Source: Marinobacterium profundum (GTDB lineage Bacteria; Pseudomonadota; Gammaproteobacteria; Pseudomonadales; Balneatricaceae). Taken from it: a stretch of 43,947 bases of DNA. Positions 1 to 43,947 of the stretch are shown one piece after another. Under the pieces are notes generated by a model. It was not told where the DNA came from and searched no databases. It was given only the letters and a program-made list of their open reading frames with translations. A program made the translations under genes and the position numbers. Numbering within the stretch: position 1 is the stretch's first letter; the number at the start of each line of letters is the position of its first letter. The stretch is from the NCBI RefSeq assembly GCF_001528745.1, contig NZ_BCNS01000130.1:1-43947 (forward strand), in the 5' to 3' direction.

Positions 1-17
1 TCGGACAGCCTCCTAGT
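1..17. repeat. Terminal piece of an inverted-repeat element (left edge)
   Basis: These 17 bases are the exact reverse complement of 43859-43875 at the other end of the window. The 43859 copy continues into sequence related to the element at 24394-24695. The left edge is therefore the last bases of a repeat whose body lies outside the window. Confidence 0.7.
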
Positions 18-109
18 GCATGAAGAGGGTATTACGGCACTGAGTTACGGCGACGACAGGCGATTCGAATTGAGCCCAGAGATGGCGGGGCTGCCTGCGG
101 CTGGGCAGG
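18..109 (+). pseudogene. Relic of an ABC sugar-importer ATPase gene
   Basis: This stretch aligns without gaps to 6986-7077, inside the module A ATPase gene, with about 9-10 mismatches in 92 bases (roughly 90 % identity). The reading frame is kept: codons from position 19 give HEEGITALSYGDDRRFELSP, against HEEGIAALSYGDGRRIELNP in the intact gene. It corresponds to the regulatory C-terminal part of an MsmK/UgpC-like ATPase. It has no start and no ATP-binding domain, is cut on the left by the repeat end at 1-17, and loses similarity after about 109. It is most likely what remains of a paralogous transporter operon or of a partial duplication, broken by the repeat element. Confidence 0.75.
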
Positions 110-220
110 TGCTTAAGCCATCCAGACAGTTCCACGGGGTTGCCCAAGCTGCAGATGCGGCTGGCAGGGCCTGGCAACTGTGGTAACTTCTGTGGCTACA
201 CAGGTCTTTCGAGTACGCCC

Positions 221-1114
221 ATGGACAAGTTTCTGCATCACTTTCATATGGTTGCGACCTACAAGAACCTCACCGCTGCCAGTGATGCGCTGCATATCAG
301 TCAGCCGGCCCTGAGCAAAAGCATCAAGAAGCTGGAGGATTATTTTGATGTGAAGCTGTTCGAGCGCCAGCACCGGGGCATGGAGCTGACAGCATACGGC
401 AAGGCCCTGCTGCACCGGGTCGAGCGTATGGACATGGAGTTTCGCTATGCGCGTGACGAGATCAGTTCCCTCAAGACAGGCACCTGCAAGATGCTGCGTA
501 TTGGCGCAGGCGCGATCTGGGGCTTGTCGTATATGCCGGATATCATGAATCGGTTGTATCAGGCGTTTCCCGGTATCGAGCTGGTGCTGCAATCCGGCGC
601 CATTCAGGAGCTGCTGCCAAAGCTGCTCAATGGCGAGCTGGATATTGCCCTGGGCGGGCCTGAGTCCGGTGGCAGCGTGCCGGATGAGCTGGTGCATATT
701 CCACTGGTGACGGTGGACTTTGTCGTGATCGCCAGGCCTTCCCATCCGCTGGCCAGTGTGGGCTGCGCCGATGCCCGGGCACTCAACAGCTATCGCTGGG
801 TGGTGTTCCAACAGGCGCAGGAGAATATCCTGCAGCTCAATGGTTATTTTGCGCGTAATCAGCAGCCCGCTGCCTCCATTTGCCTGCAGTCGAGTTTCTG
901 GTCTTCAGCGCTGAGCCTGCTGCACCTGGATGATTACCTGATGGGTATTCCGCGACAACTTTACTGGATGGCCGAAAAAGAAGGCCTGGTGATAGTGCCG
1001 ATGAATGAATCGATCTGGCAATTCTCCACCGGTATCTGGTATCACCCCAGTGCTGCCAGCCTGCCGGCAATTGCCAAGACCATCGATTTTATCCGTGCCG
1101 CGAGCAAGGCATAG
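221..1114 (+). CDS. LysR-family transcriptional regulator
   Basis: This is a 297-residue LysR-type regulator, the usual family length. The N-terminal winged helix-turn-helix is clear (MDKFLHHFHMVATYKNLTAA, then SDALHISQPALSKSIKKLE, residues 1-45), followed by a linker helix and a periplasmic-binding-like effector domain (about 90-297). I chose the ATG at 221 because the HTH begins there; a longer frame opening at 140 only adds non-family residues, and no strong ribosome-binding site distinguishes them. The gene runs in the same direction as the sulfatase and transporter genes that begin 259 bases downstream, so it is a plausible regulator of module A. Its effector cannot be read from the sequence. 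Confidence 0.9.
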   Translation: MDKFLHHFHMVATYKNLTAASDALHISQPALSKSIKKLEDYFDVKLFERQHRGMELTAYGKALLHRVERMDMEFRYARDEISSLKTGTCKMLRIGAGAIWGLSYMPDIMNRLYQAFPGIELVLQSGAIQELLPKLLNGELDIALGGPESGGSVPDELVHIPLVTVDFVVIARPSHPLASVGCADARALNSYRWVVFQQAQENILQLNGYFARNQQPAASICLQSSFWSSALSLLHLDDYLMGIPRQLYWMAEKEGLVIVPMNESIWQFSTGIWYHPSAASLPAIAKTIDFIRAASKA

Positions 1115-1150
1115 GCCCGGCTTTATCCTTGTAAAGCAGCGGCAGCAGCT

Positions 1151-1184
1151 GCCGGCTGGATCTCGCGCCGAGATGTCAGCCGGC
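1151..1184 (+). terminator. Strong hairpin after the LysR gene
   Basis: An 8-bp outer stem (GCCGGCTG/CAGCCGGC) encloses a 6-bp inner stem (ATCTCG/CGAGAT) with a three-base loop. It lies 36 bases after the LysR stop. No T-run follows, so it may be a Rho-dependent or weak terminator, or an mRNA 3' stabiliser. Confidence 0.45.
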
Positions 1185-1373
1185 GCATTCCTATCCGTAA
1201 AATAGACCTCCCCCGTCTTTCCAATAACCTGTAGATATGGGAAGGGCGCGCTTTTCATTTCACACCCGATCCTGAATGGCTAACTATGTCTCAACAGGCA
1301 GCGGCCACCGCAAGAGCGTACAGCTATTTCAATACTGGCTTTTGCGGCCGAAATTTACAGCAAGGGAGCTGAT

Positions 1374-2819
1374 ATGAAACAGCCGAATATCGTGTTCTTT
1401 TTCACCGACGACCAGCGCTTTGACACCATCAATGCGCTGGGGAACAAGGATATCGTCACCCCGAACATGGATCGGCTGGTTCGCGAAGGGGTTTCCTTTA
1501 CCCAGGCGCATATTCCCGGCGGAACCGTAGGCGCTGTGTGCATGCCCAGCAGAGCCATGCTGCATACCAGCAAGACCCTGTTCCATTTGCAGGATGATGG
1601 CAGCAGGGTGCCAGCAGAACACAAACTGATTGGCGAGTATCTGCAGGAGGCCGGTTACAACTGCTTTGGTACCGGCAAATGGCACAATGGCCATGAATCC
1701 TATGCCCGCAGTTTTAACTGCGGCGGTGAAATCTATTTTGGTGGCATGTGGGATCACTGGAATATTCCGGCCTATGACTATGATCCCAGCGGCCAGTATG
1801 AAAAGGTCGGCCAGTGGACGGAAAACCCTTTTTATAATCGTGAAACCACTGAGGTCAGGGCCAATCACCTGACGCTGGGCAAACACTCATCGGAGTTGTT
1901 TGCGGACGTGACCGTCGATTTTATCCAGCAGTATTCCGATGCCAAGCCGTTTTTTGCCTACGTGGCCTTTATGGCGCCCCATGATCCCAGAACCATGCCG
2001 GATAAATACCTGAGTCTTTATGACCCGGCGAGCCTGACGCTGGAGGATAACCAGTATCCGCAGCATCCGTTTGATTACGGGGTCAGCAATATCCGGGATG
2101 AGGTTCTGGCCCCCTATCCCAGAACAGAGGAGGACAACCGCGTACAGCTGGCCGAGTACTACGGCATGATCAGCCACCTTGATCATGAGATCGGGCGCAT
2201 TCTGCAGGCCCTGGAAGAAAAGGGTGAATATGAGAATACGATTTTCGTGTTCGCCGGCGATAACGGCTTGGCGGTGGGGCGTCATGGTCTCTATGGCAAG
2301 CAGAGCAACTATGAACACAGCGTGCGCGTGCCACTGATTTTTTCAGGCCCCGGTATTCCCAGGGGACAAACAAGCGACAGCTACTGTTACCTGCTGGATA
2401 TTTACCCCACGCTTATGGATCTTTTGGGCATGGAGAAACCCGGTTCACTCGAAGGGCGCAGTCTGTATCCCGATATCAGGGGCGAACCCCGGGAGAGTCG
2501 CGACGGCCTCTACCTGGTGTATGGCGACCTGGTGCGTGGCGTCAAATGCGACGGCTACAAGCTGATCGAATACAACACGCCGGACAAAAAGGGCAGGACG
2601 CAGCTATTCAACTTGCTGGATGACCCGCAGGAAATCCACGACCTGTCCGGGCAGGCGCAGTACCAGCAAAAAGTCGCCGGGTTGCGGCAAAAAATGCTGC
2701 TGTTGCGTGACGAGTGGGGCGATCTGGATCATGCCGCGGGTCACTCGTTCTGGCAGGCATTCGCAAACCGCAATGTGCATGAACGCAGCTTGTGTGAGGT
2801 TGAGGGGCCAGGGCGTTAG
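1374..2819 (+). CDS. Type I sulfatase, cytoplasmic (module A)
   Basis: A 481-residue alkaline-phosphatase-fold sulfatase, which hydrolyses sulfate esters. Visible active-site features are the metal-binding Asp pair near the N-terminus (D12-D13), the formylglycine motif C-M-P-S-R at 56-60, K102/H104 in GKWH, H203, the D296-N297 metal ligands and H304/K309. The nucleophile is Cys56, which must be oxidised to formylglycine; the maturase gene at 7463 can supply this. No signal peptide is present: the protein starts MKQPNIVFFF directly on the first beta strand, so it should act in the cytoplasm, unlike most marine polysaccharide sulfatases. The start has a good AAGGGAG site. It heads module A, with an importer 137 bases downstream, which suggests that the sulfated substrate is imported first. 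The exact substrate is not readable. Confidence 0.92.
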   Translation: MKQPNIVFFFTDDQRFDTINALGNKDIVTPNMDRLVREGVSFTQAHIPGGTVGAVCMPSRAMLHTSKTLFHLQDDGSRVPAEHKLIGEYLQEAGYNCFGTGKWHNGHESYARSFNCGGEIYFGGMWDHWNIPAYDYDPSGQYEKVGQWTENPFYNRETTEVRANHLTLGKHSSELFADVTVDFIQQYSDAKPFFAYVAFMAPHDPRTMPDKYLSLYDPASLTLEDNQYPQHPFDYGVSNIRDEVLAPYPRTEEDNRVQLAEYYGMISHLDHEIGRILQALEEKGEYENTIFVFAGDNGLAVGRHGLYGKQSNYEHSVRVPLIFSGPGIPRGQTSDSYCYLLDIYPTLMDLLGMEKPGSLEGRSLYPDIRGEPRESRDGLYLVYGDLVRGVKCDGYKLIEYNTPDKKGRTQLFNLLDDPQEIHDLSGQAQYQQKVAGLRQKMLLLRDEWGDLDHAAGHSFWQAFANRNVHERSLCEVEGPGR

Positions 2820-2956
2820 AGCCTTGGGGCAGCCTTGGTCGCGGGAGAGTAAAAGGTACGCGGCACTGGGTCTGTTTTAAGCAGATCGGGCTCCAGACAT
2901 AACAGAAATATCAGGTTCAGTTTCCGACCAAATCTAAAACAAGAAGGATAAATCAC

Positions 2957-4288
2957 ATGAAGTCGAGCACGAAAATCAGAAAGCTGTCTTCTCTGGCGCT
3001 CGCCGCCGGTGTTGCAGTCTTGCTAAGCGCTGCCGTTCAGGCGGCGAATCAGCCACCCATTAACATGGTGATCAACCAGTCGCCTTGGTTCGAGGGATTC
3101 AGTAAAACCGTCGAGCTGTACGAGCAGGAGACGGGCAACGAGGTCAATCTGGATGTAACGCCCTATGTGGGCGTGCTGGAGAAGATTCGCAACTCTGTAA
3201 GGGCGCCCGAGGGTAATTATGATGTGGTGGCAATTACCTCGCACTGGCTGGCGTCCACCTATGCCGATGGGGTGCTGACTCCCATTAACGATATCGACCC
3301 TGATTACAGGCTGGACAGCGGTATTCTTGATTACGATGACACCACCTACTGGAACAGTGGAAGCAGTACTTTCGACTCCAGTGGTCAGCTGATGTCCATA
3401 CCGATCAACGGCAATGTGCAGGTTTTGTACTACCGCGCCGACCTCTATGAAGAGCTCGGACTCAAGGTGCCGCAAACCTGGGATGAGCTGCTGGCTAATG
3501 CCAAGGCGCTGCAGAAGCCGCCGCGTCAGTACGGCATGGCTCTGGTGGGGGAGCGCTCAGCGATTGGCTACTATGCAGCGCCCTTTATCTTCAACCACGG
3601 CGGTTCCATTTTCAAAGATCCCAAGGTCGGGGACTTCAGCGTCACGCTAAATAGTCCGCAGTCGCTTGAAGGGTTGGAAGCCTTGATAAAGCTGGCTGAA
3701 GAGGGCAGCTATCCCAATGCAGGCGCGGTGTCCCAGGGCAAGCTGATTCAGTTGCTAACTACCGGCAAGGCGGCTCAGGGTATCGGTGTTATTGCGGCCT
3801 GGAGCAGCATGGATGACCCGGACAAGTCCCTGGTGGTGGGCAAGATTGCCGTCGCGCCCCTGCCCAAATCGCCGACAGGGCGTGAAGGTACCGGCGCAGG
3901 ACACTGGGTCGCGGGTATCCCGGCCAATGTGCCGGATGCCAACAAGCGGGCGGCACTGGCGTTTCTTGACTGGCTGACGCAGTACAAAAATCAGCTGGTT
4001 TATACCGAAAATGGTGCCGTACCGGTGCGCAATGACCTGGGCGATTCGGAACTGGCCAAGCTGCCACAGTTTCGCTTTATTGCACCCCTGATGAAAGCGT
4101 CCGAGAGCGCGTTCATCATCACGCCGCTCAAAGAAGGGCCCGAAGTGCACGAAGTACTCAATCTGCGCCTGAATCAGGCGGTGATCGGCGAGCTGAGCGC
4201 CCGTGAAGCCCTTAATACCGCGGCCCGCGAGATTCACGAGATCGTTAGCCGTGCCGGCCATAAAACAGCTGAGCTGGCGCCTCTCTAA
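2957..4288 (+). CDS. ABC importer substrate-binding protein, family 1 (module A)
   Basis: A 443-residue extracellular solute-binding protein of the family 1 (sugar/oligosaccharide) type. A Sec signal peptide is clear: a basic start (MKSSTKIRK), a hydrophobic stretch and an A-x-A cleavage site near residue 29 (VQAAN). The mature part has the two-lobe binding-protein pattern, with VLYYRADLYEELGLKVPQTW as the typical hinge-proximal motif. It acts in the periplasm and hands its ligand to the permeases encoded just downstream. AAGAAGGA precedes the ATG. A compound hairpin separates it from the permease gene, as is common where the binding protein is made in excess. Linkage to a leaderless sulfatase suggests a small sulfated sugar as ligand; this is inference. 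Confidence 0.92.
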   Translation: MKSSTKIRKLSSLALAAGVAVLLSAAVQAANQPPINMVINQSPWFEGFSKTVELYEQETGNEVNLDVTPYVGVLEKIRNSVRAPEGNYDVVAITSHWLASTYADGVLTPINDIDPDYRLDSGILDYDDTTYWNSGSSTFDSSGQLMSIPINGNVQVLYYRADLYEELGLKVPQTWDELLANAKALQKPPRQYGMALVGERSAIGYYAAPFIFNHGGSIFKDPKVGDFSVTLNSPQSLEGLEALIKLAEEGSYPNAGAVSQGKLIQLLTTGKAAQGIGVIAAWSSMDDPDKSLVVGKIAVAPLPKSPTGREGTGAGHWVAGIPANVPDANKRAALAFLDWLTQYKNQLVYTENGAVPVRNDLGDSELAKLPQFRFIAPLMKASESAFIITPLKEGPEVHEVLNLRLNQAVIGELSAREALNTAAREIHEIVSRAGHKTAELAPL

Positions 4289-4346
4289 CTTTAAGTGACG
4301 GGCTGGTGTGTGCCGCTGTCGGAGTTGTTTGAGGAGCATCAGGTTT

Positions 4347-4388
4347 GGCCAGTGGTCTGCATCTTTGCAGGAATAGCCCCCACTGGCC
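4347..4388 (+). promoter_or_regulatory. Intercistronic hairpin after binding-protein gene (module A)
   Basis: A perfect 9-bp stem (GGCCAGTGG/CCACTGGCC) encloses a second 5-bp stem (CTGCA/TGCAG) with a 4-base loop. It sits between the binding-protein stop and the permease ATG at 4438, without a T-run. Such structures usually protect the upstream mRNA from 3' decay and lower permease expression relative to the binding protein. Confidence 0.6.
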
Positions 4389-4437
4389 TCTGCTCACCGG
4401 GTGCTGCTCTTTTTTACACGGGGATAGGACATTTCGC

Positions 4438-5394
4438 ATGTTCAAGAAAATGACGACCCAGCCGGTGCCTGACACCACCGGTCAACTTAAAACACTGCTA
4501 CGCAGTCTGCGCCGCTATGCCGAATCAGACGGTTGCTGGTACTCCATCTCCCTGGGGCCGCTGGCACTGATTCTGTTGCTGCTGACCATTCTGCCGATTA
4601 TCTGGCTGGGATGGATGGCGCTGCACGATATTAACTGGCAGGACGGCGTTTCCCACTGGGAATATGTAGGCCTGAATAATGTGGTGCTGTTTTTCGATAA
4701 CCACTTTTACTGGCCCGGCCTGCTGAACACATTCATTTTCTCGATCAGTGCCGTGTCGGTGCAGATGGTGCTGGGCTTTTTGATGGCCCTGGTGGTGAGT
4801 CGCAGCGATCGCAAGTCGCGGCTGTTTCTCACTGTCGTTTTCCTGCTGCCCATTGTACTGCCCCCCATCGTGATCGGGGCTATCTGGAAACTGATGCTCA
4901 GCTATGACTTTGGTGTCATCAATGATTTTCTGGGACTGCTGGGTATCGCGCCTGTGGATTGGCTCGGCAATGCCGATATTGCGCTTATGTCGGTTATCGC
5001 GGTGGATATCTGGCACTGGACGCCCTTTGTCTTTCTGCTGATGCTGGCAGGTCTCGAGTCCCTGCCGCAGGAAGTGTACGAGGCATCCAGCCTGGACGTG
5101 CGCAACGCCTGGCAGGAGTTCTGGTATATCACCCTGCCGCTGATGCAAGGCACCATCCTGATTACTCTGCTGTTTCGCATGGTGCTCTCGTTCAAGGTAT
5201 TCGATGAAATCTACCTGCTCACCGGCGGCGGGCCTGGCACGGCCACGGAGGTGGTCAGCTTCAGCATCTACCGTACCTTCTTTACCGAAGACAGGGCGGG
5301 CCTGGGGGCTGTGATGTCGATCTTTACCTTGCTGGTGGTCGCGGCGCTGGCGGTGTTTGCACAGTTGCTGTTGAAGCGGAGGAAGCAGTCATGA
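4438..5394 (+). CDS. ABC sugar permease, MalF/UgpA type (module A)
   Basis: A 318-residue inner-membrane permease of the binding-protein-dependent (MalF-like) family. Several hydrophobic spans are evident, beginning at about residue 40 (LGPLALILLLLTILPIIWLG). The cytoplasmic EAA coupling loop reads YEASSLDVRNAWQEFWYITL; the family glycine after Asp is replaced by Val, which is unusual. I start at the ATG at 4438, preceded by GGGATAGGA, because an upstream in-frame start at 4345 would run through the intercistronic hairpin. It overlaps the next permease gene by four bases (ATGA), so the two are translationally coupled and should form the transmembrane heterodimer. Confidence 0.9.
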   Translation: MFKKMTTQPVPDTTGQLKTLLRSLRRYAESDGCWYSISLGPLALILLLLTILPIIWLGWMALHDINWQDGVSHWEYVGLNNVVLFFDNHFYWPGLLNTFIFSISAVSVQMVLGFLMALVVSRSDRKSRLFLTVVFLLPIVLPPIVIGAIWKLMLSYDFGVINDFLGLLGIAPVDWLGNADIALMSVIAVDIWHWTPFVFLLMLAGLESLPQEVYEASSLDVRNAWQEFWYITLPLMQGTILITLLFRMVLSFKVFDEIYLLTGGGPGTATEVVSFSIYRTFFTEDRAGLGAVMSIFTLLVVAALAVFAQLLLKRRKQS

Positions 5395-6227
5395 GTCATA
5401 CCCGGTCCAATCACGGCTTTTACCGCGTTACACAGCTGTTTGTCTGGTGCTATGCCCTGATCATTCTGTTTCCGTTTCTGTGGATCGCCATGGCGGCCTT
5501 CAAGCGCCAGATTGATATTCTCACCAGCAGTTTCTTCTTTACTCCGGTGCTGTCCAACTTCGAGGAGCTGATCTTTTCTAAACAGTCGAGTTTTTTCCAC
5601 GACCTGCTGAACAGCGGCATTATCGCCATCAGCAGCACCGCGATAGTGGTGTTGATCAGCGCCATGGCGAGTTTCACGCTGCTGCGCATGTATGTGCCGC
5701 GCTGGCTGAGTGTCGGGCTTTTTGCCTGGGCCATGCTGTTCCACATGTTGCCGCCCATTACCTTTGTCAGTGCCTGGTTCACCATCTTCAGTGAGCTGAA
5801 TCTGATTAATACTTACTCCGGCATGATACTGGCGCACGTGACCATCAATCTGCCGATGGGGCTTTGGCTGATGTCGAATTTCCTCAAAGAGGTGCCAAGG
5901 GACCTCTATGAGGCGGCCGCGATTGATGGTTGCAGCAATGCGGCGACCTTCTTTCGCATCGTCCTGCCGCTGATACGTACCGGCATGATCGCAACGGCGG
6001 CGCTGATCTTTATCTTTAGCTGGAGCGATTTCACCATCGCCCTGAACCTGACCGCCAAGGCAACTCAAACCGTGCCCGTATCCATTGCCACCTTTGCCCA
6101 AGAGTTTGAGATCAAGTACGGCCAGATGGCCGCCGGCTCCCTGCTGTCGACGTTGCCCGCGTTGCTGCTGATCGTTTTCGGCCAGCGCTATATCGTCAAG
6201 GGCTTGCTGTCCGGCTCAGTAAAATAA
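5391..6227 (+). CDS. ABC sugar permease, MalG/UgpE type (module A)
   Basis: A 278-residue inner-membrane permease, partner of the gene it overlaps by four bases. The canonical coupling loop is present: YEAAAIDGCSNAATFFRIVL. The C-terminal end has the MalG-like pattern (QRYIVKGLLSGSVK). About six transmembrane helices are visible. It ends 18 bases before the ATPase gene, so all three importer parts are made from one message. Confidence 0.92.
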   Translation: MSHTRSNHGFYRVTQLFVWCYALIILFPFLWIAMAAFKRQIDILTSSFFFTPVLSNFEELIFSKQSSFFHDLLNSGIIAISSTAIVVLISAMASFTLLRMYVPRWLSVGLFAWAMLFHMLPPITFVSAWFTIFSELNLINTYSGMILAHVTINLPMGLWLMSNFLKEVPRDLYEAAAIDGCSNAATFFRIVLPLIRTGMIATAALIFIFSWSDFTIALNLTAKATQTVPVSIATFAQEFEIKYGQMAAGSLLSTLPALLLIVFGQRYIVKGLLSGSVK

Positions 6228-6245
6228 TTATCTGGAGATTTCCCT

Positions 6246-7355
6246 ATGTCATCGGTCACGCTGTCGAATATCAAAAAGAGTTATGGCGACGTTAGTGTTA
6301 TTCAGGGCATCGATCTGGCCATTAATAATGGCGAGTTTATCGTTCTGGTCGGCCCCTCGGGCTGTGGTAAGTCAACCTTGCTGCGAATGATTGCAGGGCT
6401 TGAGAGCATCAGTGGCGGTACCCTGTCGATAGGCGGCGATCCCATGAACGATGTCCATGCACGGGACCGGGATATCGCCATGGTGTTTCAAAGCTATGCG
6501 CTCTATCCCCATATGAGTGTGCGGGATAACATCGCCTTCGCCCTGAAGATGCGCGGTGTTGACCCTGCGAGGATTGAACGGGAGGTGGCAAACGCCGCCG
6601 AGATTCTAAGCCTTGGGCATCTGCTGGATCGCCTGCCGCGGGAACTCTCCGGCGGGCAGCGACAGCGCGTAGCCATGGGGCGGGCCATAGTGCGTCATCC
6701 CAAGGTGTTCCTGTTCGATGAGCCCCTGTCCAACCTGGATGCAAAACTACGGGTGCAGATGCGGGTCGAAATCCGTGAGCTGCACCAGCGCCTGCAGGCC
6801 ACCTCGGTTTTCGTGACCCACGACCAGGTAGAGGCCATGACCATGGCGGACCGCATTGTGCTGCTCAATGATGGTGTAATTCAGCAGTTCGGTACGCCAC
6901 TGGAGCTTTACGACTACCCGTGCAACCGCTTTGTCGCCGCCTTTATTGGCTCGCCGGGGATGAACTTTGTCGATGGTACCATCGAGCATGAAGAGGGTAT
7001 CGCGGCACTGAGTTACGGCGACGGCAGGCGAATCGAACTGAACCCCGAGATGGCGAGGCTGCCTGCGGCCGGGCAGGCGGTCACGCTGGGCTTTCGCCCC
7101 GAGCACCTGCAGCCCTGCGCCAAGGGCCAGGGCTTTGAAACGCTGATTACGTCGATCGAAACCACGGGATTTGAAAACTACCTCTACTGCGAAGCCCAGG
7201 GTGTGCGCATGTGTGCGCTACAGTTCGAGCGTCTTGATTGCCGGGTGGGTGACAGCATTCACCTGAGGCCTGCTGCGGACAAGCTGCACTTCTTTGACCA
7301 GGTGACAGGTCTGCGGCTGGAAAGCGAAGCACCGCTCATGCGTACCGCGTCCTGA
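6246..7355 (+). CDS. ABC importer ATPase, MsmK/UgpC type (module A)
   Basis: A 369-residue nucleotide-binding subunit. It has Walker A GPSGCGKS (36-43), Q-loop [13 protein letters not shown], signature [14 protein letters not shown], Walker [14 protein letters not shown] and H-loop [10 protein letters not shown]. The C-terminal third is the OB-fold-like regulatory domain typical of MalK/UgpC, ending in FRPEHL and related motifs. It powers import through the permease pair just upstream. ATPases of this type sometimes serve several importers, so cross-use with module B is possible. The ATG follows a GGAGAT site. Part of its C-terminal coding region recurs as a relic at 18-109. Confidence 0.94.
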   Translation: MSSVTLSNIKKSYGDVSVIQGIDLAINNGEFIVLVGPSGCGKSTLLRMIAGLESISGGTLSIGGDPMNDVHARDRDIAMVFQSYALYPHMSVRDNIAFALKMRGVDPARIEREVANAAEILSLGHLLDRLPRELSGGQRQRVAMGRAIVRHPKVFLFDEPLSNLDAKLRVQMRVEIRELHQRLQATSVFVTHDQVEAMTMADRIVLLNDGVIQQFGTPLELYDYPCNRFVAAFIGSPGMNFVDGTIEHEEGIAALSYGDGRRIELNPEMARLPAAGQAVTLGFRPEHLQPCAKGQGFETLITSIETTGFENYLYCEAQGVRMCALQFERLDCRVGDSIHLRPAADKLHFFDQVTGLRLESEAPLMRTAS

Positions 7356-7366
7356 CGCGAAGACCG

Positions 7367-7413
7367 CGCCAGCCCTGTTGTACTGCGTGCGCAGGGCCTG
7401 GCGTGTACGCCAG
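7367..7413 (+). promoter_or_regulatory. Two mutually exclusive hairpins ahead of the maturase gene
   Basis: A long stem pairs 7367-7377 with 7392-7403 (11 pairs, one bulge). A competing 6-bp stem pairs CTGGCG 7398-7403 with CGCCAG 7408-7413 around a four-base loop. The shared bases cannot be in both. There is no T-run. Either it is a processing or attenuation site between transporter and maturase, or a leftover terminator. Confidence 0.4.
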
Positions 7414-7462
7414 GGAAGCACCCTAAGTGCGCAGCCAGACGTCACACAAGAGTACCGATGCC

Positions 7463-8719
7463 ATGCATAACGTACGGGCAGAACATCCGTTTCATCTTCT
7501 TATCAAGCCTATAGGTCCGCTGTGTAATCTGGACTGCGAATACTGTTTCTACCTCGAAAAAGAGCAGATGTTTGGCGACAAGCATTCCTTTCGCATGACG
7601 CAGGCCACCCTGGAAAGGCTGACGCAACAGTATATTGAGGCTCAGCCGGCCGGTGCACAGGAGGTCAACTTTGCCTGGCAGGGCGGTGAGCCGACCCTGA
7701 TGGGGGTGGCCTTCTTTCAGCAGGCGATTGATCTGCAGCGCAGGTTTGGGCGCGAGGGCATGCGCATTACCAATTCGATTCAAACCAACGGCACCCTGCT
7801 GAACGATGAATGGGGGGCTTTTCTGAAGGAAAATGATTTCCTGGTGGGTATCAGTATCGATGGGCCAGAGGACCTGCACGACCATTACCGCAAGACAAAG
7901 AAAGGCGAGGGCAGCTTCCAGCAGGTGCTGGCGGGGCTTGGCATTTTGCAGAAATTTGGCATCGACTATAACGTGCTCTGCGTGATTAATCGGGTGAATG
8001 CCGAGCATCCATTAGAGGTGTACGGAGCATTGAAAGCGCTGGGAGCAGAGCATATTCAGTTTATTCCCATCGTGGAGTATTCTGCTGACCCTGCACCGCG
8101 CCTCATTCCCCAGACAATCCCTGAACAAGCTGTCCCGGTTAGCCTGACTTTCCAAATTGACGCTGCCGATATCCCAAAGGTGCCCGGTGCCGCCGGGGTC
8201 TCCGATCGCAGTGTGCTGCCTGCGCAGTTTGGCGATTTTCTGCTGGCGATCTTCAATGAGTGGCGCCAGGCCGATATTGGCCGGGTTTTTGTGCAGCAGT
8301 TTGAAAACCTGCTGGCGACGCTGATGGGGCGCGGCCCTGGTATCTGCGTACATGCGCCGGTCTGTGGCAGGAGCCTGGTGCTGGAACACGACGGCGGGCT
8401 TTATAGCTGCGATCATTTTGTGGACCCCCAATACTCTCTGGGAAACATCAGTCAGCACGCGCTTGCAGACATGGTCGAAAGCCCGCAACAGCGCAAGTTT
8501 GGTACCGACAAGTTCACGACTCTGAATAGCGAGTGCAAATCCTGCCCCTATCTCAAGCTCTGTTACGGCGGCTGCCCGGCCCATCGCCTTCCCCGTGTCA
8601 GCCCGAAGGGTGACACGAGTGCCGACGCAAGTGCGCAAACGCACAACTATCTGTGTGAGGGCTATAAACGCTTTTTTGGCCAGGCATCCCGACCGCTAAT
8701 CAGCCTCATTGCCCGCTAG
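7463..8719 (+). CDS. Sulfatase-maturating radical SAM enzyme (anSME, SPASM domain)
   Basis: A 418-residue radical S-adenosylmethionine enzyme that oxidises the active-site Cys or Ser of sulfatases to formylglycine in the cytoplasm without oxygen. The radical SAM cluster motif is CNLDCEYC (C21, C25, C28). The C-terminal SPASM region has the Cys sets for two further iron-sulfur clusters: CVHAPVCGRS, then YSCDHF, then CKSCPYLKLCYGGCPAHR. I prefer the ATG at 7463 over an in-frame GTG at 7427, since the family similarity (HPFHLLIKPIGPLCNLDC) begins there and a CAAGAG site precedes it. It closes module A and can activate both sulfatases of the locus, whose motifs are CMPSR and CTPSR. Length and motifs agree with the family. 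Confidence 0.95.
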   Translation: MHNVRAEHPFHLLIKPIGPLCNLDCEYCFYLEKEQMFGDKHSFRMTQATLERLTQQYIEAQPAGAQEVNFAWQGGEPTLMGVAFFQQAIDLQRRFGREGMRITNSIQTNGTLLNDEWGAFLKENDFLVGISIDGPEDLHDHYRKTKKGEGSFQQVLAGLGILQKFGIDYNVLCVINRVNAEHPLEVYGALKALGAEHIQFIPIVEYSADPAPRLIPQTIPEQAVPVSLTFQIDAADIPKVPGAAGVSDRSVLPAQFGDFLLAIFNEWRQADIGRVFVQQFENLLATLMGRGPGICVHAPVCGRSLVLEHDGGLYSCDHFVDPQYSLGNISQHALADMVESPQQRKFGTDKFTTLNSECKSCPYLKLCYGGCPAHRLPRVSPKGDTSADASAQTHNYLCEGYKRFFGQASRPLISLIAR

Positions 8720-8805
8720 ATGTTTGCGAGCACTGTCACGTGCCGCAGTGACACGGTACAGAAGCTATCCTCTTGCCCCCCCTCTAAATTTATACAGCAT
8801 CCTTG

Positions 8806-8815
8806 TTGTATACAA
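8806..8815. promoter_or_regulatory. Candidate GntR/FCD operator palindrome
   Basis: A perfect 10-bp palindrome TTGTATACAA lies in the module B leader. FCD-type GntR regulators commonly bind short palindromes of the TTGTNNACAA/TGGTATACCA kind, and such a regulator is encoded at 15679-16593. The pairing is inference; the site also sits in AT-rich sequence, where chance palindromes are commoner. Confidence 0.35.
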
Positions 8816-9537
8816 ATTTTTGTGTTGTTTATGAATAAAATACATTCCCGTGTAATCCCCTAAGCTTGAGTTCTTGGGCGCATCACAGGCCTGGTGGTTG
8901 CAGCTCGCTACAGGATAGTGGGGGTTTTTTCAGCATGTTTTGCAAGATAATTCCACAATATAATATTATTTTTACTTATATTTCATATAGTTAAAGTTTT
9001 ATCGCTATATTGTCCCGCACGACTCTTCTGAAAGGTCGCCTACACCTGTACCGCTAAGCATCGGTGCAGGCAGGTCATGTCATTACTGCGAAATGCGTTA
9101 GTTCTTCGGACAAAAATAACACTCGACTTTGGGTTGTATCTATAGCTGAAATATTATTAAGTTGTTGATTTTAAATAATATTAAGTAATGTTTTGTATTG
9201 TTCAGGCTTGCTTCCTGTTCTGCGAGAACGAGCTGTACCCTCCAACCACTTAAAAGCAATCCGAGCCATGTGAGAGCTCACATGTTGACATTTATTAATA
9301 AAAGACATATTTTGTGTGAAATCGTTATGCGCATGTTGTGAGAGTAGCGCGGCACTCGGAGGTAACAGGTTGTGCATGAGTTGTTAGGAAACGCAGTCGA
9401 AATAAGCTGGTCATTATGTTGAAACCCTCAATAGATGAGCGAGGTCGTGCAGGATTGATGGCCGAGTACTGCCGGTGAGGGGCGCTAAAAGTTATTGCGG
9501 CAGCGTTTTTATGGCCATTAATGACTATTTTTAGGGC

Positions 9538-9557
9538 TTGTATGAAAGAATATACAA
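9538..9557. promoter_or_regulatory. Split inverted repeat TTGTAT-N8-ATACAA before module B
   Basis: The half sites TTGTAT (9538-9543) and ATACAA (9552-9557) are the same halves that form the palindrome at 8806-8815, but spread by eight bases. The repeat lies about 20 bases before the first start codon of module B, a position fitting a repressor site. Confidence 0.3.
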
Positions 9558-9576
9558 TAATAATTGTAGGGTGTTG

Positions 9577-10485
9577 ATGATGAGCGCAAATCAAGTAGTA
9601 GCAGGTGACGTCACCTCTATAAAGAAGAGTACTGGAAGGTCTATCATTTCTCTTTCTACAAGGGAAAGGATTAATAGAGCATTTATCTACCTGGGTTTGA
9701 TTATATCTTCAGCTGTTGTTGGCTTTCCAGTTTACTGGATGATATCTGTTTCCTTACGGCCAAATCATGAAACCTTCGCGCTACCACCAAAACTTATACC
9801 TGACAATATTAGTTTTGATGCCTATTTCAAGGTTTTTCGTGATGATGCATTTATAACTTATTTCGTTAACAGCTATATGCTGGGAATAATCGTAACGATT
9901 TTGTCGGTTATTCTAGGCACACTTGTCGCTTACAGCTTTACCAGGTATCGTTTTTTTGGTGATGGTATTGCTAAAACCTTTGTAATAACAACTCAAATGG
10001 TCCCTGCGATAACGTTACTTATTCCTTATTTTGGGGTAATAGTGCTACTAGGGCTCTATGATACGACGGCAGGCCTTATACTGACGTATCTTTCTTTTTC
10101 TTTACCGTACTGTATCGTGATGATGACAGGGTATTTGAAAACAATACCTAAAGATTTTGATGAGGCTGCAATAATAGATGGCTGCTCAAGAATTAAAGTT
10201 TTATATAAAATAATAATGCCTCTTGCTCTTCCTGGTATGGCTTCTACTGCAATATATACATTTTTGCTTTCGTGGAATGAGTTTTTGTTCGCCTTGGCTC
10301 TGACACGAAGTGAAGATATGCGAACGCTTCCAGTAGGCATATCGATGTTCATTGGTGAGCATAGTTTGAAGTGGGATGAAATGATGGCCTTATCTGCGCT
10401 TGGGAGTATTCCAGTAATTATAATGTTTATTGTACTTCAGCGATACTTTGTATCCGGTTTGTCCACGGGGGGAGTAAAAGGGTAA
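9577..10485 (+). CDS. ABC sugar permease, MalG type (module B)
   Basis: A 302-residue inner-membrane permease with about six helices. The coupling loop FDEAAIIDGCSRIKVLYKII fits the EAA consensus, and the MalG-like C-terminus QRYFVSGLSTGGVKG is present. Two ATG codons (9577 and 9580) follow an AGGGTG site; a TTG at 9538 would overlap the inverted repeat and is less likely. Unlike module A, the MalG-type permease comes first, before the binding protein, so module B is not a simple copy of module A. Codon use is strongly AT-biased compared with the flanking genes. Confidence 0.9.
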   Translation: MMSANQVVAGDVTSIKKSTGRSIISLSTRERINRAFIYLGLIISSAVVGFPVYWMISVSLRPNHETFALPPKLIPDNISFDAYFKVFRDDAFITYFVNSYMLGIIVTILSVILGTLVAYSFTRYRFFGDGIAKTFVITTQMVPAITLLIPYFGVIVLLGLYDTTAGLILTYLSFSLPYCIVMMTGYLKTIPKDFDEAAIIDGCSRIKVLYKIIMPLALPGMASTAIYTFLLSWNEFLFALALTRSEDMRTLPVGISMFIGEHSLKWDEMMALSALGSIPVIIMFIVLQRYFVSGLSTGGVKG

Positions 10486-10520
10486 TTTTTAACCAAAATT
10501 AACATATGGTAGGTGAAGTA

Positions 10521-11774
10521 ATGAAAAGAATCATAAAAACTAAAAGCATCTTTCTATCTACTGTTTTAGCAGTGGCGTCTATATACATGAGTCCACTCAA
10601 GGCTGCAGAAGAGATTGAGTGGTTACAGTGGTATGCGAGTGAAAGTGGAAAAGAGTATTACGAGGCGCTGGTAGATGACTTCGAATCAAGAAACCCAGAT
10701 ATTAAAGTGAAGCTTGTAACAGTACCTTTTGGAAAAATGCGGGAGAGTCTTATAGCTGATCACTCGGTAGGGATTGGATCAGATGTAATTGCGGTCAATA
10801 TGCCATGGACCCGCGAACTACTGGACATTGGGGTGCTTGAGCCACTGGATAATTATATTGAAAACGATAAGAAAATTTCTCTACAGGATTTAGTACAAGC
10901 TCCATTGGGTAAAATTGATGGAAAAAGGTGGATGGTTCCGGTTAGCGCATTTCCATTCGTGCTTTTCTATAATAAAGATCTTATGGAAAAAGCAGGTGTT
11001 ACTGAAGTGCCGAAAACGTGGGATGACCTAATGGCCTCTTCAAAGAAAATAAATGACCCAGAAAATGGCGTTTATGGTATTGGTTTAGCCTATTCTACAC
11101 AGCCACCTAGCAATGGTCCTATAATATCAATGTTACCTTTGCTTTACACCGCCGGGGGCAGAATTACAAAGGAGGGGAAACCTAACTTTGATAATCCGGA
11201 AGTGATTGAGACGCTTAAATACATTAAAAGCTTAAACGATGAGGGTGTTGTTGCACCTGGTTATGCATCGAAAACTGATGGCGTAAATATGGAAGAGTTC
11301 TCAGCCGGCAGACTTGGTTTTGTCATCGATCCTGCTGTGCATATTTCTACTTTCTCTAAAAATGAAAGGCTAAATTTTGGTGTTGCGCCCGTTCCTGCTG
11401 CCGAAAAAAGTGCTTACCGTGTACATGGCTGGGAGTTGGCTATTTCGTCCAAAAGCAAGCATAAGGATGAAGCCTGGAAATTTATTTCTTACTTGCTGAG
11501 TCCGGAAGTGAATGCTGAATTTGCCATGAAAACAGGATCTTTTCCTGGAAACTTGAATTCCTTAGAGTTGTTTGAAGTTGAAGATGAGCGTCAAACAGCG
11601 GTTTTTGATATTCTAAAAAATAGTGAGGCTGTTGAAGAGTTACGAGAATCCCCGAAAGCAGTTTCCAGCTGGCAGATTATGACAGAGGAAATACAGGCGA
11701 TGTTGGGTGGGCAGCAATCAGCTGAGGATACAGCGAAAAACTCTCAAGCTCGCTGGAAGGCTATTTCCGAATAG
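10521..11774 (+). CDS. ABC importer substrate-binding protein, family 1 (module B)
   Basis: A 417-residue extracellular solute-binding protein. The signal peptide runs MKRIIKTKSIFLSTVLAVAS and onward, with probable cleavage after PLKA near residue 29. The mature protein begins AEEIEWLQWYASESGKEYYE and has the family 1 pattern, including FVLFYNKDLMEKAGVTEVPK and GWELAISSKS. The ATG at 10521 follows TAGGTGA; an earlier in-frame ATG at 10506 would place that site inside the gene. It should deliver a sugar-like ligand to the module B permeases. An intercistronic hairpin follows, as in module A. Confidence 0.92.
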   Translation: MKRIIKTKSIFLSTVLAVASIYMSPLKAAEEIEWLQWYASESGKEYYEALVDDFESRNPDIKVKLVTVPFGKMRESLIADHSVGIGSDVIAVNMPWTRELLDIGVLEPLDNYIENDKKISLQDLVQAPLGKIDGKRWMVPVSAFPFVLFYNKDLMEKAGVTEVPKTWDDLMASSKKINDPENGVYGIGLAYSTQPPSNGPIISMLPLLYTAGGRITKEGKPNFDNPEVIETLKYIKSLNDEGVVAPGYASKTDGVNMEEFSAGRLGFVIDPAVHISTFSKNERLNFGVAPVPAAEKSAYRVHGWELAISSKSKHKDEAWKFISYLLSPEVNAEFAMKTGSFPGNLNSLELFEVEDERQTAVFDILKNSEAVEELRESPKAVSSWQIMTEEIQAMLGGQQSAEDTAKNSQARWKAISE

Positions 11775-11796
11775 CAATAGTTATCATATTGTAGGG

Positions 11797-11817
11797 GTGA
11801 GGCTGGCTAGGCCTCAC
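11797..11817 (+). promoter_or_regulatory. Intercistronic hairpin after binding-protein gene (module B)
   Basis: Perfect 7-bp stem GTGAGGC/GCCTCAC with a 7-base loop, 22 bases after the binding-protein stop and 33 bases before the permease start. There is no T-run. It parallels the hairpin at 4347-4388 in module A and probably favours binding-protein mRNA. Confidence 0.55.
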
Positions 11818-11850
11818 TTAAAATACTATAAAAACTATAGGTGACTCTCT

Positions 11851-12753
11851 GTGAAATGGCTTGACTCATGTGGTTTTGTAAAATCAGGCCGGTTGACTCC
11901 GTACTTCTTTATGGCACCTGCCTTATTGATTTTAGGGTCTTTGATGATATTCCCGATTTTACAGGTAATTGAATATAGCTTCTATGATAACGTTATTGTA
12001 ACGAGTGACTCTACTTTTGTAGGTTTTGATAATTACAAAGAACTTGCGTTTGATCCTATTTTTTGGACTAGTATATTTAATACCATAATTTTTACTGTCG
12101 GTTCAGTAGTAGGTCATTTAGTCGTTGGTATATTCTTGGCTCTTCTTATTAATAGCCCTATTCATCCTGTTCCAAGGGCAATATTCAGAACGCTTCTGGT
12201 TTTACCATGGCTTTTTACTGCGGTTGTGGTTGCGCTTAATTGGCAGCTATTGTTGCACCCATTCGGGATAATAAATTACGCTTTAAAAGATTTCGGAATA
12301 ATTGATAGCCATGTTGATTGGCTGGGTGACGAAAGTGTTGCGATGGCTACACTACTTGTCATTAGCATATGGCGTGGCTATCCGTTCTTGATGATTAGCT
12401 TTTTGAGTGGTCTTCAAAGTATTGACAAATCAATGTACGAGGCTGCAAAGATTGATGGGGCAGGATGGTTTAGAATCTTCTTCTCAATAACAATCCCTCA
12501 GCTTAAACCTATCATTTATGGTGTTGCGTTACTTGATTTGATATGGACATTTCAACTATTCCCGCTCGTTTGGTTGACGACAGGTGGTGGGCCTGGCAGA
12601 GCAACAGAAGTTCTTTCAACCTATACGTACCGCTTTGCCTTTGTAGATTTTGAATTTTCTAAAGCTTCAACCGTCGCTGTCATATTGCTAACTTTTACCG
12701 CAGTTTTGACGATATTATATTTGCGTAAAGGTAAAGGTAAAAGTGAAATTTAA
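11851..12753 (+). CDS. ABC sugar permease, MalF type (module B)
   Basis: A 300-residue inner-membrane permease. It uses a GTG start with TAGGTGA eight bases upstream; the next segments (TPYFFMAPALLILGSLMIFP) are the usual first helix of the family. Coupling loop: YEAAKIDGAGWFRIFFSITI, fully canonical. The motif TGGGPGRATEVLSTYTYRFA is typical of MalF/UgpA-type permeases. It pairs with the MalG-type permease encoded at the start of the module. Confidence 0.91.
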   Translation: MKWLDSCGFVKSGRLTPYFFMAPALLILGSLMIFPILQVIEYSFYDNVIVTSDSTFVGFDNYKELAFDPIFWTSIFNTIIFTVGSVVGHLVVGIFLALLINSPIHPVPRAIFRTLLVLPWLFTAVVVALNWQLLLHPFGIINYALKDFGIIDSHVDWLGDESVAMATLLVISIWRGYPFLMISFLSGLQSIDKSMYEAAKIDGAGWFRIFFSITIPQLKPIIYGVALLDLIWTFQLFPLVWLTTGGGPGRATEVLSTYTYRFAFVDFEFSKASTVAVILLTFTAVLTILYLRKGKGKSEI

Positions 12754-12770
12754 AATAAGAGGAAGTAGTA

Positions 12771-13868
12771 ATGTCTGGAATTGCGCTAAGTAATCTTAAA
12801 AAGTCCTATGGTGATACAGATATATTGCATGGGATTGACTTAGAGATAAAAAATGGTGAGTTTGCGGTATTCGTGGGGCCATCAGGGTGCGGCAAGTCGA
12901 CGACGCTTAGAATGATCGCCGGTTTGGAGACCGTTACGAGTGGAGAGATTTTTATCGGCGATCAATTGGTTAACGATGTACAGCCAAAAAATCGCGGTAT
13001 AGCAATGGTTTTTCAAAGTTATGCTCTTTATCCTCATATGTCTGTGTATGACAATATGGCGTTTTCTTTGAAACTTCGAAAAATGCCTCCTGGAGAGGTT
13101 CAGAAGCGTGTTAGATCTGCAGCGGATACTCTTGAGCTGACCAAGATGCTCGATAGAAAGCCCAGTGCATTATCGGGTGGTCAGCGTCAGAGGGTTGCAA
13201 TGGGGCGAGCGATTGTTCGGGATCCTGAAGTGTTTTTATTTGATGAGCCTTTGTCCAACCTGGACGCGACGCTTCGAACACAAATGCGTGCAGAGATTAA
13301 GGAACTTCATCAGAGGCTAAAGTCAACGATTGTCTATGTGACGCATGACCAGGTTGAAGCAATGACGCTTGCTGACCGAATCGTCATTATGCGGGGAGGA
13401 AAAATAGAGCAATCTGGCACTCCAGAGGATGTATTTCATAATCCAGCTAGTATGTTTGTTGCATCGTTTATGGGTAGCCCGCCAATGAATCTGGCTGAGT
13501 CAACGGTTTATGATAATGGTGCGGAGAAGGGTGTTAATATAAATGGCACGGTTTCTATCATAAGCTCTGAAGACTCTCCGTTGAGCTCGAAAGCTGGCGA
13601 TAGAGTGGTGTTTGGTATTCGGCCTGAAGATATTGTCCCTGACTTCGAATCTGATATAAATAATAAAAATTGGACCGCAAGTGTTAAAGTTGATCTAATC
13701 GAGCTTTTGGGCTCGACTAAATTATTTCACTTTCATATAGGTACGAATAAATTTATAGGGAAGGCGGGTGGTAGATCAAATATTGAACCGGGACAGGTGA
13801 TTTCAGTTGTTATGGACATGCGGCATGCTCGATACTTTGATCCAGAAACTGAACTTATCATTCGTTAA
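12771..13868 (+). CDS. ABC importer ATPase, MsmK/UgpC type (module B)
   Basis: A 365-residue nucleotide-binding subunit with Walker [11 protein letters not shown]-loop [13 protein letters not shown], signature [14 protein letters not shown], Walker [14 protein letters not shown] and H-loop [10 protein letters not shown], then the MalK-type regulatory domain. The first 240 residues are closely similar to the module A ATPase (by eye well over half identical), although the DNA is much more AT-rich. It lies 17 bases after the permease gene with an AAGAGGAAG site. Confidence 0.94.
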
Positions 13869-13921
13869 TAAGAGTCTTGGTCGTCTACCTGACCTTGTTA
13901 AAACTTTGAACGGTGAATTTT

Positions 13922-15457
13922 ATGAGAGATAGTAGACCAAACATACTTTTTATTATGTCAGATGATCATGGAGCAAATGCAATTAGTTTGTACGGATCAA
14001 GGCTGTCCACTGTTTTTAAAACGCCTAACCTGGATCGTATAGGCCTGGATGGCGCAATATTTAAGAATTGTTACTGCACTAATTCAATTTGTACACCAAG
14101 TCGTGCCAGTATACTGACTGGCCAATATCCGCATGTTACAGGTGTAAGGACATTACAGGATCGGTTAGACGAGAGCATAAATACCTTCCCTAAAATCCTG
14201 AAGAAAAGTGGCTATAATACAGCTGTTATCGGTAAGTGGCACTTACATAGTAGACCACAAGGGTTTGATCATTTTGATATTTTGCCTGAGCAAGGAGAGT
14301 ATTTTAACCCTTACTTTGTTAATAAGAATACAGACTGGGTTCAAGTGGAGAATTATTTGAGTCAACAGGCGGATTGGTCAAAGGTCGGAAATTATGGAGA
14401 TATTGGTGATCAGCACGAAGGGTATGTCACTGATATTATTACTGATAAATGTTTGAAGTGGCTTGGAGAGCGAGATCAGGCCAAGCCTTTTTTGTTAATG
14501 TGTCACCATAAAGCGCCGCATGATAATTTTGAGTATCATCCACGTGATGAGCATTTACTGGACGGAGTCGATATCCCTGAGCCGGATAGCTTGTGGGAGG
14601 ATAAAGGGCATCGATCAGAGGGCTCTAGAAACTACGGTTCTTCGTTGTCAGAAAGAAACCCTATTCGAAATGCGGTACAAACGATGAGTCAGCCTGACTA
14701 TCCTACTGGACCCATTGATTTAACGGGGCTGGATGAGGCTGGCCGGACAAAGGCGGTATATCAGAAGTATTTGAAGGATTATTTACGTACAGTCAAAGCC
14801 GTTGATGACAATGTAGGGCGGGTTTTAGATTTATTGGAGAGCGAGGGAACTTTAGATAATACCTTGGTTATTTATACATCAGACCAAGGGATGTTTTTGG
14901 GCGAACATGACTACATTGATAAAAGATGGAGTTTTGAAGAGTCCCTCCAAATGCCCATGATGATGAGATACCCAGAGAAAATTCCCTCCGGAACAGTCGT
15001 CGACCTGGTGGTTAGTAACGTCGATTTTGCACCAACAATTTTGGATTTTTTGGGCATTCCTCAACCTGAAAGTATGCAGGGGCTTAGCTTCAAACCGATA
15101 GCTCAAGGGGTTGAGATGAATGAATGGTCAGATGAGGTTTATTTTCGATACTGGATGCATCTAGCTCATCATGATACTCCAGCACACTATGGAGTGCGTA
15201 CAGCTGAATATAAATTGACATTTTTTTACGGTCTACCACTGGATGCTAAAGGAGCAATGAAAAAGAAGACACCATCGACATGGGAGTTATATGATTTGCG
15301 TCGAGATCCATTTGAGGTTAATAATGTTTACTCTAACCCGGAGTACAAAGATATTGTCGCTAGCCTTAAAGAACGACTTCGCCTGCTGAAAGAGAAAGTC
15401 GGTGACGCTGATAGTGATTATCAAGAGTTGTGTGATCTGTTAGTCGAGACGGAATAG
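13922..15457 (+). CDS. Type I sulfatase, cytoplasmic (module B)
   Basis: A 511-residue sulfatase. Active-site features: D14-D15, formylglycine motif C-T-P-S-R at 57-61 inside SICTPSRASILTGQYPH, GKWH with K105/H107, a HHKAPHDNF segment and the C-terminal metal motif YTSDQGMFLGEH. No signal peptide: the protein begins MRDSRPNILFIMSDDHG, so it should be cytoplasmic like the module A sulfatase. I chose the ATG at 13922 (GGTGA five bases before) over a GTG at 13913 that lacks a site. The two sulfatases differ clearly in length and in residues after the active site, so they probably remove sulfate from different positions or sugars. Last gene of module B. Confidence 0.93.
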   Translation: MRDSRPNILFIMSDDHGANAISLYGSRLSTVFKTPNLDRIGLDGAIFKNCYCTNSICTPSRASILTGQYPHVTGVRTLQDRLDESINTFPKILKKSGYNTAVIGKWHLHSRPQGFDHFDILPEQGEYFNPYFVNKNTDWVQVENYLSQQADWSKVGNYGDIGDQHEGYVTDIITDKCLKWLGERDQAKPFLLMCHHKAPHDNFEYHPRDEHLLDGVDIPEPDSLWEDKGHRSEGSRNYGSSLSERNPIRNAVQTMSQPDYPTGPIDLTGLDEAGRTKAVYQKYLKDYLRTVKAVDDNVGRVLDLLESEGTLDNTLVIYTSDQGMFLGEHDYIDKRWSFEESLQMPMMMRYPEKIPSGTVVDLVVSNVDFAPTILDFLGIPQPESMQGLSFKPIAQGVEMNEWSDEVYFRYWMHLAHHDTPAHYGVRTAEYKLTFFYGLPLDAKGAMKKKTPSTWELYDLRRDPFEVNNVYSNPEYKDIVASLKERLRLLKEKVGDADSDYQELCDLLVETE

Positions 15458-15462
15458 GGCGG

Positions 15463-15501
15463 CATAAAACGTAGAGTATTATTAATGCTCTACGTTTTAT
15501 G
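15463..15501 (+). terminator. Terminator-like hairpin closing module B
   Basis: A perfect 14-bp inverted repeat (CATAAAACGTAGAG/CTCTACGTTTTATG) with an 11-base loop starts six bases after the sulfatase stop. T-rich sequence follows within about 20-30 bases, and the opposing GntR gene ends at 15679. It probably ends transcription of module B. Confidence 0.65.
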
Positions 15502-15678
15502 TAATTATATTGTATTTTAAGTGGTTTTTTTGTTTTTTTGGATTGATTTAAAATATAGAAGGTTCGTTGGCTTGATTCGGATTGAAAGTATACCTTTCGG
15601 TTGGTAGTCAGGCGAGTTTAACGTTGAGCCTGGCTTTAAGTATATTTCTGTAATAATAAACCCGAAAAATTATGTTGG

Positions 15679-16593
15679 TTAACTTGATTTTTCATGAATC
15701 AAGTGGGTGCTGCGCTTAAGCGAAGTTTTAGCCGTGTTTAAGTGGCGCTCCATGCTAAGTGTGGCTTTCGTCAAGTCCTTCATCAGCATGTGGCTGATAA
15801 TATCTATGTGTTCATCAACTGCAACGCTGTTGCGTTCCTTTTCATCACTCTTGTCCCACTGATAGTGGTAATGGAACACAAAACTGATGATGTCGTAGAA
15901 CTGGCGGATGAACTGGTTTTGGTGCGATTCCCACAGTAGAAGGTGAAAGCGCTGGTCAAGTTGTGAAAAGGCGCTGTAGTTACGCTCGATATCCGTTTTC
16001 AGTTCTCGGTGTTGTTGCAACAGCGTTTCCAGCGAGTTCCAGGCGGGGTGTTCAGATGGCAGGCGCATAAAGCGTGAGAGAGCATGCATTTCAAACATGT
16101 GGCGCACTTCATATAGCTGATCGACAAAATCCTCATCGAATTCCTTCATGCGCCACTGGGAGCGGGGCGCCTTGTCGATCAGGCCAAAGCGGGAGAACTT
16201 GATTAGAAACTCCCGCACCGACACGGTGTTGCACTGGGTTTGCCGGGCCAGTTCCAGCTCAGAGAAGTGATCACCTGGCAGGATCTTTCCGCTGAGTATT
16301 AGATCCACGAAGTGCTTCTCGATGATTTCTTCTTTGCTGCTTTCCTGCTGTTCGATCTTGAAGTAATCGCTTGATTGGGGCGAACGCAAGATGATCTTTT
16401 GGGGGCCATCCCGGCGCAGGATGCCGGCTTCTTCCATTTTTTCCAGGGCTTTTCGGATGGTGGAGCGGCTGACATTCAGCTGACGTGTCAAGGCAGAGTC
16501 GTTAGGTAGATTTTCGCCCTTGACCTGCAGCGTTGTGCAGAGATCCAGCAGTTGGTTAATGGTGTTTAGAAACAGGTGATTCTGTCGGCTCAT
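15679..16593 (-). CDS. GntR-family regulator with two winged-helix domains plus FCD domain
   Basis: A 304-residue repressor-like protein, longer than ordinary FCD-type GntR proteins (about 220-250). Residues about 8-70 form one GntR winged helix (LPNDSALTRQLNVSRSTIRK followed by ALEKMEEAGILRRDG). Residues about 85-150 form a second (ILSGKILPGDHFSELELARQ, then VSVREFLIKFSRFGLIDKAP). The rest is an all-helical FCD ligand domain with the expected Asp and His metal-binding positions (LDQRFH, EHIDII, MERHLN). The tandem DNA-binding domains are unusual. It is divergent from the sugar-acid operon at 17138 and converges on module B, so it is the likely local regulator, probably responding to a sugar acid as UxuR/ExuR do. 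Ligand and operators are inference. Confidence 0.88.
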   Translation of the reverse strand: MSRQNHLFLNTINQLLDLCTTLQVKGENLPNDSALTRQLNVSRSTIRKALEKMEEAGILRRDGPQKIILRSPQSSDYFKIEQQESSKEEIIEKHFVDLILSGKILPGDHFSELELARQTQCNTVSVREFLIKFSRFGLIDKAPRSQWRMKEFDEDFVDQLYEVRHMFEMHALSRFMRLPSEHPAWNSLETLLQQHRELKTDIERNYSAFSQLDQRFHLLLWESHQNQFIRQFYDIISFVFHYHYQWDKSDEKERNSVAVDEHIDIISHMLMKDLTKATLSMERHLNTAKTSLKRSTHLIHEKSS

Positions 16594-17137
16594 GGGCTCA
16601 CTGCCTGTATTTTACGCTTGAATAATCTGTTTGGAATTCTATCAGCTCCAGCCGGTTGGGTACAGATTTGCTTGGCTTTATCTGTGATTACTAATAATTA
16701 TAAACACTTTCTATGCCGAGTTTTACGCTGGTTGTTGAATTAAATAGGTGTTTTTTATTAATAATAATTGATCGAATGGTGGTTTTCTGTTTACATGTAT
16801 CTGTGGTCGTATGGCTGTTGCAGGAGGAGGTTGATTATGAGCGCTTTGCTGATATCCAGGAGTCTGTACTGCAAGTGCAGTGAGGCCCTGCATTGCCATG
16901 GGTGTGCTGCTTTCGCCGCTATCGCCAACAGTGTCAACCTTGAAGGGTATAAATCCGCTCAGGACCGTGGTTGCGATAAGAGGGTGCTGTGGATAGCGAA
17001 CCTGCACATACAACGTAAATCCGGTTTCTAAGGCGCCGGACTCTCTTAGGCTTGACTGTTCTCGTTCCGGTGGGATGTTCCGTGGTTTTAGGCTTCGGGG
17101 GCGGGCGGCCTTAATCTTTTGAAGGAATATTTTCCCC
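16594..17137. other. Divergent control region between GntR gene and catabolic operon
   Basis: This stretch of 544 bases has no supported gene; the short frames at 16723-17262 and 16768-17031 lack family features. The part nearest the regulator (about 16660-16770) is AT-rich and likely holds the divergent promoters. The half nearest the operon is more GC-rich and may be a long 5' leader. I found no clear operator or riboswitch. Confidence 0.5.
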
Positions 17138-18154
17138 ATGATGAAAGCGGTGGTGTGTCTGGAGCCGGGCCTGATGGAGGCCCGTACGGTAGAGAAGCCC
17201 GTGCCCGGCAAGGGCGAGGTGTTGATTCGGGTAAAGCGTGTGGGGGTCTGCGGTACGGACATTCACGCTTTTTCGGGCAGTCAGCCTTATTTTCAGTATC
17301 CGCGGGTGCTCGGGCATGAGCTGGCTGGCGTGATCGAAGCGGTGGGCGAGGACGCAGACTTTCCGCTGGGCGTTGAGGCCTATGTGATTCCCTACCTCGA
17401 ATGTGGCAATTGCGTGGCCTGTCGCCAGGGCAAGACCAACTGCTGTACCCGGATGCAGGTCATGGGGGTGCATCTGGATGGTGGCATGTGCGAGTACCTG
17501 GTGGTGCCCGCCGATCATGTTATCAAGGCGCCGGGGCTGGAGCTGGACCAGCTGGCGCTGGTGGAATGCCTGGCCATTGGTGCCCATGCGGTGCGCCGCG
17601 CCGATGTGCAGCCAGGCTCTACCGTGCTGGTGGTGGGCGCAGGCCCCATTGGCATGGGTATCATGCAGTTTGCCAAGGCGCGCGGTGCCCGTGTGCTGGT
17701 GATAGATACCAACGCCGAGCGCCTTGGTTTTTGCAAGGACAGCCTGGGTGTTGATGCGGTGATTGAGGCCGGTGACGGCGCCAGGGCACAGCTGGAATCC
17801 CTCACCGACGGCGATTATCCCCACACCGTGTTTGATGCCACCGGCAATCCCAAAGCCATGATGGCGGGTTTTGACTGGATTGCCCACGGTGGCAGCTATG
17901 TGCTGGTCAGTGTGGTCAAGGCGGACATCACCTTTTCCGACCCTGAGTTTCACAAGCGAGAACTGAGCCTGCTGGGCAGCCGCAATGCGACTCGGGAGGA
18001 TTTCGAACGGGTCGTGAGCTGCCTGCTGGATGGTTCGGTGCAGGCGTCTGCAATGATTACGCACCGAGGTCATCTGTCGCAGCTGGCCGAACTTTTCCCG
18101 CTTTGGGTACAGCCCTCCAGTGGCGTGATTAAAGCGGTTGTGGAGGTGGGCTGA
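17138..18154 (+). CDS. Zinc alcohol dehydrogenase, L-galactonate 5-dehydrogenase (LgoD)-like
   Basis: A 338-residue medium-chain Zn-dependent dehydrogenase. Catalytic zinc residues lie in GVCGTDIH and GHE (near residues 38-61). The structural zinc loop has four Cys in ECGNCVACRQGKTNCC, and the NAD-binding motif is GAGPIGMG. The nearest functional group I recognise is the RspB/LgoD (YjjN) branch, which oxidises L-galactonate at C5 to D-tagaturonate. The following two genes encode the next two steps of exactly that route, which supports the call. First gene of a seven-gene operon; AAGGAA precedes the ATG by about 11 bases, and a second ATG follows at once. It overlaps the next gene by one base. 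Substrate assignment is inference; sorbitol- or threonine-type activity is the alternative. Confidence 0.8.
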   Translation: MMKAVVCLEPGLMEARTVEKPVPGKGEVLIRVKRVGVCGTDIHAFSGSQPYFQYPRVLGHELAGVIEAVGEDADFPLGVEAYVIPYLECGNCVACRQGKTNCCTRMQVMGVHLDGGMCEYLVVPADHVIKAPGLELDQLALVECLAIGAHAVRRADVQPGSTVLVVGAGPIGMGIMQFAKARGARVLVIDTNAERLGFCKDSLGVDAVIEAGDGARAQLESLTDGDYPHTVFDATGNPKAMMAGFDWIAHGGSYVLVSVVKADITFSDPEFHKRELSLLGSRNATREDFERVVSCLLDGSVQASAMITHRGHLSQLAELFPLWVQPSSGVIKAVVEVG

Positions 18155-19344
18155 TGGTCTCGAACTCTGAGGCGCGCTCCCAGGCACCAGGCTCCCAGGT
18201 GCACGGCGAGTCGAAGGCTGGGCCGCTGATTATGCAGTTTGGCACCAGCCGCTTTCTGCAGGCCCATGTGGACTATTTTGTCGGCCAGTCCCTGGCGGCC
18301 GGGCGCTCGTCGGCCCGGTTGGCGGTGGTGCAGACCTCTGCCAGTACTTCAGGTAAGGCGCGGGTGGCCGCCATGAACCGCCTGGCCAGTTATCCGGTGC
18401 GTATTCAGGGCGTGCAGCGTGGCGAGCTGGTGGACTTCGAGGAGCAGGTCAGCGCTATCGACTGTGCCCTGGTGGCCAATGATGACTGGGTGCAGGTGGT
18501 GCAGCTGTTCTGTCACCGTGTTACGCACCTGGTATCCAACACTGCGGACACCGGTTATGAGCTGCACGGCGATGACAGGCCTACGGATACGCTGCCGCAA
18601 AGCTTTCCGGCCAAATTGCTGGTGCTGCTCTATGCGCGTTACCAGACGACGGGGCAGGGGCTGACGCTGATGCCCTGTGAGCTGCTCGCCAATAATGGCA
18701 CTGTGCTAAAGACCATCGTGCTGGAGCTGGCGCTGCGCTGGAATCTGCCCGAGGTATTCAGGCACTGGCTGGAAAGCCAGTGCCTGTGGATCAACTCCCT
18801 GGTGGATCGCATCGTCTCGGCGCCCATTGAGCCGCTGGGCGCGGTGGCTGAACCCTACGCGCTTTGGGCGATTGAGAACCAGGTCGGGCTGGAGTTGCCC
18901 TGTGAGCATGCAGCAATTCGCGTGGTGCCGGATCTGGCGCCGCTGGAATGGCTCAAGCTGGGTGTTCTGAACCTGTCCCACAGCTATCTGGTGGAGCTGT
19001 GGCAGCAGGCGCCCTCGGGTATCACGACTGTGTATCAGGCCATGAAGGACCCGCAGCTTGTAGGCGAGCTGAACGCGCTGCTGCAGTATGAGGTGGTGCC
19101 AATCCTGCGGGCCATGGCGCTGGGTGAGGACATTGATGCCTATGTACAGAGCGTGCGCGATCGCTTTATGAACCCCTACCTGGAGCATCGTCTGGCCGAC
19201 ATTGCCCAGAACCACAGCACCAAGATTGAACGTCGCCTGTTGCCGATCTGGCAGCAGGGACAGGCCTTGAGGCCGGATCTGGCGTGCCCGCGGCTTGAGG
19301 GCTGCCTGCGCCACCATCAACTGTTAGCGGAGACTGTGGCATGA
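18154..19344 (+). CDS. Tagaturonate reductase (UxaB)-like, mannitol dehydrogenase family
   Basis: A 396-residue member of the long-chain mannitol dehydrogenase family (UxaB/UxuB/MtlD). The N-terminal Rossmann part contains MQFGTSRFLQAHVDYF, a family hallmark. The central segment LMPCELLANNG matches the tagaturonate/fructuronate reductase motif, and the C-terminal helical domain carries the NLSHSYL segment. UxaB reduces D-tagaturonate to D-altronate with NADH. Its place between an LgoD-like dehydrogenase and a UxaA-like dehydratase fits this reaction. It is shorter than E. coli UxaB (about 480 residues), so specificity may differ. Translationally coupled on both sides by overlapping start/stop codons. 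Confidence 0.82.
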   Translation: MVSNSEARSQAPGSQVHGESKAGPLIMQFGTSRFLQAHVDYFVGQSLAAGRSSARLAVVQTSASTSGKARVAAMNRLASYPVRIQGVQRGELVDFEEQVSAIDCALVANDDWVQVVQLFCHRVTHLVSNTADTGYELHGDDRPTDTLPQSFPAKLLVLLYARYQTTGQGLTLMPCELLANNGTVLKTIVLELALRWNLPEVFRHWLESQCLWINSLVDRIVSAPIEPLGAVAEPYALWAIENQVGLELPCEHAAIRVVPDLAPLEWLKLGVLNLSHSYLVELWQQAPSGITTVYQAMKDPQLVGELNALLQYEVVPILRAMALGEDIDAYVQSVRDRFMNPYLEHRLADIAQNHSTKIERRLLPIWQQGQALRPDLACPRLEGCLRHHQLLAETVA

Positions 19345-20987
19345 CACTCACCCGACGCACGCTCAAGGTGCACCCGGCGGACGACCTGATCGTAGCCTTG
19401 ACCGACTTGCCTGCCGGTGAGCCGATCAGCCTTGATGGCAGCATTTTGCTACTGCGCGAGGCCATCCGCGCCAAGCACAAATTTACTGCTCGGGATTTTG
19501 CCCAGGGCGAGCGGCTGACCATGTACGGTGTCACCGTGGGTACGGCGGTGGCGCCTATCGCCGCAGGTTCGTTGGTAAACGTGGAGAACCTGCACCACAG
19601 CAGCAGCACCTATGGCGAGGGCAATGGCGATTATCAGTGGCAGGCGCCGGATGTGGAGGCCTGGAAATCCCGCACCTTTGATGGCTTTGTACGCGCCGAT
19701 GGTCAGGTGGGTACGGCCAATTACTGGCTGGTGGTGCCGCTGGTGTTCTGCCAGAACCGCAACATCGAAACTCTGCGTGACGCGCTGCAGGATGCTCTGG
19801 GGTACAGCAGCGAAAGCCACTATCGCCAGCTGGCCTGGGACCTGGCCTCCGAGTACCGCCAGCCCGGCGCTTGGGCACCGGTGATTGAACGCAGCGAAAC
19901 CTTTGCCGTGAATTCGCGGCCGTTTCCCCAGGTGGATGGCGTCAAGTTCATTACCCATACGGCGGGCTGCGGTGGTACGCGCGAAGACGCGCTGACCCTG
20001 TGCCGACTGCTGGCAGGCTACATTCATCACCCCAATGTGGCCGGTGCCACTGTGCTGAGCCTGGGCTGCCAGAATGCCCAGGTCAGCCTGCTGCAGGAGG
20101 AACTGGCCAAACTGGATCCGGCCGGGCGCACGCCGGTGCAGTATTTCGAGCAGCAGGAGTACGGGTCGGAAAACACCATGATGCAGGCGGCGATCCGCCA
20201 GACATTCGAAGGCCTTGCCGTGGCCAATCGATGCCAGCGCGAGCCTGTGCCCCTGTCGGGTTTGACAATCGGGGTGGAGTGCGGCGGATCCGATGGTTTC
20301 TCGGGCCTGTCGGCCAATCCGCTGATCGGCCAGGTGGCGGACCGCATCGTCGCCCTGGGCGGGCGGGCGATTCTGGGGGAGTTTCCGGAGCTGTGCGGCG
20401 TTGAACAGGACATTCTTGACCGTTGCACGGACGACGATCTGCGCCAGCGTTTCAAGGGGCTGATGCAATCCTACGAGCGTCACGCGCAGGCGGTGGGGGC
20501 GAGCTTTGACATGAACCCGTCGCCCGGAAATATTCGGGATGGTTTGATTACCGATGCGATGAAATCGGCCGGGGCTGCCCGCAAGGGCGGCACTGCACCG
20601 GTGGCAGATGTGCTGGATTACCCGCAGGTGGCCACCAAGCCCGGGCTGAATCTGCTCTGTACGCCGGGTAATGATGTGGAGTCCACCACGGCGCTGGCCG
20701 GTGCCGGCGCCAACCTGATTCTGTTCTCCACTGGCATGGGCACCCCCACCGGCAATCCGGTGGTACCTGTGCTCAAGGTGTCGAGCAACAGCGAGACGGC
20801 AAGGCGCATGGCGGACATTATCGATTTTGATGCCGGCGCCATTATTTCCGGCCAGGAAGACATGGCGGTACTGGCCGAGCAGCTGCTGCAGCTGTGCAGC
20901 GACACCGGCTCCGGAAAATACATCAGCAAGGCCCAGCGCCTCGGTCAGGACGACTTCATCCCCTGGAAGCGCGGCGTCTCGCTGTAG
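19341..20987 (+). CDS. Altronate dehydratase (UxaA)-like
   Basis: A 548-residue UxaA/GarD-type sugar-acid dehydratase. The N-terminal SAF-like domain (about 1-100) is followed by the large catalytic domain with FDGFVRADGQVGTANYWLVV, HTAGCGGTREDALTLCRLLA, LSLGCQNAQ, GVECGGSDGFSGLSANPLIG and SPGNIRDGL. The conserved Cys residues in these motifs are the expected metal ligands. It removes water from D-altronate to give 2-keto-3-deoxy-D-gluconate. It starts inside the previous gene's stop (ATGA). Family members also act on galactarate and related acids, so the substrate rests on context. Confidence 0.88.
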   Translation: MTLTRRTLKVHPADDLIVALTDLPAGEPISLDGSILLLREAIRAKHKFTARDFAQGERLTMYGVTVGTAVAPIAAGSLVNVENLHHSSSTYGEGNGDYQWQAPDVEAWKSRTFDGFVRADGQVGTANYWLVVPLVFCQNRNIETLRDALQDALGYSSESHYRQLAWDLASEYRQPGAWAPVIERSETFAVNSRPFPQVDGVKFITHTAGCGGTREDALTLCRLLAGYIHHPNVAGATVLSLGCQNAQVSLLQEELAKLDPAGRTPVQYFEQQEYGSENTMMQAAIRQTFEGLAVANRCQREPVPLSGLTIGVECGGSDGFSGLSANPLIGQVADRIVALGGRAILGEFPELCGVEQDILDRCTDDDLRQRFKGLMQSYERHAQAVGASFDMNPSPGNIRDGLITDAMKSAGAARKGGTAPVADVLDYPQVATKPGLNLLCTPGNDVESTTALAGAGANLILFSTGMGTPTGNPVVPVLKVSSNSETARRMADIIDFDAGAIISGQEDMAVLAEQLLQLCSDTGSGKYISKAQRLGQDDFIPWKRGVSL

Positions 20988-21043
20988 GGATCAGCGGTAG
21001 GGGGATTGGTGATTAGTAACAGCCATAAGCGGGGACAAAGACG

Positions 21044-21385
21044 ATGAAGCAGTATGCACTGACGCTGGACCTTAAAGACGACCCGGCGCTGATCGAGGCT
21101 TACAAGCAGCATCATCAACAGGTGTGGCCGCAGGTGATTGCCAGCCTGAAACAGGTGGGTGTGCTGGACATGCAAATCTATTGCCATGGCAACCGGCTCT
21201 TTATGCTCAGCACCACGGTGGATGACTATGAGCCGCAGCGCGCCTACGAGGCCTATCTGCAGCTCGATCCGGCCTGCCGGGAATGGGAAGCCCTGATGGA
21301 TCAGTTTCAGCAGCGACTGCCGGGCGCCTTGCCCGATGAAAAATGGCTGCCGATGGAATGCTGTTTTGACATGCAAAAGTGCTGA
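21044..21385 (+). CDS. Sugar mutarotase, RhaM (L-rhamnose/L-fucose mutarotase) family
   Basis: A 113-residue ferredoxin-fold mutarotase of the RhaM/DUF718 family, usual length about 104-115. Motifs: YKQHHQQVWPQVIASLKQVG near the N-terminus with the catalytic-site His, IYCHGNRLFML in the middle and LPDEKWLPMECCFDM at the end. It interconverts anomers of an L-sugar, supplying the form used by the aldose dehydrogenase encoded three genes on. L-fucose and L-galactose share the same ring stereochemistry, so either fits. It lies 56 bases after the dehydratase gene. Confidence 0.86.
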   Translation: MKQYALTLDLKDDPALIEAYKQHHQQVWPQVIASLKQVGVLDMQIYCHGNRLFMLSTTVDDYEPQRAYEAYLQLDPACREWEALMDQFQQRLPGALPDEKWLPMECCFDMQKC

Positions 21386-21397
21386 AGGAGAGCGCCT

Positions 21398-22225
21398 GTG
21401 AGAATTGATGCGCATCAGCATTTCTGGCGCTACAGCGCGGCGGATTACGGCTGGATTGATGGCGCAATGGACGTGCTGAAGCGGGACTACCTGCCAGATG
21501 ATCTGGCGGCTGTGCTGCAACGCCAGCGCCTTGATGGCAGCATCGCCGTGCAGGCCCGCCAGTGCGAGGATGAAACGCGCTGGCTGCTGCAGCTGGCGCG
21601 CGACAAGCCCCGGATTCTGGCGGTCATCGGCTGGATTGATCTGCAGGCCGAGGATCTGGATACCAGGCTCGCAGCCGTTGCGGGTGAGGCGCAGCTCAAG
21701 GGGTTTCGCCATGTATTGCAGGATGAAGCCGAGCCCGGTTTCATGTTGCGACCCGCCTTCGTGCGCGGCCTTCAGCGTCTGGCTCAGCTGGATTATTGCT
21801 ACGAGCTGCTGATCAAGCCACAGCAGTTGCCCGAGGCCTGTAGCTTGCTGCAACAGCTGCCGCCCATGCGTCTGGTGCTGGATCATGTTGCCAAGCCGGA
21901 TATCCGCGGCGGTGATCTGGCAGCCTGGCGTGCCGGCATCGCCGAGCTCGGGTCCCATCCGCACCTGTATTGCAAGGTCTCGGGGCTGGTCACTGAAGCT
22001 CACTGGAACGGCTGGAGTGCGGTGGACTTTGAGCCCTGTCTTGAGCATGTGTTTGACTGCTTCGGGCCACAGCGGCTGATGTTTGGCTCCGACTGGCCCG
22101 TTTGCCTGCTGGCAGCGCCCTACGCCGGCGTACAGGCGCTGCTGGCCGACTTCGTACGCCGGCACTACCCGGAGCATGAGGCGGCGGTCTTTGGTGACAA
22201 CGCCCGGCGCTTTTACGGGCTTTAA
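21398..22225 (+). CDS. Sugar lactone hydrolase, amidohydrolase 2 family (L-fucono/L-galactonolactonase-like)
   Basis: A 275-residue TIM-barrel metal-dependent hydrolase of the COG3618 type. Metal ligands are visible in the N-terminal DAHQHFW, in VLDHVAKPD and in the C-terminal FGSDWPVC. Characterised relatives open L-fuconolactone, L-rhamnonolactone or L-galactonolactone. Here it should hydrolyse the lactone made by the neighbouring aldo-keto reductase. GTG start with an AAGGAGAG site, 12 bases after the mutarotase gene. Confidence 0.87.
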   Translation: MRIDAHQHFWRYSAADYGWIDGAMDVLKRDYLPDDLAAVLQRQRLDGSIAVQARQCEDETRWLLQLARDKPRILAVIGWIDLQAEDLDTRLAAVAGEAQLKGFRHVLQDEAEPGFMLRPAFVRGLQRLAQLDYCYELLIKPQQLPEACSLLQQLPPMRLVLDHVAKPDIRGGDLAAWRAGIAELGSHPHLYCKVSGLVTEAHWNGWSAVDFEPCLEHVFDCFGPQRLMFGSDWPVCLLAAPYAGVQALLADFVRRHYPEHEAAVFGDNARRFYGL

Positions 22226-22257
22226 CAAATTTTGCTACCAATAAAAGGGTTTGGCGC

Positions 22258-23208
22258 ATGCAATACCGCACACTGGGAAAAACCGGCCTTGAGATATCAA
22301 CTCTGGGCTACGGCGCCTCGCCGCTGGGCGGGGTCTTTCGCGATGTGGATGCCTCAATCGGCATTCGCACCGTGCATACCGCGCTGGATGCGGGCATCAA
22401 TCTGATCGACTGTTCCCCCTATTACGGTCTCACCCGGGCGGAAACGGTGCTGGGCAAGGCACTCAAGGGGATCGAGCGCGAACGGTACTTTATCTCGACC
22501 AAGGCCGGGCGCTATGGCGCGCAACCCAGCGACTTCGATATGTCGGCAAAGCGTATCCGCCAGAGCCTGGATGAGAGCCTGGTGCGGCTCGGCGTCGATG
22601 AAGTGGATATTTTCCTGCTGCATGATATTGAATTCGTCGATCTGGATATAGTGCTGCACGAGGCGCTGCCATGCCTTGAGCGGCTCAAGGCAGAGGGTCG
22701 AATACGCGCCTTCGGTGTGACCGGCTATCCGCTGCGCAGCTTTGCCCAGGTTATCGAAGGGTTCGATATCGACTGCATTCTGACCTACTGCCGCTATGCC
22801 CTGCACGACAGGTCACTGGAGCGCCTGATGCCGCAGCTGGAGGCCCGCAATATCGGCATTATCAATGGCTCGCCCACCTGCATGGGACTGCTGACCGAAC
22901 GCGGCGCGCCGGACTGGCACCCGGCGGATGCGGCGCTGCGCGAATGTGCCCGCCGGGCGACGGAGCTGTGCCGGGAGCGGGGTGTCGATATCACCCGCAT
23001 CGCGCTGCAATTCGCCGTGCAACACCCGCTGATTGCATCCACCCTGGTGGGCACCGCCAACCCCGACAACCTGCTGAAGAACCTGCAATGGATTGATGAA
23101 CCGCTGGATCAGGCATTGGCGACGGAACTCAGTGCGCTCTTTGCGGCTCAGCCGGGCGCTGTCTGGCCCTCGGGCCTGCCACAGAACAGTGACGAGGTGG
23201 CGGCATGA
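22258..23208 (+). CDS. Aldo-keto reductase, L-galactose (L-fucose) 1-dehydrogenase-like
   Basis: A 316-residue aldo-keto reductase with the full catalytic tetrad: D51, Y56 (in DCSPYYG), K82 (in STKAGRYG) and H122 (in LLHDIEF). From memory it resembles plant cytosolic L-galactose dehydrogenase unusually well: SPYYG near 53, LGKALKG, HDIEF, GLLTERGAPDWHPA and the C-terminal WPSGLPQN all have close counterparts there. The predicted reaction is NAD(P)-dependent oxidation of L-galactose (or L-fucose) at C1 to the lactone, handed to the lactonase encoded upstream. The final four bases overlap the kinase gene. Bacterial relatives are often annotated D-threo-aldose 1-dehydrogenase or L-fucose dehydrogenase, which accept both sugars. 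Confidence 0.86.
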   Translation: MQYRTLGKTGLEISTLGYGASPLGGVFRDVDASIGIRTVHTALDAGINLIDCSPYYGLTRAETVLGKALKGIERERYFISTKAGRYGAQPSDFDMSAKRIRQSLDESLVRLGVDEVDIFLLHDIEFVDLDIVLHEALPCLERLKAEGRIRAFGVTGYPLRSFAQVIEGFDIDCILTYCRYALHDRSLERLMPQLEARNIGIINGSPTCMGLLTERGAPDWHPADAALRECARRATELCRERGVDITRIALQFAVQHPLIASTLVGTANPDNLLKNLQWIDEPLDQALATELSALFAAQPGAVWPSGLPQNSDEVAA

Positions 23209-24278
23209 CAGAGCCCCGCATACTGCAGGTCCCGCCCGAAGATGCACAGAGCTATGATTGCCTCGCCCTGGGGGAGGTGATGCTGCGGCTGGACCCGGGC
23301 GAGGGCCGTATTCGCCGCGCGAATGCCTTCAATGTCTGGGAAGGGGGCGGTGAATATAATGTTGTGCAGGGCCTGAGCCAGTGTTTCAACCGGCGCACGG
23401 CGATTGTCAGTGCGCTGGTGGACAACGAAGTGGGCCGCCTGATCGAGGGGCTTATCCGGCGCTCCGGCGTGGACAGTCGCTGGATTCACTGGCAACCCCA
23501 CGATGGCCTGGGGCAGGCCGCGCGCAATGGCCTCTATTTCATGGAGCGTGGTTTTGGCGAGCGCGGCGCGGCGGCGGTGATGGATCGTGGCCACACGGCG
23601 ATCGCCCAGCTACAGGCCTCGGATATCGACTGGAGCGCGCTGTTTTCCACCGCCAGGCCCCGCTGGTTCCATGTCGGCGGTGTAATGGCAGGGCTGAGTG
23701 AATTGAGTCATGCCGTGGTGGCGGCCGCCATGCAGGCGGCCAGGGCACAGGGCGCCGTGGTCTCCTATGACCTCAATTACCGCGCCTCCCTGTGGCAGTC
23801 CCGCGGTGGCCGGGCTGCAGCCAAAGCCGCCAACGCAGAGCTGATTCAGTATGCCGATGTGCTCTTTGGCGTCGAGAGCCTGCCGCGACCGGTTGATAGC
23901 CTGGATGAAGCCGTATTTGGCGATGCGCTGCAGCAGATGCAGCAGCAGTTTCCCCATCTCAGGCAGGTGGTCAGTACCATGCGGGTGGTGAAGGATGCCT
24001 CCCACAATGACTGGAGCGGTATCTGCCTGTCGGGCGGTCAGTTGTATAGCGCAAGGCCGAGGCTTGGCCTGTCGATACTCGATCGGGTTGGGGGCGGGGA
24101 TGCCTTTGCCGGCGGCTATATTCACGCCATGCTGGCCGGCATGGAGATCCCCCAGGCGCTGGACATCGCCACGGCCCATGGTGCCCTGGTGATGACCACG
24201 CCGGGTGACAACTCGATGCTTGCCAAAGCTGATGTGCTGGCGTGCGCCCAGGGAGATGATGCCGCTGCAAGGCGCTGA
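23205..24278 (+). CDS. PfkB-family sugar kinase, 2-keto-3-deoxygluconate kinase-like
   Basis: A 357-residue ribokinase/PfkB-type kinase. The N-terminal region has the substrate-side motifs (LALGEVMLRLDPGEG, GGGEYNV), and the C-terminal signature DRVGGGDAFAGGYIHAMLAG carries the catalytic Asp and anion hole. The best fit is KdgK, which phosphorylates 2-keto-3-deoxygluconate at C6 to KDPG, the step after the UxaA reaction. It is coupled to the reductase gene (ATGA overlap) and ends the operon. No KDPG aldolase gene is present in the window; it would have to be elsewhere in the genome. Confidence 0.87.
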   Translation: MTEPRILQVPPEDAQSYDCLALGEVMLRLDPGEGRIRRANAFNVWEGGGEYNVVQGLSQCFNRRTAIVSALVDNEVGRLIEGLIRRSGVDSRWIHWQPHDGLGQAARNGLYFMERGFGERGAAAVMDRGHTAIAQLQASDIDWSALFSTARPRWFHVGGVMAGLSELSHAVVAAAMQAARAQGAVVSYDLNYRASLWQSRGGRAAAKAANAELIQYADVLFGVESLPRPVDSLDEAVFGDALQQMQQQFPHLRQVVSTMRVVKDASHNDWSGICLSGGQLYSARPRLGLSILDRVGGGDAFAGGYIHAMLAGMEIPQALDIATAHGALVMTTPGDNSMLAKADVLACAQGDDAAARR

Positions 24279-24366
24279 ATTCCCGGTTGTTGTTCAGTGC
24301 CAGGGGCCTGCTATTCTTCTGTCCTTTACGGTATTCCCTGTTATCTGCCTGCCTCAGCCACTTTGT

Positions 24367-24384
24367 CCGACGCTTAAGCGTCGG
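24367..24384. terminator. 18-bp perfect palindrome downstream of the catabolic operon
   Basis: CCGACGCTTAAGCGTCGG is its own reverse complement. It lies 88 bases after the kinase stop and ten bases before the repeat element. It may be a bidirectional terminator stem (no T-run) or a protein-binding site. Confidence 0.35.
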
Positions 24385-24393
24385 TGCTCTAGC

Positions 24394-24695
24394 AGCCTGT
24401 CGGACTTACCACTGATCTACTGCGGAAAAGCCTCTCTCTTTAACAAAGAGGGGTCATTTTTGTTTACTCTTTTAGAACCACTATGCACAAGCTACATCCC
24501 TGTAGCTTGCCCTGCGGGCAGCTAACGCTGTGCAAATCGGCTATCCTGCCGATTTGTCGCCTCAAAAGAGTTCAAAAACTGCCTCATTCTATCGTAGGGA
24601 GTGATTGAACGCGCAAGCCCCGAAGGGGTGAAGCACATGGATGTGCTGAACAAAACGGACTTTCCCTCGCTACGACCGGCCAAGTCCGACAGGCT
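24394..24695. repeat. Inverted-repeat-bounded non-coding element (MITE-like)
   Basis: The element is about 302 bp and bounded by perfect 14-bp inverted repeats, AGCCTGTCGGACTT at 24394-24407 and its complement at 24682-24695. It encodes no transposase. Inside are several hairpins: around 24489-24510 (9-bp arms, loop TCCC), around 24535-24560 (CAAATCGGC/GCCGATTTG) and 24633-24648 (AGCACAT-GG-ATGTGCT). The first 89 bases resemble 43865-43947, sharing CTACTGCG and TAGAACCACT at similar spacing. It looks like a non-autonomous mobile repeat; no target-site duplication is obvious. Confidence 0.65.
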
Positions 24696-25145
24696 CTAGC
24701 CGCACCGCTGCGTGCTTTTTACCCTGCTGAATTATTCAAATATGCCCGCTGTATTTCCTTAGAGGTGTGCCACACTCACTGAGCAGGTTTGTGTACGGCT
24801 GCGGCTTTTACACAGGCTGGATATGATCCAGCAGATTCTGTAACAGTCATTTATTCTGGGGTGTAGCGGCTCGGCATTGTTGCCACCGCTGGAGCTTCAG
24901 GGTGCCTGAACGGCTGTGTTTATTCTGTTTTAAAATGATATAGTGTCTCTTCGCGAAGACATTCAGGATATTTTTCCCTGTGTGTTTTTTTGCTGGTAAG
25001 TTACTGTAAATGTTTGAATTTTATTTGTTTTACAAGTTTATAACAAAAAAAATGTTAAGCGTATTGTTGCTGATTTTGGACTAATCTGGGTGTTATATTC
25101 AGGCCTTTCAGTGATGAGTGCTAATTGATGAAACCGGAGTCCGCC

Positions 25146-26144
25146 ATGAAGAAGTCTCTCGCAGCAGTCGCACTTATGCTGGCTGCATCTACCGGCTATG
25201 CCGCCGAAGATTGCGGCAAAGTCACGATCGCAGACATGAACTGGAGCTCGGCGACACTGATCGCCAATATCGACCGTTTTATACTTGAACATGGTTTTGG
25301 CTGCGCAGCAGAACTGGTGCCCGGTGATACCATGCCCACCACCACCTCCATGATGGAAAAGAAAGAACCGGATATAGCTCCGGAGCTCTGGACCAACTCT
25401 TTCCAGGCCGCTTTGGATACCGCCGTGGCTGACGGTCAGCTACAGGTGGCAGGCAAGGTACTGTCCGAGGGTGGCGAAGAGGCACTCTGGGTACCCAAAT
25501 ACATGGTCGACAAGGATCCGAGTCTGGCGACTATTGAGGGCATTAAGGCCAATGCCAAGCTGTTTACGCACCCTGAAGATCCGGATCGTTCGGCGCTGAT
25601 TGGCTGCCCGGCGGGCTGGGGTTGTCAGCTGGTAGTGAATAACCTGTACCGTGCCCTCAAGCTGGAAGACGCAGGGTTTGAGCTGATTGATCCGGGCTCG
25701 GCGGCAGGGCTGGATGGCTCCATTGCCCGTGCCTATGAGCGCGAGCAGGCCTGGCTGGGCTACTACTGGGCGCCAACGGCTATTCTTGGCAAGTACGACA
25801 TGGTGAAGGTTGATTTTGGCAGCGGTATAGACAAGGAGCATTTCCTTAGCTGCACCACCAAGGAAGACTGTCTTGAACCCAAGGTGACCATGTGGCCCGA
25901 GTCGCCGGTGTACAGTTACACCACGTCTGATTTCGCCAAAAGCCACCCCAAAGAGTTTGAATACCTGGCCACCCGCTCATTCACTAACAGCGATCTGAAC
26001 AAGCTGCTGGCATGGATGGAAGACAATCAGGCCGATGGTGAAATCGCCATGGAGCATTTCCTGATGGAAAACGAAAGCAGCTGGTCCACCTGGCTGGAGC
26101 CTGAAGTCGCCGCCAGGGTTAAGGATGCGCTCGGCAAGCTGTAA
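25146..26144 (+). CDS. Glycine betaine/choline-type ABC binding protein (OpuAC/ProX family)
   Basis: A 332-residue periplasmic binding protein. The signal peptide is MKKSLAAVALMLAASTGYAA with A-x-A cleavage near residue 20, followed by an OpuAC-type domain (VTIADMNWSSATLIANIDRF). Trp-rich ligand segments such as APELWTNSF and WLGYYWAPTAILG are typical of quaternary-amine binding boxes. The ATG at 25146 follows GGAG by six bases; earlier in-frame starts at 25125/25128 would lengthen the leader needlessly. It is the first gene of a three-gene importer likely used for osmoprotection or choline/betaine catabolism in a saline habitat. The exact ligand is uncertain. Confidence 0.9.
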   Translation: MKKSLAAVALMLAASTGYAAEDCGKVTIADMNWSSATLIANIDRFILEHGFGCAAELVPGDTMPTTTSMMEKKEPDIAPELWTNSFQAALDTAVADGQLQVAGKVLSEGGEEALWVPKYMVDKDPSLATIEGIKANAKLFTHPEDPDRSALIGCPAGWGCQLVVNNLYRALKLEDAGFELIDPGSAAGLDGSIARAYEREQAWLGYYWAPTAILGKYDMVKVDFGSGIDKEHFLSCTTKEDCLEPKVTMWPESPVYSYTTSDFAKSHPKEFEYLATRSFTNSDLNKLLAWMEDNQADGEIAMEHFLMENESSWSTWLEPEVAARVKDALGKL

Positions 26145-26224
26145 TTACCTGAGCAACCGTAGACACCGCAGGCGCAGGGAGGCTGCCTGCGGTTTCGCCT
26201 GATCCACAGCACAGGATACCCTTT

Positions 26225-27124
26225 ATGGCCGGTGAATCTTGGCTAACAGAATTTCCCAAAATGAGTCGCGAAGGCCTGCTGGCTATTCGCAAGTCCCTCG
26301 ACGCCACCTATCGTGACTTTTCCCGCGAATATGGCGAAAGTATCGAAACCATCTTCGATCCGTTGCTAACCTTTCTTATCTGGTTTGAAAAACTCCTGCT
26401 GAATACTCCCTGGCCGCTGATTATTATCGCGATCACGGCATTGGCGTATTTTGCATCCCGCTCCTGGAAGCTTTCACTGGGCGTTATAGTGTCCTTTCTG
26501 CTGATCGGTTATTTCGGCATGTGGGAAGACACCATGCGCACCCTCAGTATCATTACTGTCTGTACCATGCTATCGATTGCGTTAGGCATTCCGGTGGGCA
26601 TTATGATGGCGCGTTCCGATCGGGTGCAATCCACGGTTACGCCCATGCTGGATATCATGCAGACCATGCCGGCCTTTGTTTACCTTATACCGGTGGTCAT
26701 GCTGCTGGGAATCGGTCGCATTCCGGGTGTAATCGCGGTAGTGATCTATGCCATACCGCCAGTCATCCGACTCACCAACCTGGGGATCCGGCTGGTGGAT
26801 CGTGAAGTGCTGGAGGCTGCAACATCCTACGGTGCCAGCCCCACGCAGCGGCTGATGGGTGTGCAGTTGCCCCTGGCCATGCCCACCATCATGGCGGGTA
26901 TTAACCAGACGATCATGATGTCTCTGGCCATGGTGGTAATAGCCTCCATGATCGGCGTCAAGGGCCTGGGGCAGCCAGTACTCAAGTCCATCACCAACCA
27001 GTACTTTACCCTCGGTCTGTTTAACGGCTTGGCGATTGTGGCGCTTGCCATCATTTTCGACCGTGTTTCCCAAGCCTACGCAAAGCGCACGCAGAAGCAC
27101 ATGGAAGGTACTGATCATGGCTGA
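26225..27124 (+). CDS. Glycine betaine-type ABC permease (ProW/OpuAB family)
   Basis: A 299-residue inner-membrane permease. The N-terminal 55 residues form a soluble extension, as in ProW, then about six to seven helices follow. The coupling motif is REVLEAATSYGASPTQRLMG, and the segment LDIMQTMPAFVYLIPVVMLL is characteristic of the family. It begins 80 bases after the binding-protein gene and overlaps the ATPase gene by eight bases. Confidence 0.92.
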   Translation: MAGESWLTEFPKMSREGLLAIRKSLDATYRDFSREYGESIETIFDPLLTFLIWFEKLLLNTPWPLIIIAITALAYFASRSWKLSLGVIVSFLLIGYFGMWEDTMRTLSIITVCTMLSIALGIPVGIMMARSDRVQSTVTPMLDIMQTMPAFVYLIPVVMLLGIGRIPGVIAVVIYAIPPVIRLTNLGIRLVDREVLEAATSYGASPTQRLMGVQLPLAMPTIMAGINQTIMMSLAMVVIASMIGVKGLGQPVLKSITNQYFTLGLFNGLAIVALAIIFDRVSQAYAKRTQKHMEGTDHG

Positions 27125-28295
27125 ACCTCTGGTTAGAATTAAAAACCTGTTCAAGGTGTTCGGTGATAACCCGGAGTCTGTGATCCCAATGGTGGAAGCT
27201 GGTCAGAGCAAGGATGAGATCCTTGCGGCCACTGGTCATACCCTGGGGCTGCAGAACATCAATCTGGATATAAACAAGGGCGAGATCTTTGTCATCATGG
27301 GGCTCTCAGGCTCAGGCAAATCGACCCTTATTCGACATTTCAATCGTCTGATCGACCCCACTCAGGGGCATATCTTTGTCGATGGCGTGGATGTAATGAA
27401 GTTCTCCGCCCGGGAGCTGCAGGACTTCAGGCGCCACAAAATGTCCATGGTGTTCCAGCGTTTTGGTCTGCTGCCGCATCACAGTGTGCTGGAAAATGTT
27501 GGTTATGGCCTCAGCATTCAGGGTCTTTCCAAAGACAAGGTGAAGGAAAAGGCCATGCACTGGCTCGATGCAGTGGGCCTTGGTGGCTACGAAGATCAGT
27601 ATCCGTCGCAGCTCTCCGGTGGCCAGCAGCAGCGTGTGGGCCTAGCCCGGGCGCTTTGTACCGATGCCGAAATATTGCTGATGGACGAGGCATTCTCGGC
27701 GCTGGACCCGCTGATCCGCCGCGAAATGCAGGATCAGCTGATCAGCCTGCAGCACAAACTGCACAAGACCATCATCTTCATAACCCATGATCTGGATGAA
27801 GCGCTGCGCCTGGGAGACAAGATAGCTATCCTGCGCGACGGCAAGCTGATTCAGGTGGGTAACCCGGAGGATATATTGCTGCACCCGGCAGACGACTACG
27901 TTGAGGCCTTCGTGCACGACGTTAACCGTACCAAGGTGCTTACAGCCGCCCATGTGGTGAACAAGACTCTGCTGACCCTGACCGGGCGTACGTCGCCGCA
28001 GCAGGCACTGGAGAAGATCCGCGAACGCCACGCTGATTATGCCTGTGTGCTGGATGGCAAGAGCCTTAAAGGCATCATTACTCTGGGGGAAGCCGAACGG
28101 GCCCTGAGCGAAGGCGCGGGGTATATCGCCGATTACGTCAGCAATGTGAACTGCGTACCCGATAGCGCAGAACTTGAAGCCCTGCTGCCGCGCCTGCTGG
28201 TTGGCAAGGATGACCAGCCAATAGGCGTAACCAATGAGGAAGGCGAGTTTACCGGAATGGTAAGCCGGCGCCGGATGGCGGAGTTTGTGTCTTAA
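27117..28295 (+). CDS. Glycine betaine-type ABC ATPase with CBS region (ProV/OpuAA family)
   Basis: A 392-residue ATPase. The N-terminal extension (GDNPESVIPMVEAGQSKDEI) precedes the core, as in ProV. Walker A is GLSGSGKST, the signature LSGGQQQRVGLARAL, Walker B ILLMDEAFSALDPLIRREMQ and the H-loop ITHDLDEAL. The C-terminal part (about 280-392) is a CBS-type sensory region, which in ProV/OpuA relatives responds to ionic strength or nucleotides. I start at the ATG at 27117, inside the permease stop, because the upstream frame to 27036 only repeats permease codons. Confidence 0.92.
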   Translation: MAEPLVRIKNLFKVFGDNPESVIPMVEAGQSKDEILAATGHTLGLQNINLDINKGEIFVIMGLSGSGKSTLIRHFNRLIDPTQGHIFVDGVDVMKFSARELQDFRRHKMSMVFQRFGLLPHHSVLENVGYGLSIQGLSKDKVKEKAMHWLDAVGLGGYEDQYPSQLSGGQQQRVGLARALCTDAEILLMDEAFSALDPLIRREMQDQLISLQHKLHKTIIFITHDLDEALRLGDKIAILRDGKLIQVGNPEDILLHPADDYVEAFVHDVNRTKVLTAAHVVNKTLLTLTGRTSPQQALEKIRERHADYACVLDGKSLKGIITLGEAERALSEGAGYIADYVSNVNCVPDSAELEALLPRLLVGKDDQPIGVTNEEGEFTGMVSRRRMAEFVS

Positions 28296-28314
28296 AAGCA
28301 GGGGCAAGATAAAA

Positions 28315-28362
28315 GGGGCTAGGGGCTCTAGGGGCTAGGGGCTAGGGGCTAGGGGCTAGGGG
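28315..28362 (+). repeat. G-rich heptamer repeat GGGGCTA (G-quadruplex-prone)
   Basis: Seven runs of four G lie in 48 bases, most of them spaced by CTA, within 70 bases after the ATPase stop and before its terminator. The + strand satisfies the usual G-quadruplex pattern. The unit length of seven shows it was not under coding constraint. Confidence 0.85.
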
Positions 28363-28412
28363 CAGGATAAAAGCTGAGACAGGCGCACAAGCCAGTACCT
28401 GAGCCTGAATAC

Positions 28413-28455
28413 AACGCCGACAGGGTGGTGCAAACGCCATGCTGTCGGCGTTTTT
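28413..28455 (+). terminator. Rho-independent terminator of the betaine-type operon
   Basis: A perfect 11-bp stem, AACGCCGACAG (28413-28423) with CTGTCGGCGTT (28442-28452), an 18-base loop and a T-run at 28451-28455. It lies about 120 bases after the ATPase stop. Confidence 0.8.
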
Positions 28456-28507
28456 GGTTCGGGGCTCAAGGCTCTATTTTTAGTGCAATCCAATGGCGTA
28501 CACTGCT

Positions 28508-28597
28508 GGGCGAGGGGCGAGGGGCGAGGGGCGAGGGGCGAGGGGCGAGGGGCGAGGGAAAGAGCAAGAGCAAGAGCAAGAGCAAGAGCAAGAGCGG
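28508..28597 (+). repeat. G-rich heptamer GGGGCGA repeat followed by AGAGCA hexamer repeat
   Basis: Eight G-runs spaced exactly by CGA occupy 28508-28558 and meet the G-quadruplex pattern on the + strand. They are followed directly by about six copies of a purine-rich hexamer (AGAGCA phase) at 28561-28597. The tract ends about 75 bases before the GTG of the UPF0303 gene, so it would sit in that gene's 5' leader. Such tracts can change copy number by slippage. Confidence 0.85.
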
Positions 28598-28670
28598 TGG
28601 AAAGCGCTGCGCAGCTCCACCTTATTCCGCAGACATAACAGCTATAGCAAACACAAAAAAAGAGGTGAAG

Positions 28671-29165
28671 GTGACTAATTTGATCAGTGCGCTGGAGCAG
28701 CAGGAACAGGCTCTGGTATTGGGCGGTTTTGATGAAGATACCGCCTTTGCAGTGGGTAATGCACTGCGGGAACAGGCGGCGGCGAGCAAGGCACCGGTGG
28801 TGATTGATATCCGCACAGCCAATCGTCGGCTGTACTTCGCGGCTCTGCCAGGTTCCGCGCCGGACAACGACGAGTGGGCGCGTCGCAAGGGCAACATGGC
28901 GCTGCGCAAGCAGTGCTCATCCCTGCTGTGCGGTGAGCGCCTGAAGGCCTCAGGCCAGAGCGTGGGGCCGGACATGGGGCTGGATCCGCTGGACTATGCC
29001 GCCCACGGCGGCAGCTTCCCGGTTCGGGTTCGTGGCGCGGGGGTTGTTGCCGTTATCACCGTATCGGGCCTGCCTTCCCGCGATGATCACGAACTGATCG
29101 TCGGTGTTCTGGCCCAGTATCTGGATGTACAGAACATCAGTCTGGATACGCTGCTGGGGGCTTAG
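28671..29165 (+). CDS. UPF0303 / heme-binding-like (HbpS-type) small protein
   Basis: A 164-residue protein of the UPF0303 group, a GlcG/HbpS-like fold sometimes called heme-degrading domain protein. Family-typical segments are VVIDIRTANRRLYFAALPGS, DNDEWARRKGN, YAAHGGSFPVRVRGAGVVAV and SGLPSRDDHELIV. I start at the GTG at 28671, directly behind AGAGGTGAAG. A longer frame to 28425 would translate the terminator and the G-rich repeats and is rejected. It stands alone after the betaine-operon terminator. Function in this organism is unknown; a link to redox or heme handling is only suggested by the family. Confidence 0.85.
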   Translation: MTNLISALEQQEQALVLGGFDEDTAFAVGNALREQAAASKAPVVIDIRTANRRLYFAALPGSAPDNDEWARRKGNMALRKQCSSLLCGERLKASGQSVGPDMGLDPLDYAAHGGSFPVRVRGAGVVAVITVSGLPSRDDHELIVGVLAQYLDVQNISLDTLLGA

Positions 29166-29310
29166 CCAGTGCACGGGCAGCTATCACTGTCCGGAACATG
29201 CAGAACGACGCGCATCGCGGGAGTCCTGCGATCATTTATGAACTGATGTTCGTATTAATGGGCCGGGTGGCAATCGAGTTTTGGCGCGGGCCACAGCGTG
29301 CATGCTTGTC

Positions 29311-29697
29311 CTAAAGCTGAGCTTCGATCGCCGCTTTGTCGATAATCGACGAAACTTGCCAAATTTTATTTTCGTGAAACGTATAAAATACGTTCTCGCT
29401 AAAGGACACTTTCTTGCCGTTGACCGGCAGACCCAGGAATATACCCTGTGGCGTACAGTCGAATTGAAGTTGGCTGGCGATACAAGGTGGATCGCTAATT
29501 AGCAGCTCAATAGTGAAATAGAGATCCGGAATTCCCTGGAAGTCTTTTTGCAGCATATCGCGATAACCTGATAGTCCGATTCGCTGGCCATTACGGCTCA
29601 CTTCATCATGAACGAACTGTGTCAGCTGCGACCAATCCTGATTGTTCAGGCAGGCTATGTAGTCCCGGTAGATGCTTGCAAGGTCTGTTTTATTCAT
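29311..29697 (-). CDS. SnoaL-like (polyketide cyclase-fold) protein
   Basis: A 128-residue small alpha+beta barrel protein of the SnoaL/ester-cyclase type. The start MNKTDLASIYRDYIACLNNQ and the motifs DWSQLTQFVHDEV, GYRDMLQKDFQGIPDLYFTI and ENVFYTFHENKIWQVSSIID fit the family. Members range from enzymes to binding proteins, so no reaction is assigned. Monocistronic on the reverse strand. Confidence 0.8.
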   Translation of the reverse strand: MNKTDLASIYRDYIACLNNQDWSQLTQFVHDEVSRNGQRIGLSGYRDMLQKDFQGIPDLYFTIELLISDPPCIASQLQFDCTPQGIFLGLPVNGKKVSFSENVFYTFHENKIWQVSSIIDKAAIEAQL

Positions 29698-29854
29698 GGG
29701 AAATTATCCTGCACTGAACAGTGAAAGTAGCACAGGGAAAACCATTCACCCAAAAATAATAAACTGACCCCTATCGGCGTCGACTAGAGCGGAGGCACAA
29801 CCGCATGTGGCAGCCAGAATAACTCCGGCCCCCGTCACGATTCCCCATTACTCT

Positions 29855-31003
29855 TTATTCAGTGTGCGGCTTTTCCGGCCACTGCTTGATATAAACATCC
29901 TGCTTGGCGTAGGGAATTTCCACGCCGTGCTCCGCGAACAGTTTGTAGATCGCCACATTGAGGTCATGGGAGATACGGCCCCGGTCCTGGGGATGCCGGA
30001 TCCAGCACATCAGGTTGAAATCCAGGCTCGAGGCGCCAAAGCCGCGCAGCCGTACTCGCGGCTCCGGCGAGGTGCAGACTTCTGGGTGCTCCATACCGGC
30101 CTGCATCAGCAGTTCGCCCACCTGGTCAACATCGGAACCATAGGCCACGCCGATCACAATGCGAATGCGCACGTTCAGCGGCCCGCCGCTTTCATTGATG
30201 ATTTTTGCGTTGGCGATGACGCCGTTGGGGATGGTGATTTCCACATCGTCCCGGGTCAGCAGTCGCGTGCTGCGCAGGCCGATGGCGCAGACCTTGCCGC
30301 GCTCGCCGGTATCCAGGTTGATGTAGTCGCCGATCTTGTAAGGGGCGTCGGCAACAATGAAAAAGCCGGAAAAAAGGTTCGCCAGGGTGTCCTTGGCGGC
30401 AAAACCCACGGCGATACCGACGATACCGGCTGACGCAAGCCAGCCCACCGGGTTGATGCCCCAGATCATTAGCAGTATGTAGCTGCCGATCATGATGATA
30501 ACCAGCTTGCTCGTGAGGTCGAACAGTGGCACGGTTTTGCTATCGACCAGCTTGAAGCGGTTTTCCCCGCTCAGGGCTTCGAGCAACAGGGTGGATATGC
30601 GAAACGCCGCCGTCATCCAGCTGATGGTGATCAGCGAAAACAGCAGATTGACGATGCCATCACCCAGCGGCATGTTGACGACGCTGACAGCCAGCGACAA
30701 GCCAAAAAAGAAGACGGTCACAAACACGGGTTTGCGCAAATACTGCAGTGCGGTGTTGTCCACCGGTGACCTGTCCAAACCGATGATGCGACCGACGACA
30801 TTCGTCAGCAGGGAGCGAAAGCTCACCCCCAGTACATAAAAGATCAGAGCGATCAGCAGCGACCCCAGTATGGGATTTTGCGAAACCAGTTCCCAGGCCG
30901 GCAGAGCCGAATCCGGCAGGAAGTTCGTTATTTCCCGCAACAGCTCACTGAGTGATATTTCAGGCGCACTCGCTTGGGTTTCTGCTGCAACGTCGTCTGG
31001 CAT
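29855..31003 (-). CDS. MscS-family mechanosensitive channel
   Basis: A 382-residue small-conductance mechanosensitive channel that releases solutes during hypo-osmotic shock. Several N-terminal helices precede the conserved pore helix and MscS core: GWLASAGIVGIAVGFAAKDT, then LANLFSGFFIVADAPYKIGD. The beta domain (STRLLTRDDVEITIPNGVIA) and the C-terminal mixed domain follow. It is longer than E. coli MscS (286), with extra N-terminal membrane segments. Its closeness to a betaine-type importer fits osmotic adaptation, though they are separate transcripts. Confidence 0.93.
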   Translation of the reverse strand: MPDDVAAETQASAPEISLSELLREITNFLPDSALPAWELVSQNPILGSLLIALIFYVLGVSFRSLLTNVVGRIIGLDRSPVDNTALQYLRKPVFVTVFFFGLSLAVSVVNMPLGDGIVNLLFSLITISWMTAAFRISTLLLEALSGENRFKLVDSKTVPLFDLTSKLVIIMIGSYILLMIWGINPVGWLASAGIVGIAVGFAAKDTLANLFSGFFIVADAPYKIGDYINLDTGERGKVCAIGLRSTRLLTRDDVEITIPNGVIANAKIINESGGPLNVRIRIVIGVAYGSDVDQVGELLMQAGMEHPEVCTSPEPRVRLRGFGASSLDFNLMCWIRHPQDRGRISHDLNVAIYKLFAEHGVEIPYAKQDVYIKQWPEKPHTE

Positions 31004-33589
<2,586 letters not shown>

Positions 33590-33613
33590 TCCGGGGGGCA
33601 GCCGCCCAAGTCA

Positions 33614-33645
33614 GGCCGCACACACGCATGGATACGTGTGCGGCC
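33614..33645 (+). terminator. Hairpin after katG
   Basis: Perfect 10-bp arms GGCCGCACAC/GTGTGCGGCC around a 12-base loop, 25 bases after the katG stop. No T-run follows directly, so termination is probable but not certain. Confidence 0.5.
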
Positions 33646-33773
33646 AGGCCAGCAACTCTTTATTCAAAAAGACCGGGCGCAGGTACGAGGACGTGCGGGA
33701 TTTTCTTTCCATGCAAAGAGGTCCGAGTAAGGAGGTCCGGCTAAGAATATAAGGCTAACGTCAGGAGCCAGTT

Positions 33774-34127
33774 ATGAACTACATCGACGGTTACGTGGTC
33801 GCAGTGCCACGGGAAAACAAGGAAAAATACATAGAGCTCGCCCGCAATGTCGCAGCGGTATTCAAAAAGCATGGCGCGCTGAATCTTGTCGAATGCTGGG
33901 GTGATGATGTGCCTGATGGCAAGGTGACCTCATTCCCGATGGCGGTGCAGTGCAAGGAGGACGAGGTCGTGGTGTTCTCCTGGATTACATGGCCCTCAAA
34001 ATCTGTCAGGGACAAAGGCATGGAAAATGCGATGGCGGATCCGCTGTTTGCAAAACAGGGCGAGCCCATGCCATTTGACGGCAAGCGCATGATCTTCGGC
34101 GGTTTTCAAATGGTAGTAAACGAATAA
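33774..34127 (+). CDS. DUF1428 family protein (YbaA-like)
   Basis: A 117-residue protein beginning MNYIDGYVVAVPRENKEKYI, with ECWGDDVPDGKVTSFPMAVQ, VVFSWITWPSK and a C-terminal FDGKRMIFGGFQMVV, all typical of DUF1428. It is an alpha-beta ferredoxin-like (ABM superfamily) fold. No biochemical role is established that I can name. A CAGGAG site precedes the ATG. It is followed by the hairpin repeat array. Confidence 0.87.
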   Translation: MNYIDGYVVAVPRENKEKYIELARNVAAVFKKHGALNLVECWGDDVPDGKVTSFPMAVQCKEDEVVVFSWITWPSKSVRDKGMENAMADPLFAKQGEPMPFDGKRMIFGGFQMVVNE

Positions 34128-34156
34128 GCATCGCTGTCTTGCGCCAGGCCAGCAGG

Positions 34157-34720
34157 ATAAACCCTGCTCCTCGGCTTTGGTATCCTGCGTCACTCTGCCT
34201 CCTACATCCATGTAGTCGTGCACATGAGAGCCAGGGATGGCTTGAATGCAGTTTTTGCAGGAGCAAAAAACTGCCCCTGTGCTCGCAGGATGACCGCCAG
34301 GGATGGTGGGAATATCGTTATTGCAGGAGCAAATAACGATGAAGTACATCCATGTACACACCGCTCCAGCGCATCCATGCGCACGCGGTATACGTACGTC
34401 CTGTACATAAACCCTGCTCCTCGGCTTTGGCATCCTGCGTCGCTCTACCTCCTACATCCCTGTAGTCGTGCACATGAGAGCCAGGGATGGCTTGAATGCA
34501 GTTTTTGCAGGAGCAAAAAACTGCCCCTGTGCTCGCAGGATGACCACCAGGGATGGTGGGAATATCGTTATTGCAGGAGCAAATAACGATGAAGTTACAT
34601 CCATGTACACACCGCTCCAGCGCATCCATGCGCACGCGGTATACGTACGTCCTGTACATAAACCCTGCTCCTGCACGTCCCTGTGCTCGCAGGATAAGTA
34701 CATCCATGTACAAAAAAGGG
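34157..34720. repeat. Tandem 250-bp repeat unit made of serial hairpins
   Basis: Two nearly complete units begin at about 34157 and 34407 (period 250-251), and a third starts at about 34658 but is shortened. Each unit is a string of short hairpins with different arms but a limited set of apices: CTACAT-CC-ATGTAG (34202-34215), AGCCA-GGGA-TGGCT (34229-34242), a 27-base stem around CAGGAG (34248-34274), another around AGGA (34314-34340), GTACAT-CC-ATGTAC (34344-34357) and GCGCAT-CC-ATGCGC (34369-34382). No coding signal. Confidence 0.85.
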
Positions 34721-34741
34721 GGCGAACCTGCGTTCGCCCGC
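34721..34741 (+). terminator. GC-rich hairpin at the end of the repeat array
   Basis: Arms GGGCGAAC and GTTCGCCC enclose a four-base CTGC loop, just after an A6 tract that follows the last short palindrome. It may end transcription of either flank; there is no clear T-run on the + strand. Confidence 0.4.
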
Positions 34742-34806
34742 TGGGTCATGTGCACTGGATAAGTGCTGATGAAACTTGTTTGCATCAGGCCAGTGGCCTT
34801 TAGCGG

Positions 34807-34837
34807 ATTGCGCGCAGTCGTTGCAACTGCGCGCAAT
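34807..34837. terminator. 12-bp perfect hairpin in the DUF1428-aceA spacer
   Basis: ATTGCGCGCAGT (34807-34818) pairs exactly with ACTGCGCGCAAT (34826-34837) around a seven-base loop. It is a very stable structure without an adjoining T-run on either strand. It could be a bidirectional terminator or part of a mobile repeat. Confidence 0.4.
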
Positions 34838-34840
34838 ACC

Positions 34841-34897
34841 AGGCCCCAATCACATTACTGTGACTGGGGCTTTTGGGTCTTAGCCGAACTGGTTCAT
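34841..34897 (-). pseudogene. Duplicated 3' tail and terminator of the isocitrate lyase gene
   Basis: On the reverse strand this reads the last codons M-N-Q-F-G-stop, then the same GGGTCT spacer and a GCCCC-loop-GGGGC hairpin as the end of aceA at 34979-35047. The two copies match at almost every position over about 57 bases. Only the tail is present, so it is a remnant of a duplication or of recombination between two aceA ends. Confidence 0.7.
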
Positions 34898-34980
34898 GCC
34901 AATGTGTGTAGCTCTTTACCAGCTTGGTTAGAGCGTGTAATTAATGACTGCGCGGTGCGTACAGACTGCAGCTAGAACAA

Positions 34981-35010
34981 AGCCCCGATCACATTACTGT
35001 GGCCGGGGCT
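34981..35010 (-). terminator. Isocitrate lyase terminator
   Basis: On the reverse strand, a six-bp GCCCCG/CGGGGC stem with an inner CAC/GTG pairing lies about 20 bases after the stop, followed by a short T-run. A 10-base direct repeat (TTAGCCGAAC) spans the stop codon and the first bases of the spacer. Confidence 0.65.
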
Positions 35011-35028
35011 TGTGGGTCTTAGCCGAAC

Positions 35029-36624
35029 TTAGCCGAACTGGTTCATGGTGTTGTCTTTACCACCGGCCTTGAGCGCGGCTTCACCGGCGAAGTATTCCTT
35101 GTGGTTGTCACCGATGTCGGAGCCGGCCATGTTCTGGTGCTTGACGCAGGCGATGCCCTGACGCAGTTCCTGACGCTGAACACCCTTGACGTAAGCCAGC
35201 ATGCCCTCGGCACCGAAGTAGCCCTTGGCCAGGTTGTCGGTAGACAGCGCGGCTGTGTGGTAAGTCGGCAGTGTGATCAGGTGATGGAAGATACCGGCTT
35301 CAGCCGCGGCGTCGCTCTGGAAGGTACGGATCTTCTCGTCGGCAACCTGTGCCAGTTCGGTTTCGTCGTAATCAACGCTCATCAGGTTGGCGCGGTCGTA
35401 GGCGCTCATGTCCTGGCCGGCTTCAGCCATGGTATCGAATACCTGCTGGCGGAAGTTCAGCGTCCAGTTGAAGGACGGGCTGTTGTTGTACACCAGCTTG
35501 GCGTTAGGCACGACTTCGCGGATACGGTTAACCATGGCTGCGATCTGGCCAACGTGGGGCTTCTCGGTTTCGATCCACAGCAGGTCGGCGCCGTTCTGCA
35601 AGGAGGTGATGCAGTCCAGTACGCAGCGGTCTTCGCCGGTGCCTTTCTTGAACTGGAACAGGTTGCTCGGCAGACGCTTGGGACGCAGCAGCTTGCCGTC
35701 GCGGTTCAGTACTACATCGCCATTTTTCATGTCGGCAGTAGAGACTTCTTCGCAATCCAGGAAAGCGTTGTACTGGTCACCCAGGTCGCCTGGCTCATTG
35801 GTCACGGCAATCTGTTTGGTCAGGCCGGCACCCAGGGAGTCGGTGCGGGCAACGATAACACCGTCGTCGATACCCAGCTCAAGGAAGGCGTAGCGAACGG
35901 CGTTGATCTTGGCCAGGAAGTCGGCGTGAGGTACGGTGACCTTGCCATCCTGGTGACCGCACTGCTTCTCGTCGGAAACCTGGTTTTCCAGCTGGATGCA
36001 GCAGGCGCCGGCTTCGATCATTTTCTTGGCCAGCAGGTAGGTCGCTTCCGGGTTACCGAATCCGGCGTCAATGTCGGCGATGATCGGCACTATGTGCGTT
36101 TCGTGGTTGTCGATCTTGGCCTGTATTTCGCCTTGCAGGGCGTTGTCACCAGCAGCGCGGGCATCGTCCAGTGCAACGAACAGCTGATCCAGTTCGCGGG
36201 AGTCAGCCTGGCGCAGGAAGGTGTAGAGCTCTTCGATCAGGGCTGCAACAGAGGTTTTCTCGTGCATGGACTGGTCAGGCAGAGGTCCGAATTCGGAGCG
36301 CAGTGCAGCAACCATCCAGCCAGACAGGTAAAGGTAGCGCTTGCTGGTGGTGCCGTGGTGTTTCTTGATCGCAATCATTTTTTGCTGGCCGATAAAGCCG
36401 TGCCAGCAACCCAGAGATTGAGTGTAAGAGGCGGTGTCGGCATCGTAGTCAGCCATGTCCTGACGCATGATGGCGGCGGTGTACTTGGCAATGTCCAGAC
36501 CGGTCTTGAAGCGATTCTGCGCTTTCATGCGGGCAGCGGATTCAGGGTTGATGGCATTCCATGCGGTGCCCTGAGCAGCACGAAGGTTGGCGATAGCGTC
36601 GATGTCTTTGTTGTAGTCTGACAT
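35029..36624 (-). CDS. aceA: Isocitrate lyase (large, 531-residue subclass)
   Basis: The glyoxylate-shunt enzyme that splits isocitrate into succinate and glyoxylate for growth on C2 compounds. It has 531 residues, the same length as the Pseudomonas aeruginosa enzyme and longer than the E. coli type (434). Family motifs: PIIADIDAGFGNPEATYLLA, then the catalytic-Cys region SDEKQCGHQDGKV (KQCGH in place of KKCGH), DGVIVARTDSLGA and NNSPSFNW. I start at MSDYNKD (36624), behind a GAGGGA site; the frame extends to 36660 without family similarity. Divergent from a LysR gene, a common arrangement for a regulator and its target. Cytoplasmic. Confidence 0.96.
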   Translation of the reverse strand: MSDYNKDIDAIANLRAAQGTAWNAINPESAARMKAQNRFKTGLDIAKYTAAIMRQDMADYDADTASYTQSLGCWHGFIGQQKMIAIKKHHGTTSKRYLYLSGWMVAALRSEFGPLPDQSMHEKTSVAALIEELYTFLRQADSRELDQLFVALDDARAAGDNALQGEIQAKIDNHETHIVPIIADIDAGFGNPEATYLLAKKMIEAGACCIQLENQVSDEKQCGHQDGKVTVPHADFLAKINAVRYAFLELGIDDGVIVARTDSLGAGLTKQIAVTNEPGDLGDQYNAFLDCEEVSTADMKNGDVVLNRDGKLLRPKRLPSNLFQFKKGTGEDRCVLDCITSLQNGADLLWIETEKPHVGQIAAMVNRIREVVPNAKLVYNNSPSFNWTLNFRQQVFDTMAEAGQDMSAYDRANLMSVDYDETELAQVADEKIRTFQSDAAAEAGIFHHLITLPTYHTAALSTDNLAKGYFGAEGMLAYVKGVQRQELRQGIACVKHQNMAGSDIGDNHKEYFAGEAALKAGGKDNTMNQFG

Positions 36625-36802
36625 TGTAGATCCCTCGGAGTCCTGACAGCCCGGTTGCAAGGCTGTATGTGTTTGCTTTCGAAATCAATAGTATGCGGAT
36701 TGATTTTATAATTGAAATAAATGGGTTCTATTTGTAACATTCACCCAATGAATGTTTGTCTGAAACACCCATAGTTACTGACTTTGCGCGGGTTAATCTA
36801 CC

Positions 36803-37744
36803 ATGAACCTTGAACGACTCGACCTTAATCTGCTTGTTTACTTCGATGTTTTGCTGCGCGAGCGCAACGTCACCCGGGCCGCCAGCCTGCTGGGTATCAC
36901 CCAGCCGGCCATGAGCAACGGTTTGCGACGCCTGCGCGATACCTTGAACGATCCGCTGCTTGTGCGTACCAGCGAGGGCATGCTGCCAACCGAGCGGGCA
37001 CTGGCGCTGCAGCCCATGATACGCCAGGCGCTGGCCACCATAGAGCTGGCGGTCGAGCCCAGTGTGCAGTTCGACGCTGCCAGCAGCGACCGGGTGTTTC
37101 GCATTATGACCAGCGATTATGGCGAATCGACCTTGATTCCGTTACTGCTTGAGCGTTTAAGTCAGGAAGCCCCCGGCGTGGTGCTGGATATACTGACTCC
37201 CAGTGACATGAGTTTTCTGGATGTTGAGCAGGGCCATGTGGATCTGGTGATTAATCGCTTCGACAGCATGCCCCAGGCTTTTCATCAGGTGACTCTGTGG
37301 CGCGACAGCTTTTCCTGCCTTTTCAGCGCCGACAATCCGATTGCCGCCGACTTTAATTTGCAGACCTACCTTGAGGCCAGCCATGTCTGGGTCAGCAAAA
37401 CCGGCATGGGGGCAAGCCTTGGCATTACCCCGCAGGATACCAAGCGCCTGGGCTGGGTTGATGAAGCCCTGAAGCGTATCGGTCATCAGCGCCATATTTC
37501 CGTCTTTACCCGCCATTACCAGTCGGCAGTGCATATGGCACAGCAGAAGAACCTGGTGGTGACCATTCCGGCGCGTGCTGCACTCTCCAAACGCAGGGAT
37601 GCGCGCCTGATCATGCGCCCACCGCCGTTCGATATTCCGATGTTCGAGTTGAAGATGGCCTGGAGTCCGCTGCTGCAGCACAACAGTGCCCACGAATGGA
37701 TACGCCGGCTGGTGGTGGATGTCGCCCAGGGCAGCAGCGCCTGA
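36803..37744 (+). CDS. LysR-family regulator divergent from aceA
   Basis: A 313-residue LysR-type protein of the NodD-like branch, starting MNLERLDLNLLVYFDVLLRE with the HTH AASLLGITQPAMSNGLRRLR. The effector domain runs from about 90 to 300. It lies 178 bases from the aceA start on the opposite strand, so control of aceA is possible. Equally, it could act on the MFS gene that follows in the same direction (60 bases downstream). Confidence 0.9.
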   Translation: MNLERLDLNLLVYFDVLLRERNVTRAASLLGITQPAMSNGLRRLRDTLNDPLLVRTSEGMLPTERALALQPMIRQALATIELAVEPSVQFDAASSDRVFRIMTSDYGESTLIPLLLERLSQEAPGVVLDILTPSDMSFLDVEQGHVDLVINRFDSMPQAFHQVTLWRDSFSCLFSADNPIAADFNLQTYLEASHVWVSKTGMGASLGITPQDTKRLGWVDEALKRIGHQRHISVFTRHYQSAVHMAQQKNLVVTIPARAALSKRRDARLIMRPPPFDIPMFELKMAWSPLLQHNSAHEWIRRLVVDVAQGSSA

Positions 37745-37803
37745 TATTTTGGCGGTGGATAACGTATTACCCCAGATGGGGAGTCTGTTCAGGGAGGTCC
37801 GCA

Positions 37804-39420
37804 GTGGTGTCTGCTAACAGCAAGGATATAACAGTCGATACGGGTTCGGCCTGGGCGCCCCTGCGTCATCCGGTGTATCGCATGCTCTGGTGCGCCTGGC
37901 TCACGGCCAATCTGTGCATGTGGATGAACGATGTGGCTGCTGCCTGGCTGATGCTTTCCTTAAGCGACAAGCCTGTGATGGTGGCGCTGGTGCAGGCGGC
38001 GGCCACCCTGCCGGTGTTTCTGCTCGGCGCGCCCAGTGGGGCTCTGGCCGATATTCTGGATCGGCGGCGTTACTTTATTGCCACCCAGCTCTGGGTGGCC
38101 GGTGTCGCGGCGGTACTCTGTGTTGTGGCATTGCTGGGCATGTTGACGCCCACGCTGTTGCTGTTGCTGACCTTTGCCAATGGTATTGGCCTGGCCATGC
38201 GCTGGCCGGTGTTTTCCGCCTTGTTGCCGGAACTGGTACCACGGGAGGAGCTGGGCCGGGCCATGGCACTGAACGGTGTCTCGATGAACGGGGCGCGGGT
38301 TATAGGGCCCATGATCGCCGGTGCCGTGATTGCCTGGGGTGGCACTGCCTGGGTGTTTCTGATCAATGCCGTGCTGTCGGTGCTGGTGGCACTGGCGCTG
38401 TTGCGCTGGCACCGGGAGCGCAAGGTTAGCGCCTTGCCGGCTGAGCGGTTTTTTGGCGCCATGCGGGTGGGTTTTCAGTATGTACGCCAGTCACCGGAGA
38501 TGCATGCAGTGCTGCTGCGTGCATCGACCTTCTTTATGTTCTCCATCGCCTCCATTGCGCTTTTGCCGATAGTGGCAAAGCAACTGCCGGGCGGCGATGC
38601 CGGAACCTATACGCTGCTGCTGGCGACCATTGGTGTGGGCGCAATACTGGCGGCTTTTCTGTTGCCACGGCTGCGACAGCGTATCGGGCGCAGTGAAATG
38701 GTGAATTACGGCACCCTGGCCAATGCCCTTGCCACTTTGATGCTGGCCTATGCCCCCACTATCTGGGTCGCCATGGCGGCGTTGCTGCTGGCCGGTTCCT
38801 CCTGGCTGGCCACAGCTAACTCCCTGTCGGTGAGCGTGCAGCTGGTACTGCCCGACTGGGTGCGGGCCCGGGGCATGTCGGTGTATCAGATGGCGATGAT
38901 GGGCGGCACTGCACTGGGGGCTGCTCTCTGGGGGCAGGTGGCAACCCTTGCCGATACACGCGTCAGCCTGGTGGCGGCGGCGCTTTGTGCCATGCTGGCG
39001 CTGGTGGTGTTGGCGCGGGTGCGGATTGAAACTGAGGGAACCCAGGATCTGACCCCACTGCAATTCTGGAACGAACCCGAGCTGGCCGTGCCGCTCTTGC
39101 CCCGTCAGGGGCCTATCATGACGCAGCTGGAATACCAGATTGAGGTGGCCCGGGTCGATGAATTCATGCAGCTGATGCAGGAAAGCCGACGCATGCGATT
39201 GCGCAACGGGGCTTTGTCGTGGGAGCTGTTCCAGGATGCCGCAGATCTGGGGCACTTTATCGAGTATTTCGTGGATGGCTCCTGGGTGGAGCATCTGCGA
39301 CAACACGAACGGGTGACGGCCCACGATCAGGCACTCTGGGAACAAAAACTGAGCTTTCACCAGGGGGACCAAGCCCCCAAAATCTCACACTATGTGGCTC
39401 GGCGGGTAAAGCGCGCCTGA
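37804..39420 (+). CDS. MFS transporter of the transmembrane secretion effector type (MFS_3)
   Basis: A 538-residue major facilitator with about 11-12 helices in the first 410 residues (for example WLTANLCMWMNDVAAAWLML and ALADILDRRRYFIATQLW). A soluble C-terminal region of about 110 residues (from TQLEYQIEVARVDEFMQLMQ onward) resembles a ferredoxin-like ABM fold. This two-part layout is the normal one for the MFS_3/EntS-like family, so it is not a new fusion. It starts at a GTG (37804, or the next GTG at 37807) behind AGGGAGGT; the earlier frame from 37696 overlaps the LysR end. The exported compound is unknown. Confidence 0.86.
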   Translation: MVSANSKDITVDTGSAWAPLRHPVYRMLWCAWLTANLCMWMNDVAAAWLMLSLSDKPVMVALVQAAATLPVFLLGAPSGALADILDRRRYFIATQLWVAGVAAVLCVVALLGMLTPTLLLLLTFANGIGLAMRWPVFSALLPELVPREELGRAMALNGVSMNGARVIGPMIAGAVIAWGGTAWVFLINAVLSVLVALALLRWHRERKVSALPAERFFGAMRVGFQYVRQSPEMHAVLLRASTFFMFSIASIALLPIVAKQLPGGDAGTYTLLLATIGVGAILAAFLLPRLRQRIGRSEMVNYGTLANALATLMLAYAPTIWVAMAALLLAGSSWLATANSLSVSVQLVLPDWVRARGMSVYQMAMMGGTALGAALWGQVATLADTRVSLVAAALCAMLALVVLARVRIETEGTQDLTPLQFWNEPELAVPLLPRQGPIMTQLEYQIEVARVDEFMQLMQESRRMRLRNGALSWELFQDAADLGHFIEYFVDGSWVEHLRQHERVTAHDQALWEQKLSFHQGDQAPKISHYVARRVKRA

Positions 39421-39469
39421 AGTGAGAGGGCAGGACTGCGTTAGGTGCCCAGCCCTGCAAAGCGGCACA

Positions 39470-40291
39470 TCAGCCTTGGGCCTGCCCCAGAATAGTGGCC
39501 AGCAGCTTTTCGATAACACGCACAAGCTCGGCGGATTTCTCTGCATTCAATGCGTCTGGGTGGGGTGATGCGAAGCTTTTGGAGTCATTGTCGAAGTACT
39601 GGCCTGAAGCCTCTTCGAACTCATCGGACAGGGACGCGCGAATCAGTATGTCCGCGCCGATGCGAATATCGTTACCGGCTATGCCGAATCCTTCTTTTAC
39701 CATCTTGCTGGCCAGCAATGATCCCGGGTTGACCGCGATGATGGCCGGACCCTCGGCCTTGAGCGCCAGCGCCAGGTGGCGGGACCAGATGGTTAGTGCC
39801 AGTTTGCTCTGGGAGTAGGCGGCCATCTCGGCCAAGGGGCGGCGCCCGGCCAGGGCCTCCAGATCCACCGGTGATTGCGCAGCCGATGACAGGTTTATCA
39901 CGCGCCCCGACGTTTTGATGAGCGGCAGCAGTCTTTGCGTCAGCAGATAGGGGGCCAGGGTATTGACGGCAAAGCGAATATCCAGCTTATCCGCGGTGGT
40001 TGTTTCTGGCGCGCGCAGGATACCGGCGTTGTTGATTAGAACATCCAGTGTTTCGTGCTTTGCAGCTATGGCTTTTGCGAGTGCCTCGACCTCCGCCATG
40101 GTCGAAAAATCGGCCAGATAACCGTCTATCTGAGCATTGTCGGTTAGCGCCGAAAGCGTTTGTAGGGTTGTTTCCAGTTTGGCCTGATTGCGCCCGTGCA
40201 CAAGCACATGGTGGCCCTGAGAGACGAGCATCTTCGCGGTCTCCAGGCCTATGCCATCGGTCGAGCCGGTGACGAGAATGGTTTTCTGCAT
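39470..40291 (-). CDS. Short-chain dehydrogenase/reductase
   Basis: A 273-residue SDR. The cofactor motif is TGSTDGIG, followed by LINNAG and the catalytic YSQSK with an upstream NLSSA serine. The segment GRVINLSSAAQSP and the length resemble the retinol-dehydrogenase-like SDRs. It is the last gene of a four-gene reverse-strand group (monooxygenase-like protein, DUF1330 protein, luciferase-like oxidoreductase, SDR) with a five-base gap from the preceding gene. Substrate unknown. Confidence 0.9.
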   Translation of the reverse strand: MQKTILVTGSTDGIGLETAKMLVSQGHHVLVHGRNQAKLETTLQTLSALTDNAQIDGYLADFSTMAEVEALAKAIAAKHETLDVLINNAGILRAPETTTADKLDIRFAVNTLAPYLLTQRLLPLIKTSGRVINLSSAAQSPVDLEALAGRRPLAEMAAYSQSKLALTIWSRHLALALKAEGPAIIAVNPGSLLASKMVKEGFGIAGNDIRIGADILIRASLSDEFEEASGQYFDNDSKSFASPHPDALNAEKSAELVRVIEKLLATILGQAQG

Positions 40292-40296
40292 AGGGT

Positions 40297-41274
40297 TTAT
40301 CTCCCTTGGTTCGAAAATTCGGGCAGGATCTCATCCGCCAGGCGTTGCAGGGTTGTGTCAGTATCCGCCTGATTGAAGCGCAGGTTCAGGGCAACATGGT
40401 TAACGCCGATCGCTTCCAGCGATGTCAGATACTCCCGCAGGTAGTTGATGCCCGACCGGAACCCCAAATGGATAGGCTGGGGAGGTTCCTGCGGATCCGT
40501 GGCCAAGTCTATATAGAGCGATTGTATGGCAGGTTTCGCTGGGCCGCCTGCGGCCTTAACGCGTTCACGCCAGTCGCCAATAATTTTGGCCTGAGTATCA
40601 ATAGCACGGGGATAGGTGATCCAGCCATGGCCGTTACGCGCTATCCAGTCGGGATCTTGCTGGCTGGAACCGGTAATCAGCAAGGGGACCCGGCCGCCTA
40701 CGGGCTTTGGCAGCAGGTCCATGCCGCCATAGGGGCTGCCAAAGGCGTTCTCGAATTCAGCCTTGTCTTCCCAGCTGCGCCTGATGTAGTCGAAGCTCTC
40801 GCGAAAGCGGGCTCCGCGCTCGGCGAAGGGAAGCCTGAACGCCGGATATTCTTCCGGGCGATCACCGGAGGCGACTCCCAGAATCAGGCGTCCATCCGAG
40901 AGGACGTCGACGCTCGCTGCGGCTTTGGCGACATGAGCCGGGTGGCGCAGCGGCAACACCAGGCTGGCGACTCCCAGGGCAATACGCTCGGTGCGCCCGG
41001 TCAGCAGGCCCAGATAGATGAAGGGGTCAAAAATCTGACCTGCATCGCCGAATGATGGCACATTGAAGGGCACGTCCCTCAACCAGAGGGCGGCAAACCC
41101 CAGGGTTTCGGCTAGTTGCACCCGCTCCAGGTGGCTCTGCATAGTAGGTACAGGCCCCGAGGCATAGTTTTCCAGTGGCACTACGAGCCCCAGGCTCAGC
41201 CGGCCCGGCTGAAAGGTGCTGTTATAGCCCCGATTTATATGCGGGAAGCTGCTGTACTGGGTTTCTTGTGGCAT
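40297..41274 (-). CDS. Luciferase-like (LLM class) flavin-dependent oxidoreductase
   Basis: A 325-residue TIM-barrel flavoprotein of the bacterial-luciferase family. Typical segments: SLGLVVPLENYASG at the start, LAETLGFAALWLRDVPF, LTGRTERIALGVASLVLPLR, HPAHVAKAAASVDVLSDGRL, LGVASGDRPEEYPAF and LLITGSSQQDPDWIARNGHG. Such enzymes use reduced flavin and oxygen to oxidise small organic molecules. It is followed five bases later by the SDR gene, which may reduce or oxidise its product. Substrate unknown. Confidence 0.9.
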   Translation of the reverse strand: MPQETQYSSFPHINRGYNSTFQPGRLSLGLVVPLENYASGPVPTMQSHLERVQLAETLGFAALWLRDVPFNVPSFGDAGQIFDPFIYLGLLTGRTERIALGVASLVLPLRHPAHVAKAAASVDVLSDGRLILGVASGDRPEEYPAFRLPFAERGARFRESFDYIRRSWEDKAEFENAFGSPYGGMDLLPKPVGGRVPLLITGSSQQDPDWIARNGHGWITYPRAIDTQAKIIGDWRERVKAAGGPAKPAIQSLYIDLATDPQEPPQPIHLGFRSGINYLREYLTSLEAIGVNHVALNLRFNQADTDTTLQRLADEILPEFSNQGR

Positions 41275-41333
41275 TTACTGTGTCTCCGAAAATCTGAAGG
41301 CGGGAGGCGCAGGGTGCGCCTCCGTCATGGGCC

Positions 41334-41648
41334 TCAGGCCAGATCGTCTTTGCCTTCAACAAGGTAGTGGTTGCTGATGGAGCCCGCTGTGCGTGCCTTG
41401 AGATGAGGCACGTACTCAGGGTCATTCATAAAGCTCACGGCAGCTTCCTTCGAAGGCCAGGCGATAAGGATGCGCAGCGCAGGGCTTTCGCTTTTCCCTT
41501 CACTATCCCCCTCCAGGCGCTCGTGGCTGGCGGTGCGGGCGAGGTATTTGCCACCATAGTGAGCGACCAGCCGGTTGGCAGGGCCTATATAATCCGGAAC
41601 CCATTCATCTGTGGTTGGCGTTACATCCAGAACCGAGTAGTAGGTCAT
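41334..41648 (-). CDS. DUF1330 family protein
   Basis: A 104-residue dimeric alpha-beta barrel protein of DUF1330. Segments: GPANRLVAHYGGKYLARTAS, RILIAWPSKEAAVSFMNDPE and YLVEGKDDLA. The related NIPSNAP/ABM folds occur in small monooxygenases and isomerases. Second gene of the reverse-strand redox group. Confidence 0.85.
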   Translation of the reverse strand: MTYYSVLDVTPTTDEWVPDYIGPANRLVAHYGGKYLARTASHERLEGDSEGKSESPALRILIAWPSKEAAVSFMNDPEYVPHLKARTAGSISNHYLVEGKDDLA

Positions 41649-41711
41649 AATCTTGATCTCCTGTGAGGAATAAGGGCGAGTGCCGGTGCAGACTGCCCCG
41701 GCGCTCTGGGC

Positions 41712-42062
41712 TTAGCGGGCGAAGCCACCAAAAGGTTTCAGCATCTTGGGCGCGAGTGCCGCGTGACGTACGCGCAGTTCTTCCGGCAGGTCACCCAGGT
41801 GCACCATGCGAGTGCCCGGAGCGGCGGCGAGCCAGCGGTCGGCAAACTTGTCCCAGTTGTCGATATGGATATGCGCGGACTCAACGGTGGCAAAACGTTC
41901 GTACACCAGTACATCGCCATCATCGGATACAAAGTACTGGTAGTTCAGGGTGCCACCTTCCTTGCGGGTTGCAGCAACGATCTCCTGCATAACGGCTTGG
42001 AACTCATCATGCTTGCCTTCGATAATTTTTGCTTCGACGATCCAGCCAATATTTTCAAACAT
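41712..42062 (-). CDS. Antibiotic biosynthesis monooxygenase (ABM) domain protein
   Basis: A 116-residue single ABM-domain protein: MFENIGWIVEAKIIEGKHDE, FQAVMQEIVAATRKEGGTLN, YQYFVSDDGDVLVYERFATV and HIDNWDKFADRW. ABM proteins act as cofactor-free quinone or aldehyde monooxygenases or as stress proteins. First gene of the redox group, with its promoter region shared with the divergent LysR gene at 42229. Confidence 0.87.
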   Translation of the reverse strand: MFENIGWIVEAKIIEGKHDEFQAVMQEIVAATRKEGGTLNYQYFVSDDGDVLVYERFATVESAHIHIDNWDKFADRWLAAAPGTRMVHLGDLPEELRVRHAALAPKMLKPFGGFAR

Positions 42063-42228
42063 GCTCTGCTCCGGTGTTTTTGACGCGGCTCCAGTTGAGC
42101 CGGCCGAGTGTGTTGGTTGAAGTGTTTGTTGATGTGTCGTTTGATGAAGTGAATCATAAATACTTTATTTGAAATTGATAATGGGGCAGTATTTGTAATC
42201 AGTTTTTAGAAATTATTGATAGTCACCT

Positions 42229-43134
42229 ATGAATATTGAGCATCTCAAACTTTTTCTTCGGGTCGCCTCTACCCACAACATCAGTCAGGCGGGGCAGGAA
42301 CTGGGGCTTTCCCCGGCGGTTGCCAGTGCGCATATCAGCAAACTGGAGGAGGGGCTTGGCGTGCGTCTGGTGCACCGAACCACTCGCAAGGTGTCGCTGA
42401 CCGAAGAAGGCGAGGCCTTTGTGCCCCATGCCGAAGATGTTCTGGCCAGTGTCGGGGCCGCACAGGCATCGGTCGGCTCGGGCAAGGATTCCCCGGCAGG
42501 CGTATTGAGAATCGCAGCGCCGGCGTCTTTTGGCCGTATGCATCTGATACCCGCCATGAAGGGCTTTTTGGCGCGCTATCCCGATCTGGGTGTTGATTTT
42601 CGCTTTTCGGACGCAGTGGTGGATCTGGTTGAAGGCGGGTTCGACATCGCCATACGCAACTCCAGCCTGAAGGACTCATCGCTGGTTGCGCGCAAGCTGG
42701 CGCCGGACAATCGCATTTTGTGCGCCTCCCCGGAGTACCTCGACAGGTTCGGTGAGCCCGCCTCGCCGCAGGATCTGCGCAATCACCAATGTATTAATTT
42801 GAGCGGGCTGGAAAACTGGGTGTTTGATTTGGCCGCGGGCCATCTGAGTATCAAGACAAAAGGCAGTATCAGGGCGGATAACGGAGAATCCGTGCGCGAT
42901 GCCTGTGTTGCCGGTTTGGGTATTGCGCGCAGCTCAACCTGGTGCATTTATGAGCATTTTCAGCGCGGCGAACTGGTGCAGATACTGTCCGACTATCCGC
43001 TGGTGGCTGATACCGCACTCTGGGCGGTTTACCCAAGTTCACGCTTGCTGGCCGGCAAGGTCCGGGCCTTTATCGACTATTTTGCCGACTACTATGGCAG
43101 CCCGCCTTATTGGGACCGGCAGACTGGAATTTAG
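42229..43134 (+). CDS. LysR-family regulator divergent from the redox operon
   Basis: A 301-residue LysR-type regulator of the DsdC/PgrR-like branch, with HTH QAGQELGLSPAVASAHISKL (residues about 17-36) and effector domain from about 90 (AGVLRIAAPASFGRMHLIPA). It is encoded 166 bases from the ABM gene on the opposite strand; the AT-rich spacer between them likely carries its binding site. It probably controls the four-gene operon in response to a reactive electrophile or quinone-like compound. That role is inferred from layout alone. Confidence 0.91.
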   Translation: MNIEHLKLFLRVASTHNISQAGQELGLSPAVASAHISKLEEGLGVRLVHRTTRKVSLTEEGEAFVPHAEDVLASVGAAQASVGSGKDSPAGVLRIAAPASFGRMHLIPAMKGFLARYPDLGVDFRFSDAVVDLVEGGFDIAIRNSSLKDSSLVARKLAPDNRILCASPEYLDRFGEPASPQDLRNHQCINLSGLENWVFDLAAGHLSIKTKGSIRADNGESVRDACVAGLGIARSSTWCIYEHFQRGELVQILSDYPLVADTALWAVYPSSRLLAGKVRAFIDYFADYYGSPPYWDRQTGI

Positions 43135-43215
43135 CAGAGGAGTGAGTTTGTTATCGATGTGGCGGGGTTACGCAGATATCGGGCCGCCGCATTCGAGGGC
43201 AGCCCAATAGGGACT

Positions 43216-43256
43216 CACCTGTAAATCTGTTGATCAGATTGACAGGTGTTTTTTTT
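43216..43256 (+). terminator. Rho-independent terminator after the LysR gene
   Basis: Stem CACCTGT/ACAGGTG continued inward by AATCTG/CAGATT (one mismatch between), a five-base loop and eight T residues. It sits between the LysR stop (43134) and the convergent tpx gene. Confidence 0.88.
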
Positions 43257-43264
43257 AAACCGGC

Positions 43265-43756
43265 TTAGAGCGCTTTCAGGGCTGCGTCGTAGTCCGGTTC
43301 GTCAGCGATTTCAGCCACCTGTTCTGCGTGCAGAACCTTGCCGTTTTCATCAATTACAACCACGGAGCGGGCCAGAATGCCGCTCAGTGGGCCTGTGGTG
43401 ATGGTCTGGCCATAGGCTGCGCCAAAATCGGAGCGAAAGCTGGAGCCGGTAGCAACCTTGTCGATACCTTCAGCGCCACAGAAACGTGCAGCAGCGAAAG
43501 GCAGGTCGGCGGAGACGCAAAGAACATTGATGCCGTTGTCGGCTGCGCGCTTGTTGAAGACACGGACAGAGGTGGCGCAGGTCGGGGTATCTACCGACGG
43601 GAAAATATTGAGTACCAGCTTGCTGCCGCGATAGTCGGCCAGCGTGGCTTCGCTGAGATCGGTTTTCACTAGGGTAAAGTCCGGCGCCTGGCTGCCGACA
43701 GCCGGCAGGTTGCCGCTGGTTTCAACCGGATTGCCTTTCAGGGTAATGGTGGCCAT
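43265..43756 (-). CDS. tpx: Thiol peroxidase
   Basis: A 163-residue atypical 2-Cys peroxiredoxin that reduces peroxides with thioredoxin. The peroxidatic Cys lies in the motif PSVDTPTCATSVR and the resolving Cys in RFCGAEG, at the family spacing. Start MATITLKGNPVETSGNLPAV, with QAPDFTL following. Complete and cytoplasmic. Confidence 0.95.
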   Translation of the reverse strand: MATITLKGNPVETSGNLPAVGSQAPDFTLVKTDLSEATLADYRGSKLVLNIFPSVDTPTCATSVRVFNKRAADNGINVLCVSADLPFAAARFCGAEGIDKVATGSSFRSDFGAAYGQTITTGPLSGILARSVVVIDENGKVLHAEQVAEIADEPDYDAALKAL

Positions 43757-43829
43757 GTGATACGTCCTGTGTTTTGCGTGAGGGTTCTAAAAACCTACTG
43801 AGGATACCACCTGTAGCGGGAATTAGAAC

Positions 43830-43857
43830 AGCCGCCACGGCGATAGCTGTGGCGGCT
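43830..43857. terminator. Hairpin upstream of tpx
   Basis: Perfect 9-bp arms AGCCGCCAC/GTGGCGGCT around a ten-base loop, directly beside the repeat that begins at 43859. It may be the terminator of a reverse-strand gene beyond the right edge. Confidence 0.4.
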
Positions 43858-43858
43858 G

Positions 43859-43947
43859 ACTAGGAGGCTGTCCGACAATACTCAACCTACTGCGAGCCAC
43901 ATGAGTTTGGCTGTTTTTTGTGCTGTTTTGCGTTAAATAGAACCACT
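43859..43947. repeat. Partial copy of the inverted-repeat element (right edge)
   Basis: It starts with the 17 bases whose complement forms 1-17, and continues with sequence related to 24394-24482: the same order of (A)GGCTGTCCGAC, CTACTGCG and TAGAACCACT, and a similar span (83 against 89 bases). It is cut by the window end. Confidence 0.7.

Follow-up and report, generated by a model that had tools for sequence, protein, structure and literature searches.

Seven genes at positions 17138-24278 of a 43,947-nucleotide stretch of Marinobacterium profundum DNA, referred to here as the window, very probably form a catabolic operon for L-galactose, a reading that comes from sequence comparison. The operon would hold in one place a compact set of enzymes leading from L-galactose to KDPG, with a lactonase and a mutarotase included. 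Red-algal porphyran is built in part from L-galactose that is sulfated at C6, so that bacteria able to finish off this sugar matter for algal carbon turnover. The original prediction is partly upheld: its assignment of a route from L-galactose to KDPG and its call of an LgoD-like enzyme stand, while the novelty that it implied and its loose 'KdgK-like' label for the kinase do not.

Organisation of the operon and proposed pathway

The seven open reading frames all lie on the forward strand, with the boundaries given in the original prediction, and are tightly packed, the successive intergenic distances being -1, -4, 56, 12, 32 and -4 bases. Along the window the genes encode a dehydrogenase, a reductase, a dehydratase, a mutarotase, a lactonase, an aldo-keto reductase (AKR) and a kinase. 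The original prediction listed them in the order of the pathway and not in this physical order. Scans with Pfam and NCBIfam profiles confirm all seven of the families that had been claimed. None of the seven proteins passes an NCBIfam cut-off, and the profile matches thus show kinship and not certified function. The expected motifs are present, namely D51, Y56, K82 and H122 in the AKR, the zinc motifs of LgoD, the KxxxxNxxH of UxaB and DRVGGGDAFAGG in the kinase, all of which we take to be family motifs. The seven genes do not include a transporter. Promoter-like sites number 7 against 4.3 (sd 2.4) in shuffles, and terminator-like sites 6 against 9.4 (sd 2.9).

The substrates and the order of the steps are those predicted from the families. 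The mutarotase would hasten anomer exchange and the AKR would oxidise L-galactose at C1 to L-galactono-1,5-lactone, which the amidohydrolase would open to L-galactonate. The LgoD-type enzyme would then oxidise L-galactonate at C5 to D-tagaturonate, the UxaB-type enzyme would convert this to D-altronate with inversion of the C5 configuration, and the UxaA-type enzyme would dehydrate D-altronate to 2-keto-3-deoxy-D-gluconate, from which the PfkB kinase would form KDPG. Cleavage of KDPG to pyruvate and glyceraldehyde-3-phosphate would fall to a KDPG aldolase encoded elsewhere.

The upper arm

The AKR (22258-23208; Pfam Aldo_ket_red) appears to be of the L-galactose 1-dehydrogenase type. Its top five matches among PDB sequences are all L-galactose dehydrogenases, scoring from 307 to 257 bits, and a drop of about 150 bits separates these from the sixth, at 105 bits. 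The lactonase (21398-22225), a putative L-galactono/L-fucono-lactonase of the amidohydrolase superfamily (Pfam Amidohydro_2), has L-fucono-1,5-lactonase as its best NCBIfam model (311 bits against a cut-off of 400) and matches PDB entry 4dlf with 241 bits. The mutarotase (21044-21385) belongs to the L-rhamnose mutarotase family (Pfam rhaM, 98.6 bits) and its best PDB match, a weak one of 29.8 bits, is an L-fucose mutarotase.

These matches bear on a wider role for the upper arm, in which the mutarotase, AKR and lactonase would serve L-fucose (and D-arabinose) besides L-galactose, with L-fuconate handled outside the operon or by the UxaA-type enzyme. Such a role is compatible with an L-galactose operon, as both can hold, and we regard it as conceivable but rather unlikely. 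The best lactonase model and the weak mutarotase match point towards it, as do a Paraburkholderia AKR for which D-arabinose, L-fucose and L-galactose are all substrates, and the presence within the UxaA/GarD superfamily of D-arabinonate dehydratase and, putatively from gene context, L-fuconate dehydratase (both from excerpts of PMC6336799). Halomonas lgoD, uxaA and uxaB also occur alongside L-fuconate genes (PMC5507952, excerpt), a Bacteroides plasmid has fucP next to the AKR gene, and on a Paenibacillus plasmid the AKR gene lies a few kb from a GH95 gene. Against it, LgoD, UxaB and a KDG-type kinase would be senseless for a 6-deoxy acid, since its C6 cannot be phosphorylated, and LguA of Luteolibacter sp. 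LG18, which belongs to the L-galactose dehydrogenase cluster of AKRs, showed no L-fucose activity that could be measured (PMC12632266). Moreover, the seven genes include no short-chain dehydrogenase and, by Pfam, no member of the enolase superfamily and so no enolase-type dehydratase. The genome holds ten MR_MLE_C matches; none of the eight scanned against families is named fuconate dehydratase at E 1e-20, going by model names, nor was fuconate dehydratase seen among the PDB matches of two MR_MLE_C proteins of the genome. The original prediction had set L-fucose aside because fuconate dehydratase is absent, an argument that holds in the main but is not airtight because of the UxaA/GarD enzymes mentioned above.

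The lower arm

For the favoured route from L-galactose, the lower arm would begin with the zinc-dependent dehydrogenase (17138-18154), assigned by Pfam, identity and tree as a putative L-galactonate 5-dehydrogenase. E. coli LgoD is the closer counterpart, with 45.4% identity over 335 residues against 34.3% over 329 residues for RspB, which bears out the predicted LgoD-like C5 dehydrogenase. In a 35-row tree, made from 32 chosen loci, the window and two E. coli sequences, the window protein groups with operon copies, and E. coli LgoD sits on a long branch, the attachment of which is marked as unsure.

The putative D-tagaturonate reductase (18154-19344), of the mannitol-dehydrogenase family in Pfam, is 29.3% identical over 392 columns to E. 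coli UxaB and shorter, with 396 amino acids against 483; its best NCBIfam match is tagaturonate reductase, with 239 bits for a cut-off of 359. The putative D-altronate dehydratase (19341-20987; 548 amino acids) has the SAF, GD_AH_second and GD_AH_C domains of Pfam and is 33.4% identical over 545 columns to E. coli UxaA. Its sole NCBIfam match is galactarate dehydratase, at 235 bits far under the cut-off of 731. Placed through the E. coli alignment, it carries as Cys137, Cys210, Cys243 and Cys314 the four cysteines of the UxaA family, which are described in an excerpt of PMC6336799.

The PfkB-family protein (Pfam PfkB; 23205-24278) is the putative 2-keto-3-deoxygluconate kinase. It matches the KDG kinase of PDB entry 2afb with 136 bits and, in NCBIfam, an aldolase/kinase fusion with 220 bits and a KDG/KDGal kinase with 146 bits, both under their cut-offs. 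The 'KdgK-like' label is loose, as the protein resembles the KDG kinase of Thermotoga and the kinase portion of fusions with KDPG aldolase and is not of the E. coli KdgK type. An identity of 24% over 163 of 357 residues and a score of 36 bits with the NCBIfam KdgK model, against a cut-off of 400, speak against orthology with E. coli KdgK. The sugar kinase within the LG18 cluster is a fructokinase that the route does not need, the KDG kinase being encoded by a distant gene (PMC12632266), and hence position is no proof of the kinase's role here. A KDPG aldolase is available in the same genome: of two PF01081 genes, neither in the window, one lies above the eda subfamily cut-off and the other is, by subfamily, a KDPGal aldolase.

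The regulator

A GntR/FCD regulator (15679-16593, reverse strand; Pfam GntR and FCD) is transcribed divergently from the operon and is 41.6% identical to E. coli LgoR over 296 columns. Its placing opposite the LgoD-type gene is that of lgoR and lgoD in E. coli. This LgoR-like protein probably controls the operon, in which case it might sense L-galactonate or a neighbouring intermediate of the route. Neither the regulator nor the sulfatase island described below was mentioned in the original prediction. The match of 42% to LgoR in the same layout, the 45% to LgoD and the L-galactose dehydrogenase matches of the AKR together leave the assignment from L-galactose to KDPG well supported; counting against it, the reductase, dehydratase and kinase share just 29, 33 and 24% (the kinase over 163 residues) with their E. 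coli counterparts.

The gap between regulator and operon contains an AT-rich near-palindrome (16751-16767) that is a weak candidate for an operator and only a lead. Palindromes resembling TTTTTAATAATAAAAA also stand upstream of the regulator in loci L009, L010, L011, L013 and L079, in gaps that are themselves AT-rich and without a shuffle control.

Conservation of the gene set

Among the best 80 of 248 AKR relatives, which were kept for locus comparison, six have the dehydrogenase, reductase, dehydratase, mutarotase, lactonase and AKR genes in identical order, a recurrence which indicates that the set is not due to chance. These loci belong to three Oceanospirillaceae MAGs, Marinomonas phaeophyticola, Natronospirillum operosum and an Osedax symbiont; at one of them (L079) the contig ends within the AKR gene. 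The kinase gene is within the fetched stretch in three of the six, and about 10 kb of downstream sequence in the Marinomonas locus (L013) contains no kinase homologue. A homologue of the regulator is on the locus in all six, with 57-60% identity in five and 36% in L014. More widely, tblastn at E 1e-6 places some homologue of the LgoD protein no more than 6 kb from the AKR gene in 60 of the best 80 loci.

Four of 72,556 plasmid records gave AKR matches at E 1e-50. A Catenovulum plasmid encodes a dehydrogenase, lactonase and AKR that are 60, 49 and 62% identical to the window proteins; beside them stand genes for a UxaA-type protein (35%) and a mutarotase (37%) and one that is annotated as mannitol dehydrogenase family. 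The window kinase and reductase are unmatched at this locus at E 1e-6.

Genes for monosaccharide-type ABC importers adjoin the operon in relatives L012, L013 and L014, as identified by Pfam, and in L010, L011 and L079, as judged by N-terminal sequence likeness. Such importers argue against an operon meant essentially for L-galactonate (or L-gulonate), with free L-galactose not a natural substrate, and an acid substrate would give the mutarotase and AKR no use. The lack of free-sugar genes beside lgoT-lgoR-lgoD in E. coli would fit an acid substrate, as would the TRAP-fed L-galactonate loci of Halomonas and Chromohalobacter (PMC5507952, excerpt), and we consider this view very unlikely.

The upstream sulfatase and importer island

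The less ordinary part of the locus lies outside the seven-gene L-galactose operon. An adjacent island, identified by Pfam and only proposed to belong with the operon, runs from 1374 to 15457 on the forward strand. It comprises a first sulfatase (1374-2819), an ABC importer (2957-7355), a radical SAM/SPASM gene (7427-8719), a second importer (9538-13868) and a second sulfatase (13913-15457). Both sulfatases have the CxPSR motif, and on inspection of the sequence an N-terminal signal peptide is evident in neither; the CUT1-type label of the importers and the sulfatase maturase-like label of the radical SAM/SPASM protein were assigned in this analysis. A search for repeats at the island borders (7000-25200) gave three short imperfect direct pairs and no inverted pairs, and the window contains no tRNA.

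The position of the island beside the operon hints at a sulfated sugar as the source. Taken further, everything between about 1.4 and 24.3 kb might be a single acquired system for sulfated L-galactose, a proposal that we hold only tentatively and think more doubtful than not. The two CUT1-type importers would take up L-galactose in sulfated form, or short oligosaccharides bearing sulfate. Sulfatases in the cytoplasm, activated by the neighbouring maturase-like enzyme, would then strip off the sulfate, and the L-galactose so freed would be burnt by the operon. If true, this would set the system apart from those already known for porphyran, in which oligosaccharides are the substrates of an exo-sulfatase and an alpha-L-galactosidase.

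Close homologues of the sulfatases are scarce in the genomes searched. In 38 genomes (37 besides that of the window) a search at E 1e-60 gave one match, to the second sulfatase in genome G001 (47% over 220 residues; 41.5% over 530 columns in alignment), and at E 1e-110 the 398 genomes of the phylum, its own included, gave none beyond the window's own and this match. Homologues of both sulfatases are adjacent on a plasmid of Fusobacteria ZRK30 (52.5 and 52.0%) and on a Martelella plasmid (38 and 42%), and neither plasmid figures among the four records with an AKR match at E 1e-50. The sulfatase module can thus be separated from the operon, and this speaks against a single system. A sulfatase homologue occurs within 6 kb of the AKR gene in eight of the best 80 loci, all of them from Algoriphagus and weak (29-37%), and in none of the fetched stretches of the six full-operon relatives.

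Comparison with known systems

The lower route of the operon is that of E. coli lgoT-lgoR-lgoD with uxaA, uxaB and kdgK, with the LgoD and LgoR likeness and divergent layout given above. In contrast to the single operon of the window, E. coli lacks the free-sugar arm, its genes are scattered, and its KdgK comes from another PfkB subgroup. For Bacteroides vulgatus, an AKR, a lactonase and a Zn-dehydrogenase (BVU_0219, BVU_0220 and BVU_0222) reportedly lead from L-galactose to D-tagaturonate (Hobbs, 2014), and the lower arm is said to be shared with uronate catabolism. A Bacteroides finegoldii plasmid has a cluster of similar make-up, with AKR, amidohydrolase, fucP and Zn-dehydrogenase genes; the dehydrogenase tree places the B. 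finegoldii and Prevotella Zn-dehydrogenases on the side of RspB, with 94/93 support. The B. vulgatus upper arm is cited in PMC12632266. In Halomonas and Chromohalobacter, comparative genomics predicts an L-galactonate branch of lgoD, uxaA and uxaB at loci that have TRAP transporters and are linked to L-fuconate genes (PMC5507952, excerpt); the word 'L-galactose' is absent from the main text of that paper.

The closest parallel to the whole route is the lguABCDEF cluster of Luteolibacter sp. LG18 which, with lguH, takes L-galactose to KDPG, the recombinant enzymes having each been assayed and mutants being defective on L-galactose (this and what follows from PMC12632266). As in the window, genes for an AKR, an LgoD-type C5 dehydrogenase, a tagaturonate reductase and an altronate dehydratase are clustered, a regulator lies in the opposite orientation, and the intermediates are the same. 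The LG18 cluster differs in holding a KDPG aldolase, and its regulator is annotated as Btr-type, that of the window being LgoR-like; its KDG kinase, which favours pyrophosphate, is encoded outside the cluster, while the kinase gene of the window is inside the operon. The operon also contains lactonase and mutarotase genes, and neither word occurs in the LG18 paper (PMC12632266).

The joining of a free-sugar arm to the L-galactonate branch, which the original prediction implied to be novel, is therefore already published, as a whole for LG18 (PMC12632266) and as an upper arm for B. vulgatus, and a novel pathway is rejected. What differs here is the inclusion of the mutarotase, lactonase and kinase genes within the operon, together with the LgoR-like regulator; none of the open-licence papers listed in the searches describes, going by title and abstract opening, a seven-gene L-galactose operon of this make-up.

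LG18 also consumes L-glucose, by way of LguG, and its LguA and LguD take both sugars (PMC12632266). As the kinds of enzyme are the same, the operon could in principle serve both L-glucose and L-galactose, which we judge extremely improbable. Such a pathway requires the C4 epimerase LguG (5-keto-L-gluconate 4-epimerase), absent from the seven operon genes, and L-glucose is presumed not to occur in nature (PMC12632266). For L-galactose itself, the LG18 authors regard most Lgu enzymes as only distantly related to E. coli LgoD, UxaB, UxaA and KdgK, and they found no L-galactose-only organism, one with every ortholog but the L-glucose epimerase (PMC12632266). The operon of the window, like its six relatives, seems to represent this L-galactose-only form, made of more distant homologues.

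Organisation of the operon

The operon comprises seven genes on the + strand, encoding a Zn-dependent, LgoD-like dehydrogenase (17138-18154), a UxaB-like reductase (18154-19344), a UxaA-like dehydratase (19341-20987), a mutarotase (21044-21385), a lactonase (21398-22225), an aldo-keto reductase (22258-23208) and a PfkB-family kinase (23205-24278). Open reading frame positions together with Pfam and NCBIfam matches bear out the original prediction on coordinates, shared strand and families. The junctions are spaced as in an operon, three overlapping by 1 to 4 bases and three leaving gaps of 12 to 56 bases. None of the seven proteins passes an NCBIfam curated cut-off, and the models therefore identify relatives and not certified equivalents.

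Assignment of the enzymes

The operon had been read as converting L-galactose to KDPG by way of L-galactonate, tagaturonate, altronate and KDG, and this chemistry is probably right as judged from the encoded proteins. The PDB sequences closest to the aldo-keto reductase are five L-galactose dehydrogenases (307-257 bits), and the entry after them scores 105. The lactonase scores 241 bits against 4dlf, which was deposited as an amidohydrolase and is an L-fucono-lactonase by function, and it also matches the NCBIfam L-fucono-1,5-lactonase model. Because phosphorylation at C6 is impossible for a 6-deoxy product, the chemical case made by the original prediction against L-fucose is sound. Its appeal to a missing fuconate dehydratase is no proof; among the 8 scanned of the genome's 10 enolase-type hits, none was so named. 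LguA, the aldo-keto reductase of Luteolibacter sp. LG18, was assigned to the cluster of L-galactose dehydrogenases by those who described it, and it did not act on L-fucose (PMC12632266). That the upper arm serves two sugars, L-fucose as well as L-galactose, is rather unlikely, and such a dual role would not conflict with the main L-galactose reading.

For the L-galactose route, the first gene product shares 45% identity with E. coli LgoD and 34% with RspB. A 35-row tree, made from the window, two E. coli rows and 32 selected loci, unites it with the remaining operon copies at 98/95 support and with Catenovulum at 94/94; dehydrogenases of Bacteroidota lie on the RspB side (94/93), and E. coli LgoD forms a long branch whose join was flagged by the program as possibly false. 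The reductase shares 29% identity with E. coli UxaB, which is 87 residues longer; the dehydratase shares 33% with UxaA and retains four family cysteines. The kinase is best matched by the KDG kinase 2afb (136 bits) and by the kinase portion of aldolase/kinase fusion proteins (220 bits); its KdgK label is loose, with 24% identity to the E. coli protein in an alignment covering 163 residues only. Outside the cluster, the genome encodes one KDPG aldolase above the family cut-off and one KDPGal-type aldolase.

The divergent regulator

A divergent gene (15679-16593), overlooked in the original prediction, encodes a protein 42% identical to E. coli LgoR over 296 columns, and lgoR and lgoD are likewise divergent in E. 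coli. We regard no other single observation as pointing so strongly to L-galactonate, since the regulator is independent of enzyme-family guesswork. An AT-rich near-palindrome at 16751-16767 is a possible operator for the protein; five related loci have similar palindromes ahead of their regulator gene.

Conservation of the gene set

A scan of genome contigs with the aldo-keto reductase gave 248 relatives, the best 80 of which were retained. Six of these 80 loci carry the genes from dehydrogenase to aldo-keto reductase in identical order, so the set is more than chance; they are three Oceanospirillaceae MAGs (DT_73, DT_74 and DT_75), Marinomonas phaeophyticola, Natronospirillum operosum and an Osedax symbiont. 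Their enzymes are about 48 to 73% identical to those of the window; the Osedax locus (L079) breaks off within the aldo-keto reductase, with 77% identity over the remaining 144 residues. The kinase is present in three of the six (L010, L012 and L014); the L011 sequence stops about 2.9 kb past the aldo-keto reductase, and the Marinomonas locus (L013) has no kinase match in some 10 kb downstream. All six carry a regulator homologue (57-60% identity in five, 36% in L014), and monosaccharide-type importer genes adjoin the operon in each, as recognised by Pfam in L012, L013 and L014 and by N-terminal sequence likeness in L010, L011 and L079.

Among the same best 80 of 248, a homologue of the LgoD-like Zn-dehydrogenase lies within 6 kb of an L-galactose-dehydrogenase-type aldo-keto reductase at 60 loci, which span Bacteroidota, Bacillota, Planctomycetota and others, so that this two-gene core is widespread.

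Within the genus the block is accessory. A glycine-betaine-type ABC system starts at 25125, just past the operon, and its three proteins share 91-99% identity with those of two further species of the genus (genomes G001 and G003). When 15 proteins from 1-24.3 kb, with the regulator, LgoD-like protein and kinase representing the operon, were compared with the flanks beyond this system (about 24.6 kb in G001, 3.3 kb in G003), nothing matched except the two importer ATPases, which hit the ATPase of the glycine-betaine system. In six other same-genus genomes the best match to the aldo-keto reductase reached only E 3e-20 at about 30% identity.

The sulfatase and importer island

Two sulfatases and two CUT1-type importers are encoded upstream of the operon, together with a maturase-like radical SAM protein. 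One sulfatase and importer form a single run with the radical SAM/SPASM sulfatase-maturase-like gene at 1374-8719, where GC is ordinary (54-59% in the importer block). The second importer and sulfatase (9538-15457) have 38-44% GC, with 34-39% at third positions, and lie between blocks of 54-64%; the first and last operon genes have 61-64% GC, with 71-74% at third positions. These contrasts make the island a mosaic, in which 9538-15457 looks like a separately acquired module, directly followed by a 19-pair hairpin (15462-15502). The two clusters contain much the same parts, importer plus sulfatase. Neither sulfatase has a signal peptide when the N-termini are read by eye.

The two-sulfatase module recurs, and is found on plasmids that lack the aldo-keto reductase. 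Homologues of both sulfatases are adjacent on plasmids of a cold-seep Fusobacteria strain (L125, 14353-17263) and Martelella (L126, 13532-16467), in both cases near sugar importer genes, and the fusobacterial stretch also carries an annotated anaerobic sulfatase maturase. No sulfatase match occurs within the retrieved stretches of the six full-operon relatives.

A plasmid locus of Catenovulum adriaticum, an organism from algae (L124, 6347-32998), carries relatives of the dehydrogenase, lactonase, aldo-keto reductase, UxaA-type dehydratase and mutarotase and a gene annotated as mannitol dehydrogenase family. Three sulfatases, GH2 genes and an annotated alpha-L-fucosidase gene lie nearby, and the locus may serve the use of a sulfated galactan that contains L-galactose. 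In one porphyran system a GH29 enzyme acts as the alpha-L-galactosidase (PMC12316285). Together these make sulfated L-galactose a reasonable source. Against this reading, the link within the window is one of adjacency only, the six full-operon relatives are without a sulfatase match in their retrieved stretches, and the sulfatase pair exists on plasmids that lack the aldo-keto reductase.

Comparison with known systems

The original prediction made no mention of published precedent. The complete route, in which L-galactose is turned into L-galactonate, tagaturonate, altronate, KDG and finally KDPG, has been demonstrated in Luteolibacter LG18 with recombinant enzymes and gene disruptions, in a paper that also cites the upper arm of Bacteroides vulgatus (PMC12632266), and L-galactonate loci with lgoD, uxaA and uxaB have been predicted in Halomonas and Chromohalobacter (PMC5507952). 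The operon is thus a further example of a known pathway. It differs from the published systems in that its cluster is without an aldolase, the mutarotase, lactonase and kinase all lie within the operon, and the associated regulator is of the LgoR type.
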